DNA of 40,950 nt from a virus, in the IMG/VR virus record IMGVR_UViG_3300034685_000103, positions 1-40,950 of that record, one strand, 5' to 3'. A program made the position numbers and the translations under genes. The notes beneath the pieces were generated by a model. That model saw only the letters and a program-made list of their open reading frames with translations. It was not told where the DNA came from and searched no databases. Positions 1-40,950 of this stretch are shown piece by piece. The number at the start of each line of letters is the position of its first letter. Within the stretch, counting starts at the first letter, position 1.

Positions 1-127
1 TCCATTGTAAATAAAAGCAGGATGGAGTTCATATCCAATCTTGTAATCCCAACTTAGCCATGTTTTCCAAGTATTGCCTTCTAAAGCCACTTTGTAATAA
101 ATTGGTGGAATTTCTACTTTGTAATCT
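1..127. repeat. Contig-end overlap, left copy
   Basis: These 127 bases are identical to 40824-40950. The same gene runs in frame through the join, so this is one locus read twice on a circular molecule. An exact odd-length overlap of this size is typical of an assembler word length rather than of a biological terminal repeat. The unique genome is then 40,823 bp. Confidence 0.93.
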
Positions 128-237
128 ACGACATCGTTATCCGCACTCGTTATCGTAGACGTATCCGAATATTCACCTACTTTCGCACCTGTAATCTTAT
201 CAACACTTATAAACTTAATTCTACTAAAATCAAACAT
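1..237 (-). CDS. DGR target protein (variable tail adhesin), N-terminal part across the contig junction
   Basis: This is the 5' part of the gene that continues at 40950-40017; on the circle the full product is 347 residues. The start is the ATG at 237-235, behind a strong GGAGGTG site with ideal spacing, and it overlaps the end of the distal tail gene by 8 bp. The N-terminus begins MFDFSRIKFISVDKITGAKV. A shorter reading frame beginning at a GTG near 40913 is only an artefact of linearising the circle. Placement just after Dit suggests that this N-terminal part anchors the protein to the tail tip, which is inference. Only the junction makes the gene look split. Confidence 0.85.
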   Translation of the reverse strand, partial: MFDFSRIKFISVDKITGAKVGEYSDTSTITSADNDVVDYKVEIPPIYYKVALEGNTWKTWLSWDYKIGYELHPAFIYNG

Positions 238-1288
238 TTTGCACCTCCAAAGTTGTATTCATATTTTCAGTTTCCCAAATAAAATAGCCTTCCAAAGCTC
301 CATGAGTGACGACGCTCAAACTTGTTGCAGGATTTTCAGTTAAATCTTCAGTTACTTCCATCAGAGTTGTACTTGGATTTGTATACTCCCAAGCAAAGCC
401 AGTTCCTACTCCATCGATATACAATAGCCATTCAAATCCTTCGCCTCCAAAGCCATCATAATTATTTATTATAAAGTCTGTTTTTGCTACATATGGAGTA
501 TCAATGATTACAAATCCGTTGCTATCAATCAGTTTCCATTCATCGTTTGTATTAGCACTCGTAATAGCTATGGAGCTAATATCTTCAGACATAAACGGAG
601 TAATCAACGGATATGATACATCACTTTCAATTACTTTTGTATTTAAAACAGCTCCATCCAGTGCCCAATCCTCGCCATAAAAATATGGATCGTGAGCTAT
701 GAAGTTTAGAGTAATTTTCTGTGCCGATGCTTTAAAAGTCGCTCCAGAGAATACGCTTGAAATAAACGGAGTAGTTCCACGTTTCACAAATATAGACTTA
801 CTTGTGTCAGGAAAAAATAGCTCTTTTGGAGTTTTAGCTGTTGCTGTACTGATTAACTCCGATAACTTTGTTGAATTGTTCATGCACACAGAATAATCTT
901 TTAGCCAAGCTTCTGCATTTGTGAAAGTTATATCAAAAGTTCCTTCGATTTCCAATTTTGTATCGGATACTATTTTAGCGATTTTATAAACTTTGCCATT
1001 TATTTTTAAATCGTTCCCAATTCTTAAATTTGTGAATTTCGTTCCAACTCCATTTAGCTCATAACTTCCGCTTTTTGCCGATACTGTGCCAGCTATTTTT
1101 GTATCTTCTCCAAAAACAAAGCCTTCTACTGTTATATTTCTCGAAGTCAATCTCTCACTTAATGAAATAGCTCCGTTCATTCCATCAATTTCAAGTATTT
1201 TCTCATCATATTCAGCACTTCTACTATCTGACGTTACATAAAAATTCAAGCTATGCAAATCAATTCCATCAAATATCAAACCTGACAT
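230..1288 (-). CDS. Distal tail protein (Dit-like, siphovirus tail component)
   Basis: A 352-residue protein encoded right after the tape measure gene, the usual place for Dit. The N-terminus (MSGLIFDGIDLHSLNFYVTS) and the segment near residue 190-210 ending AHDPYFYG are typical of the Sipho_tail/Dit family, which forms the hexameric ring joining the tail tube to the tip. It is longer than a minimal Dit; residues ~60-130 look like an inserted beta-rich domain. Translation starts at ATG 1288 behind an AGAGGTG site. The stop overlaps the start of the DGR target gene, implying translational coupling between the ring and the adhesin. Role assigned from family pattern and gene order. Confidence 0.82.
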   Translation of the reverse strand: MSGLIFDGIDLHSLNFYVTSDSRSAEYDEKILEIDGMNGAISLSERLTSRNITVEGFVFGEDTKIAGTVSAKSGSYELNGVGTKFTNLRIGNDLKINGKVYKIAKIVSDTKLEIEGTFDITFTNAEAWLKDYSVCMNNSTKLSELISTATAKTPKELFFPDTSKSIFVKRGTTPFISSVFSGATFKASAQKITLNFIAHDPYFYGEDWALDGAVLNTKVIESDVSYPLITPFMSEDISSIAITSANTNDEWKLIDSNGFVIIDTPYVAKTDFIINNYDGFGGEGFEWLLYIDGVGTGFAWEYTNPSTTLMEVTEDLTENPATSLSVVTHGALEGYFIWETENMNTTLEVQNV

Positions 1289-1306
1289 AATTTCACCTCT
1301 TTTCTA

Positions 1307-4300
1307 TTATGTGCCTTGAGCTTGCTTAATCTCTTCAATAGTTATTCCGATTGATTCTTGGATACTGACTTTTATAATCCCATTTTTCAATACATTTGCA
1401 GTTTCATATGTATTTCTTTCAATGTTTTGCAAATGAATAAGAAACGTTGTAAGATAGTCTATCATTCTATTTGCTGTTTCTTCTGTTATCGTTCTCGAGA
1501 TTTCTGCAGCTCCTGAATATTCTCCTTGCCCTCCGCCAGTTTCTCCTAAATCAAATCCCAAAGCTTTTATGTCTTCATAAACGCTTTCGGATTGTGCAAT
1601 CAAAGCTTCGTACATGGCTCGAATTGCTTCTAGCTCTTCCTGTGTGAGTTCAGCATCGGAATAACTTTCTGAAATCATTTGAACAAGAGCATCAATCTGT
1701 TGTTGGAGTGCTTTTGCCACCATTGCTTTTATTATTGCGTTTCTCAAACTTTCTTCCATACTTTCCGAGAAGTTTCTTACAAAATCCTCATATGTATTCG
1801 TTCCTGAAAGAGCATTTTCCAAAGCCGATATAATATCACTTTCTATATCTTCAGCTCCAACTCCAAGTGCCGAGGCAAATTCTCCAGACGTTATTAATTC
1901 ATTTTTCAATTCTTCTATTTTTCTTTTCTGTTCTTCTATTTTTTCATCAAGTTGAGAAGCTTCATTTTCAAGTTGTTTAACTCTTTCTTCATCTGTGCCC
2001 CACCACAAGAAATCCCATTCGTCTTCTTCTGTTTTTGCTTCTTGAAGAACTTTCTTTCTTTCCTCCATCATTTTTGTTAGTTCATCTTCAGCTTTTTCTA
2101 TTTCTGCAACTGTTTTTTGATTGTTTTGATATTGATTCCAAACTTTCTGTAAGCTCGTTTCTTCAATCCTGTTCAAGTCAATTCTTTCTCTGACATATTC
2201 ATTTATTTCTCTTTGTTGTTCAGCTATTGCTTCAGCAAGCTGTTCAGATTTAGCCGACTCATTATTCCAAACATCGACTAAAGAAATGACTCTTTCAACT
2301 AAATCAATCACCAAAACAATCCAACCAATCGGATTTGACAAATTCATCAACTCTTGAGCTATTCTAATCTGTTCAAGATAAGCAGGTATTTCCCTGAGTA
2401 TATCAGCAAAGAAACTCCAATCTTGCCCTAATGCTTGCCCAATCGACACGAGCAAATCTCCAACTTCTTGTAGCCCCTTTTCTAATTGACTTTTAACTAA
2501 ATCCTCAAGTTCTTTATTGATTTCAGCTATTCTATTATGCGTATCTTCAAGCTTGTTATTTAAATCTTCTATAAAACTGTCTATTTCAGAAGTATCAAGT
2601 TCTTTACTCACAAGCTCGTTTCTAATCTTATTTAGCTCTTCTAAAGCCATTTTTATCTTTGCTATTTGAGTTTCAAGCTCTTTCATAGTTTCCGGATGCT
2701 CATCTAAAACGCTTAGCAATTCTTTAGCTTGCTCAATGTAAGTTCCTTCCATGCCAACTAAACTATTTAAATAACTTTCATATTCATTTGCATTGCTTAT
2801 CAAACGATTATATTCTTCTTCATCGATTAAGTTTAGTTTTGCCTGTCTTTCATAATAAGACTGTAACTCTTCGGCTATAAGTTTTTTTCGTTCACCTGTT
2901 GCTTTTTCAAATTCAGATTCCAACGCTTTTATTCTCTGCATTTCTGTATCCGACAATTCTTCTATTTGGTCTTTTAAATCGTTTATCGTGTTTTCATAAC
3001 TCCAGTAAATAGAGTCTGCTTCTTCTGTTGATTCTGCAGCCATTATTTCAGTGTCTCGTAATCGTTCATATAGTCCTACAAGATTGTTCAAAAGTTCTAT
3101 TCTTTTCTCAATTGAGGTAGCTTGATCCAGCAATCTTTGCTGAGTTTCTATTTCTTTCTCGATATTATCAATATTTTTTGATTGTGCTTCAGATAACGCT
3201 TCCAATCTATCTTGATATATTTTAATTTCTGCATTTCTTTGCTCCCAAATAGCAAAAGCTTCTTCTCTATTTTTTGCAGCATCCATTTCCTCGTCTTTTA
3301 ATTGCTCTGTCAATGAAATTAAATTATTTAGAGCTTCTATTTGATTGTTAATATCTTTTGTTTTGTTAAGCATTGCATTCCAATCATCTATATCAGCTTT
3401 TATTTTGTCAATTGTACTTTCAGTAGCAGCTTCTTCTGTTTCAGTTATTTCTTCTAATTCGTTTTTATACATTTGAATTATATCGTAGTATTTATTAAAA
3501 GCTTCTATTCGACCTTCCACAGTATCAGCATTATCAGCTTCAGCGTCTCTCAATTGTTCATATGCAGAAATAATTTCATTCAAGAAATATTTTTGATCTT
3601 CTTCTTCTTTGTAAGTTTCTTTTAATTTCTTATTAGCTTCTATTCTATCATTTAGCAGTTTTACTCTTTTATCTTCTGTTTCAACTTCAGTTTCGCTCAA
3701 AGATTTAACTTTATCTTCCAAAATATCAATTTCATCTTGATATTGATTAAAAAGAGCTAATCTTTCTTCTTCAGACTTTGCTAAGTCCATTTCCAAATCC
3801 ATTCGATTTTTTGTCAATGAAATTAAATCGTTTAATAGTTCCACTTCTCTTTCAGGTTCCTGAGTTTCATCAACGCCAGCTAAAAGCGATTGAGTATCAG
3901 CAATTTCTTTGTTCACTTCTTCAAGTGATTTTTTAGTATCAATCCCCAAATCTTCAAGTTGCCTCTGATAATCTTCTAAAACAGGAATATATGAATCGTA
4001 TATTGCTATTTTCTCTTCAACCGACTTAGCTTGAGAAATTTCTTCATCTCTCAAACTTTCTGTTAATTTTATTATGTTTTGCAATGTTTCTGCTTGAATT
4101 TCATCTTCTTCTTTGTATCTCTCCAAAAGTCCCTTGTGATAATCAATTTCTTGTTGTAATTGCTTTAATCTTTCGTTTTCAACTATCGTAGTTTTTAATG
4201 TTGCTTCTGATACATTCTCCGCAGTTTGTTCTAATGTTCCCATAGTGTTTTCTAATCCGTTCATTCTAATATCTAGTAATTCAATTTCTGCTTCTTGAGC

Positions 4301-6472
4301 TGCAAATTCATTCAAAGCTTCTTTACTTGAAAAAATCTGCTTCTCTAAATCCATTTGCTTTTGAATTAGCTCATCAGTAAAAACTCTAACTACTTCACCA
4401 ATACTAACAGTTCCACTTTCAACTTTTTTCATTGTATCTTCAATATCTATTCCCCACTCTTGAGCTAATTTCTCTATTTCTTTAAGCAACGGAGAAGCTT
4501 CTCCAAGCATATCTAAATAAGACATTCCACTAGAAAGTTGTAATAGCTCATTGAAAGAACTGCCTACTTTATCAATATCCTGTTTTAATTGATTTAAAGC
4601 GTTTTCAGTTACTTTTAGATTTTCTTCAATGCCTTTTCTTTGGCTTTGATAATATTCTGAATTCATTTGCCACACGAGCATATCTCTTCTACTTCTCAAT
4701 GTTTCTAATTCGGCTTCTAATCTTTGCTTTTCTAAATCTATTATGTTTTGCAATTCTTCTTTTTGAATTGTATACTGCCCATTGACAATTTCAACGGCTT
4801 TTTGCAACGATGGATAAGTATCAAGTATATCGTTAATTCTCTGTTTTGAATCATCTAAATTTTCAGTTCCATTTGCCAACTCCGTATTGTAGTTAATAAT
4901 AGCGTCTTGGAGATTTATAAGAGCATTGTTTAAATTATTTGCGTTTCTTCTTGCATTTTCTATTTCGGAGCTAATAGCTTTCATCTCATTTGAAACATCT
5001 GTAACGGCTTTCGAATCAAATTTAAAAGTATCAGTAAATCCTTCTGCACTGTCTTTAGCCCCAGTAGTTGCTTCTTCTAACTTTTTCATTTCATCGGATA
5101 TGCCTTTTATCGTAGTTACGGCGATAGTTACTCCAGCAATTGCCTGTAAAGCTCCAACCCAGCCCATTGTAGCCGTTTTCAAAAGTGTTACCCAAGTATA
5201 CATTTGCTTCACGAGTGGAATAATAACTATCAACGAACTTGAAACTCCGAGAATAGCTTTTTCGGCATCTGGCATATTTTGTATCCATTCAAAAAATCCA
5301 GTTGCTATTTCCACAACGTTTGTCAGAAATGGAGCAAAAGCTCTCGCAGCTTCAATTTTCATAACATCGATTAAGCCTGTAAGTCTATCTAATGTATCTT
5401 TTAATCCTGTCTCCATTTTTGCGACGGCTTCATTAGTTGCACCAGCACTAACTTCCATACCGCTTAATATAGCAGCAAAATCTTCAGCTCCCTTGCCGGT
5501 AAGAGCCAAAACTCCGTTCAAAGCTTCAACTTCTCCAAAAAGCATAGCCATTTTTGCAGAATCGCCTTCAGTGGCTTCAGCTATATCATTCAAGACTCCT
5601 TGCAATCCCTTCGATTTCAAAGCCGTAACGTCAAATTGTATTCCTAACTCTTCAGCCATTTTCTTAGCTTGTTCGGAAGGTTTGGTCATAGATGAAAAAA
5701 TCCCTCTTAATTGAGTCATAGCTTCAGTAGTAGAAGAACCTTGCAACGTTAAAGCTGCAACTGCCGTCAGCACTTCATCTATTCCAACTCCAGCTTGAGC
5801 TGCCAACGGAGCGACTCTGCCTATACTGCCAGCTATTTCATCGACTGTTGTTTTCCCCATTCTCACAGCTGTAAAAAGCAAATCGTTAGTTTTTGCCAAA
5901 TCGTCAATCGAAAGTTTCCAAGCATTGTACATAGAAGTCAATCCATCGACGGATTGAAATAAATCAGCATTACCTCCAATAGCGGCTTTGTTAGCTTCTT
6001 GTAAGACTGCCATTGCTTCAGCTAGATCTCCAGTTGCAGAAAGAGCTTGATAAAAAGCATTTGCCAATTCTGTAGCTGAGAAGTCTCCGGCTTTTGCTAT
6101 TTCCAGCAAAGTATCTTCAACTTGTCTCAATTCTTCATCAGAAGCATCTGATAAAGTAGCAACTTGCTTCATAGCTTCCTCAAAGCTTGTGAACGAGTTT
6201 ATAGCGTCTTTCATTTGCGATGCTATTCCGGCTCCGATGACTATGCTTCCGGCCATTTTTATTATATTTTTTGTAAATGTTTTAAATTGATTTTCGGCGT
6301 TTTGTAAGTTTTTGTGAAATGGAGTAGTATCAGCATCGACTTTGAGTTTGTCTCCGGATTGTTCTATCTCCCTACGGAATTTATCAAAATTTCCTTCAGC
6401 TCGCTCCAAAGCTCTTTTAAAATCTTTTTCATCGATACCTAACTCATATATGAGAGTATCTATTTTTGCCAT
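1307..6472 (-). CDS. Tail tape measure protein (TP901 family)
   Basis: At 1721 residues this is the largest product of the window. Residues ~80-370 carry the TP901-type core (FEEAMKQVATLSDASDEEL and TTVDEIAGSIGRVAPLAAQA are characteristic). Hydrophobic segments lie at ~405-455 and ~1370-1395. A very long charged helical region fills the middle and includes five repeats of ~80 residues at ~769-1177. The protein sets tail length and is threaded into the cell on DNA ejection. By the family rule of about 0.15 nm per residue the tail would be near 250 nm, an inference. The gene follows the two chaperone frames and precedes Dit, the canonical order. Confidence 0.95.
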   Translation of the reverse strand: MAKIDTLIYELGIDEKDFKRALERAEGNFDKFRREIEQSGDKLKVDADTTPFHKNLQNAENQFKTFTKNIIKMAGSIVIGAGIASQMKDAINSFTSFEEAMKQVATLSDASDEELRQVEDTLLEIAKAGDFSATELANAFYQALSATGDLAEAMAVLQEANKAAIGGNADLFQSVDGLTSMYNAWKLSIDDLAKTNDLLFTAVRMGKTTVDEIAGSIGRVAPLAAQAGVGIDEVLTAVAALTLQGSSTTEAMTQLRGIFSSMTKPSEQAKKMAEELGIQFDVTALKSKGLQGVLNDIAEATEGDSAKMAMLFGEVEALNGVLALTGKGAEDFAAILSGMEVSAGATNEAVAKMETGLKDTLDRLTGLIDVMKIEAARAFAPFLTNVVEIATGFFEWIQNMPDAEKAILGVSSSLIVIIPLVKQMYTWVTLLKTATMGWVGALQAIAGVTIAVTTIKGISDEMKKLEEATTGAKDSAEGFTDTFKFDSKAVTDVSNEMKAISSEIENARRNANNLNNALINLQDAIINYNTELANGTENLDDSKQRINDILDTYPSLQKAVEIVNGQYTIQKEELQNIIDLEKQRLEAELETLRSRRDMLVWQMNSEYYQSQRKGIEENLKVTENALNQLKQDIDKVGSSFNELLQLSSGMSYLDMLGEASPLLKEIEKLAQEWGIDIEDTMKKVESGTVSIGEVVRVFTDELIQKQMDLEKQIFSSKEALNEFAAQEAEIELLDIRMNGLENTMGTLEQTAENVSEATLKTTIVENERLKQLQQEIDYHKGLLERYKEEDEIQAETLQNIIKLTESLRDEEISQAKSVEEKIAIYDSYIPVLEDYQRQLEDLGIDTKKSLEEVNKEIADTQSLLAGVDETQEPEREVELLNDLISLTKNRMDLEMDLAKSEEERLALFNQYQDEIDILEDKVKSLSETEVETEDKRVKLLNDRIEANKKLKETYKEEEDQKYFLNEIISAYEQLRDAEADNADTVEGRIEAFNKYYDIIQMYKNELEEITETEEAATESTIDKIKADIDDWNAMLNKTKDINNQIEALNNLISLTEQLKDEEMDAAKNREEAFAIWEQRNAEIKIYQDRLEALSEAQSKNIDNIEKEIETQQRLLDQATSIEKRIELLNNLVGLYERLRDTEIMAAESTEEADSIYWSYENTINDLKDQIEELSDTEMQRIKALESEFEKATGERKKLIAEELQSYYERQAKLNLIDEEEYNRLISNANEYESYLNSLVGMEGTYIEQAKELLSVLDEHPETMKELETQIAKIKMALEELNKIRNELVSKELDTSEIDSFIEDLNNKLEDTHNRIAEINKELEDLVKSQLEKGLQEVGDLLVSIGQALGQDWSFFADILREIPAYLEQIRIAQELMNLSNPIGWIVLVIDLVERVISLVDVWNNESAKSEQLAEAIAEQQREINEYVRERIDLNRIEETSLQKVWNQYQNNQKTVAEIEKAEDELTKMMEERKKVLQEAKTEEDEWDFLWWGTDEERVKQLENEASQLDEKIEEQKRKIEELKNELITSGEFASALGVGAEDIESDIISALENALSGTNTYEDFVRNFSESMEESLRNAIIKAMVAKALQQQIDALVQMISESYSDAELTQEELEAIRAMYEALIAQSESVYEDIKALGFDLGETGGGQGEYSGAAEISRTITEETANRMIDYLTTFLIHLQNIERNTYETANVLKNGIIKVSIQESIGITIEEIKQAQGT
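2942..4168 (-). repeat. Five tandem ~80-residue repeats inside the tape measure gene
   Basis: The encoded protein repeats a module of the form LNNLISLTEQLKDEEMDAAK, then about 20 residues, then a YQDxLEALSE-like helix. Equivalent positions fall at residues 803, 886, 970, 1054 and 1134, giving periods of 83, 84, 84 and 80. The copies are diverged, so this is old duplication and not a recent slip. Each unit looks like a helical hairpin or coiled coil. Gain or loss of a unit would change tail length in steps. Confidence 0.85.
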
Positions 6473-6483
6473 AAGATCACTTC

Positions 6484-6669
6484 CTACATTTTTATTGGTC
6501 CAAAAATAGATTGCATCGTACTTTTTATATCTTCTTTAGTCTGTGGAATTTCTTCCTCATCTTCACTATCGATATTGAAAACTTCTCCATATGCAACCAG
6601 CATAACAGGATTTGTTTTTGTAAGAAATTCAGACGGCAATATTTGAAAAGCTTGGCAATAGCTCTTCAT
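6484..6669 (-). CDS. Second tail assembly chaperone frame (T-like)
   Basis: A 61-codon frame between the first chaperone and the tape measure gene, the position where siphoviruses encode the T part of a G/GT chaperone pair. It is acidic near the middle (DSEDEEEIPQ). It can start at ATG 6669, overlapping the upstream stop as TAATG. It also lies in the -1 frame relative to the first gene, and that frame is open back to the A6 run at 6693-6698. The product may therefore be made by coupling, by frameshifting as a fusion, or both. Function is inferred from position. Confidence 0.6.
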   Translation of the reverse strand: MKSYCQAFQILPSEFLTKTNPVMLVAYGEVFNIDSEDEEEIPQTKEDIKSTMQSIFGPIKM

Positions 6670-7277
6670 TACCTTGTAGAAGAATTTGTTTGTTTTTTGA
6701 GCTCCCCTGTTAGATCTTTCATTTCGAGTGCCGCTTTGAGCGGTCGTATAAAATTTATGTAATCAGACATCTCCAGTACTTTCCAAGCTAAATTAAAAAA
6801 GTCTTTTCCTGTGTATTTCATTTTTATATCATCGAGACTTATCTGTTCTTTTGCTAAAGCTTTATCAGGATTGTCTAAATCAAATCTGTCTAACTCGCTT
6901 TTTCTTACTGGTCTTTGATTGATAAGAAGATAAATAATTTCACAGAATAAATTAGTCACTTCCACCATATCAGTTTTCTTGACTCCATATAAGAAATTCA
7001 AAACAGCCTCATCAAACTTTTTGTAATCGCTCGGATCGTAATTTAGCAAGTTCATTATCTTAGCAACTTTCTCAGTAACTAAAGCTTTTATCAGCCAAGA
7101 AGCTTCTTTTATTTGAAATTTCTTATCCCCGATAATAACTTCTTCAGGAGCGTTTGATAAGACTTTTACAGGATCAGGCTTGAGCAACTCTTCCAACTGC
7201 TTAACTTTATTGAGCATATCAGCGTTGTTTTCTTTCTCAAAGTATTCTTCTATTTGTTTTAGCAAAGCACCTTTCAT
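6669..7277 (-). CDS. Tail assembly chaperone (G-like)
   Basis: A 202-residue soluble, helix-rich protein just upstream of the T-like frame and the tape measure gene. It has no motif that I can name with certainty. Position, size, and the overlapping -1 frame carrying an acidic extension indicate the chaperone that coats the tape measure protein before tube assembly. The start is ATG 7277 behind an AGGAGG site. The 267-bp gap upstream holds copy 1 of the intergenic repeat family, so transcription of the tail genes might be boosted or controlled there. Confidence 0.65.
   Translation of the reverse strand: MKGALLKQIEEYFEKENNADMLNKVKQLEELLKPDPVKVLSNAPEEVIIGDKKFQIKEASWLIKALVTEKVAKIMNLLNYDPSDYKKFDEAVLNFLYGVKKTDMVEVTNLFCEIIYLLINQRPVRKSELDRFDLDNPDKALAKEQISLDDIKMKYTGKDFFNLAWKVLEMSDYINFIRPLKAALEMKDLTGELKKQTNSSTR
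6692..6699 (-). other. Candidate -1 frameshift site in the tail chaperone gene
   Basis: On the coding strand the sequence is C AAA AAA C, with AAA AAA as zero-frame codons, five sense codons of slack and then the stop. After a -1 slip the next codons read ACA AAC AAA TTC and stay open into the second chaperone frame. The heptamer C AAA AAA is less ideal than A AAA AAG, so efficiency is uncertain. Position and frame match the conserved G/GT frameshift of long-tailed phages. Confidence 0.5.
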
Positions 7278-7330
7278 TTCTTTAACCTCCTAAATTTTAT
7301 CCAAAAATAATTATTCTTGTTTTATATCAA

Positions 7331-7544
7331 CTTTATCATTCGTTTATATCTTATAACTTTTAAAAGCCACTATTTATAATAGTTTTAAAAATAATGTTTT
7401 TAATAAAAATTGCTAATTCTCTGTAATACTTATTAATAGTGTATTTGCACCTCTTTATATACGGCTCAAATTCAAAGTCCATATATAATTATATTAAACT
7501 CAAAAGAAAATCGCTTATAGCTTATTTTACAAAGAGGTTCAAAT
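7331..7544. repeat. Intergenic repeat element, copy 1
   Basis: A gene-free, A/T-rich stretch between the tail chaperone and RusA. An A/T palindrome near 7481-7494 is flanked by two outward arms. The right arm reads CGCTTATAGCT, then TTTTACAAAGAGG ending at 7537. The left arm, read on the minus strand, ends in TATAAAGAGGTGCAAA near 7446. Further left is a perfect 15-bp dyad, ACTATTTATAATAGT, at 7369-7383. The same arrangement recurs inverted at 33187-33436 and partly at 32940-33163. No reading frame or clear promoter is visible here. Function unknown; candidate operator, origin or DNA-binding array. Confidence 0.7.
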
Positions 7545-7946
7545 TTAGTCTATATAAGGAATTCGGATAATAATAGTAAAATGTTCTTTATTTGCAAATT
7601 TAGCTTCCATATCTCTTGTAAGTGCCCATTTATCGTTTTTGTAAATTATGCCCTCGAGTGCGTCTAAAACTATTTTGTGAGAATTATTCGGATCAATAAA
7701 TTTTTTCTTGGATTTGAAAGTATAGTATAAATCTACAAAGAAAAATCTTTCTTCAGTAAAAAGTTTCCATTTGTTTTTTATCGCCGTTTCTTTTGCTTTC
7801 CATGCCAACATTTCTTTGAATTCTTTTGCCCTTTTTGACATAAACATGCCTTGCTTTCCAGAACTTAGTTTTGCTCTTTTGTATAATGCATTGACTGATA
7901 CAGGAATTCTATCAATATCAATTCTTAGTTCTCTTTCAAAATTCAT
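7545..7946 (-). CDS. rusA: RusA-family Holliday junction resolvase
   Basis: A 133-residue protein with the RusA signature: an N-terminal PVSVNALYKR segment (~16-25) and the acidic block DPNNSHKIVLDALEGIIYKN (~85-104). The Asp residues in that block match the metal-binding residues of the RusA active site. RusA enzymes are dimeric endonucleases that cut four-way junctions, clearing replication or recombination branches before packaging. The length is normal for the family. It sits alone between the major tail gene and the tail chaperones, away from the replication genes, which is unusual. The hairpin at 7976-8010 lies just upstream and may lower its expression relative to the tail protein. Confidence 0.85.
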   Translation of the reverse strand: MNFERELRIDIDRIPVSVNALYKRAKLSSGKQGMFMSKRAKEFKEMLAWKAKETAIKNKWKLFTEERFFFVDLYYTFKSKKKFIDPNNSHKIVLDALEGIIYKNDKWALTRDMEAKFANKEHFTIIIRIPYID

Positions 7947-7975
7947 AATTTGAGCTCCTTCTATGAGTAGTCAAT

Positions 7976-8010
7976 AAGAATAATGGGGGATAAAAATCCC
8001 CCTTATTCTT
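7976..8010 (-). terminator. Strong hairpin after the major tail gene
   Basis: Arms 7976-7991 and 7996-8010 pair over about 15 bp (AAGAATAA, one bulged T, then GGGGGAT with its complement) around a four-base loop. The hairpin overlaps the major tail stop codon. It lacks a good U tract, so it may act as a partial terminator or as a 3' stabiliser giving high tail-protein mRNA. Confidence 0.65.
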
Positions 8011-8527
8011 AAGCAGCTTCGTAGTATGCCCATTTGTATCCATTTGAATCGCTCAAAATATCCAAAGTAAATGGAATAACAGTTTCAGAGTCCGCAAGTT
8101 CCAGATCAGCTTCGCAAGTGAATTCTACATTTGGAAGCACAATATACGCAAGTCCGCCAGTAACAACGTCTTGAGTCGTAAATCTTACAGCTTTCCTTGT
8201 AACTACTGGCTTTTTATTTACTTTAAATCCGCCAGAAGCCGTATCAGTTTCTCCGCCAAATATTGCCATAAGTTTATCTTTATCTATTTCCAACAAGTTC
8301 ACTGTTAGCGTGCTCCCAGCTATTTCTCTGCCCTTCCAAACTGGCTCTTTTGAAACATCTGACATTATTTCAGTCATTTCAATCGTTTGAGATAATGTAA
8401 CTCCACCTTGAGTTCTGCCCCATACTTCAGCTGCAGCCCAACTCAAATCATTCAATACAGTAGTTACATCTGTTACTGGCTCTATAACTTCCATTTTCAG
8501 AGGTCTAAACAAAATTTTACCTGCCAC
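8009..8527 (-). CDS. Major tail (tube) protein
   Basis: A 172-residue protein between the tail completion genes and the tail chaperones, the standard position for the siphovirus tube subunit. The sequence looks like a beta-rich tube protein: MAGKILFRPLKMEVIEPVTD at the start, VTLSQTIEMTEIMSD near 63-77, and a C-terminal strand FTLDILSDSNGYKWAYY. A strong stem-loop follows the stop, as is common for very highly expressed virion genes. It starts at ATG 8527 behind a GGAG site. Recognition rests on size, order and overall pattern. Confidence 0.8.
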   Translation of the reverse strand: MAGKILFRPLKMEVIEPVTDVTTVLNDLSWAAAEVWGRTQGGVTLSQTIEMTEIMSDVSKEPVWKGREIAGSTLTVNLLEIDKDKLMAIFGGETDTASGGFKVNKKPVVTRKAVRFTTQDVVTGGLAYIVLPNVEFTCEADLELADSETVIPFTLDILSDSNGYKWAYYEAA

Positions 8528-8541
8528 TTTTTATCACTCCT

Positions 8542-8967
8542 TTAAATTTTATTTGTTAAAATTTTATATTTCAGTACATAACATAACTCATCAGGCTTGT
8601 CTGGATCAACAAACGGATCTGACAATTGACCAGTAAAATCAATATCGATGAAAATTCCATTTGCTAAAACTATTCCAGCGTCTAACAATTGATTTACTTG
8701 ATTTTTAATTGCAAAGCATCGTTGATAATTTCTATAAGTTTGATTGTTATAAACTAGATGTGGAACGTAGATATTCAGCCATACGTCGTTATGCTGTATT
8801 TTTATGGGCTTATCTACGTTTTTATTGAGAATTACTATTCTTTCGCCAGTTCCAGTCGTTTCATACTTTCTAATCTGTATATCTTCATATCCAACTATAT
8901 TGTTTATATCTTTCAAACGTTGATAAATTCCTGTAATAATCTCATCGTCGAGCATATTTTCAATCAT
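8542..8967 (-). CDS. Tail terminator / tail completion protein (likely)
   Basis: A 141-residue protein that overlaps the start region of its upstream neighbour (shared base 8967, ATGA-type) and precedes the major tail gene. In siphoviruses this slot encodes the tail terminator that caps the tube and joins it to the neck. The segment VGYEDIQIRKYETTGTGERI and the later strand-rich part are compatible, but I do not recognise a defining motif. Confidence 0.6.
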   Translation of the reverse strand: MIENMLDDEIITGIYQRLKDINNIVGYEDIQIRKYETTGTGERIVILNKNVDKPIKIQHNDVWLNIYVPHLVYNNQTYRNYQRCFAIKNQVNQLLDAGIVLANGIFIDIDFTGQLSDPFVDPDKPDELCYVLKYKILTNKI

Positions 8968-9371
8968 TATAATCGCCTCACAGCATTGCCTAAAGCTTCC
9001 ATTAGCAATTTTGAAGTCTCCGACGCCTCTAAAGCTCCGCTCAAAACTGTATATCCACGTGCTTCTACATATATCCCGTAGTACATTCCAGCGTAAATCA
9101 CTAATGTATAGCCATTTACTTTTTCGAGTTCGTTGCTTATTAAACTTATTTGCTCAGAAGTTAGATTTCCATTATCATGTAATAATTTTGAATCTTTAAA
9201 TATAGCATAATTAACTGAATTTCTTAGATTTGTCGTTCTATCTGTATAATTGCCGTTCTCTCTCGCCCAATTCACTGCTTCAACACCTATTCGATTTAAA
9301 GCTGCCAGCAATCCTTCATCTTTTCTTTTCAAAAGCATTTTTGTCAATTCAATTTTTTTATCGAACGGCAA
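8967..9371 (-). CDS. HK97 gp10-like neck/tail completion protein
   Basis: A 134-residue protein with the HK97-gp10 pattern: an N-terminal helix (LLAALNRIGVEAVNWARENG) followed by TDRTTNLRNSVNYAIF and a GMYYGIYVEARGY strand, where the YGxYVE segment is typical. Proteins of this family sit at the head-tail joining region. It overlaps the upstream adaptor gene by 14 bp and the downstream gene by one base, implying coupled translation. Confidence 0.8.
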   Translation of the reverse strand: MPFDKKIELTKMLLKRKDEGLLAALNRIGVEAVNWARENGNYTDRTTNLRNSVNYAIFKDSKLLHDNGNLTSEQISLISNELEKVNGYTLVIYAGMYYGIYVEARGYTVLSGALEASETSKLLMEALGNAVRRL

Positions 9372-9690
9372 GGAGAATCACTTCTTTGTGATCTTCTTGG
9401 TCATAATTCTTTCGTATAATTTTATATTTCTTTCCATCAACATAAATCGTATTTCCAACTTCCAAATAATTAAATAGAGCGGGATTTTCTACAAATAAAA
9501 TCGAATAGTCATGAATAATTTCTCCAGTATCTTCTATTTTTATATACTCTCCACTACTTGCTTTTTGAAAGTTTTCGTTTTCTATTTCAAAAGTTAGCTC
9601 TATCGTTACAGGCTCAGGAATAACAAGATTTCCATTTTCATCATAGTATGGCTCTTGTGTACTTTCTTGAAAGACTTTTAAAGTCAACAT
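9358..9690 (-). CDS. Head-tail adaptor/closure protein (likely)
   Basis: A 110-residue beta-rich protein between the connector and the gp10-like gene, where the head-closure (stopper) protein is normally encoded. Segments such as LFNYLEVGNTIYVDGKKYKI fit a small barrel. No catalytic motif. Function is inferred from gene order. Confidence 0.58.
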   Translation of the reverse strand: MLTLKVFQESTQEPYYDENGNLVIPEPVTIELTFEIENENFQKASSGEYIKIEDTGEIIHDYSILFVENPALFNYLEVGNTIYVDGKKYKIIRKNYDQEDHKEVILLAVR

Positions 9691-9691
9691 A

Positions 9692-9988
9692 TTAGCTCAC
9701 TATCCTGTATCGCATTCTTATTTTTCTTGCGTGTTCTTTCCAATCAGTTTCCAAGAATGTTCTTGATATTTGCCCCTTTGAGTACGAACGTACTAATTGA
9801 TACTTTTTTCTATCAATAGCATCGCAAACATCAGCAAGACAAAGCATTATATCAGTTTGCTTATCATTTTCGTATAAATCATCAGCGTTTAAATTGCCTA
9901 TCGATAAAAAAGCTTTGTACTGCTCATCTGTAAAAAGCTCGTTATTTGGATCAGGTACTAAATTTTTAAGCATTTCCAGATTTGTCAT
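9692..9988 (-). CDS. Head-tail connector protein (gp6-like)
   Basis: About 98 residues, all-helical by appearance, with LVPDPNNELFTDEQYKAFLS near the N-terminus and DVCDAIDRKKYQLVRSYSKG in the middle. This matches small gp6-like connectors that form a ring below the portal. I chose ATG 9988 over the upstream GTG 9997 because the AAGGTG site is then spaced properly. It overlaps the upstream gene by 23 bp. Confidence 0.65.
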   Translation of the reverse strand: MTNLEMLKNLVPDPNNELFTDEQYKAFLSIGNLNADDLYENDKQTDIMLCLADVCDAIDRKKYQLVRSYSKGQISRTFLETDWKEHARKIRMRYRIVS

Positions 9989-10235
9989 CGTTTGCACCTT
10001 CTAACAATGCTATCAATTCATTTTTTCTTACATTAGAAGGATAATCTATATGCTTTACTTCGGCTAAATCTTTCAATTCTTTTAAACTTAAATCAGAAAG
10101 TTCTTTTTCTTCAGCTTCTATTTTCTCAACTACATCTTTCATAGCTTTGTAATCTTTATCATCTATTTCAAAAACTTGATTTGTGAAATAATACTTGTTT
10201 TTGTATTTAGTTCCCATTATTGCTTTAACTTTCAT
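9966..10235 (-). CDS. Small protein with Rho-N/HeH-like C-terminal motif
   Basis: An 89-residue protein just downstream of the capsid gene. The N-terminus (MKVKAIMGTKYKNKYYFTNQ) is a short beta-type segment. Residues ~45-80 (LSLKELKDLAEVKHI, then VRKNELIALLEG) match the helix-extended-loop-helix, or Rho N-terminal-like, motif that phages often attach to small head-neck proteins. This motif usually binds nucleic acid, so a role in packaging or the connector is possible but inferred. Confidence 0.6.
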   Translation of the reverse strand: MKVKAIMGTKYKNKYYFTNQVFEIDDKDYKAMKDVVEKIEAEEKELSDLSLKELKDLAEVKHIDYPSNVRKNELIALLEGANDDKSGNA

Positions 10236-10258
10236 ATTTCACCTCCAAAAAGCAATAT

Positions 10259-10278
10259 AGGGGACTTTATCGTCCCCT
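10259..10278 (-). terminator. Hairpin after the major capsid gene
   Basis: Arms AGGGGAC at 10259-10265 and GTCCCCT at 10272-10278 enclose six bases. On the minus strand the stem is followed by ATATTGCTTTTT. It sits directly after the capsid stop codon and probably reduces read-through or stabilises capsid mRNA. Confidence 0.65.
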
Positions 10279-10283
10279 TATCA

Positions 10284-11303
10284 CTAATAGCTTATTATTG
10301 CCCATTTGTCCATTGTCTCGGCACTTGGAAGTCCAATCATCGATACAATCGTCTTGACGTTCACAGGAGACTCTCTCTTATACTGAACGGAAACAGCTAT
10401 ACCTTCATCAACGAGTTCAACTTGAGAATCGACTTTCCCCATAAGATCAGCTTCTTCCGGAGTAGTTCCATAATAGAAGTTGCCTAAATCGCCTTCGGGA
10501 ACTAGTGTCATTCTATTGTCAGGATAGAATTTGCCAGTAGCGTGTCTCTTGTTGTAAATAGCGATTGATAATCCGAGCTCGTTCAGCATAAATTCAGACA
10601 AGTTATTTGTACTTGGATACAATTGCATTGACGATAAAGCAGTTCTGATTTTCTCATTTTGTAAAATATCGTTGAATGTTTTTTGAGTACAAATAGCTCT
10701 CGTTGGTCTTTCTCCAGTGTCTTCTTCAACTTTATCTTGCATTGTTCTTATATCTTCTAACGGATTTGAGTTCACAAAGTCCGTCCATGCAGCTGTTCCA
10801 GTGAGCCCAAGTTTATGGCTTGTATCAAAGCTATAATCGTAACTTATCGGAGATCCTTCAAAATTCATTGTTATAGTTCCGTATCCGAGCAATTGCATAA
10901 TCATTCTTTCTTTTGTAACGTATGCAGATCTTAGCAAAGACGTTGCATCGTCGTATATTCTATTTACAACAGCATCAATCAGAACTTGATTTCCAGTGTC
11001 TAACACCTTCAACAATTCTTGCCTATCTTTTTCACCAATCATAAGCCCCTCTCTAAAGAACGGCATTTCACTCTCGATCTTTGTCAAGCCTTGTCTTTCT
11101 CTCAATGGAACGTCTGAATCGAATGCAGAACTTTTCAAAGCCACTGGTAATCCCGAATTGCCTTTCAAGAATGATAACGTCAAGCCCATTTGTTTTTTGG
11201 ATGGAAATAAAGCAAATCCCAAATAATCAACGTTATCATAACCAGCGTTAATCCAATAGTCTTTTATATATCTCGGAGTTACTAAATCAAATATGGTTGC
11301 CAT
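10284..11303 (-). CDS. Major capsid protein (gpE/HK97-fold type)
   Basis: A 339-residue protein matching the phage capsid E family: LFPSKKQMGLTLSFLKGNSG near residues 32-51, then SAFDSDVPLRERQG and SEMPFFREGLMIGEKDRQEL. The C-terminal VSVQYKRESPVNVKTIVSMI is also typical. It forms the icosahedral shell. It follows scaffold and decoration genes in the usual order and is followed by a stem-loop, consistent with high expression. It starts at ATG 11303 with an AGGAGG site. Confidence 0.92.
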   Translation of the reverse strand: MATIFDLVTPRYIKDYWINAGYDNVDYLGFALFPSKKQMGLTLSFLKGNSGLPVALKSSAFDSDVPLRERQGLTKIESEMPFFREGLMIGEKDRQELLKVLDTGNQVLIDAVVNRIYDDATSLLRSAYVTKERMIMQLLGYGTITMNFEGSPISYDYSFDTSHKLGLTGTAAWTDFVNSNPLEDIRTMQDKVEEDTGERPTRAICTQKTFNDILQNEKIRTALSSMQLYPSTNNLSEFMLNELGLSIAIYNKRHATGKFYPDNRMTLVPEGDLGNFYYGTTPEEADLMGKVDSQVELVDEGIAVSVQYKRESPVNVKTIVSMIGLPSAETMDKWAIISY

Positions 11304-11304
11304 T

Positions 11305-11703
11305 TTATACTACCTCCTTAGCTTCTGCCACGAATGTAATATCTTTCAACGCAGCGATAGCATCTGCGCATGGAGCTTCTGGGAGTCTGTCTAATAGTAC
11401 AAATCCATGAATAATCATGGCTCCAGTATTAGCCCCATGAGTTACATCAACATCATACAATAGTACTCCTTCAGCAGCAGATCCGTCACCGCCTTGAGTA
11501 TTCTTTTTTGCAACAGGTTCACCACGATTTGTTAGAACTGGCTTTGTGCTTCCGCCTACAATCGTTCCAGCAGGTACTATTTTCTTTCCTTCACTATTTG
11601 CAACTATTCCACTATCTGACACTAAAACATTTATTGCTACTTTGTGATCGCAGAGTAAAATCTGTTTCGTGTTTGAATAACTTGTTTCAGCGTAAAATCC
11701 CAT
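11305..11703 (-). CDS. Capsid decoration / head fibre-like protein
   Basis: A 132-residue protein between scaffold and major capsid genes. The N-terminus (MGFYAETSYSNTKQILLCDH) and the G/V-rich body (SEGKKIVPAGTIVGGSTKPV) resemble head-decoration proteins that bind the outside of expanded shells. Near residues 80-100 it reads LLYDVDVTHGANTGAMIIHG, again a decoration-type beta pattern. Assigned by context and overall pattern, not by a diagnostic motif. Confidence 0.68.
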   Translation of the reverse strand: MGFYAETSYSNTKQILLCDHKVAINVLVSDSGIVANSEGKKIVPAGTIVGGSTKPVLTNRGEPVAKKNTQGGDGSAAEGVLLYDVDVTHGANTGAMIIHGFVLLDRLPEAPCADAIAALKDITFVAEAKEVV

Positions 11704-11705
11704 TT

Positions 11706-12356
11706 TTAAATGCCTCCTCTAAAATATTTTTTTATGATACTTTCCGTTTCTTTTGTCTTTTGTTTCTTTTTTGCCAGTCTCTCTCCAATTGTTTCTTTTT
11801 TCTCTTCATTGTTTTTTGTTCTATACGTAGTTGTACTTGTTTTTTGTTTATTCTCTTGGTCTTTTTCAGAATAGATATTGAAATCTTGAATAACTTCGTC
11901 AATCTTCTTTTCTACTTCATCTAGCTCTTTTATCTCGTCTTTTCGTAAATATTTCATAACTTTCTCGGCTTGTTCTTCTGTGAGCCCCTTCTTCAATACA
12001 ACAACTTCGATTTTGTGATTAAGTCTTTCCTGAAATAACTCTTGTTCTTTTTGCTGTTCAATCTCTTTTCTTTTTTCTTCAAAATATTTTTTTATTTCGT
12101 CTTTTTCTTTTTCTTTGAATACTTTTTCTTCTTCTTCTTTTTCTTTTTTTAGTTTTTCTTCTTCTGCTTTCTTTTTCTCTTCATATTCTTTTATTAGTCT
12201 CTCGACTTCATCTTTGCTAAATCTCTTCTCTTCTTTCATACTTGTTTTATTTGTCTCATTTGAATTTTCCGTTTTACTCTGATTATCATCTCCCTTATTT
12301 GCATTTTCTGAATTTTCATTCTCGGCAAACATTTGCAAATCATAATTTAATTCCAT
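11706..12356 (-). CDS. Capsid scaffolding protein
   Basis: A 216-residue, extremely charged, coiled-coil protein. The first 20 residues (MELNYDLQMFAENENSENAN) carry the NYDLQxFAE start typical of scaffold proteins paired with gpE-type capsids. A long Lys/Glu helix covers ~40-115, and the C-terminus is basic (KKYFRGGI), as expected for the part that contacts capsid subunits. It guides procapsid assembly and is lost or cleaved before maturation. Its place directly upstream of decoration and capsid genes agrees. Confidence 0.87.
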   Translation of the reverse strand: MELNYDLQMFAENENSENANKGDDNQSKTENSNETNKTSMKEEKRFSKDEVERLIKEYEEKKKAEEEKLKKEKEEEEKVFKEKEKDEIKKYFEEKRKEIEQQKEQELFQERLNHKIEVVVLKKGLTEEQAEKVMKYLRKDEIKELDEVEKKIDEVIQDFNIYSEKDQENKQKTSTTTYRTKNNEEKKETIGERLAKKKQKTKETESIIKKYFRGGI

Positions 12357-12367
12357 TTCTAAACCTC

Positions 12368-13339
12368 CTAACTTTTTCTATATTCATTTTCAATCCATTT
12401 TTCAACAGGCGATAAAATCATCGTTATATTGCATAAACAGTTTGGATGAGCCGAGAGCCCGTTATGTGGAACTGCATTTTTTGGATATATGCCAGGTCCC
12501 AATCCATAAAGATCTTGACTCGCATAAGTTTCGCAATTACACGGCTCTTTATGACTTCGTGACAAATTCCATTTCACATTTTCAACAAAATCCAATTGAT
12601 CCATTTTCTCTTTATAGCTTCCTTTCCAAGCATTGTTAATTTCTGTTCTTGCAACTCGCATCGCATTATAGTGCAAAGTCTTTTTTACATAATCGTCTAT
12701 AACGGATTTAGCTATATTTGTATCTTTCAAAAGATCTATTTGTTTTTGTAAATATTTTGGAATCTTTATTACTTGTTCACTCGTTGTTTGTATTTGTTTA
12801 GCTGTGCTCAATGCTGAGTTTCCAAGTCTCAAATTCAAAGCTATTTGATTTTGTATTTTTCGAGCCGCTTCATCAGCATGTTTCCAAACTCTATCTGAGA
12901 GAGACAATCCATCGTTATAATATTTTCTTGTATACCACTTTGAAGCAAACTCATTTAATATTATAGCACTTTTCCATCTACTTCCAACTTTTTTCAACAA
13001 AGTATAATCTTGAAATCGATACTCCGTGTATTTATGTCTAAATTGTTTCGGCAAAAGTTTTCTCAATTCTCTTTGAAAAGCATCCAATACTTCTTTATCA
13101 GCTTTGCTTAAATATTCCAAAAATAACTTTTCAGTGCCTTTGCCCCAGCCTTGAGTGAGTAGTTTTAATTCTTTTCTAAAATCATTTGAGAATATTACAC
13201 TCGAATCTGCTCGTACAAATTTATCAAAGTTTGTACTCAATATTAATTTTCTTATTTCATTCTCAAATGGAAGCTCAATATATTTCGTATAAGCCTTCTC
13301 AAAATCATCGATGAATTCTTTTTCTCTCTGTATATCCAT
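12368..13339 (-). CDS. Minor head protein (Mu gpF / SPP1 gp7-like)
   Basis: A 323-residue protein between portal and scaffold. The C-terminal half carries the head morphogenesis signature: AMRVARTEINNAWKGSYKEK, then CNCETYASQD and SAHPNCLCNITMIL. The HPNCLC motif with nearby Cys residues could bind a metal. Family members associate with the portal and remain in the virion in a few copies, where they influence DNA delivery. The length is in the usual range. Confidence 0.87.
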   Translation of the reverse strand: MDIQREKEFIDDFEKAYTKYIELPFENEIRKLILSTNFDKFVRADSSVIFSNDFRKELKLLTQGWGKGTEKLFLEYLSKADKEVLDAFQRELRKLLPKQFRHKYTEYRFQDYTLLKKVGSRWKSAIILNEFASKWYTRKYYNDGLSLSDRVWKHADEAARKIQNQIALNLRLGNSALSTAKQIQTTSEQVIKIPKYLQKQIDLLKDTNIAKSVIDDYVKKTLHYNAMRVARTEINNAWKGSYKEKMDQLDFVENVKWNLSRSHKEPCNCETYASQDLYGLGPGIYPKNAVPHNGLSAHPNCLCNITMILSPVEKWIENEYRKS

Positions 13340-13356
13340 TTTTTAGAACTCCTCTA

Positions 13357-14529
13357 TTATTGTACTTCTTGTCTCATTCTTATATCGAGTTCGTCTATAT
13401 CATTTCTTAAAGATTCTTTTATTCTTGTTAGCAACTCTTCACTCCAGCCCTTCAATTCAGCTATTTGCTCAATTGCTATCTCATTTGAAATTAATCCACT
13501 TTGATACAATGTTATCGTTTCTGTTATTTCCTCTTTCTGATTTTGCGGAATAATATCATATACTTCAACTTCTATTTGAGTTTGCAGTCTCAACATTTCT
13601 TGAATGTAGTTAAATAATTTTCTTATGCCTTTTGCAAAGTTATCTCGATACAATTCAATGATTGAAATTAAACTCAATAATTTCAATGATATTGCATATC
13701 CACTCTCTCCACTTCCTTGAATTGCTTCTTGTATTTTTAGCTCGGGATACTGCTCTTTAACTTGCTTTTTAAGCTCTTCAATTTTATCTTTGAGAATACT
13801 AACTACATTTCCTTGCATTTCCAAATATTTAATCTCTCCGCCTTCTTCAACTTGCAAATGTTCAATCTCATTGTCTTCAATATCCGACGCCGATCTTTGT
13901 ATTTTCATTTGCCCCCAAGTTGGAGCGTCTGCGTGTTTTGTGAATATAACTTCCATATCCGCCTCGTATTTGTTTATGAGATCTAGCAAATCAGGCAAGT
14001 TTTCAATTCTTGATATAGTCTCCGTTCCACCTTCTTCATCTTTTCCGGAGATTTCAAAGATGGGGAAGATCATATTTTCATAAAGTATCGGTGTAGCTTG
14101 CTCTTCTCCAATTCTCATCCATCTTTTGTTATCTTTGTCAATGAAATATTCTTTATGCTTGAACGGACTTTCTCTATTTATTTTAGCATTGATTATATTT
14201 CCTTGCGAGTCGTATTCGCAAGCTATTTGATCAGATGAGTAGATAAAAATAACAGGCTTATTATTAATGACTTCAATGTCAACAAAAGCCCGATCGTATA
14301 GTTGTTCTTTGATTATTTTTGATTTTATGTAGTTCCAGTCTATTTGAGAAGTGATTTCATCTGCTCTAACTTTCACCGAATCTCGTATAAGAGAAACATC
14401 TGTATCAATGATAACAGGCACAGGATTGTATATTTGTTTTACACGAGGCAAAAGTCCACGTAGATTTTTATATATCTCATCGTATGCTTCACCTTTCGTT
14501 AGTTTTTCAAATATAACTCTGTTCATCAT
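13357..14529 (-). CDS. Portal protein
   Basis: A 390-residue protein encoded immediately after the large terminase (shared base 14529, ATGA-type overlap) and before the minor head protein. The central part has portal-type features: an early beta region (VIFIYSSDQIACEYDSQGNI), a helix-rich region around ENLPDLLDLINKYEADMEVI, and a long C-terminal helical section. Portals form a dodecameric ring through which DNA enters. It is on the short side for the SPP1-like class. The call rests on order, size and pattern. Confidence 0.8.
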   Translation of the reverse strand: MMNRVIFEKLTKGEAYDEIYKNLRGLLPRVKQIYNPVPVIIDTDVSLIRDSVKVRADEITSQIDWNYIKSKIIKEQLYDRAFVDIEVINNKPVIFIYSSDQIACEYDSQGNIINAKINRESPFKHKEYFIDKDNKRWMRIGEEQATPILYENMIFPIFEISGKDEEGGTETISRIENLPDLLDLINKYEADMEVIFTKHADAPTWGQMKIQRSASDIEDNEIEHLQVEEGGEIKYLEMQGNVVSILKDKIEELKKQVKEQYPELKIQEAIQGSGESGYAISLKLLSLISIIELYRDNFAKGIRKLFNYIQEMLRLQTQIEVEVYDIIPQNQKEEITETITLYQSGLISNEIAIEQIAELKGWSEELLTRIKESLRNDIDELDIRMRQEVQ

Positions 14530-15728
14530 CAGACGCTCCTTTTTATTTTAATCTTGATATTCCTTGCCGTTTCATCGTATCCCATGAAGTACTCACAAGC
14601 ATATCTCATAGCGTCCATTGCGTGATCTTTAAACTTGACTGGCTCATCGAGTATATTTCCTTTGCTATCTTCTTTATATTTATAATTCTTTATTTCATCT
14701 ATTGTGTTTATACAATCTTCATGTATATAAATCTTTTTTCTTTTTAGCAAGTCTATTCCATTTGCGACTTTTTGCTTTGCTTTTTTTGCAGCTCGAATAT
14801 TGAAACCTGCTCGTTCTATTTCTTTTATCCTGTCTGGTTCTGTATCAGAATATATTTCATCATATCTATTGTCTACAAAATTTTTCAGTTTCTCGATTAA
14901 ATCTTCATTAGTCAAATGAGTTTCGTATAGCTCATCAAGAATATAGATATCATCGTCTTTTATGCCAATCTTCAAACAAGCTGTCGGATTGTTATATCCA
15001 AAGTCAAGCCCGTAAACTATCTCATCGAATTTTGCAGGTACATCTTTTACAATTACATAATTATTATACACCTTATTTTTAAGTATTGCATACTCCCCGA
15101 GGGTATATATTTGATAATAAGCTTTGTCTTGTTCTTTCAAGTATTCTAGCATTTTCGTGTATTCACTGTCAAGAAACGGATTGTCAATGTAGGTAGTATG
15201 CAAAATTGCTACATCGTCGTTTTCTTGCTCAAAGAACTGTTTCTGCGTCCATCCTGCGACGGGGTTGAATGTCAAAAACATTTGATTGACTGAATTTGTC
15301 GCTCTTCTCAATCTCAATTTCAACTGCAAATAGTCCTCGTAGTCAAATTCCGTTGCTTCCTCCATCCATATGTAATTGAACTCCGAAGACTTAATTTTTT
15401 CAGCGTCGTCCAAACCTCTGAAATAAATTTCATTCCTTCTCGGCAATTGCAAAACTTGCTCTGTTTTGTTCTCCATATATGGTATTTCAAGCTCATTCAA
15501 TATTTCATGTACCAATTGCCATGTAGTAACTTTTAGTGAGGGATTATATTTTCTGGTAATTAAAAGCCTTTTGTTCCTATTACTCAACAACTTTTCGATT
15601 AATAAAAATTGAGCAACAGTATAAGACTTCCCACTTCCTGCTCCACCATATACTATGATTTCTTTCTGCTTTTGGCTTTCTTGAAGAAACGCATATATTT
15701 TCTTTATTACCTTAACTCTCGCTTCCAT
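14529..15728 (-). CDS. terL: Terminase large subunit
   Basis: A 399-residue packaging motor. Walker A is GGAGSGKS at residues 28-35 and Walker B with the catalytic Glu is YIWMEE at 119-124. The RNase H-like nuclease domain has GLDFGYNNPTA with Asp242, SDTEPDR with Asp295, and a final DHAMDA at 368-373, a three-acid metal site. The enzyme pumps DNA through the portal using ATP and cuts the concatemer. It overlaps the small subunit gene by 17 bp. Length is typical of compact TerL proteins. Confidence 0.95.
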   Translation of the reverse strand: MEARVKVIKKIYAFLQESQKQKEIIVYGGAGSGKSYTVAQFLLIEKLLSNRNKRLLITRKYNPSLKVTTWQLVHEILNELEIPYMENKTEQVLQLPRRNEIYFRGLDDAEKIKSSEFNYIWMEEATEFDYEDYLQLKLRLRRATNSVNQMFLTFNPVAGWTQKQFFEQENDDVAILHTTYIDNPFLDSEYTKMLEYLKEQDKAYYQIYTLGEYAILKNKVYNNYVIVKDVPAKFDEIVYGLDFGYNNPTACLKIGIKDDDIYILDELYETHLTNEDLIEKLKNFVDNRYDEIYSDTEPDRIKEIERAGFNIRAAKKAKQKVANGIDLLKRKKIYIHEDCINTIDEIKNYKYKEDSKGNILDEPVKFKDHAMDAMRYACEYFMGYDETARNIKIKIKRSV

Positions 15729-16110
15729 CTTGCTTTTCCTTGTCGATATATTCTACAACTACCTTGAATCCATCTTTATCCGCCGATAAATCGACTTTGT
15801 CTTTCCTTCCCCAGTCCTCAAAATACTTTCTTTCAAGCCACCACGCTGCTGCTTGCCAATTCCCTTCTTGCGCTGCACGTTGAATCAATGCGACATTTCT
15901 TGCAATTGCGTCTTTTTCTGCCTTTTTCACAGTCTCGTAAAATTCTCTTTTCATGCCGCTTTTAGCTTTCTCACCTTCGTTTAACCAGCGAAACCACGTC
16001 GAATCATCTATTCCGAGGATAGGGGGTATATCTTTTATATAATTTCCTGCAGAAACCAGTTTAAACGCTTCTTTGATAAGTTCTTTTGTTAATTTCGATT
16101 TTCTCGGCAT
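15712..16110 (-). CDS. terS: Terminase small subunit
   Basis: A 132-residue DNA-recognition subunit. The N-terminal helix-turn-helix is visible at about 5-45 (AGNYIKDIPPILGIDDSTWF and RWLNEGEKAKSG). A helical oligomerisation segment follows (ETVKKAEKDAIARNVALIQR) and then the WQAAAWWLERKYFEDWGR segment typical of this terminase family. It binds the packaging site and stimulates TerL. The gene overlaps terL and sits just after the glycosyltransferase gene. Confidence 0.9.
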   Translation of the reverse strand: MPRKSKLTKELIKEAFKLVSAGNYIKDIPPILGIDDSTWFRWLNEGEKAKSGMKREFYETVKKAEKDAIARNVALIQRAAQEGNWQAAAWWLERKYFEDWGRKDKVDLSADKDGFKVVVEYIDKEKQDGSES

Positions 16111-16116
16111 TTCTTT

Positions 16117-16986
16117 TCACCTCTTCTTATATCTTCCAGAAACAATCTTCGGAACGCAATGTTCCCAATCTATAACATGATGTAATCGATAGTATACATT
16201 CCCCATCGCATCTATTTTAACACACGACGGCGCAAGCATAACTGTATAAAAGCTCTTCACATACGTTCCTAAATCCTTGTACGCCTCTGTCAACCCGCCT
16301 GCATTTGTCTGTGTAGGCAATTGCGCAACAGTCACGAACGCAACACTAAAAATCAACTCTCCCCTAATCCCATGAAACACATACGCATTCACATCTTCAT
16401 TGATTCGCCCCATGAACTCCATCTTTCTATACGTTCTGAAAAAGAAAGAATTCATCGCTTTTCTTTTGAAACCCTTCAGCATAAATCCATCAATACCCCC
16501 GATAAAATCTCCCGTCTGCGCATATGCAATTGTCAAAGCTCCAGTTTCATCCAAAACATCAAATGTTACTTCAAACAATTTATCTAAATTTTTCACCTGA
16601 CGTCTTTTTCGAATCACAGTTTCACTTTCGCCTACAATAAATAACTTTTCATAATTGATACTTTGATAATCATCATCCAAAACAACAAAATGTGTCAATC
16701 CTAAATCTTCAGCAATCTTGAAAATATAGTTTCTTGCATATACAACAACATTTCTTTCATTCAAGTTGTCCATCATATCAAACATTTCTTTTGCTTCATC
16801 TTTTGAAAATACAATCACTTTATTTTTGAATTTCTCTTTGTATTGTTCTAACGTCTCATCTTCATCATCACATATTATATACCAGTCACCAGTATATCTC
16901 CCTTTTTTCAACATATTGATAGTTTTGACTCTGTCTGGCCTTCCATGCGAAAGAATGAAAACCGCACTTTTCCTATTCTTCTTCAT
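16117..16986 (-). CDS. Glycosyltransferase of the TET-associated (TAGT) type
   Basis: A 289-residue GT-A-like enzyme. It starts with AVFILSHGRPDRVKTINMLK, has a nucleotide-sugar-type segment DWYIICDDEDETLEQYKEKF, then ARNYIFKIAEDLG followed by FVVLDDDYQSI, where the acidic DDD cluster is the expected metal/nucleotide-sugar site. I recognise it as the TAGT family found in phages beside ParB-like genes and terminases. The family is predicted, and in some cases shown, to add sugars to modified DNA bases. I chose ATG 16986, which overlaps the ParB-like gene by 14 bp. No TET dioxygenase is visible in the window, so the substrate is unknown. Confidence 0.8.
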   Translation of the reverse strand: MKKNRKSAVFILSHGRPDRVKTINMLKKGRYTGDWYIICDDEDETLEQYKEKFKNKVIVFSKDEAKEMFDMMDNLNERNVVVYARNYIFKIAEDLGLTHFVVLDDDYQSINYEKLFIVGESETVIRKRRQVKNLDKLFEVTFDVLDETGALTIAYAQTGDFIGGIDGFMLKGFKRKAMNSFFFRTYRKMEFMGRINEDVNAYVFHGIRGELIFSVAFVTVAQLPTQTNAGGLTEAYKDLGTYVKSFYTVMLAPSCVKIDAMGNVYYRLHHVIDWEHCVPKIVSGRYKKR

Positions 16987-17728
16987 AATCTTCACCGTAC
17001 AACTCCGCAACTCTTTTTGAAAACCTCACAAATCCCTTCGCAATCGCATCTTCAAAATCTACAATAACAAGCGCAAGTTCTTCAAACATTTCTTGTGTTT
17101 CTAGACTTGCAAAAGCATAATAATCTGCAATCTTTGCAAAATTGAACTTCAAAAATCGACTCGCAGCTAATTTCAAAAATTCTTTGACTTTATCATCACA
17201 ATTTGATTTTTCTATCTTCTCCAAAAGCTCAAAATATTTTTCTTTCTCAACAAGTTCTTCAAGCTTCACTCCTTCTTTCGGCTCATATTGAACCGCATCC
17301 ACTTTGTACGTATACGGGTTCATCTTTTCTGCGTCTACTCCTACAAGCATTTTGCTAACTTCATCCATATCAAAACCTGTCAATTCTATTTCTTCCGAGT
17401 CCAAATCAAACTCTTTCAACAATTCTTTCAATTTTTCCTCATCCCAATCCCCGGTAATTTTGTTCAACGCAATATTCAAAGCCTTTTCTTTCTTTTCATC
17501 CAAATCTACAATCACCGCGTCAACTTCTTTTACCCCCAACTCTTTCAACACTTTTACTCTCTGATTACCCCCAACAACATGCATATTTCTTTTATTGATT
17601 ATAATAGGTTCTACATAACCAAACTCTTCTAAACTTTTTTTAAGCTTTTTGAAAGTTGACTCATCTATTTTTCGAGGATTATAATCAGGCAACTTAATCT
17701 CGCTTATATTTATTTTTTCTATTTCCAT
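16973..17728 (-). CDS. ParB-like N-terminal-domain protein
   Basis: A 251-residue protein. Residues ~1-90 form a ParB/sulfiredoxin-like domain: INISEIKLPDYNPRKI, VEPIIINKRNMHVVGGNQR and RVKVLKELGV, where the GGNQR box is the conserved nucleotide-binding segment. The remaining ~150 residues are helical and not recognised. Free-standing ParB-like proteins are common next to phage terminase and TAGT genes, and some of the superfamily are CTP-dependent switches or nucleases. There is no ParA here, so a partition role is unlikely. The gene overlaps the glycosyltransferase gene, which suggests shared work on phage DNA. Confidence 0.82.
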   Translation of the reverse strand: MEIEKINISEIKLPDYNPRKIDESTFKKLKKSLEEFGYVEPIIINKRNMHVVGGNQRVKVLKELGVKEVDAVIVDLDEKKEKALNIALNKITGDWDEEKLKELLKEFDLDSEEIELTGFDMDEVSKMLVGVDAEKMNPYTYKVDAVQYEPKEGVKLEELVEKEKYFELLEKIEKSNCDDKVKEFLKLAASRFLKFNFAKIADYYAFASLETQEMFEELALVIVDFEDAIAKGFVRFSKRVAELYGEDYEEE

Positions 17729-17751
17729 AATTTACCCCCTTTTTTAAAAAA

Positions 17752-17790
17752 AAGACGCTTCCCTTCTTTCCTTAAGGTTTTTTGCGTCTT
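17752..17790 (-). terminator. Rho-independent terminator after the truncated ParB gene
   Basis: Arms AAGACGC (17752-17758) and GCGTCTT (17784-17790) form a 7-bp stem; a smaller CCTT/AAGG stem lies inside the loop. On the minus strand it is followed by a run of eight T. It separates the 52-codon ParB piece from the full ParB-like gene. Confidence 0.75.
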
Positions 17791-17794
17791 TGTG

Positions 17795-17953
17795 TTATAG
17801 TCTGACAATATTGTTCTCATCAATGATTACAGGATCGATAAATCCGTGTTTTTTCAATACTTTAGCAAGCCTCTCAGCTGCTTCATCATTGAAACGTGGA
17901 TTCTTCTCCCATAGCCTTAATTTATCAATATCCATTTTTTCAATGAATTGCAT
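17795..17953 (-). CDS. Truncated ParB-like domain (52 residues)
   Basis: The frame reads MQFIEKMDIDKLRLWEKNPR and continues to IDPVIIDENNIVRL, then stops. This is the first half of a ParB N-terminal domain; the expected next residues (the G-N-x-R nucleotide-binding box) are missing. Start ATG 17953 has a GGGG site. The stop lies 4 bp from a terminator. It may be a gene remnant or a mini-protein that competes with the full ParB-like protein encoded next. It is the first gene after the late-region promoters. Confidence 0.65.
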   Translation of the reverse strand: MQFIEKMDIDKLRLWEKNPRFNDEAAERLAKVLKKHGFIDPVIIDENNIVRL

Positions 17954-17975
17954 AATATTATCCCCTTTTGCTAAT

Positions 17976-18047
17976 ATTATATCATTTTTTTTACACGTCA
18001 ACGATGTCAAAAAGTTCATTCAATTTCTTATATCTTATACAATTATA
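17976..18047 (-). promoter_or_regulatory. Two extended -10 promoters at the start of the late unit
   Basis: TGATATAAT occurs twice on the minus strand, with TATAAT at 17981-17976 and 18047-18042. Both have the TGn extension. Upstream -35-like elements (TTGACG and CTTGCA) are spaced 14 and 16 bp, so recognition probably leans on the extended -10. They lie between the early terminator and the packaging genes. Confidence 0.55.
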
Positions 18048-18083
18048 TCACATTTTTTGCAAATGCAAGTATTATATAAAAAA

Positions 18084-18107
18084 AGAAGAGACTTTTACAT
18101 CTCTTCT
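18084..18107 (-). terminator. Rho-independent terminator ending the early unit
   Basis: Arms AGAAGAGA at 18084-18091 and TCTCTTCT at 18100-18107 enclose eight bases. On the minus strand the stem is followed by a long T run. It stands after the 48-codon gene and before the late promoters. Confidence 0.8.
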
Positions 18108-18123
18108 CTTTTATAATTGTTTT

Positions 18124-18270
18124 TTAGTTTTTCTCTTGAGCCCATATAGAATAACACACTGCTATTCTTTGCTCTTGAGTTTTAAACTCTTTATTGATAT
18201 TTGGATCTCGTAAACATCTTGAAATAAATTCTTTTTTGCTCTCCGTTGGTCTCGGCTTTGGTAAAGGCAT
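18124..18270 (-). CDS. Small conserved phage protein (48 residues)
   Basis: The frame starts MPLPKPRPTESKKEFISRCL and ends QRIAVCYSIWAQEKN. The pattern P-K-P, E-FI-RC, then R-AVC-S-W matches a short phage protein family usually encoded near packaging or prohead genes. Start ATG 18270 follows GGGAGGTG at good spacing. The two conserved Cys might bind metal. It is the last gene before the terminator at 18084-18107. Function unknown. Confidence 0.75.
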   Translation of the reverse strand: MPLPKPRPTESKKEFISRCLRDPNINKEFKTQEQRIAVCYSIWAQEKN

Positions 18271-18285
18271 ACTTTCACCTCCCAG

Positions 18286-18495
18286 TTATTCACTCATTGA
18301 CGCTATTATCGCAGTTTTAAGTTCATCGATATAATTATAAGCCATTTGCAACTCTGTTATTTCTTTTTTCAATTCATAGTCTAACTCTTTTGAATAAAAA
18401 TATGTTCTCATTAATTCTAATTCTTTGAATTTATATTTGAGTTTATCGTTTAACGTTTGTAAGATTAAATCTAATATTTTTATTTCCTCTCTCAT
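18286..18495 (-). CDS. Small helical protein, unknown function
   Basis: A 69-residue, charged, probably all-helical protein (MREEIKILDLILQTLNDKLK at the start). It overlaps the preceding gene by 4 bp (ATGA) and has a GGAGG site, so it is translated as part of the early operon. No recognised family. Confidence 0.6.
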   Translation of the reverse strand: MREEIKILDLILQTLNDKLKYKFKELELMRTYFYSKELDYELKKEITELQMAYNYIDELKTAIIASMSE

Positions 18496-18917
18496 TTTCC
18501 TACCTCCTCAAATATTTTTGCTAGTTCATTGTATTTTTTAAATAGCTTACTAAAATTCGTGCTTTCTAACGCATCCCCTCCCAAACTAATATTGTAATCA
18601 TCAACGTAAATCATAAGTTCATGAATTGTGAAATCACATCTCTCTACTAACGTATCCAATTCAATTGTAAAACAAAATAAGTATTCATTGATTTCGTTTT
18701 TGATAAATAAGTGTAATAGTAAATCTCCATAAAATTCCATACTATCACTGTCAAACTCAACTCTCCAATTTTCCGGTATTTCTATTCCTTGAAAAAACTT
18801 TTCCATATTTGCTATATGATTCTTTATTATATCTTTAGAATTATAATTCCTTCTAACTTCCCTCTCGAATATCTCCCATTCTCCATTTTCTTTAACAATC
18901 TCAAGTATGTTTTTCAT
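18492..18917 (-). CDS. Early protein, paralogue family B member 1
   Basis: A 141-residue protein with no known motif. It is a clear paralogue of the next upstream gene (18914-19351): both begin MKN followed by IVKENGxW, share a helix with HIANMEKFF or HIRDMKKFL, and continue with IPENWRVEF or VPEEWKIEF. A more distant third copy is at 27431-27853. The gene overlaps its neighbours by 4 bp on both sides. Function unknown; likely cytoplasmic. Confidence 0.65.
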   Translation of the reverse strand: MKNILEIVKENGEWEIFEREVRRNYNSKDIIKNHIANMEKFFQGIEIPENWRVEFDSDSMEFYGDLLLHLFIKNEINEYLFCFTIELDTLVERCDFTIHELMIYVDDYNISLGGDALESTNFSKLFKKYNELAKIFEEVGK

Positions 18918-19351
18918 TTCATAACCTCCTCAATTAATTTCTTAAATTCTTCACGTTTTGATATAAGTTTAGTAAAATCAATTTTTCCTTTGTCTCTTTC
19001 CGAAGCTTCACTTTCTAACTCAATTTTATAGTTGTTTAGATGTATTATTATATCATGAATCAAAAACACAGCTTTATTTTTACGCTCATCAAGTTCGATC
19101 CCGAGATAAAGAATATTTTCGTTTTTCTCATTTTCAACAATAAGATCTATAAACATATCGTAGAAAAATAATTCAGTATAATAATTGAATTCAATTTTCC
19201 ATTCCTCAGGTACTTGTAACTCACTAAGAAATTTTTTCATATCTCTAATATGCTTTCTTTGAGTTTTTTCAGAATGATAATGATGCTCAATCTCTTTCTC
19301 AAACTTTTTCCAATCTCCGTTTTCTTTTACTATATCAAACGCATTCTTCAT
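18914..19351 (-). CDS. Early protein, paralogue family B member 2
   Basis: A 145-residue acidic protein, tandem paralogue of 18492-18917. Its shared pattern is an N-terminal IVKENGDWKKFEKEIEHHYH helix, the VPEEWKIEF strand, then alternating strands and a C-terminal helix (FTKLISKREEFKKLIEEVMK). The start overlaps the upstream stop (ATGA), with GGAGGTGGGG in front. Function unknown. Confidence 0.65.
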   Translation of the reverse strand: MKNAFDIVKENGDWKKFEKEIEHHYHSEKTQRKHIRDMKKFLSELQVPEEWKIEFNYYTELFFYDMFIDLIVENEKNENILYLGIELDERKNKAVFLIHDIIIHLNNYKIELESEASERDKGKIDFTKLISKREEFKKLIEEVMK

Positions 19352-19740
19352 TTCCCCACCTCCAATATTCTTTTAAATTCCTTTCCAAGATTTTCTATTT
19401 TATCTATGTTTTCCAAAATATTTGCAAGCTGTTCTATATTCATTTTTTCATCTTCAATATATCCATGAAATCTATAATTTGCCATAAGACTATAAGAATC
19501 GTTTCTATCCCATGTTTCTACAAAGCAACTGTTAAAAACCGGATCTTCAGTTATCTTTCCGTAAAATCCAACGTAATAATCAGGATAACCTGTAGTTTTG
19601 TTTACAACTTTTTCAAATATTACTGTTACCTCGTTCTCATCTAATTTACTTGCCCCTTTTCTAAATTTCCAGCCATCAAGTTTCTTTTCTAATTTTTCAA
19701 CTTCTTCAATTATTTGTTTCCTCTTTTCCTCAATATTCAT
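19348..19740 (-). CDS. Early protein, paralogue family C member 1
   Basis: A 130-residue protein. It shares with 20492-20872 and 22422-22775 a layout of N-terminal helix, strands ending in a V/I-x-FYG segment (YYVGFYGKITEDPVF here) and a C-terminal helix of the form LANILENIDKIENLGKEFKR. The layout suggests a small alpha-beta fold. Function unknown. Start ATG 19740 has a GGAGGTGAG site. Confidence 0.62.
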   Translation of the reverse strand: MNIEEKRKQIIEEVEKLEKKLDGWKFRKGASKLDENEVTVIFEKVVNKTTGYPDYYVGFYGKITEDPVFNSCFVETWDRNDSYSLMANYRFHGYIEDEKMNIEQLANILENIDKIENLGKEFKRILEVGK

Positions 19741-19764
19741 ACTTTCTCACCTCCATCATTATTT

Positions 19765-20079
19765 TCATTTATTTTCTTGAATAATCTTCCTATAGTCCAA
19801 ATCATAATTTTCTTTTGATAGTACCAGCCACATGATTGAATATCCAGCTATATCTTTTAATGTATCATCCAATGACTCGTTGTTTAACTCTGAATTATTC
19901 AATACATGATTTTTCAAACGTTCCAATTTATCTGACAATCTTATAAGAATTCCAAGACTTCCAAAAGTTAGCAGGTTCTTTGCCCCATAATCCTTGTTTT
20001 TCTTTATTAGCAGCTGCTCAATCTCACTAATAACTGCATGTAAAATTTCTTCAAATTCTTTGTTCTCATTACTTTCCAT
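19765..20079 (-). CDS. Nmad1-like (DUF1599) protein
   Basis: A 104-residue helical protein with the pattern KKNKDYGAKNLLTFGSLG, then RLSDKLERLKNHVL, ESLDDTLKDIAGYSIMWLVL. This KN-DYG / DK-RL / ES-DTL-D-GY order fits the nucleotide-modification-associated domain 1 (DUF1599), seen mainly in phages and linked by gene neighbourhood to modified nucleotides. The acidic positions resemble those of helical nucleotide pyrophosphatases, which is inference. Together with the ParB-like and glycosyltransferase genes it hints at altered DNA bases. Confidence 0.72.
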   Translation of the reverse strand: MESNENKEFEEILHAVISEIEQLLIKKNKDYGAKNLLTFGSLGILIRLSDKLERLKNHVLNNSELNNESLDDTLKDIAGYSIMWLVLSKENYDLDYRKIIQENK

Positions 20080-20100
20080 ATTCTCAGCTCCCTTTTCTAT

Positions 20101-20499
20101 TTAAATTTTATTCCAAGTTATATCTTTCCATTTATCCGTTTCCTTCAACTTCTCGTCTAACTCAATGTTCTGTAATAATAATTCTTTGTTTTGCTTTTTC
20201 AACTTTTCTACTTCTTCAACTAACGCTTTATTACTTTCCATTAGCTTTAAATTTTGCTCTTGATAAAATAGTATATTTTTGTCTGCCTCGTTTAAAATAT
20301 TTTTCTGATACCGCTCTATTAGTTTTTCTCTGAGATCATTACACAAATCTTGGAAGTATTCTTTTTCTTGACGTAAATTTTTATTTTCTTCTAACAGAGC
20401 TTTGTTTTTCTCTATAATTTTTGACTTTTCTACCAACTTATCAGCTAACATCTCCGCAAACTCATCTAAAAATTCATTAAAATCTTTGCCATTACTCAT
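20101..20499 (-). CDS. Coiled-coil early protein
   Basis: A 132-residue protein consisting almost wholly of coiled coil (heptads from ~25 to ~120; for example NKALLEENKNLRQEKEYFQD). The C-terminus is KWKDITWNKI. ATG 20499 is preferred over an upstream GTG because it is properly spaced from GGGGAGTG. It resembles the coiled-coil protein at 21377-21919 in both arrangement and position between family C genes. Function unknown. Confidence 0.6.
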   Translation of the reverse strand: MSNGKDFNEFLDEFAEMLADKLVEKSKIIEKNKALLEENKNLRQEKEYFQDLCNDLREKLIERYQKNILNEADKNILFYQEQNLKLMESNKALVEEVEKLKKQNKELLLQNIELDEKLKETDKWKDITWNKI

Positions 20500-20872
20500 T
20501 TTTCTCACTCCCCTTTATTATCTTTTCAAACTTGCCACTTAGTTTGTCTACATCGCATAAACTTTCTAAAATAGCTCCAATCTTCTCAAATGCTATTTTG
20601 CCATCGTATTTAAATTCATAACTTCCACCTCCATTATAATTTATCTTGATTTTACAGCTTTTAAAATTATGTATTAGTTTATAATTTCCATAAAAGATTA
20701 TATAATTTTTCATATTCGATTTTCTGTTAAACTCAATCCAATACTCTCCTGTTCTAAAATCGTTTAAATATTTTTCAATTATAATCCAATCTTCATCGAT
20801 TGTCTTATAAATCTCTTCTAATCTTTGTTCAATGAATTCTTTTGCTCTTTTGATTTGTATATTGCTCATCAT
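20492..20872 (-). CDS. Early protein, paralogue family C member 2
   Basis: A 126-residue protein. It has an N-terminal helix (IKRAKEFIEQRLEEIYKTID), a middle strand NMKNYIIFYGNYKLI with the family FYG, and a C-terminal helix GAILESLCDVDKLSGKFEKI that matches members at 19348 and 22422. Two adjacent ATG codons can serve as the start; the second (20869) is better spaced. It overlaps the coiled-coil gene by 8 bp. Function unknown. Confidence 0.62.
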   Translation of the reverse strand: MMSNIQIKRAKEFIEQRLEEIYKTIDEDWIIIEKYLNDFRTGEYWIEFNRKSNMKNYIIFYGNYKLIHNFKSCKIKINYNGGGSYEFKYDGKIAFEKIGAILESLCDVDKLSGKFEKIIKGSEKNE

Positions 20873-20875
20873 TCC

Positions 20876-21352
20876 TCAATACCTCCTTATTTCTTTGCAA
20901 TTTCCTCTTAATAGCTTCTTAAAATTCTCTAAAAATGAAACTGAATGATTATCAAAAAATTCTCTATCCCATTTTTGTTCATTCGTTGGATCTTCAACTA
21001 AATAATAAGGTCTTGACTTTTCAAATCCATATCCTCTCGCTAATTCCGGATAATAATCTAAATATCCTTCTTGACAAGAAAATCCAAATACTATATTTCC
21101 AGTCTTTTTAAATTCCTGATAATCTTCAAGAGTTAAACAATCATGTTCAGGATTATATCTTTCAATTGTATGAAGTAATTTTTTCTGCTCTCTTGTAATT
21201 AGCCACCCATTAGTTTCAATTATAGAAGTTATATTTTCAAAATATCCGTTTAAATCGAATTTTTTTAAATCTTTGATAGACACTTCTATTTGAAAGTATG
21301 GATCTCCTCTACATTTCTCTTCTAAAAATTTCATAAACTTTGTTCTTGTCAT
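20876..21352 (-). CDS. Early protein of unknown function
   Basis: A 158-residue protein with no recognised family. Visible features are an N-terminal basic helix (MTRTKFMKFLEEKCRGDPYF), a Tyr-rich middle (CQEGYLDYYPELARGYGFEK) and a basic C-terminus (LLRGNCKEIRRY). I chose ATG 21352, since an ATG nine bases upstream touches the GGGAG site. It lies in the early operon between family C and coiled-coil genes. Confidence 0.55.
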   Translation of the reverse strand: MTRTKFMKFLEEKCRGDPYFQIEVSIKDLKKFDLNGYFENITSIIETNGWLITREQKKLLHTIERYNPEHDCLTLEDYQEFKKTGNIVFGFSCQEGYLDYYPELARGYGFEKSRPYYLVEDPTNEQKWDREFFDNHSVSFLENFKKLLRGNCKEIRRY

Positions 21353-21376
21353 CGCTCTCATCTCCCTTTTGATTTT

Positions 21377-21919
21377 CTAAATCCATTCAATCCCCTTTTC
21401 TTTTAATCTTTCTTTCATTCTCCTATTTTCTAATTTGTATCTTTGGCTATTATCTTCAAGATAACTATTCTCATTTAATAATGTATCATTCAGTTTTTTT
21501 AATCTCTTTATTTCTTGTTCTTGCTCTTGATTTTCTTTCATCAATTCTAGATTTTGATTTTCATACTGCATAATAACATCGTTTAATTTCTTCTTTTCTG
21601 CTTCCAAAGAATCTATTATTTTTCCGTAATGCTCATTTCCGCTTTTTAATTCTTCGATTTTTCTATGCATTGCTTTGTTTTCTCTTTCTAAAATTTTGTT
21701 TACTTCAATTAACTCCCATAATTCATCAAAGCACTTCTTTTTTTCTTTTTCTTTATCGTCAATTGTTATAATATCGCCTTCTATTTCTTCTTTTAATAGC
21801 TCATTTTCTTTAATTTCCTTTGCTAATTTTTTTCTTAAGTCATAGATTATCGTTTTCATGTTATAACAAGCTTTTTTATATCTTTTCAATTCTCTATCTT
21901 CATTCTTCACTACTTGCAT
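21377..21919 (-). CDS. Long coiled-coil early protein
   Basis: A 180-residue protein predicted to be one long coiled coil. A basic N-terminal 20 residues (DRELKRYKKACYNMKTIIYD) is followed by heptads to about residue 165 and a basic tail (NRRMKERLKEKGIEWI). It lies directly downstream of SSB. Function unknown; a structural or tethering role is possible. Confidence 0.58.
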   Translation of the reverse strand: MQVVKNEDRELKRYKKACYNMKTIIYDLRKKLAKEIKENELLKEEIEGDIITIDDKEKEKKKCFDELWELIEVNKILERENKAMHRKIEELKSGNEHYGKIIDSLEAEKKKLNDVIMQYENQNLELMKENQEQEQEIKRLKKLNDTLLNENSYLEDNSQRYKLENRRMKERLKEKGIEWI

Positions 21920-21940
21920 TTCCCTTCACCTCCTTATTTT

Positions 21941-22402
21941 TTATCTCAGCGGCGACTCATCATCTAAATCATCCAACAATCCCTCAAAAAGTGGATCGTT
22001 TTCAAACTCGTTTTCTTTTTCAACTACTTTGTTTTTAGTTTTTATTTCTTCATTTTGCTTTTCTTCTGCGTATTCTTCTGTGTTTTCTTTTTTCTTAGTT
22101 TCAAAGTTCTTGACTACATTTGCGATTATCTTTGGCTTTGAATGATTTACTCCGTTTCTATCTTGCCATTTATCTATTTGTAAACTCCCTTCAACTAACA
22201 CTAAATAACCTTTGTGAACATAACTTAAAATATAATCAGCAGTATTCCCAAATGCTACACAGTCAAAGAAGTCTGCTTCGTTGGATTTATAATCTCTGTT
22301 CACCGCTATTGTAAAGTTTACAAATGTTTTCCCTTCACCTGAAACTCTTCTTTCTGGCTCTTTTGTCAACCTACCTGCCATAATTACTTTATTAAAGCTC
22401 AT
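21941..22402 (-). CDS. ssb: Single-stranded DNA-binding protein
   Basis: A 153-residue SSB. Residues 1-105 form the OB fold (FNKVIMAGRLTKEPERRVSG, FVNFTIAVNRDY, ADFFDCVAFGNTADYI, GYLVLVEGSLQIDKWQDRNG). The C-terminal tail is acidic (LDDLDDESPLR) but lacks the classical DDDIPF tip and ends in Leu-Arg, so docking of host partners may differ. It protects ssDNA during replication and Bet-mediated annealing. It is next to the helicase operon. Confidence 0.93.
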   Translation of the reverse strand: MSFNKVIMAGRLTKEPERRVSGEGKTFVNFTIAVNRDYKSNEADFFDCVAFGNTADYILSYVHKGYLVLVEGSLQIDKWQDRNGVNHSKPKIIANVVKNFETKKKENTEEYAEEKQNEEIKTKNKVVEKENEFENDPLFEGLLDDLDDESPLR

Positions 22403-22421
22403 ACTTTCCCCTCCTTAAAGT

Positions 22422-22775
22422 TTATCCTTTTAGAGTTTCTACAAATTCATTTGCAAATCTTTCAAATTTACCAACACTTTCCAAAATCTTTGAAACTTCG
22501 TTTAAACTAAATTCCATATTAAAAACCATACTTGAATATCCGTTTTTTGTTCTAATCGTTATTCCACATTCATCAAAAATTTCTTTTTCATCACAGTTTC
22601 CATAAAAAGTTACAACAATATCATCTTTTTTGTATTGAAGCCATACTGAAAATCTTGGAGTTCGACTATCCCAAGAACTTAGTGTTTCCTCATACTGCCA
22701 ATCTTTGAACTGATTTACTATCTCTTTTATTTCTTCTTTTATTTCTTTTTTTCTTGCCAAATATCCAAATCCCAT
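22422..22775 (-). CDS. Early protein, paralogue family C member 3
   Basis: A 117-residue protein placed between DnaB and SSB. It shows the family C signature: DDIVVTFYGNCDEKEIF in the middle and a C-terminal VSKILESVGKFERFANEFVE helix like those at 19348 and 20492. It shares base 22775 with the DnaB stop region, so translation is coupled to the helicase. Being inserted among core replication genes suggests, without proving, an accessory role there. Confidence 0.62.
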   Translation of the reverse strand: MGFGYLARKKEIKEEIKEIVNQFKDWQYEETLSSWDSRTPRFSVWLQYKKDDIVVTFYGNCDEKEIFDECGITIRTKNGYSSMVFNMEFSLNEVSKILESVGKFERFANEFVETLKG

Positions 22776-24067
22776 TACACTTTCCCCTCCTCTAAAAATT
22801 CAAGTGTATTTTTTCTAAAAATCAAGTTCACGACGCCCGTAGGTCCGTTTCTGTGTTTTGCTATACTTAGTTCTGTTTTGCTATCATTTTTATCCTCCTC
22901 TCCTTTTTGCTCTAAGTAATAGCCTTCCCTGTACAAGAACCAGACGTTATCTGCATTTTGCTCAATTTCTCCTGAGTCTCTTAAATCGGCTAAATTTGGT
23001 CTTTTATTCGTTCTATGCTCAACTTCTCTGTTTAATTGAGCAATAGCCACGACTGCAACGTCCAGTTCTCTTGCAAGTATTTTCAAGTTTCTACTTATTT
23101 CCCCCATTTCAATCGCTCTGTTTTTGTAGACACTTTCAGTATTAAGAAGTTGTAAGTAGTCAATATACACTATTTCAATGCCTTTGCTTTTAAGCGTTTT
23201 TGCTTCAACAATCATGTCGCTAATGGTTATGTTTGACTTGTCTATTATAAATAGTTTGTCACGTTTCTTTTCTAAAAAGTCCGCAGCTGCTATTATTTTT
23301 TTTATTTCACTTTCGTTTAATTGCCCCTTATTAATTTTTGACGCTTCTACACCGCTGTATATTGAAAAAAGACGTTTATAAAGTGAATTTTTTGACATTT
23401 CTAAAGAAAAAATTAACACTGGTATGTCTTCTTTTAACTGTCTAAGCGCAAAATTTAACATTGCCGCGGTCTTCCCAACAGCTGGCCTGGCTGCTAATAT
23501 AGTTAGTTCTGTCTTATGAAAGCCGTCTGTAAGCCAGTTTAGACTATTGTAGCCCGTAGTAATTTCTATAAGACTTTGCCCACTTTCAACTTTCTGTTTT
23601 TTCTCAAGAATATTGTCAACAAGTTCTGTTATATCGTTTCTCTCTTCATTTTCGACGTCAACGATACTTCCAAGTTTTTCACTGTATAAACTTGCAAGCT
23701 GTTCAGGTTTAAACTCTCCACGACTTAGCATATAATTCATTTCTGCAACTGCACTTTCCAGTTTTCTCTTTTTGCTAAACTCACGAAGCTGCTCTAAAGA
23801 TAAAGTAAAGTCCAAATATAGTGGCGTGACTTCCATCAATTGTATAAAATACTCTTGACTTACCCCCTTCGTTCGTGTTATAATATTCATAAAAGAAGGC
23901 TGCTTTCCGTTAAGAAAAGCCCCATTCATCGCTTGGAATATCTCCTGATTTTTTCTATCAATGAAATCATCGGGAGATATTTTTTTGATCGCTTCACCAA
24001 AAAGTTCAGGCTTTGCTAATATGGAAGCTATTATTATTTGCTCTGCTTTTTGCTCTATAATATTCAA
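22775..24067 (-). CDS. dnaB: Replicative DNA helicase (DnaB family)
   Basis: A 430-residue DnaB-type helicase. The N-terminal domain (~1-110) carries IIASILAKPELFGEAIKKIS. The RecA-like domain has Walker A ARPAVGKT at 193-200, SLEMS at 221-225, and Walker B YIDYLQL at 301-307. IAQLNREVEHR and PNLADLRDSGEIEQNADNVW are the family arginine-finger and sensor regions. It unwinds DNA 5' to 3' as a hexamer. The start is a TTG overlapping the upstream TGA; the next ATG lies inside the N-terminal domain. The DnaD-like gene upstream probably loads it. Confidence 0.95.
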   Translation of the reverse strand: MNIIEQKAEQIIIASILAKPELFGEAIKKISPDDFIDRKNQEIFQAMNGAFLNGKQPSFMNIITRTKGVSQEYFIQLMEVTPLYLDFTLSLEQLREFSKKRKLESAVAEMNYMLSRGEFKPEQLASLYSEKLGSIVDVENEERNDITELVDNILEKKQKVESGQSLIEITTGYNSLNWLTDGFHKTELTILAARPAVGKTAAMLNFALRQLKEDIPVLIFSLEMSKNSLYKRLFSIYSGVEASKINKGQLNESEIKKIIAAADFLEKKRDKLFIIDKSNITISDMIVEAKTLKSKGIEIVYIDYLQLLNTESVYKNRAIEMGEISRNLKILARELDVAVVAIAQLNREVEHRTNKRPNLADLRDSGEIEQNADNVWFLYREGYYLEQKGEEDKNDSKTELSIAKHRNGPTGVVNLIFRKNTLEFLEEGKV

Positions 24068-25101
24068 ACTTTTTCACCGTCCCTTAGTTTTCTACACCAA
24101 GAGCTAAATTCTTTAAATAGCATCTGTGAATCTTTATCAACTCCATATTTTTCAGCGTATTCATTGAATCTCTTTTTTGCCATATATTCATTTCCGGTAA
24201 GTTCAATAATGTAGTCAATTTCAAGGTCATCAAAGAATTCTTGAATATTATACTCTTCTTTCTGTTTTTGTTTTGCCTTCATTTTTCTAATAACATTTGG
24301 ATCTTCGTTTAAGTAGCTTTCAAACTTAGTTCCAAAAAGCGTTACAGGTCGTAGGTAAATTTCTTCTTTTTCACCTTTCCATAATAGCGTTTTATTATCA
24401 ATTACTTTCTTAAAATCTTCAAGCCCAAATCCTTCATTCCATCTGGCTTTAATAAGCTCTCTTGTTTTTGAAATATCGTGTTTATAATGCTTTCCAGCTT
24501 TTTCATTCAAATATTCGATTATTTCTTTGTAAGGAATTTGCTCTGTTTTTTGATTTTTCTCGTTCTCGACTATATATGTATTATTATTTCTATTATTATT
24601 ATCTCTATTATTAATTACATTAGAGTTTTTAATGTTCAAGTTCTCTAATTTCTTATGATCCAGTTCTTTATTTTTTAAAGAACTAGGATTTAAGTACTTT
24701 GGTTCATTTTCTTCTGAATTAATTTGCTTCAAATACTCTCGCCTATTAGCTTTCCCTTTTTCAAGTATATTTCTAATTAAATTCTCATCGCTTGTTATTC
24801 TAAAAAATTTCTTAGCAGGAACTCCATTAATAGACGTTTCTATCAGTTTTAAATCAGATAGAATTTGCAATGATTTTTTTTGTTGAAAATAAGAGTATCC
24901 TGTGTTTAGTTCAATCATTTTAGAAGTTTCGTAAAACCAGCCATCATTAGTTTGCCCAAGTTCTTCAAAATAACTTTGTTTTGAGATTAGTTCTCCAAAT
25001 ATAAGAGCTGTTTGAGGTCCCAAAGCATTTATAAGATATTTATTCACTACTATACTTCCACCATCACTTTTTAATAGATCTGCTAAAATACTCAGTGACA
25101 T
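24064..25101 (-). CDS. Replication initiator / helicase loader (DnaD-like, Phg_2220_C domain)
   Basis: A 345-residue protein. Residues ~1-120 form a winged-helix domain (IVVNKYLINALGPQTALIFG, TGYSYFQQKKSLQILSDLKL). An Asn-rich linker follows (~165-185). Residues ~190-270 match the conserved phage C-terminal domain: EIIEYLNEKAGKHYKHDISK, RWNEGFGLEDFKKVID, YLRPVTLFGTKFESYLNE. Such proteins bind the origin and recruit the helicase encoded next. The winged-helix part is a paralogue of the genes at 25103 and 26199. Confidence 0.85.
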   Translation of the reverse strand: MSLSILADLLKSDGGSIVVNKYLINALGPQTALIFGELISKQSYFEELGQTNDGWFYETSKMIELNTGYSYFQQKKSLQILSDLKLIETSINGVPAKKFFRITSDENLIRNILEKGKANRREYLKQINSEENEPKYLNPSSLKNKELDHKKLENLNIKNSNVINNRDNNNRNNNTYIVENEKNQKTEQIPYKEIIEYLNEKAGKHYKHDISKTRELIKARWNEGFGLEDFKKVIDNKTLLWKGEKEEIYLRPVTLFGTKFESYLNEDPNVIRKMKAKQKQKEEYNIQEFFDDLEIDYIIELTGNEYMAKKRFNEYAEKYGVDKDSQMLFKEFSSWCRKLRDGEKV

Positions 25102-25102
25102 T

Positions 25103-25462
25103 TTATTTCATCTCCTCAAGAAATTTTTTTAGATTTTCATGTTTAATTCTAAAATAACGTCTTCTTGGTATGCCCATATTCTTTTGTTCTACAATTCCAA
25201 GTTCTTCGAGTTTTAATATACATTTATTTTGTTTATAAAAAGATAAACCGATATTATCTTCTAAAACTTTTATGCCTGCGTTAAACCAACGACTTCCTTC
25301 GGTCCAAGTCCCATAAGAATCACCAAATTCTTTGAAATTTCTTTCCATTTCTAATAAATAAACTAAAAATGTCACTGTATCAAAATCTAACTTTTTGACT
25401 GCTGATTTGTTTAATACTATATATTCACCAGCCCAAGCGCCTAATCCGTATATAATTTCCAT
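25103..25462 (-). CDS. Stand-alone winged-helix protein
   Basis: A 119-residue protein equivalent to the N-terminal winged helix of the initiator encoded next: EYIVLNKSAVKKLDFDTVTF, then NIGLSFYKQNKCILKLEELG and RRRYFRIKHENLKKFLEEM. It is the first gene after the promoter at 25495-25523. It may regulate that promoter or assist the initiator in binding DNA; this is inference. Confidence 0.7.
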   Translation of the reverse strand: MEIIYGLGAWAGEYIVLNKSAVKKLDFDTVTFLVYLLEMERNFKEFGDSYGTWTEGSRWFNAGIKVLEDNIGLSFYKQNKCILKLEELGIVEQKNMGIPRRRYFRIKHENLKKFLEEMK

Positions 25463-25494
25463 TTTATAACCTCCTCAAATATTTATTTTAAATT

Positions 25495-25523
25495 ATTATA
25501 ACACATTAATTTAAAAAAGTCAA
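25495..25523 (-). promoter_or_regulatory. Sigma70-type promoter of the replication genes
   Basis: On the minus strand TTGACT (25523-25518) and TATAAT (25500-25495) are separated by 17 bp, with a TGT extension just before the -10. It reads into the winged-helix, initiator and DnaB genes and follows a terminator. Confidence 0.85.
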
Positions 25524-25544
25524 TACTTTTATAAAAAGAAATTA

Positions 25545-25571
25545 GAGCCCCAAAATTTCAAACTGGGGCTC
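25545..25571 (-). terminator. Rho-independent terminator after the exported protein gene
   Basis: GAGCCCCA (25545-25552) and TGGGGCTC (25564-25571) form an 8-bp stem with an 11-base loop; an A/T-rich tract with TTTCTTTTTAT follows on the minus strand. It separates the accessory block from the replication block. Confidence 0.82.
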
Positions 25572-25581
25572 CGTTCAAAGA

Positions 25582-26019
25582 TCATTCAATAGCTAAATAA
25601 TAAAAATCTTTTCCAGCATTAAAATGGATATAAACAAAATAATCGCCAATCCATTCGTAATACGGATCTGGAAGCTTCTCAAAAGTAACGAAGTATTCCA
25701 TATTTTCCATCAAAGTTTTTGCCAAATCTAATCTAAACTTTTGAGAATAAGGCAGTTTCTCACTTTCTAAAAGAAACTCTTTGTAATCCTCTGCAGTAGT
25801 GTCATAATCAAAGGTGAAATATATAGAGTCATAATCTTTCATGATAGCGACGTTGATATTCATGTTTTCCGTTACAGGCAACCAAATTGACTCTTCAAGG
25901 ATTACGTATTCAATATCGTTCAATATCCAATAGTTCACTAATTCCATCTGCATTTCTTGAGACGCTAATAAAAATGATACTGCCAAAATCATCGTAAAAA
26001 CAATTAAAAACTTTTTCAT
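25582..26019 (-). CDS. Exported early protein with signal peptide
   Basis: A 145-residue protein whose first ~20 residues form a Sec signal peptide: MKKFLIVFTMILAVSFLLAS, with a likely cut after the Ala-Ser region. There is no Cys for lipidation and no second membrane span. The mature part is acidic and aromatic (DYDSIYFTFDYDTTAEDYKE, KLPDPYYEWIGDYFVYIHFN). It should act at the cell surface or periplasm. An exported early product is a typical superinfection-exclusion candidate, but this is inference. Its start overlaps the preceding small gene by 4 bp. Confidence 0.7.
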   Translation of the reverse strand: MKKFLIVFTMILAVSFLLASQEMQMELVNYWILNDIEYVILEESIWLPVTENMNINVAIMKDYDSIYFTFDYDTTAEDYKEFLLESEKLPYSQKFRLDLAKTLMENMEYFVTFEKLPDPYYEWIGDYFVYIHFNAGKDFYYLAIE

Positions 26020-26183
26020 TTTAAATCTCCTCCTTTTGTATTTTTATATTTTATGAAATTTCTAAAGTTTTTCTGATTCTCATACTTTGTTTCTGCTTCC
26101 ATCCAAGATTTATAGTTTCTACTTCCATAAATAGCAAAAGGCATAAATTGCATGAATTTCTTTACTGCGTTATTTTTGCTCAT
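26016..26183 (-). CDS. Small basic protein (55 residues), unknown
   Basis: The frame begins MSKNNAVKKFMQFMPFAIYG and ends in a basic tail with KNTKGGDLK. Start ATG 26183 follows GGAGGAT at good spacing, and the TGA stop overlaps the ATG of the exported protein gene, so they are coupled. The central FMQFMPFAIYG is mildly hydrophobic but too short for a clear membrane span. Function unknown. Confidence 0.6.
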   Translation of the reverse strand: MSKNNAVKKFMQFMPFAIYGSRNYKSWMEAETKYENQKNFRNFIKYKNTKGGDLK

Positions 26184-26198
26184 ATTTATCCTCCTTCA

Positions 26199-26546
26199 TT
26201 AATATTTTCCAGCTTCTAAAACATTTCTAAGTGTATGTTCATCGTCCATAATCATGAAGTACATCTCTTCAGTAGTTCCTTTTACTTTTAAAAGTTTATA
26301 ATATTTCAGCGTGTCAATAGCTTTCATTTGTGCGGGCAAAGTTAATCCTGTATTTTGCTCAATCTCTTCTGGCGATTCATGAAACCAATATAAATCTATA
26401 AGTTCATGTTTATCTTCAAAAAACTTTCTTTTAGCTATCAATTCGCTATATAAAACGGCTGCTTCAAGCCCCAAAGATCTTATCAATGTTTTGCTAATAA
26501 CGATATGTTCATCTTTTCTAAGCATATATAAAAGTGTACTCGTCAT
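26199..26546 (-). CDS. Stand-alone winged-helix protein, second copy
   Basis: A 115-residue paralogue of the initiator's winged-helix domain: IVISKTLIRSLGLEAAVLYS, QNTGLTLPAQMKAIDTLKYY and a C-terminal DEHTLRNVLEAGKY that closely matches SDENLIRNILEKGK in the initiator. A DNA-binding early regulator or initiator accessory is likely. Confidence 0.68.
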   Translation of the reverse strand: MTSTLLYMLRKDEHIVISKTLIRSLGLEAAVLYSELIAKRKFFEDKHELIDLYWFHESPEEIEQNTGLTLPAQMKAIDTLKYYKLLKVKGTTEEMYFMIMDDEHTLRNVLEAGKY

Positions 26547-26547
26547 T

Positions 26548-26730
26548 TTAATCTTCCCCCTCTTTATTTCTTTTTTGTTTTTTGCAATTCCAGTAATCGC
26601 CTACAAGAATGAATACAATTCCACACCAAAGCATATTCAAACCGATTACAACATAAACGATGTTTTCTAAAACTGCCAGTATAAAGCCTGCGATTAATAA
26701 CACGATGCCTAAAACAACTATTTTACTCAC
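26548..26730 (-). CDS. Small membrane protein with two spans
   Basis: A 60-residue protein. Two hydrophobic segments (~4-21 IVVLGIVLLIAGFILAVL, and ~26-44 YVVIGLNMLWCGIVFILVG) are followed by a charged tail (NCKKQKRNKEGED). The start is a GTG overlapping the upstream stop. It is not near the lysis genes, so a holin role is unproven; membrane-based exclusion or host takeover is possible. Confidence 0.6.
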   Translation of the reverse strand: MSKIVVLGIVLLIAGFILAVLENIVYVVIGLNMLWCGIVFILVGDYWNCKKQKRNKEGED

Positions 26731-27058
26731 CTTCTTTCTTTAAAGATAATTGATAATCAGGGAAGAAGCGTTCCAATAATTTATAATTTTTGTTTAACAT
26801 TAAAGTTCTTATCACTGATTCTTTGGGCACTTCTTCTATTGAAAAAGACGGATATATTTGGTGATTATTATCATTCAATACATCGTTGCTGTAAACCCAG
26901 TAATATCTTTTTTCCTTCTCATCAACATATAAACATTCGTCTTTTCTTAGTTTACCTTTTTCGTAAGCAGAGCTCCAAATAAGTGTTAATTTTTTAGTGT
27001 TTAACTGTATAGGTAATGTCCTTTCAAGTTTAAATCTTGTACTAATATTATTGCTCAT
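26723..27058 (-). CDS. Early protein of unknown function
   Basis: A 111-residue protein, apparently alpha-beta with a Tyr-rich middle (YVDEKEKRYYWVYSNDVLND). No recognised family. Start ATG 27058 follows AGGAGGTAAG. It overlaps the downstream membrane protein gene by 8 bp. Confidence 0.55.
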   Translation of the reverse strand: MSNNISTRFKLERTLPIQLNTKKLTLIWSSAYEKGKLRKDECLYVDEKEKRYYWVYSNDVLNDNNHQIYPSFSIEEVPKESVIRTLMLNKNYKLLERFFPDYQLSLKKEGE

Positions 27059-27084
27059 TTTATCTTACCTCCTTTTTAATAATT

Positions 27085-27417
27085 TCAATCTTTGTTAATT
27101 TCTTTATCTCTTATGAAATTAATAGCATCTTCAATATATTCATCAGCATGCTCTTTTATATACAACAAAGCTTCCCCGTCTTTTTTATAATCTTTTGTAT
27201 AAATTCTTAAAAACGATACTGCTTTCCCATTTAGCCATCTTTTATCATAAATATTCGTGAAAGCGTATCTTTGCAAAATAATTCTTCCATCTTCATAAAG
27301 CAAAATTTCATAAGCTTGCCACTCACTCTCGGGTATTTCCTCTAACATCATGTTTATCGCTTGATGAAATTCGTTCCTTCTTTTTTCAATTAATTGAATC
27401 CATTCCTCGCCTGTCAT
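27085..27417 (-). CDS. Early protein, paralogue family A member 3
   Basis: A 110-residue protein. The layout W-x-x-LIEKRRNEFHQAINMMLEE, a strand with YEDGRIILQRYAF, and WLNGKAVSFLRIYTKDYKKD repeats that of 30766-31239 and 31384-31698 (W, helix with R, E/DG strand, then a GKA/RKA-aromatic segment). Function unknown. Confidence 0.62.
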   Translation of the reverse strand: MTGEEWIQLIEKRRNEFHQAINMMLEEIPESEWQAYEILLYEDGRIILQRYAFTNIYDKRWLNGKAVSFLRIYTKDYKKDGEALLYIKEHADEYIEDAINFIRDKEINKD

Positions 27418-27430
27418 TTATTTGCCTCCT

Positions 27431-27853
27431 TCAAGAAAAAATTTTTTCAAATATTCTATCGAAATCATCATAACTTTTTAAAACAACCTTGATATTTTCG
27501 GGCTCACAGTTCTCAAATCTTATCTCACCATACTCAAAGAACGCAACACAATCTTTTAAATAAAACTCGCATTTATTAGCTTGAATATATAATTGAATTT
27601 TTGCTGATACTAAATCGAATTTATCTTTTCTTTCAAAAGAAATATTTAAAAAATCATGTTCATCATCTCTATACGCATAAGAATAAAAGTCTGTTTCTAA
27701 GTGCCAGTCGTTTGGTAAGATTATTTTTTCTAAAAACTTTCCAAATTCATCAATTAGTATGTTATGAAATTCTTTAACATATCCGTTTTTAATTTGCTCT
27801 AATAGCGGATCTAATTTTCCTTGCCTTCTCAAATGATTTAAAGCTGTTTCCAT
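27431..27853 (-). CDS. Early protein, paralogue family B member 3
   Basis: A 140-residue protein, a diverged relative of 18492 and 18914: EFGKFLEKIILPNDWHLETD corresponds to their MEKFF...IPENWRVEF segment, and a C-terminal helix (YDDFDRIFEKIF) matches theirs. ATG 27853 is preferred over an upstream start because it sits well behind AAGGAGTGAG. Function unknown. Confidence 0.6.
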   Translation of the reverse strand: METALNHLRRQGKLDPLLEQIKNGYVKEFHNILIDEFGKFLEKIILPNDWHLETDFYSYAYRDDEHDFLNISFERKDKFDLVSAKIQLYIQANKCEFYLKDCVAFFEYGEIRFENCEPENIKVVLKSYDDFDRIFEKIFS

Positions 27854-27860
27854 GTTATAC

Positions 27861-28022
27861 TCACTCCTTTTCTTTTTCTTCAGCATGGCTCATAAACCAG
27901 TCGTCAAGTGCTTCATGCAAAATTTCAGTCATAGTTACTTCACGTTTTGCTGCTTCAACTTTTAGTCGCCTATGCCATCGTTTTCCTATGATTATAGTGG
28001 TGTACCAACGTTCTTTGCTCAT
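27861..28022 (-). CDS. Ribbon-helix-helix DNA-binding protein (53 residues)
   Basis: The frame starts MSKERWYTTIIIGKRWHRRL and continues KVEAAKREVTMTEILHEALD. A short strand (WYTTIII), a first helix rich in Lys/Arg, a T-M-T-E turn and a second helix ILHEALDDWF fit the Arc/CopG fold that binds operator DNA as a dimer. Start ATG 28022 follows GAGGAGGC. A promoter lies directly upstream, so it may regulate itself or the early promoters. No toxin partner is evident. Confidence 0.75.
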   Translation of the reverse strand: MSKERWYTTIIIGKRWHRRLKVEAAKREVTMTEILHEALDDWFMSHAEEKEKE

Positions 28023-28056
28023 ACTTTTATGCCTCCTCATAAATTTTTATATATCT

Positions 28057-28087
28057 ATTATAACACATAATTTCATTATTATAGCAA
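28057..28087 (-). promoter_or_regulatory. Promoter in front of the ribbon-helix-helix gene
   Basis: The minus strand has TGTGTTATAAT (TATAAT at 28062-28057), an extended -10 like that at 25.5 kb. The -35-like TTGCTA is 19 bp upstream and weak. It reads into the 53-codon DNA-binding gene. Confidence 0.55.
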
Positions 28088-28107
28088 GCTTTCCATTAAA
28101 AAGTAGC

Positions 28108-28137
28108 TTGACTTTTTCGATAATAAAGTGCTATAAT
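28108..28137 (+). promoter_or_regulatory. Plus-strand sigma70 promoter
   Basis: TTGACT (28108-28113) and TATAAT (28132-28137) are spaced 18 bp on the plus strand. It is the only strong plus-strand promoter I found and points into the short gap before the Bet gene. Confidence 0.65.
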
Positions 28138-28166
28138 ATAAATGCAGGTATGGACTCCTCATCCAT
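28131..28166 (-). CDS. Possible 11-residue leader peptide
   Basis: On the minus strand an exceptionally strong AAAGGAGGTGAGGA site precedes ATG and the frame MDEESIPAFIL, then TAG. It lies downstream of the Bet gene and opposite the candidate plus-strand RNA. It may be a leader peptide, or only a by-product of the anti-Shine-Dalgarno content of the opposite RNA. Confidence 0.2.
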   Translation of the reverse strand: MDEESIPAFIL

Positions 28167-28235
28167 TCCTCACCTCCTTTTATGATAGATTTGATAAATA
28201 GAGCAGGCCCTAGGCAGGCCTGCTTCTATATTAGT
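28144..28235 (+). ncRNA. Candidate small RNA on the plus strand
   Basis: A unit of about 90 nt bounded by the promoter at 28108-28137 and the hairpin AGCAGGCC/GGCCTGCT at 28202-28224. Near its 5' end the segment ATGGA-CTCCTCA-TCCAT forms a hairpin with a C/U-rich loop; CCTCACCTCCTTTT follows. The loop and its neighbour CTCCTCAT complement Shine-Dalgarno sequence, with eight perfect pairs to ATGAGGAG in front of the ribbon-helix-helix gene. No convincing protein frame lies in it. Existence and targets are inferred. Confidence 0.45.
28202..28224. terminator. G/C-rich hairpin between Bet and the small RNA
   Basis: AGCAGGCC and GGCCTGCT form an 8-bp stem around seven bases. It stands just after the Bet stop codon on the minus strand and at the end of the proposed plus-strand RNA, so it may stop transcription both ways. 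The U tract is poor on both sides. Confidence 0.55.
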
Positions 28236-29151
28236 TTTCAAATATTTGTTTTATTTCTTCTAACCTTTCATCTATTTCATCGGTGCCTTCTGGTTCTTCT
28301 ACAATAATGTCTTCATCCGAAATTGTATTTTGCTGCATTTCTTCTATTTTCTTTGCTTCCAACTTGTCTACTGCGTTGATCGCTTGTTTCAATTGCCTTT
28401 CTGTAAATTGTTCTAATTTCTTATTCAGTTTCTTTTCTAATTGCTTTTGTAAATTCTTAACGTCAAACCGTTCTTCAACTTCTTCAATACGTTTCAGCAA
28501 AGCTAACAAAGTCATATTGTTTTTTGGAAGTTCTTTTTTTATTTGCTTTGGTTGTTCTATTGCGTTTCCTTCTTCATATTCAGTTTCCACAGGCACATAG
28601 TTTGTATCCATCTCATCCTCCGTATACAGCCCACCTGTATCAAAAGCACGTCTAAGTGCACCTGCCTCGGCAACTTTTTTTATCATTGTGATCGGCTTTT
28701 CGTCCCAGATATTTTTGTAACCTTCAGGCATCCGTCTATAATATTCTTTAAAACTGACTGCATGCATAATCGGTTTCTGACAATCAGATCTGTAAATATA
28801 ACATACAGCCCCTTTAATCTCATTTGGCTCGCAAATTAATTCAGGCTTTCCGCTTTTTGTGATAACATACGTCTCCATGCCGCTAAATTTTCCACTCTCA
28901 TGAGCTAAATGCAACATGCCTGCATGACTCACCATTATTGTGGCCGGTTCGTTTAGACGTTTTTTATTCTTGATTAAAAAAATCTGGCGTTTAAACGGAT
29001 CTAAATTATAACGTTTTGAAAGTTCCAAAAACAATCTAAACTCTTCTTGTGTAGCGTCTGGTGCAAACATTTTTTTTATAAATTCTGTATCTTCTTTCTT
29101 TTCTATTTCACTGTTTTTCTTAGTCTCCATCTCATTCTTTCCTGCCATCAT
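28231..29151 (-). CDS. bet: ssDNA annealing protein (Bet/RecT family)
   Basis: A 306-residue protein. Residues ~30-195 carry the phage Bet pattern: FLELSKRYNLDPFKRQIFLI, ATIMVSHAGMLHLAHESGKF, KGAVCYIYRSDCQKPI, and IWDEKPITMIKKVAEAGALR followed by RAFDTGGLYTEDEM. The C-terminal ~110 residues are charged and helical, probably for oligomer or SSB contact. It anneals complementary ssDNA during recombination. I see no partner exonuclease among its neighbours; the adjacent upstream gene overlaps it by 4 bp. Confidence 0.9.
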   Translation of the reverse strand: MMAGKNEMETKKNSEIEKKEDTEFIKKMFAPDATQEEFRLFLELSKRYNLDPFKRQIFLIKNKKRLNEPATIMVSHAGMLHLAHESGKFSGMETYVITKSGKPELICEPNEIKGAVCYIYRSDCQKPIMHAVSFKEYYRRMPEGYKNIWDEKPITMIKKVAEAGALRRAFDTGGLYTEDEMDTNYVPVETEYEEGNAIEQPKQIKKELPKNNMTLLALLKRIEEVEERFDVKNLQKQLEKKLNKKLEQFTERQLKQAINAVDKLEAKKIEEMQQNTISDEDIIVEEPEGTDEIDERLEEIKQIFEN

Positions 29152-29576
29152 TCCTCGACCTCCTCTTCATTTTTCACAACCTCCAACGCCGGTTTTTCTT
29201 CAATCTCAATATCTTTTTTGATTTCATCAAAATCTTTCATCCATTCAGGAAGTTTTTCAGGTTCCGACACGACTGTTCTCTCAAGCTTTGAAATTTCAGA
29301 AATCTTCGGTTTGAATGTCATCGAGAATATTCTTCTTGAAAGATCCGGATTCCTATCAAACCAGATTTTAGCTTGCTTCTGTGAAATTTTTGCATTCGTA
29401 CGCCATACTATTTTCACGTCATCTCCAATCCAAAGCGGCTTTCCATCGATCGGCTTTTCTACGCTTTCAAAAAGCATCTCCTCAAGTTTCTGCCTTTTTT
29501 CCTTCAGTTCTTTTTCTACATCTTTTATTTTTCTTATAGCATCTACAAGTTCCTCCGGTGTTTTCTTCTTTTCCAT
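29148..29576 (-). CDS. Recombination-associated protein of unknown function
   Basis: A 142-residue protein whose stop overlaps the Bet start (ATGA). The N-terminal ~45 residues are a coiled coil (AIRKIKDVEKELKEKRQKLE). A middle basic-aromatic part (WIGDDVKIVWRTNAKISQKQ) and a long acidic C-terminus follow. Short coiled-coil proteins commonly precede annealing proteins in phages (Gp157-like). It is not long enough, and lacks motifs, for an exonuclease. Start ATG 29576 follows GGAGAG. Confidence 0.62.
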   Translation of the reverse strand: MEKKKTPEELVDAIRKIKDVEKELKEKRQKLEEMLFESVEKPIDGKPLWIGDDVKIVWRTNAKISQKQAKIWFDRNPDLSRRIFSMTFKPKISEISKLERTVVSEPEKLPEWMKDFDEIKKDIEIEEKPALEVVKNEEEVEE

Positions 29577-29581
29577 TTTCC

Positions 29582-29818
29582 TCACTCTCCTTTTTTAGTT
29601 TTTTCAGGTATGGAATCGTATCTCTTCCCTCGATTTGTCTTTGTTACAATATGAGTTTCTAAAAATTTTTTTATTTCAGTTTCAGGGATAAATAGCCTTC
29701 CTGAGCTTGATTTGATAGTCTTTATATTTCCACGCATGATATTGCTATATAATCCACGATAAGTTAGCCCCAAAATTTCCATTGTTTCTTTCATAGTGTA
29801 AAACTTTGTATTGCTCAT
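29582..29818 (-). CDS. Excisionase-like helix-turn-helix protein
   Basis: A 78-residue MerR/excisionase-type winged helix: YTMKETMEILGLTYRGLYSN, then RGNIKTIKSSSGRLFIPETE and KKFLETH. Start ATG 29818 follows GGAGGTG. With no integrase in the genome it is more likely a transcription or DNA-organisation factor of the recombination operon than a true excisionase. Confidence 0.8.
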   Translation of the reverse strand: MSNTKFYTMKETMEILGLTYRGLYSNIMRGNIKTIKSSSGRLFIPETEIKKFLETHIVTKTNRGKRYDSIPEKTKKGE

Positions 29819-29850
29819 TTTTTCACCTCCGAATTTGTTTTTTATTAGAA

Positions 29851-29877
29851 AGAGGCTATCCTTCTCGGATAACCTCT
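29851..29877 (-). terminator. Terminator upstream of the recombination genes
   Basis: AGAGGCTATCC (29851-29861) and GGATAACCTCT (29867-29877) form an 11-bp stem with one wobble pair and a five-base loop. On the minus strand TTTCTAAT follows. Confidence 0.75.
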
Positions 29878-29899
29878 AACCTGTTATTGGCTGAGATTT

Positions 29900-30364
29900 T
29901 TAAATCAGATTTAGATTTTTGAGTGCCACTTTAAAATCCTTGAATGAAACATAAAAATTGTAATAATCATCAGTTTCAATTTCGCACTTCTTTTTTGTTT
30001 CATTGTCATAAACGTAATTTGTTTTGTCAATTCTTATTAGAACAAAGCGATCTTTATAAGCGTTTATGAAATTTAATTCTTCTGCTGTAAATCCACGATT
30101 TAGTACATCTTTGTGTGCGTAGTAGTAAGTGTCAGAATGTTCTAAAGCAGCGCCCCACCTAATTTCTTCAGACCAGACTTTGTTCGTGACTATTAATTCG
30201 AATTCTTCTACATCAATGTCATCAGTCTTTCTTGAAAAATTTCTGTATGTTTGTATGAAATTTTCTGCATACGGATGTCTAACAAATAGATCTCTGCCGT
30301 GCCTTGTGCTGTCTTCAACTTTGAATGCCTTCTCGTTTTCATCCCAAATTTCAACTGGCTTCAT
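29900..30364 (-). CDS. Early protein of unknown function
   Basis: A 154-residue protein beginning MKPVEIWDENEKAFKVEDST. It contains RHGRDLFVRHPYAENFIQTY and a Tyr-rich DTYYYAHKDVLNRGF. No recognised family. ATG 30364 is preferred because it is spaced eight bases from GGAGG. It follows the promoter at 30389-30417 and ends in front of a terminator, so it forms its own short transcription unit. Confidence 0.6.
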   Translation of the reverse strand: MKPVEIWDENEKAFKVEDSTRHGRDLFVRHPYAENFIQTYRNFSRKTDDIDVEEFELIVTNKVWSEEIRWGAALEHSDTYYYAHKDVLNRGFTAEELNFINAYKDRFVLIRIDKTNYVYDNETKKKCEIETDDYYNFYVSFKDFKVALKNLNLI

Positions 30365-30388
30365 CTTTTTCACCTCCTTTCTAATAGT

Positions 30389-30417
30389 ATTATATCATAT
30401 TTATTTTTATTTGTCAA
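30389..30417 (-). promoter_or_regulatory. Consensus early promoter P3
   Basis: TTGACA (30417-30412) and TATAAT (30394-30389) are spaced exactly 17 bp. The surrounding CTATTGACAAAnTAAAATAAA context is shared with the promoters at 32.07 and 32.8 kb. Confidence 0.88.
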
Positions 30418-30430
30418 TAGTTTTTTGCTT

Positions 30431-30751
30431 TTATTTCTTATCAAGTATTTGCTCTAATATAGACATTTGACTTTCGTAATATCTTTCAATTTCTGCTCTT
30501 AGAATTTCCCAAGCTCCCAAATTTGATCCGACATAACGTGAAGGTGCAGAAACAGGAATGCTCTTTTTAGATTTATGGCTCATTTCTCCCCAGTATATAC
30601 CTCCTTCTTCAAAAAATTCTTTAGCTTCCTCTTTTGTCTCAAAGATTTCGATACTTTCCCCACCATCGCCATATATACCTACAGTTTTTCCCCCAATGTA
30701 AAATAAATCAGTGCTTGCTCCGTCGTCGTGATTAAAACTTCGTATTTCCAT
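30431..30751 (-). CDS. Early protein of unknown function
   Basis: A 106-residue protein (MEIRSFNHDDGASTDLFYIG at the start). The Gly/Asp-rich N-terminal part reads as short beta strands, then FETKEEAKEFFEEGGIYWGE and a C-terminal helix (IERYYESQMSILEQILDKK). No known family. Confidence 0.58.
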   Translation of the reverse strand: MEIRSFNHDDGASTDLFYIGGKTVGIYGDGGESIEIFETKEEAKEFFEEGGIYWGEMSHKSKKSIPVSAPSRYVGSNLGAWEILRAEIERYYESQMSILEQILDKK

Positions 30752-30765
30752 TTTTTATACCCCCT

Positions 30766-31239
30766 TTAATTAAATTTTTCCTCTTCCTCAAGCTGTTCAA
30801 TGTATAAATCAAGATCTACTTCATTCTCGAAGACAATGTTTAAAAGTTTTTCTTTTACTTCAGAATCTAAATTGTTAAGAAATTCGTCTATATTGAATTC
30901 TTTATGCGCTTTTTGATACTTTTCGACTGTTTCTAATCCGTTTGGAATATTTTTTAACAGCCGTTCTAAATCTTCTATATCCAAATCATACACACTTTCA
31001 CATTTTCTATAATCTTCTGCGTTGAATCTTCTTATTGAGATTGCTTTTCCAGTCCATACGTCCCCATCTGTAGTATTTTCTGAAACATAGTTTGCTATAT
31101 CTACCTTGTCATCTTCATCGAGAATAACTTCAAATACTCCACTTTTTGCTTCAAAAGCTTGTTTCAACGCTTCTTCCATTTTTTCCAAAATCTCATCTCT
31201 GTTTTCCTCAATAAGTTTTATCCATTTTCTGTTTTCCAT
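30766..31239 (-). CDS. Early protein, paralogue family A member 1
   Basis: A 157-residue protein. Family A pattern: WIKLIEENRDEILEKMEEAL, GVFEVILDEDDKVDIANYV, WTGKAISIRRFNAEDYRKCE. It has an extra acidic helical C-terminus compared with the members at 31384 and 27085. ATG 31239 is chosen over an upstream GTG that touches the GGAGAG site. Function unknown. Confidence 0.62.
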   Translation of the reverse strand: MENRKWIKLIEENRDEILEKMEEALKQAFEAKSGVFEVILDEDDKVDIANYVSENTTDGDVWTGKAISIRRFNAEDYRKCESVYDLDIEDLERLLKNIPNGLETVEKYQKAHKEFNIDEFLNNLDSEVKEKLLNIVFENEVDLDLYIEQLEEEEKFN

Positions 31240-31369
31240 TCTTCTCACTCTCCTTGTTTTCTACATTTTCTTTTGCTTTTAATATTTCTAAAGCTCTTTT
31301 ATATGATTTTGAAAGTTCATCATTCTTATTTTTATACTCTTCAATTGAATTGTCTAAATCTTCAGCCAT
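31208..31369 (-). CDS. Small charged helical protein (53 residues)
   Basis: The frame begins MAEDLDNSIEEYKNKNDELS and is helical and Lys/Glu-rich to its end. ATG 31369 lies behind AGGAGG at proper spacing; an in-frame upstream start would overlap the previous gene without its own site. It overlaps the family A gene downstream by 32 bp. Function unknown. Confidence 0.52.
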   Translation of the reverse strand: MAEDLDNSIEEYKNKNDELSKSYKRALEILKAKENVENKESEKNGKQKMDKTY

Positions 31370-31383
31370 TTTTATTCCTCCTT

Positions 31384-31698
31384 TTATCTTGCTTGCCAAT
31401 TAAGCCCTGAAATTTTCATTTCTAAAAACTCATCAATATCAAAATCTTTAATCTCTTCTAAATACTCAGGATAAAATGCGTATATGTAAATAGCTTTTCT
31501 ATCGTCAATTTCTTTTGGGTTTATCTCCTCCGAATGTTCTATTATAGAAATTTCCCCATCCTCGTTTAGAATAACCGATATAACATTTCCTGAGTTTCTG
31601 CCTAATTTTCTTGCTAATTCTAAAGCCTCTTTAAGTTTATCCTTAATTAAACTCCTTTTCCCGTCAATCCTGTTTGCCCATTGTTCATTAGTTAACAT
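31384..31698 (-). CDS. Early protein, paralogue family A member 2
   Basis: A 104-residue protein: LTNEQWANRIDGKRSLIKDK, NVISVILNEDGEISIIEHSE, then DDRKAIYIYAFYPEYLEEIK, parallel to the other family A proteins. ATG 31698 follows AGGAGG. FDIDEFLEMK near the end also matches FNIDEFLNNL in the 30766 member. Function unknown. Confidence 0.62.
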   Translation of the reverse strand: MLTNEQWANRIDGKRSLIKDKLKEALELARKLGRNSGNVISVILNEDGEISIIEHSEEINPKEIDDRKAIYIYAFYPEYLEEIKDFDIDEFLEMKISGLNWQAR

Positions 31699-31700
31699 TT

Positions 31701-32009
31701 TTATTCCTCCTCTTTTGATAAAATTTCGAATCCTTCTTTTTCCATCCATCTCAAAACATCCTTCAATTGCATTTCTTCATTCTTTCTGCGCTGTTTCGCA
31801 TTAGTCCCTGGTCTCCAAAAATATGTATTTTGTGTCAATATATCAGGGGCATCCTTGATTAATTCTTTAATTTCTTTCTTATTTCGATTATTTACCCGTC
31901 TACCATCAATAAAATACTTCACCGTCTTATATACATTATTGTAACTCTCACTATATGAAAACCATACCTCAATTTGTTTACCATCTACTACTTTCTTGCC
32001 CTTTATCAT
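31701..32009 (-). CDS. Early basic protein of unknown function
   Basis: A 102-residue basic protein (MIKGKKVVDGKQIEVWFSYS at the start, RRVNNRNKKEIKELIKDAPD in the middle, RPGTNAKQRRKNEEMQLKDV later). Its charge suggests nucleic-acid contact, but no family is recognised. It is the first gene after the promoter at 32042-32070. Confidence 0.58.
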   Translation of the reverse strand: MIKGKKVVDGKQIEVWFSYSESYNNVYKTVKYFIDGRRVNNRNKKEIKELIKDAPDILTQNTYFWRPGTNAKQRRKNEEMQLKDVLRWMEKEGFEILSKEEE

Positions 32010-32041
32010 TTTCCTACCTCCTTTTATTTATTTACATTATA

Positions 32042-32070
32042 ATTATATCACTTTTATTTTAGTTTGTCAA
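32042..32070 (-). promoter_or_regulatory. Consensus early promoter P2
   Basis: TTGACA (32070-32065) and TATAAT (32047-32042) are separated by 17 bp on the minus strand, in the same context as P1 and P3. A TGA triplet directly precedes the -10. Confidence 0.88.
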
Positions 32071-32111
32071 TAGCTCTTTGTAAATTGTTTATTAAGTCTT
32101 TATTAAATCTT

Positions 32112-32393
32112 TTATTTATTTTTCTTTTTTATTCTTGTTGTATTCTCTTCTTCTTCTAATACTTGAATCCATTTTCTAAACTCTGCTTGCAACGCATTAT
32201 CCCATTTAACTGTATCTATTTTTAACTCTTTTCCATATATGCTCATAGCGATCTCATGAGTTTCTTGTTTTTCTAAATCAAATGTATAAAAGAATATTAG
32301 TTTATAACTTTGCTCATCTGCCGTATATCTTAAACGCCCTTTACTTATTTCGTGAAGTTTTTCCTCAAATTTCTCTCTCAAACTTTCTATCAT
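32112..32393 (-). CDS. Early protein of unknown function
   Basis: A 93-residue protein. An N-terminal helix (MIESLREKFEEKLHEISKGR), a Tyr-rich strand (YKLIFFYTFDLEKQ) and a C-terminal helix with a basic end (TTRIKKKNK) are visible. No recognised family. ATG 32393 follows GGGGGGAG. Confidence 0.55.
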   Translation of the reverse strand: MIESLREKFEEKLHEISKGRLRYTADEQSYKLIFFYTFDLEKQETHEIAMSIYGKELKIDTVKWDNALQAEFRKWIQVLEEEENTTRIKKKNK

Positions 32394-32410
32394 TTCTCTC
32401 CCCCTCCTTT

Positions 32411-32743
32411 TTATATTATCGGCATTCCATATTTCCGTGATTTTTTCTCAAATTCGATGTAATCATCTAAAGTGCTCTCGGAAGCTATTCTCAGATTGCT
32501 TTTCATCCATACGTTTCCACTTTTCATAGCTTGTATAACTTCCTCTTTGCTAAATCCTCCACTTATCAAAACATATTTTTCCTCAGTCTCAAAATCAAAC
32601 ATAAATCCAATCCAGCCGTTTTTTCTAAAATCTTCCACTTTCCCCTCTTCCATATACTCGTATGCCATAAGTCCCCAAACGAAGTGCAAACTTTTTTGAA
32701 TCTTTTCTAAATCTTTCATCTTTAAAACTCTTAAATCTTTCAT
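32411..32743 (-). CDS. First early gene, unknown function
   Basis: A 110-residue protein (LEKIQKSLHFVWGLMAYEYM near the start, WIGFMFDFETEEKYVLISGG in the middle, GNVWMKSNLRIASESTLDDY later). It is the first gene behind the strongest early promoter, so it should be made immediately on infection, where host-takeover or anti-defence genes are often found; that is inference. Start ATG 32743 follows AAGGAGGTAG. Confidence 0.6.
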   Translation of the reverse strand: MKDLRVLKMKDLEKIQKSLHFVWGLMAYEYMEEGKVEDFRKNGWIGFMFDFETEEKYVLISGGFSKEEVIQAMKSGNVWMKSNLRIASESTLDDYIEFEKKSRKYGMPII

Positions 32744-32777
32744 TTCCTCTACCTCCTTTTTATTTATCTACATTTTT

Positions 32778-32806
32778 ATTATAACATATTTATTTTAGTT
32801 TGTCAA
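32778..32806 (-). promoter_or_regulatory. Consensus early promoter P1
   Basis: TTGACA (32806-32801) and TATAAT (32783-32778) with a 17-bp spacer and TGT before the -10. It fires the early genes leftward from the large intergenic region. Confidence 0.9.
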
Positions 32807-32939
32807 TAGTTTTATATTAATATTATATAACAATTATATATAAACTCAATAATGAAACGCTTAAATTTTGATTAAGATCTCCAGTAAAAATTTCTTGCTG
32901 GCTCTTTGCCATCCTCACCAGATTAAAAGATTATATGCG

Positions 32940-33163
32940 TCTATATATAATTAGTCATAAACGATTATTGAAACGCTTACAGCTCGTTTTACAAAGAGGA
33001 TAAAAATAACATAAAACTGTTATAAATAGTGTGTTTCAGCGTTTTCAAGCTATTTTTGGAGTGTTTTCCAGAAAAAAGTAAAATTAGAAGTCTCATTAAA
33101 TGCGGATTTCAGAAGTTGAGAAAGATGGATATATATAAAAGAAAAATAAAACTGATATAAAGA
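32940..33163. repeat. Intergenic repeat element, copy 3 (partial)
   Basis: From 32940 to 32999 it matches copy 1 at 7478-7537 without gaps at the key blocks: TATATAATTA, CGCTTAcAGCT and TTTTACAAAGAGG. Farther right ACTGTTATAAATAGT (33016-33030) matches the copy 1 dyad, and CTGATATAAAG near 33150 matches the distal end. It lies in the ~700-bp gene-free region between the late terminator and promoter P1. No reading frame is seen. Confidence 0.65.
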
Positions 33164-33186
33164 TAGAAATTCTAAAATATTGAGAT

Positions 33187-33436
33187 AATCTAATTTTGAA
33201 CCTCTTTGTAAAACGCTCTATATTCAATTTTTTCTTTGCCATCAATATAATTATATTTAGAAATCAATACAGCTCAAAATACAACGAGGTTGTAATTCAC
33301 TAATAATCAGTATTATAGAGAAGTCTCATAATTTTAGAAATTTTATTAAAAGTTTAATCGCTAAAATACTTATAACTAGTATGTTTTAAAAATCATAAAA
33401 TATAAAAGAGATATAATGATGATATAAAATAAAAAA
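33187..33436. repeat. Intergenic repeat element, copy 2 (inverted to copy 1)
   Basis: Centred on the A/T palindrome AATATAATTATATT at 33245-33258. The left arm, read on the minus strand, ends TTTTACAAAGAGGTTCAAA, as in copy 1. The right arm has CAGCTC, then ACAACGAGGTT, then CACTAATAATCAGTATTA-AGAGAA, a dyad ACTTATAACTAGT at 33368-33380, and GATATAAAATA next to the late terminator. The whole arrangement is collinear with the reverse complement of copy 1 over 200 bp. Confidence 0.68.
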
Positions 33437-33437
33437 A

Positions 33438-33456
33438 TACCTCCATTACGGAGGCA
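33438..33456 (-). terminator. Rho-independent terminator of the late unit
   Basis: TACCTCC (33438-33444) and GGAGGCA (33450-33456) pair around a five-base loop; on the minus strand seven T follow, then more A/T. It stands after the lysis genes and is the end of late transcription. Confidence 0.85.
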
Positions 33457-33494
33457 TAATGTCTACAGGAGGTTTGAGGGGGGATTGTATGATA

Positions 33495-33761
33495 TTATTT
33501 TCTTTTGATTTCGTTCCAAGAATCAATTAATTGCTTATTCCATCGTTCGATATTTGCTTTTTCTTCAGGAGTTTGGAGTATTTGAAATATTTCCTGATTA
33601 ACTTCTTCCATCTTTTCTTGTGTATCAATCTTGATTACTTGCGGATAATGATAAAAATATATTCCGTTCTTTTTAATTTCTACAGTTATATCATATTTTT
33701 TTAGAAATTCATTTATTTTGTTTTTTGTTTCTAAAATAGTTTGAGAAATCGCTATAACAGG
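33495..33761 (-). CDS. 88-codon extension frame of the holin-like gene (via -1 frameshift)
   Basis: This open frame reads PVIAISQTILETKNKINEFL at its start and ends RWNKQLIDSWNEIKRK before TAA. Upstream in the frame is a stop, and no ATG, GTG or TTG occurs before an internal Met at residue 51. The frame is exactly -1 to the holin-like gene at its A AAA AAC site, so slippage would give a 179-residue fusion of 91 plus 88 residues. The extension is charged and soluble with aromatic strands (KNGIYFYHYP). Without frameshifting, a shortened 38-residue product or a dead remnant would be the alternatives. Confidence 0.65.
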   Translation of the reverse strand, partial: PVIAISQTILETKNKINEFLKKYDITVEIKKNGIYFYHYPQVIKIDTQEKMEEVNQEIFQILQTPEEKANIERWNKQLIDSWNEIKRK

Positions 33762-34033
33762 TTTTTTAAATCATCTTCTATCTTTTTGAGAGCTGTTTCC
33801 ATTTCTTGAGTCGCTTGTGTAATGGAAGGCTTATCAGGATTCTTTTTTAAAATGTATACTGCCGTCTCTCCAAACTTGTATCCGAGATTGTTCTCGATTT
33901 GATTAGCTTGTTCTTTGTTCTTTAGTTTAGTATTCAAAATATTTAACAGCCATCCAATTATCCATTCTGGTTTCAAGATTTGAATTAATATTGTCACTGC
34001 CAAAGTAATTATAACTGCCAATGTTTCACTCAT
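33752..34033 (-). CDS. Holin-like small membrane protein
   Basis: A 93-residue protein with one N-terminal membrane span (MSETLAVIITLAVTILIQIL) followed by EWIIGWLLNIL, a possible second, amphipathic pass. The remainder is a soluble helical tail (QATQEMETALKKIEDDLKN). It overlaps the lysin gene by 8 bp and ends the late operon, so a holin or pinholin role is likely. ATG 34033 follows AGAGGTG at good spacing. A slippery heptamer lies two codons before the stop. Confidence 0.68.
   Translation of the reverse strand: MSETLAVIITLAVTILIQILKPEWIIGWLLNILNTKLKNKEQANQIENNLGYKFGETAVYILKKNPDKPSITQATQEMETALKKIEDDLKNLL
33761..33767 (-). other. Canonical -1 slippery heptamer A AAA AAC
   Basis: In the zero frame the codons are TTA AAA AAC CTG TTA TAG, so A AAA AAC sits in the correct phase for tandem slippage, followed by two codons and a stop. 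A slip places the ribosome in the 88-codon frame. A stimulatory structure was not established. Confidence 0.65.
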
Positions 34034-34529
34034 GCTCAATCACCTCTTTTAAATTTTTCTTTGCCCAAGCGTACCAGTACATCACATCTTCATTGTATTG
34101 CATTTTCTCGAATGGAATTAATTCTGTTATTTTTTGATTGTCTTCCATGCCTTCATCAAGCCATTTCAAAATATATCCATAGCCCCAATTGTAGCACATG
34201 AGAGCAAATAACAAAGCCATTCCATTTTCATAGTCTTGACTAAGAAAATATTGATACCAGCGAGTTAAATAAAGAGCTCCGATACGAATGTTTAATAGTG
34301 GATATTTCATATCTTCTTTTGAAAATCGCATTCCAAAGTAAGAATTCACTTCTTGACGAGCTATATCCGTTATTTGCATAAGTCCAATAGCTCCCGACTT
34401 CGATTCAGCGTCAATTATACGATTGCTTTCTGTTTCTATTATAGCATATATCAAATATGGATCTAATCCTGTCTCTTTTCCAGCTTCAACGCAATAATCA
34501 AAGCAAGTTTTTCTATCTAATTTTTCCAT
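34026..34529 (-). CDS. Endolysin (SLT-type lytic transglycosylase)
   Basis: A 167-residue cell-wall enzyme. The lytic transglycosylase pattern is YLIYAIIETESNRIIDAESK followed by SGAIGLMQI; the Glu of IIETES is the predicted catalytic acid, and the GLMQ motif lines the active site. RIGALYLTRWYQYF and ALMCYNWGYG complete the lysozyme-like fold. No signal peptide, so it depends on a holin for release. ATG 34529 is chosen, behind GGAGGTG. It cuts peptidoglycan to release progeny. Confidence 0.9.
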   Translation of the reverse strand: MEKLDRKTCFDYCVEAGKETGLDPYLIYAIIETESNRIIDAESKSGAIGLMQITDIARQEVNSYFGMRFSKEDMKYPLLNIRIGALYLTRWYQYFLSQDYENGMALLFALMCYNWGYGYILKWLDEGMEDNQKITELIPFEKMQYNEDVMYWYAWAKKNLKEVIEHE

Positions 34530-34530
34530 T

Positions 34531-34839
34531 TTATTCACCTCCAAGTAAAGTTATTATCAGTGTTATTAATGTTATTATATTTGCCGAGATTAATCCGATA
34601 ACAAACTTTCCAAATTTCTTATTCAGCGTGTCCCCAATAATTTTATCCATGAGTTCATCGTTTTGTTTTATCGTTTTTATTACACGCTCATCGATATAGC
34701 CGTTTTTTATTAAAGAAGTTAGCTCGTTTAGCCTGCTTTCAAATTTATCCACGTTCGTTCTTAGACTGTCAATATTTTCTTTCTGTTTAGCGACTTCAAT
34801 ACGTAGTTCATTCAATATTTCTTCGTTAGTTTCATGCAT
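34531..34839 (-). CDS. XhlA-like membrane protein (lysis module)
   Basis: A 102-residue protein with a long N-terminal coiled coil (LRIEVAKQKENIDSLRTNVD) and a C-terminal membrane span (FVIGLISANIITLITLIITL). This coiled-coil-plus-tail-anchor layout is that of XhlA/haemolysin-type phage proteins that assist the holin. It lies just before the endolysin gene. Assigned by layout. Confidence 0.68.
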   Translation of the reverse strand: MHETNEEILNELRIEVAKQKENIDSLRTNVDKFESRLNELTSLIKNGYIDERVIKTIKQNDELMDKIIGDTLNKKFGKFVIGLISANIITLITLIITLLGGE

Positions 34840-34850
34840 GCTTTAGCCAC

Positions 34851-35084
34851 CTATTCGTATTGGAATGTTAGAAATGTTTTTTTATTGATATAATCTAGTT
34901 CTTGATTCACTAATCTAACGTTTAATTCTTCTACGATGTTGTCATTTTCTATAATTTTCAATATGCCTTGTTTTGTTAACTCCGGTACGTTAATGTTGTT
35001 AATAATCACAAAAACGTTTTTGTTCATAAATATTTTTCTTATGCTTTCACATTCAAATTCTTGATTATCGTACTGAATTGTCAT
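34851..35084 (-). CDS. Small late protein of unknown function
   Basis: A 77-residue beta-rich protein (MTIQYDNQEFECESIRKIFM at the start) with no known family. It is encoded between the tail tip protein and the lysis genes and follows AAGGAGATG. A small tail-tip or base component is possible. Confidence 0.55.
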   Translation of the reverse strand: MTIQYDNQEFECESIRKIFMNKNVFVIINNINVPELTKQGILKIIENDNIVEELNVRLVNQELDYINKKTFLTFQYE

Positions 35085-35100
35085 CTTTTCATCTCCTTCC

Positions 35101-37719
35101 TTAGTATAAAAAATATTCTACAAAAATGTACGCTTGAACACGTGCCAAATTGTTTGCTGAAATATTAATTGTCTCTCCATCACTAATAGCAATATTACTT
35201 ACGTCTAATTTATTTCCGGTAGTTACTGCCCAACTGCTTGTGCCTTTTGAAACTGTTATCGTTGCTGTATTTGCCGATTCATAAATTCCAAAATCAATCG
35301 GATGAGTATGTGGTGGAATAGTAACTGAATGAGTATGCCCATCTAATGTAATTTCATGATTATGGCTGCTTATTACAACCGAATGACTATGTAATGATGT
35401 CCCACTAAAAGTTGCACTTGTTTGCCCAGACCAACTACCGCCTGCGTTTGACGTTGTTGTTGTTCCACCTCCTGAACTTGAACTTAAAGTTGTTCCACCT
35501 CCGCCCCCAACTGTTTTTGAATATGCCCTGAACTTTTCTGTCTTTACTATTATTCTTGCTATTCCGCTTGAAACATCTGTGCCATCAGCATTTTTTGGAA
35601 TATAAATAGGTATCGATAGTGAATAGCTTGAATCAATTTGGTCTGCCATTGAAATCGTATATATTTGCCTAATCCCTTGCGAACTCAGTAATAATTTTGA
35701 ACTTTGCCCTTGAATTTCCACTTTTCCATTACTAATCTTTAAACCCGCCGTTGAGTCTGATAAAGCATTATAACCCAGAGCTATTGTGTCAGGAATTGTT
35801 ATCTTCTGCTCTGCTACTAATTCTAAAGTCTTTACTAATTGAGTCGCTTCTATCGTTCCAGTTTGTATGAAATCTCCGTGAATAAGTGTAAAGCCCTTGT
35901 CAATCGCGGGTATAGCCACTTTTCCAGCAACGAATCTAACTACTCCAAGTGGATAATATGTATAGCCTCCAATCTCGCCTTTTTCCATTTCTGCATTAAA
36001 CGAGATTATATTTCCATTGTTTAGATTTTCTGTATCGTTTTTATCGATACGAATTGACATAAAATAATCTTTTGTTGTAGTTTCAATCTTATTTCCAGCA
36101 CTTACTTTGTAAGAAATATCTTCTGCAACTTCTTGGAATCTGAACTCTGTCCAATCTATTCTTTCCAGTGTTGGAACTATTTCTAATCCATGAACTTGAT
36201 AATTTCTATCTTCTGAACCGATTCTCACATACTCGTTTTCACTTCCATAAAACTGTTTTTGAACTAATAGTTCATGCCTTTCTAAAGCTGTTCTCGCAGT
36301 TTGAACTGAGCCATTCAAAAGCAAAGCTTCTTCTCTAATTTTCTTTTGTTGTTCTAAAAGTTTTACATACATTTCGTCTATTATTGAGTTTACAGGCATT
36401 CTTTCAAACGTATTTGAAAACGTTATTTTATTATACATTCCAAGCTTTAAATCGTATTCAAAGTCAAGCACTCTAACATCTGTGTCAATCGCTTGACTTT
36501 TATCAATTAATCTAACTGCATCTCCAATGTTTACACTTAAATTTATTTGCTGTCTGTCTTGTTCACTAAAATAAGCAAAGTTAATTGAATACGTTATTTT
36601 AGCTTCTTTATGTTGTTCTAAATAGTTATTTGCTTCCGTAATAAGTTGATTCTTTGCTTCATCATATTGAGTTTGCGTTATATAAGCCATTAAAATGTAA
36701 GTTCCACCTGTAAAATCAATATCGTAAATGTCTTTATTTGTGAGTTGCGGATAATAAACTATTCTCGTTGTAGTACATGAATTGTATTTTATTCTAACTT
36801 CTTGAACTTGCTCAAAGCCCTTAGTCATAAACAAAGTGCATTGATTTGCTTCAAGTATAGATAAATCAATTGTTTTGTCAATATCAATGTAATTATAGTT
36901 TTCTTCATCTATTGTTATTTGTCCCCATGAAACTACGCTTCCATTCAAGTTATGCAACTTTACATCGAACTCTTTTATTTGCTCTATAACTCCATATTGC
37001 TCAATAACGCTTGAATCGATGTATAATACTGGATTATCTTCTATTTTTTTATTGACAAAATCATAGTTTACAGGTCTCAGCTCGTTGTAATAATAATTTT
37101 CAAGAACATCTAAATTATCGGATTTGCCTTTTGGATATAATCTCGTTATTATATTCGAAGTATCAATTTCTTTTGTGATAGCGTTTGTATTGCCACCAGC
37201 TTGAATAAATTGCTGTGGAATATCCAGTCCCACTCGAGTTTTGATATAAATGTTGTAATCATTGAATTCATGCTCAGCTCCAAAAGCTTCAAGAAACTTT
37301 GTAAGAGCCGATAAAACATTATCACTGCTATAATCAACTGCTTTTAAATTGTCTTTTAAGCTTGCATCTAAGTTATCAATCAGATTAAATCCAAAGCCAG
37401 TTAAATAACTCTCCAAAGCTGTTTTATTTGCTTCATATCCGATTATTCCAAACTGGTCAGCTCCATCGATTTCTCTCAAGAATAGCTTTTTTGATAAATC
37501 ATAAATTCTATGATATGCTTTATAACTATCTTTTTCTTTCACAATATTGAAAGTGAAATCAGTATCGTTTATCTTAGTTTTCAAAACATCGTTTTGCTGA
37601 ATGTTTTGTTGCGTTTTAAATGTCAAGAAAAATACTCCAGAGAGCGAACGTGTTAGCTTGATTTCAGATGGAGCTAATTTCTCAATGAATTCATTGTTTC
37701 GATATATGAAAAAATCCAT
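35101..37719 (-). CDS. Tail tip / tail-associated protein with HxH-type tip
   Basis: An 872-residue protein. The N-terminal ~400 residues resemble the phage minor structural (Tal/prophage tail endopeptidase) family: FFIYRNNEFIEKLAPSEIKL, FLEAFGAEHEFNDYNIYIKT, IVYYPQLTNKDIYDIDFTGG. The next part looks like a fibre (WTEFRFQEVAEDISYKVSAG, ATQLVKTLELVAEQKITIPD). A Gly/Ser/Thr-rich stretch (~735-770) leads to four HxH motifs at 777, 786, 795 and 804, an exact 9-residue period. In T4 gp37 such motifs bind iron in the receptor-binding needle. It probably trimerises at the tail tip; its job relative to the DGR adhesin is unclear. Confidence 0.82.
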   Translation of the reverse strand: MDFFIYRNNEFIEKLAPSEIKLTRSLSGVFFLTFKTQQNIQQNDVLKTKINDTDFTFNIVKEKDSYKAYHRIYDLSKKLFLREIDGADQFGIIGYEANKTALESYLTGFGFNLIDNLDASLKDNLKAVDYSSDNVLSALTKFLEAFGAEHEFNDYNIYIKTRVGLDIPQQFIQAGGNTNAITKEIDTSNIITRLYPKGKSDNLDVLENYYYNELRPVNYDFVNKKIEDNPVLYIDSSVIEQYGVIEQIKEFDVKLHNLNGSVVSWGQITIDEENYNYIDIDKTIDLSILEANQCTLFMTKGFEQVQEVRIKYNSCTTTRIVYYPQLTNKDIYDIDFTGGTYILMAYITQTQYDEAKNQLITEANNYLEQHKEAKITYSINFAYFSEQDRQQINLSVNIGDAVRLIDKSQAIDTDVRVLDFEYDLKLGMYNKITFSNTFERMPVNSIIDEMYVKLLEQQKKIREEALLLNGSVQTARTALERHELLVQKQFYGSENEYVRIGSEDRNYQVHGLEIVPTLERIDWTEFRFQEVAEDISYKVSAGNKIETTTKDYFMSIRIDKNDTENLNNGNIISFNAEMEKGEIGGYTYYPLGVVRFVAGKVAIPAIDKGFTLIHGDFIQTGTIEATQLVKTLELVAEQKITIPDTIALGYNALSDSTAGLKISNGKVEIQGQSSKLLLSSQGIRQIYTISMADQIDSSYSLSIPIYIPKNADGTDVSSGIARIIVKTEKFRAYSKTVGGGGGTTLSSSSGGGTTTTSNAGGSWSGQTSATFSGTSLHSHSVVISSHNHEITLDGHTHSVTIPPHTHPIDFGIYESANTATITVSKGTSSWAVTTGNKLDVSNIAISDGETINISANNLARVQAYIFVEYFLY

Positions 37720-37723
37720 GAAA

Positions 37724-38377
37724 TCATCCCTTTACATATTTTTTTCTACCTTTGATTTCAAGTGTCAAGTTTGGAGATAATTCAATATTGTTATTTCCTT
37801 CATAAATATGCAAATCTCCGAGATAAGGCAAATTAATAGTTTCAGGAGTTACTAATTGATACAAAACAATGTACGAGCCATCAGGAATAGTTTTCTCTTC
37901 AATATTAGTTCCAGAAATCACGGATACATATACTTTATTCGTTGTAGTATCAATTAGAATACATTTATTCTTCCCGCTTTTGCTTGTTGGAGAGAATGTA
38001 GTTGTTTTTGCTACACTTTCTTTTTCCCATTTCTTTATTTTCTTCAGCTTGCCATTTTCAGTTATTATTTCATCAGCGATTCCAAAAAGATTTATTAAAT
38101 AATTATCGATTGTTATTTGTTCAGTAACTATGTCGGATACATTTTTGATTGTTATATTGCTCGTAGTTTGATTCGTTAAGCCTGCTGTTTTAAGATTTTC
38201 AATTGAAATGTATGTATAAAGCTCATTTTTAGCTTGTTCGTTTAACAAAGGTCCGTATTTGTATTTAAAATAAGCGGGTAAAACAATCGAATTGATTAGA
38301 TTAACTTTTATTTGATTAGTATTTAATACATAATTGAGATAATCTCCAAACTGTTCTTTAGCAATGAATAACTGCAT
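37724..38377 (-). CDS. Tail tip-associated structural protein (likely)
   Basis: A 217-residue protein just upstream of the Tal-like gene. The C-terminal part is beta-rich and ends LSPNLTLEIKGRKKYVKG; the segment IVLYQLVTPETINLPYLGDL looks like a strand-rich base domain. Position within the tail-tip genes suggests a virion component. No motif recognised. Confidence 0.58.
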   Translation of the reverse strand: MQLFIAKEQFGDYLNYVLNTNQIKVNLINSIVLPAYFKYKYGPLLNEQAKNELYTYISIENLKTAGLTNQTTSNITIKNVSDIVTEQITIDNYLINLFGIADEIITENGKLKKIKKWEKESVAKTTTFSPTSKSGKNKCILIDTTTNKVYVSVISGTNIEEKTIPDGSYIVLYQLVTPETINLPYLGDLHIYEGNNNIELSPNLTLEIKGRKKYVKG

Positions 38378-38380
38378 AGT

Positions 38381-38647
38381 TTACCTCCTTTCGGATATAT
38401 ACTCTCCGTTAATTTGGATAATGTAATCACTATAATTTTCAGGATTGAGAAAAATATCATCGAAATTATTTTTTACAAAATTCAAATCAGCATCTTTTAA
38501 TAAAATCTCATCATAAAAATAAGCCGTATAAATTGTCTCTTCTTCAATGATTTCTTTTTCTTCAATATTTTTTCTTATCCAAATATAGTCTCCATATTGC
38601 TCAATTGTTTCTGGTTTAATTATACTATTTACTTTCACCTTTTTCAT
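38381..38647 (-). CDS. Small late protein of unknown function
   Basis: An 88-residue acidic protein (ETIEQYGDYIWIRKNIEEKE; LLKDADLNFVKNNFDDIFLN). It lies where some DGRs encode the accessory Avd protein, but Avd is basic and helical and this is neither. The start may be ATG 38647, which almost touches GGAG, or GTG 38638, which is better spaced. Confidence 0.58.
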   Translation of the reverse strand: MKKVKVNSIIKPETIEQYGDYIWIRKNIEEKEIIEEETIYTAYFYDEILLKDADLNFVKNNFDDIFLNPENYSDYIIQINGEYISERR

Positions 38648-38735
38648 CTCCTTTTTTAATTTCTTTGTTTGTTATCCAAATTTCTTGTTTTGTATCATCA
38701 TCGAACTCGATTATTATTCTTTTTATTTTCAGCAT
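38625..38735 (-). CDS. Possible 36-residue protein after the reverse transcriptase
   Basis: The frame reads MLKIKRIIIEFDDDTKQEIW and continues to KKGDEKGESK. It overlaps the RT gene by 38 bp and the next gene by 23 bp. The GGAG site is close to its ATG. Tight overlaps and a sensible composition support it, but it is short and without a family. Confidence 0.4.
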   Translation of the reverse strand: MLKIKRIIIEFDDDTKQEIWITNKEIKKGDEKGESK

Positions 38736-39729
38736 ATCTCATCTCCAGATTTTTAATGTGTTTCTGATACAAACGATAAGAATCACAATGCTTTAGCCAG
38801 CCCTTATAGCTTTGAATACTACAATTATCTTTGTATGAAATATTTTTGTGATTGCTAATATTTTTCATTTTATGCTTCATTCGCTTTTTCGTCCCGGTTC
38901 TTAACAATGTAAAATCTTTAAAAATTCTGTATCCTAAAAAATCTATGCCTCTAACATTTGTTGGAAACACTTGCCAATTAGATTTTATTTCAACTCTTAA
39001 GTTTTCTCTAAAATACCAGTCAAAATGTCTTTTTAGCCAATGTAAATATTTTTTATTTTTATGTAGTATAACAATATCGTCCATGTATCTAAAATAATAC
39101 TTTATACGCAAAGTTTGCTTACAGTATCTATCAAATTCAGTTAAATAATAATTAGCAAAGTATTGAGACAAATAATTTCCAATCGGAATTCCTTTATTAA
39201 ATGAATCGATTATTAAATCTAACAGCCATAGCAAATCTTTATCTTTGAATTTCCTTCTCAATTTGTCTTTTAAAATTTTATGATTTATACTTGGATAATA
39301 CTGCTTTATATCCAGCTTCAAACAATACTTCGTGTTATATTCATCTTTCAAAGCTTCTTTAACTCTTTTTAATCCAAAGTGTATTCCTCTATTTGGAATA
39401 GAGCTATATGTATCATAGATAAACATTTTTTCAAATATAGGCCCTATAATTTGCAATACTGCCCATTGAATAATTCTGTCGGGATAGTAAGGTAATTTGG
39501 ATATCAATCTTGTTTTGCCTTTATCGATTTTCTCAAAAACTTCATAATTAGATACTTTATATGTTTTATTGATTAACATCTTTTGAATTTCTTGGCAATA
39601 ATACTTTGGATTTTCATCGACCATTTTTACTTCTTTGTAGAATGTTTTGTTTTTCCTTGCATTAGAATGTGCTAAAAGTAAATTATTAATATCAATGATT
39701 TGTTCAAATAAATTTCCGTATCTTTTCAT
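38698..39729 (-). CDS. DGR reverse transcriptase
   Basis: A 343-residue enzyme. Start ATG 39729 (MKRYGNLFEQIIDINNLLLA) follows AAGGAGA and matches the usual DGR RT start; an upstream TTG start is less likely. Palm motifs: LKLDIKQYYPSI with Asp140, IPIGNYLSQ at 181-189, and YMDD at 215-218. The IGxxxSQ motif in place of QGxxxSP is the hallmark of DGR RTs and is linked to adenine-specific misincorporation. It copies the template RNA at 39842-39950 into mutated cDNA that replaces the variable repeat at 40034-40142. There is no maturase or endonuclease domain, so it is not a group II intron enzyme. Confidence 0.96.
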   Translation of the reverse strand: MKRYGNLFEQIIDINNLLLAHSNARKNKTFYKEVKMVDENPKYYCQEIQKMLINKTYKVSNYEVFEKIDKGKTRLISKLPYYPDRIIQWAVLQIIGPIFEKMFIYDTYSSIPNRGIHFGLKRVKEALKDEYNTKYCLKLDIKQYYPSINHKILKDKLRRKFKDKDLLWLLDLIIDSFNKGIPIGNYLSQYFANYYLTEFDRYCKQTLRIKYYFRYMDDIVILHKNKKYLHWLKRHFDWYFRENLRVEIKSNWQVFPTNVRGIDFLGYRIFKDFTLLRTGTKKRMKHKMKNISNHKNISYKDNCSIQSYKGWLKHCDSYRLYQKHIKNLEMRYAENKKNNNRVR

Positions 39730-39841
39730 AAATCTCCTTGCTTGTTGTACTTTCCACAATTTCGATTTTTAAGTCTACTGTTGTGGATTTCTCAATTTTT
39801 CTGTTTGACCCAGAGGTCTGGGAAGAAAAAGGCGCAAAAAC

Positions 39842-39950
39842 AAGTAAGGTGAGAGCCGATATTCCGATTCGAATTAGACGGAGTATTATTCAGATTCAAA
39901 GTGAACAGTCCAGCTTGCAATCCATTATTCCAATTCGTGCTCGAATGAGC
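39842..39950 (-). repeat. DGR template repeat (TR)
   Basis: 109 bp aligned without gaps to the variable repeat at 40034-40142 (offset 192): 84 identities and 25 differences, 24 of them at A of the coding sense. In the target frame the TR reads nine AAT codons, for example NWNNGLQAGLFTLNLNN, the typical codon for adenine mutagenesis. It lies between the target gene and the RT, in the same direction. A small C/G-rich hairpin (CCCAG/CTGGG, 39809-39822) sits in the spacer before the RT and may belong to the template RNA. Confidence 0.96.
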
Positions 39951-39996
39951 GACTTACTTTTTCTCCCCTTGTTTTTAATTCACTTTCAAAAAACTC

Positions 39997-40028
39997 ATTG
40001 AGATTTGCAAATACCGTCAAATCTCAAT
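39997..40028 (-). promoter_or_regulatory. Inverted repeat downstream of the variable repeat (DGR hairpin)
   Basis: ATTGAGATTTG (39997-40007) and CAAATCTCAAT (40018-40028) form a perfect 11-bp stem with a 10-base loop, five bases beyond the end of the VR. It overlaps the last codons and the stop of the target gene. In BPP-1 a hairpin or cruciform at this place is needed for efficient retrohoming. The minus strand after the stem has TTTTTT, so it may also weakly terminate. Confidence 0.75.
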
Positions 40029-40950
40029 ATAAGAAGCAAGGCGAGAGCCGAAACCCCGACCCGACCCAGACGGAGCACCAGCCAGACTCAAAGCGAACAG
40101 CCCAGCCTGCAAGCCATGATCCCAATACGCGCTCGAACGAGCTATTCTTGTACCAGTATTCACCCATGTATAATCGCTCAAATAAGTTGATGAAGAGCCA
40201 TTGAAGCTATATTCAGGAATTAATCCCCAAGATATTCTTTTATCCGTTGATTTTATATATCCATAAGTATAAGTCGTAACATCCGTTCGTGGATAAAACT
40301 CTTTCATATTTGCGGGCGTTGCTACATCATTTTCAATATCAAAATATACTCCTTCTGCAGTCTTTAAAAATCCGTCTAAAAACTCCCAAACGTTTCCCCA
40401 CAAGTTTTCTATCCAGAGGAATCTAAACGGATAAGTCACAGTTTGCCCTGTTTGAAAAGTAGCTCCGTTTTCAAGTGTAGTTAGTGTAACTTCTCCATCA
40501 GATTGAGAACCTAAACTCAAAGTATGACCAGTATTTTGACTGTGATTGTCCGTTCCAGAATTTAAATTTGTTATTCCTTGACTAAGAGATGATTGCGAGT
40601 TTAAATTTCCATATTTCAGAGCAAATAATAATCCGAGTAGTCCATAGTCGTATCCGTTTTTCAATCCATAATAGGTTCCAGCGTTTGGAGTTCTATTTTT
40701 TGCAGCAGTTCTAAACTGATCGATAGTTTTCGAAGTTGTAGGTTGAACAAAAGGAATCGAACGTAATCTATTGTCAATATCTACATATCCTTCAAAAGCT
40801 CCCAATCTTCTTTTACAAACTTTTCCATTGTAAATAAAAGCAGGATGGAGTTCATATCCAATCTTGTAATCCCAACTTAGCCATGTTTTCCAAGTATTGC
40901 CTTCTAAAGCCACTTTGTAATAAATTGGTGGAATTTCTACTTTGTAATCT
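40017..40950 (-). CDS. DGR target protein (variable tail adhesin), C-terminal part with variable repeat
   Basis: This is the main part of the 347-residue target, continuing from 237-1. The segment LWGNVWEFLDGF, followed by a G/S/A-rich C-terminus, resembles the formylglycine-generating-enzyme-like C-type lectin fold used by DGR variable proteins such as the BPP-1 tropism determinant. The last ~40 residues are encoded by the variable repeat at 40034-40142 (for example YWDHGLQAGLFALSL). The stop is TGA at 40019-40017. The fold holds variable side chains on a ligand-binding surface, so the likely job is binding variable host receptors at the tail tip. The family assignment rests on the DGR context and the local motifs, and the function is inferred. 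Confidence 0.88.
   Translation of the reverse strand, partial: DYKVEIPPIYYKVALEGNTWKTWLSWDYKIGYELHPAFIYNGKVCKRRLGAFEGYVDIDNRLRSIPFVQPTTSKTIDQFRTAAKNRTPNAGTYYGLKNGYDYGLLGLLFALKYGNLNSQSSLSQGITNLNSGTDNHSQNTGHTLSLGSQSDGEVTLTTLENGATFQTGQTVTYPFRFLWIENLWGNVWEFLDGFLKTAEGVYFDIENDVATPANMKEFYPRTDVTTYTYGYIKSTDKRISWGLIPEYSFNGSSSTYLSDYTWVNTGTRIARSSAYWDHGLQAGLFALSLAGAPSGSGRGFGSRLASYIEI
40034..40142 (-). repeat. DGR variable repeat (VR)
   Basis: The recipient copy at the 3' end of the target gene. Of 30 template adenines (coding sense) 24 are changed: 19 to G, 3 to C and 2 to T. The single other change is T to G at position 40065. All nine AAT codons of the template are altered, giving Y, D, H, S, A and G residues. 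The terminal block GGCTCTCGCCTTGCTT on the coding strand is the likely homing initiation side. The tract is visibly more G/C-rich than the rest of the genome because of the A to G changes. Confidence 0.96.
40824..40950. repeat. Contig-end overlap, right copy
   Basis: Right-hand copy of the exact 127-base overlap with bases 1-127. Joining the two copies restores the reading frame of the DGR target gene, which supports circular closure. Confidence 0.93.

Follow-up and report, generated by a model that had tools for sequence, protein, structure and literature searches.

The window, that is, the whole 40,950-nucleotide stretch of viral DNA analyzed here, carries a diversity-generating retroelement (DGR) whose reverse transcriptase (RT) belongs to a large clade that probably reads the adenines of its template under a two-state rule. 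An adenine is copied as G when the base copied just before it is G, and partly so when that base is C, while after A or T it is randomized. The template would hold a layer of directed recoding beside a layer of diversity, and A/G differences before G would be silent. With BPP-1-like and clostridial RTs the outcome is the opposite: an A before G mostly stays A. As a DGR, the element adds an unremarkable new member to a known type (AAT-rich, Avd not detected, RT-17 RNA), and the new part, judged from sequence comparison, appears to be the context rule. A working phage DGR, together with a clade-specific reading of two kinds of adenine by the RT, is the overall explanation that we consider likely.

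Anatomy of the Retroelement

The DGR comprises the following elements:

38698–39729, minus strand: DGR reverse transcriptase, 343 aa from the ATG at 39729
39738–39823, minus strand: divergent RT-17 RNA (Rfam RF03020), directly after the TR
39842–39950, minus strand: template repeat (TR), 109 bp, intergenic
39997–40028, minus strand: hairpin with an 11-bp stem, just after the VR, overlapping the target stop codon
40034–40142, minus strand: variable repeat (VR), 109 bp, target codons 307–343

TR and VR align without gaps at an offset of 192. They differ at 25 positions, 24 of them TR adenines and one a T>G change; in a DGR, at least 75% of such differences are expected at TR adenines. The target gene is open and carries the VR at its 3′ end; the intergenic TR lies near the RT gene. 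Of 30 TR adenines, 22 precede A or T and 8 precede G or C; 24 are changed in the VR (19 A>G, 3 A>C, 2 A>T). The TR is AAT-rich, with 9 AAT and no AAC. Apart from the VR, no site in the genome resembles the TR, and since the best ungapped match elsewhere agrees at just 42–48% of non-A positions, the pairing is far from chance. Over all TR/VR loci, T>G, the change that the window carries once, is also the commonest non-adenine mismatch, with 14 cases in the subclade of the window and 43 beyond the clade.

The RT contains IGNYLSQ as motif 4, (I/V/L)GxxxSQ, and YMDD as the YxDD motif. It matches PHROG 1423 (E 5e-124), its best PDB match is the BPP-1 enzyme bRT (E 3e-38, residues 12–331), and on the RT tree it groups with DGR RTs that own a TR/VR pair. 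The most likely start is the ATG at 39729, which an AAGGAG ribosome site precedes by a few bases, rather than the TTG at 39759, which falls within the structured RNA.

A preliminary description had listed a complete DGR, with an RT bearing YMDD and IGNYLSQ, a 109-bp TR and a 109-bp VR at the 3′ end of a lectin-like gene. All of these parts are in place, the profile searches agree with its assignment of the RT, and its inventory holds, although it made no mention of the RNA after the TR, the undetected Avd or the directed share of adenines. Its ungapped alignment with 24 of 25 differences at A also stands. Not all of the adenine changes represent random diversity; part of them are directed.

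A search with PF22296 did not find Avd in the window or in 17 related phage records; the same search finds Avd in BPP-1 and two BPP-1 relatives. An unrelated accessory protein may be present.

Genome Closure and the Target Protein

The contig ends, when compared, proved identical over 127 bp, which implies a 40,823-bp circle or a terminally redundant genome and closes the target gene across the junction to 347 aa:

1–127, no strand: left copy of the terminal direct repeat, identical to 40824–40950
40824–40950, no strand: right copy of the terminal direct repeat, identical to 1–127
1–237, minus strand: target gene, 5′ part, with its ATG start at 237 (residues 1–79 when closed)
40017–40823, minus strand: target gene, 3′ part, C-type lectin tail protein, PHROG_5302
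230–1288, minus strand: Dit-like distal tail protein, directly upstream of the target
35101–37719, minus strand: prophage tail endopeptidase/antireceptor-like protein, downstream of the DGR

The longest linear target reading frame with a start codon begins at an internal GTG and encodes 298 aa, so that, as the preliminary description had it, the true start at 237 is visible only on closure and 49 residues are otherwise lost. The adjacent distal tail gene that it named likewise matches Dit.

An AF2 model built on a 50-row alignment of relatives covers the 310 residues, of 347, that are contiguous in the window (pLDDT 86, pTM 0.87). In a Foldseek comparison with the PDB, the significant matches were all to TaqVP, the Thermus aquaticus DGR variable protein (PDB 5vf4; E 3.5e-11, probability 1.00), at about 17% identity. 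Five Mtd variants came next (probability 0.38–0.96), and TvpA followed lower, with low probability. The predicted model thereby bears out the earlier assignment to the C-type lectins. TaqVP is not known to be a tail protein of a phage. The surroundings of the DGR are of siphophage type, and the combined evidence supports the target as a predicted C-type-lectin tail protein encoded between the Dit-like and tail endopeptidase/antireceptor-like genes. It probably binds a receptor.

Comparison of phage records with positions 8000–25000 of the window gave no near DNA relative. A RusA-like Holliday junction resolvase (7545–7946; PHROG E 9e-8) lies among the tail genes, outside the replication module. 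Two AT-rich stretches, 7314–7553 and 32971–33435, are mostly without open reading frames and have several inverted repeats in common (98 nt at 73%, 52 nt at 77%, and others of 42, 35 and 33 nt), which surround a motif like TTTTACAAAGAGG. These stretches are possibly origin, regulatory or packaging elements.

Structured RNA after the Template Repeat

In the window, the RT-17 RNA consists of a hairpin, GACC-TCTG-GGTC (39807–39818), followed by an A-rich stretch and a possible long-range helix pairing 39781–39786 with 39754–39759. The match to RF03020 is full-length and scores 34.3 bits, below the gathering score of 40.4 (E 8.6e-5 over 601 bases); five relatives (L004, L007, L156, L337 and L366) pass that score. 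Across 41 relatives, the four-pair hairpin with its compensatory changes, the A-rich stretch and the long-range helix are conserved. Of the cells, 97.3% are paired, against 83.8% when shuffled and 24–48% when slid, with 55 double changes. Our own model R1 also matches the RNA of the window, a match that is not independent because its training sequence L001 nearly equals the window. The structure was considered as a new family and rejected as such, since Rfam already holds it as RT-17. Its place directly after the TR makes it look like the scaffold of the DGR template RNA. The Rfam RNAs RT-14, Phage_DGR and RT-17 each occur in different DGR RT clades (loci L108, L086 and L066 and the five above); BPP-1 carries RF03022, and two clostridial DGRs carry RT-14.

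The hairpin after the VR was rejected as a clade-wide homing signal. It is present in the window but not conserved in the clade, where the mean stem is 4.7 against 4.6 in shuffled sequences.

Activity in Nature

Two IMG/VR phages from other samples, L001 and L002, carry RTs 99% and 97% identical to that of the window. Between these two, the ~1.2 kb of aligned sequence upstream of the VR shows no difference. The TR is the same in L001, L002 and the window, yet each has a VR of its own, distinguished at TR adenines. The same TR with unlike VRs in close relatives from other samples indicates that the DGR has recently been active and homes in nature. We give hardly any credence to a decayed or inactive element, for which the missing Avd gene could be cited; Avd is equally undetected in the 17 related records, the RT is open with YMDD intact, and VR alleles vary over an identical TR and flank. 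Differences between L001 and the window cluster on the Dit side upstream and in ~300 bases around the VR start, with the middle of the target nearly identical, a pattern of mosaic recombination around the target.

Dependence of the Outcome on the 3′ Neighbor

The starting question was the excess of A>G (19 of 24 adenine changes) in the window. Of 375 loci collected, 293 yielded TR/VR pairs, in which template adenines were classed by their 3′ neighbor and by their outcome in the VR; A|G and A|C denote a template adenine directly before G and before C. In the neighborhood of the window, A becomes G in 96% of cases before G and 80% before C, and A before A or T is changed in ~50–67%, with mixed products. 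Within the clade of the window (93 RT clusters), A|G is read as G at 607 of 648 sites (436/453 in a 57-cluster subclade, 171/195 in the rest), against 29 of 280 outside it; the sites in these counts are homologous and not fully independent. A before G is kept as A in 79% of cases in BPP-like DGRs and in 91% in clostridial DGRs.

Four-fold degenerate sites act alike. A|G becomes G at 64 of 65 such sites in the subclade, which are supplied by 37 RT clusters, and at 46 of 50 in the rest (110/115 for the clade); outside, the count is 11 of 83, with 68 unchanged. Counted by RT cluster, all are G in 36 of 37 clusters of the subclade, and all are A in 18 of 28 outside. Because every outcome is synonymous at these sites, protein selection is excluded at A|G.

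The rate of A|G to G is 96, 96 and 97% over the 5′, middle and 3′ thirds of the TR. Where different VRs share one TR, A|G sites within the varying stretch are always G in 26 of 31 cases in the clade and always A in none, and outside the clade they are always A in 22 of 30 and always G in none. TR pairs that differ by A/G before G illustrate the same point. Both VRs carry G in 93 of 94 cases in the subclade (the remaining one had N), compared with 3 of 10 outside. Template A and G are interchangeable before G in this clade. A/G differences between TRs before G or C reach ~12.7% (arithmetic on counts), against ~2% for C/T in the same context, and this several-fold excess fits silence before G or C.

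Six named phages outside the sample in which the rule was found, Psychrobacillus phage Perkons and five crAss-like phages, read A|G as G at 37 of 40 sites; they were not placed on the RT tree. As a control on the method, natural VRs of the BPP-1 clade show raised A>C before C (CAC 26%), reproducing the published bias of bRT (PMC12875486).

Phylogenetic Distribution and the Lineage of the Window

The trait follows the RT tree. On a tree of 173 clusters, it requires 5 label changes against 27 when shuffled, and on a mixture-model tree of 54 RTs a single branch (SH-aLRT 93) sets the clade apart from the remaining RTs. Residues distinguishing the clade from other RTs, such as the aromatic residue after SQ, S70 and D273, were considered and set aside, as the candidates are many and confounded with descent.

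In the RT cluster of the window, G is found at 6 of 8 A|G and 17 of 18 A|C sites. Across the window lineage, A before G or C becomes G in 23 of 26 cases, against 22 of 68 before A or T (p 1.3e-6). The TR of the window has two A|G sites within the VR pairing, a GAG near the 5′ edge and an AAG in a run, and these are not always G. With so few A|G sites, the rule in this lineage rests mainly on A|C (17/18). With that mainly A|C support, 8 of the 30 TR adenines, those before G or C, would nearly always yield G in the lineage of the window. Elsewhere in the clade, A|C to G is weaker, at 49% for isolated A and 0/3 in one crAss phage. L212 and L213, which form a lineage with GSYLSQ within the clade, have lost the A|G effect (2 of 10 sites) but keep A|C directed (18 of 20), a case in which the two effects come apart naturally.

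Proposed Mechanism and Alternative Explanations

We propose that the DGR RT copies the TR transcript, which bears the RT-17-type RNA on its 3′ side, into cDNA, and that this cDNA would replace the VR, changing roughly twelve codons on the variable face of the C-type-lectin tail-tip protein. In the clade of this RT, the base just copied, the 3′ template neighbor, would decide the fate of every template A. If that base is A or T, the RT would err promiscuously (A>N), giving diversification. After G it would almost always insert C, so that A is read as G, and after C it would mostly do the same in the subclade of the window. The template would then hold two kinds of adenine, diversifying and directed.

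The RT itself is favored as the cause because the trait follows the RT tree. The almost pure A>G outcome at A|G is also what inosine would give, if a host or phage adenosine deaminase edited the TR RNA before G or C, inosine were read as G, and RT errors made up the rest. Such editing is unlikely. It needs a second enzyme, and the trait tracks the RT tree across phages whose relatives live in unlike hosts (Clostridia, Psychrobacillus, the crAss-like phages). Furthermore, no deaminase is known to act on so short and loose a context. Much less probable is that G is simply the base that the target protein needs. Several of the sites do encode conserved Ala, Gly or Arg, and selection could account for some share at nonsynonymous A|C sites, but the four-fold degenerate A|G sites behave in the same way (64/65), isolated A before T is not directed, and selection would act against a wrong base in the template unless it were misread.

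Equally improbable are fixed TR/VR differences, at positions that cDNA never overwrites and where the VR keeps an old G. The 3′ ends of TR and VR in BPP-1 do differ in this fixed way (IMH versus IMH*). However, the A|G sites in question are flanked on both sides by positions at which alleles of one TR vary, they are as directed in the middle of the TR as at its ends, and the effect depends on the 3′ neighbor. The excess of A>G might also reflect an AT-rich phage whose AAT codons meet a bRT-like preference for C opposite A in AAU. The preference is reported for bRT (PMC12875486), and the 9 AAT of the window TR would suit it. This reading, to which we assign slightly less weight still, was rejected as it accounts for part of A before T alone. 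Direction is seen at A|G and A|C rather than at AAT, where roughly half of the sites are changed, to a mixture of bases; clostridial DGRs with AAT/AAC-rich templates keep A before G (91%). Template slippage, proposed for bRT, was likewise rejected for the subclade. It predicts A>C before C, where the subclade shows A>G, and so it does not carry over.

Comparison with Known Systems

The BPP-1 DGR (mtd, avd, TR, brt; RF03022) shares with the window the order target–TR–RT, A-specific TR/VR differences, a C-type lectin target and an RT homologous over 320 residues. BPP-1 has Avd, an AAC-rich TR and the Phage_DGR RNA, whereas in the window Avd is undetected, the TR is AAT-rich and the RNA is of RT-17 type. 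Natural BPP-like VRs mostly keep A before G (79%), and the clade of the window reads A before G or C as G. In E. coli, bRT shows raised misincorporation of G opposite A before C (A>C), just 0.08% G before G, and a preference for C opposite A in AAU (PMC12875486).

The crAss-like DGRs (cr50_1, cr52_1, cr53_1, cr55_1 and C0526BW15; LMMB of PMC7290462) and that of Perkons resemble the window in the P1 hairpin after the TR, in IGNY[LI]SQ where the pattern was found, and in A|G>G (37/40). They differ in virion types and targets, and A|C>G is weaker. Clostridial genomic DGRs are also DGRs with AAC/AAT templates, but mostly carry GNYTSQ, keep A before G in 91% of cases and have RT-14 RNA in the two of two tested.

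Earlier work described DGR substitutions as "essentially random", against strong enzymatic bias (DiGReF, PMC3521204), and a survey found that about half of replaced adenines become G (PMC6642488). The tentaclin paper noted A>C as an infrequent change of the second A of AAC. We did not find the context rule in the openly accessible DGR literature; subscription literature (e.g., Handa 2018, 2021) could hold an earlier report.

Implications

A near-deterministic, clade-wide rule whose outcome is opposite to that of bRT-like clades would mean that error specificity evolves. The two groups would provide matched enzymes for studying why DGR RTs err only at A. The rule can be tested with the assay already published for bRT. 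In the crAss LMMB paper, every TR adenine was counted as A-to-N, giving 4^28 variants (PMC7290462). Such 4^n counts of diversity would be too high, by up to 4^8 (~65,000-fold) for the TR of the window if all eight sites preceding G or C are directed. The design of the template may thus partly fix the output of the DGR.
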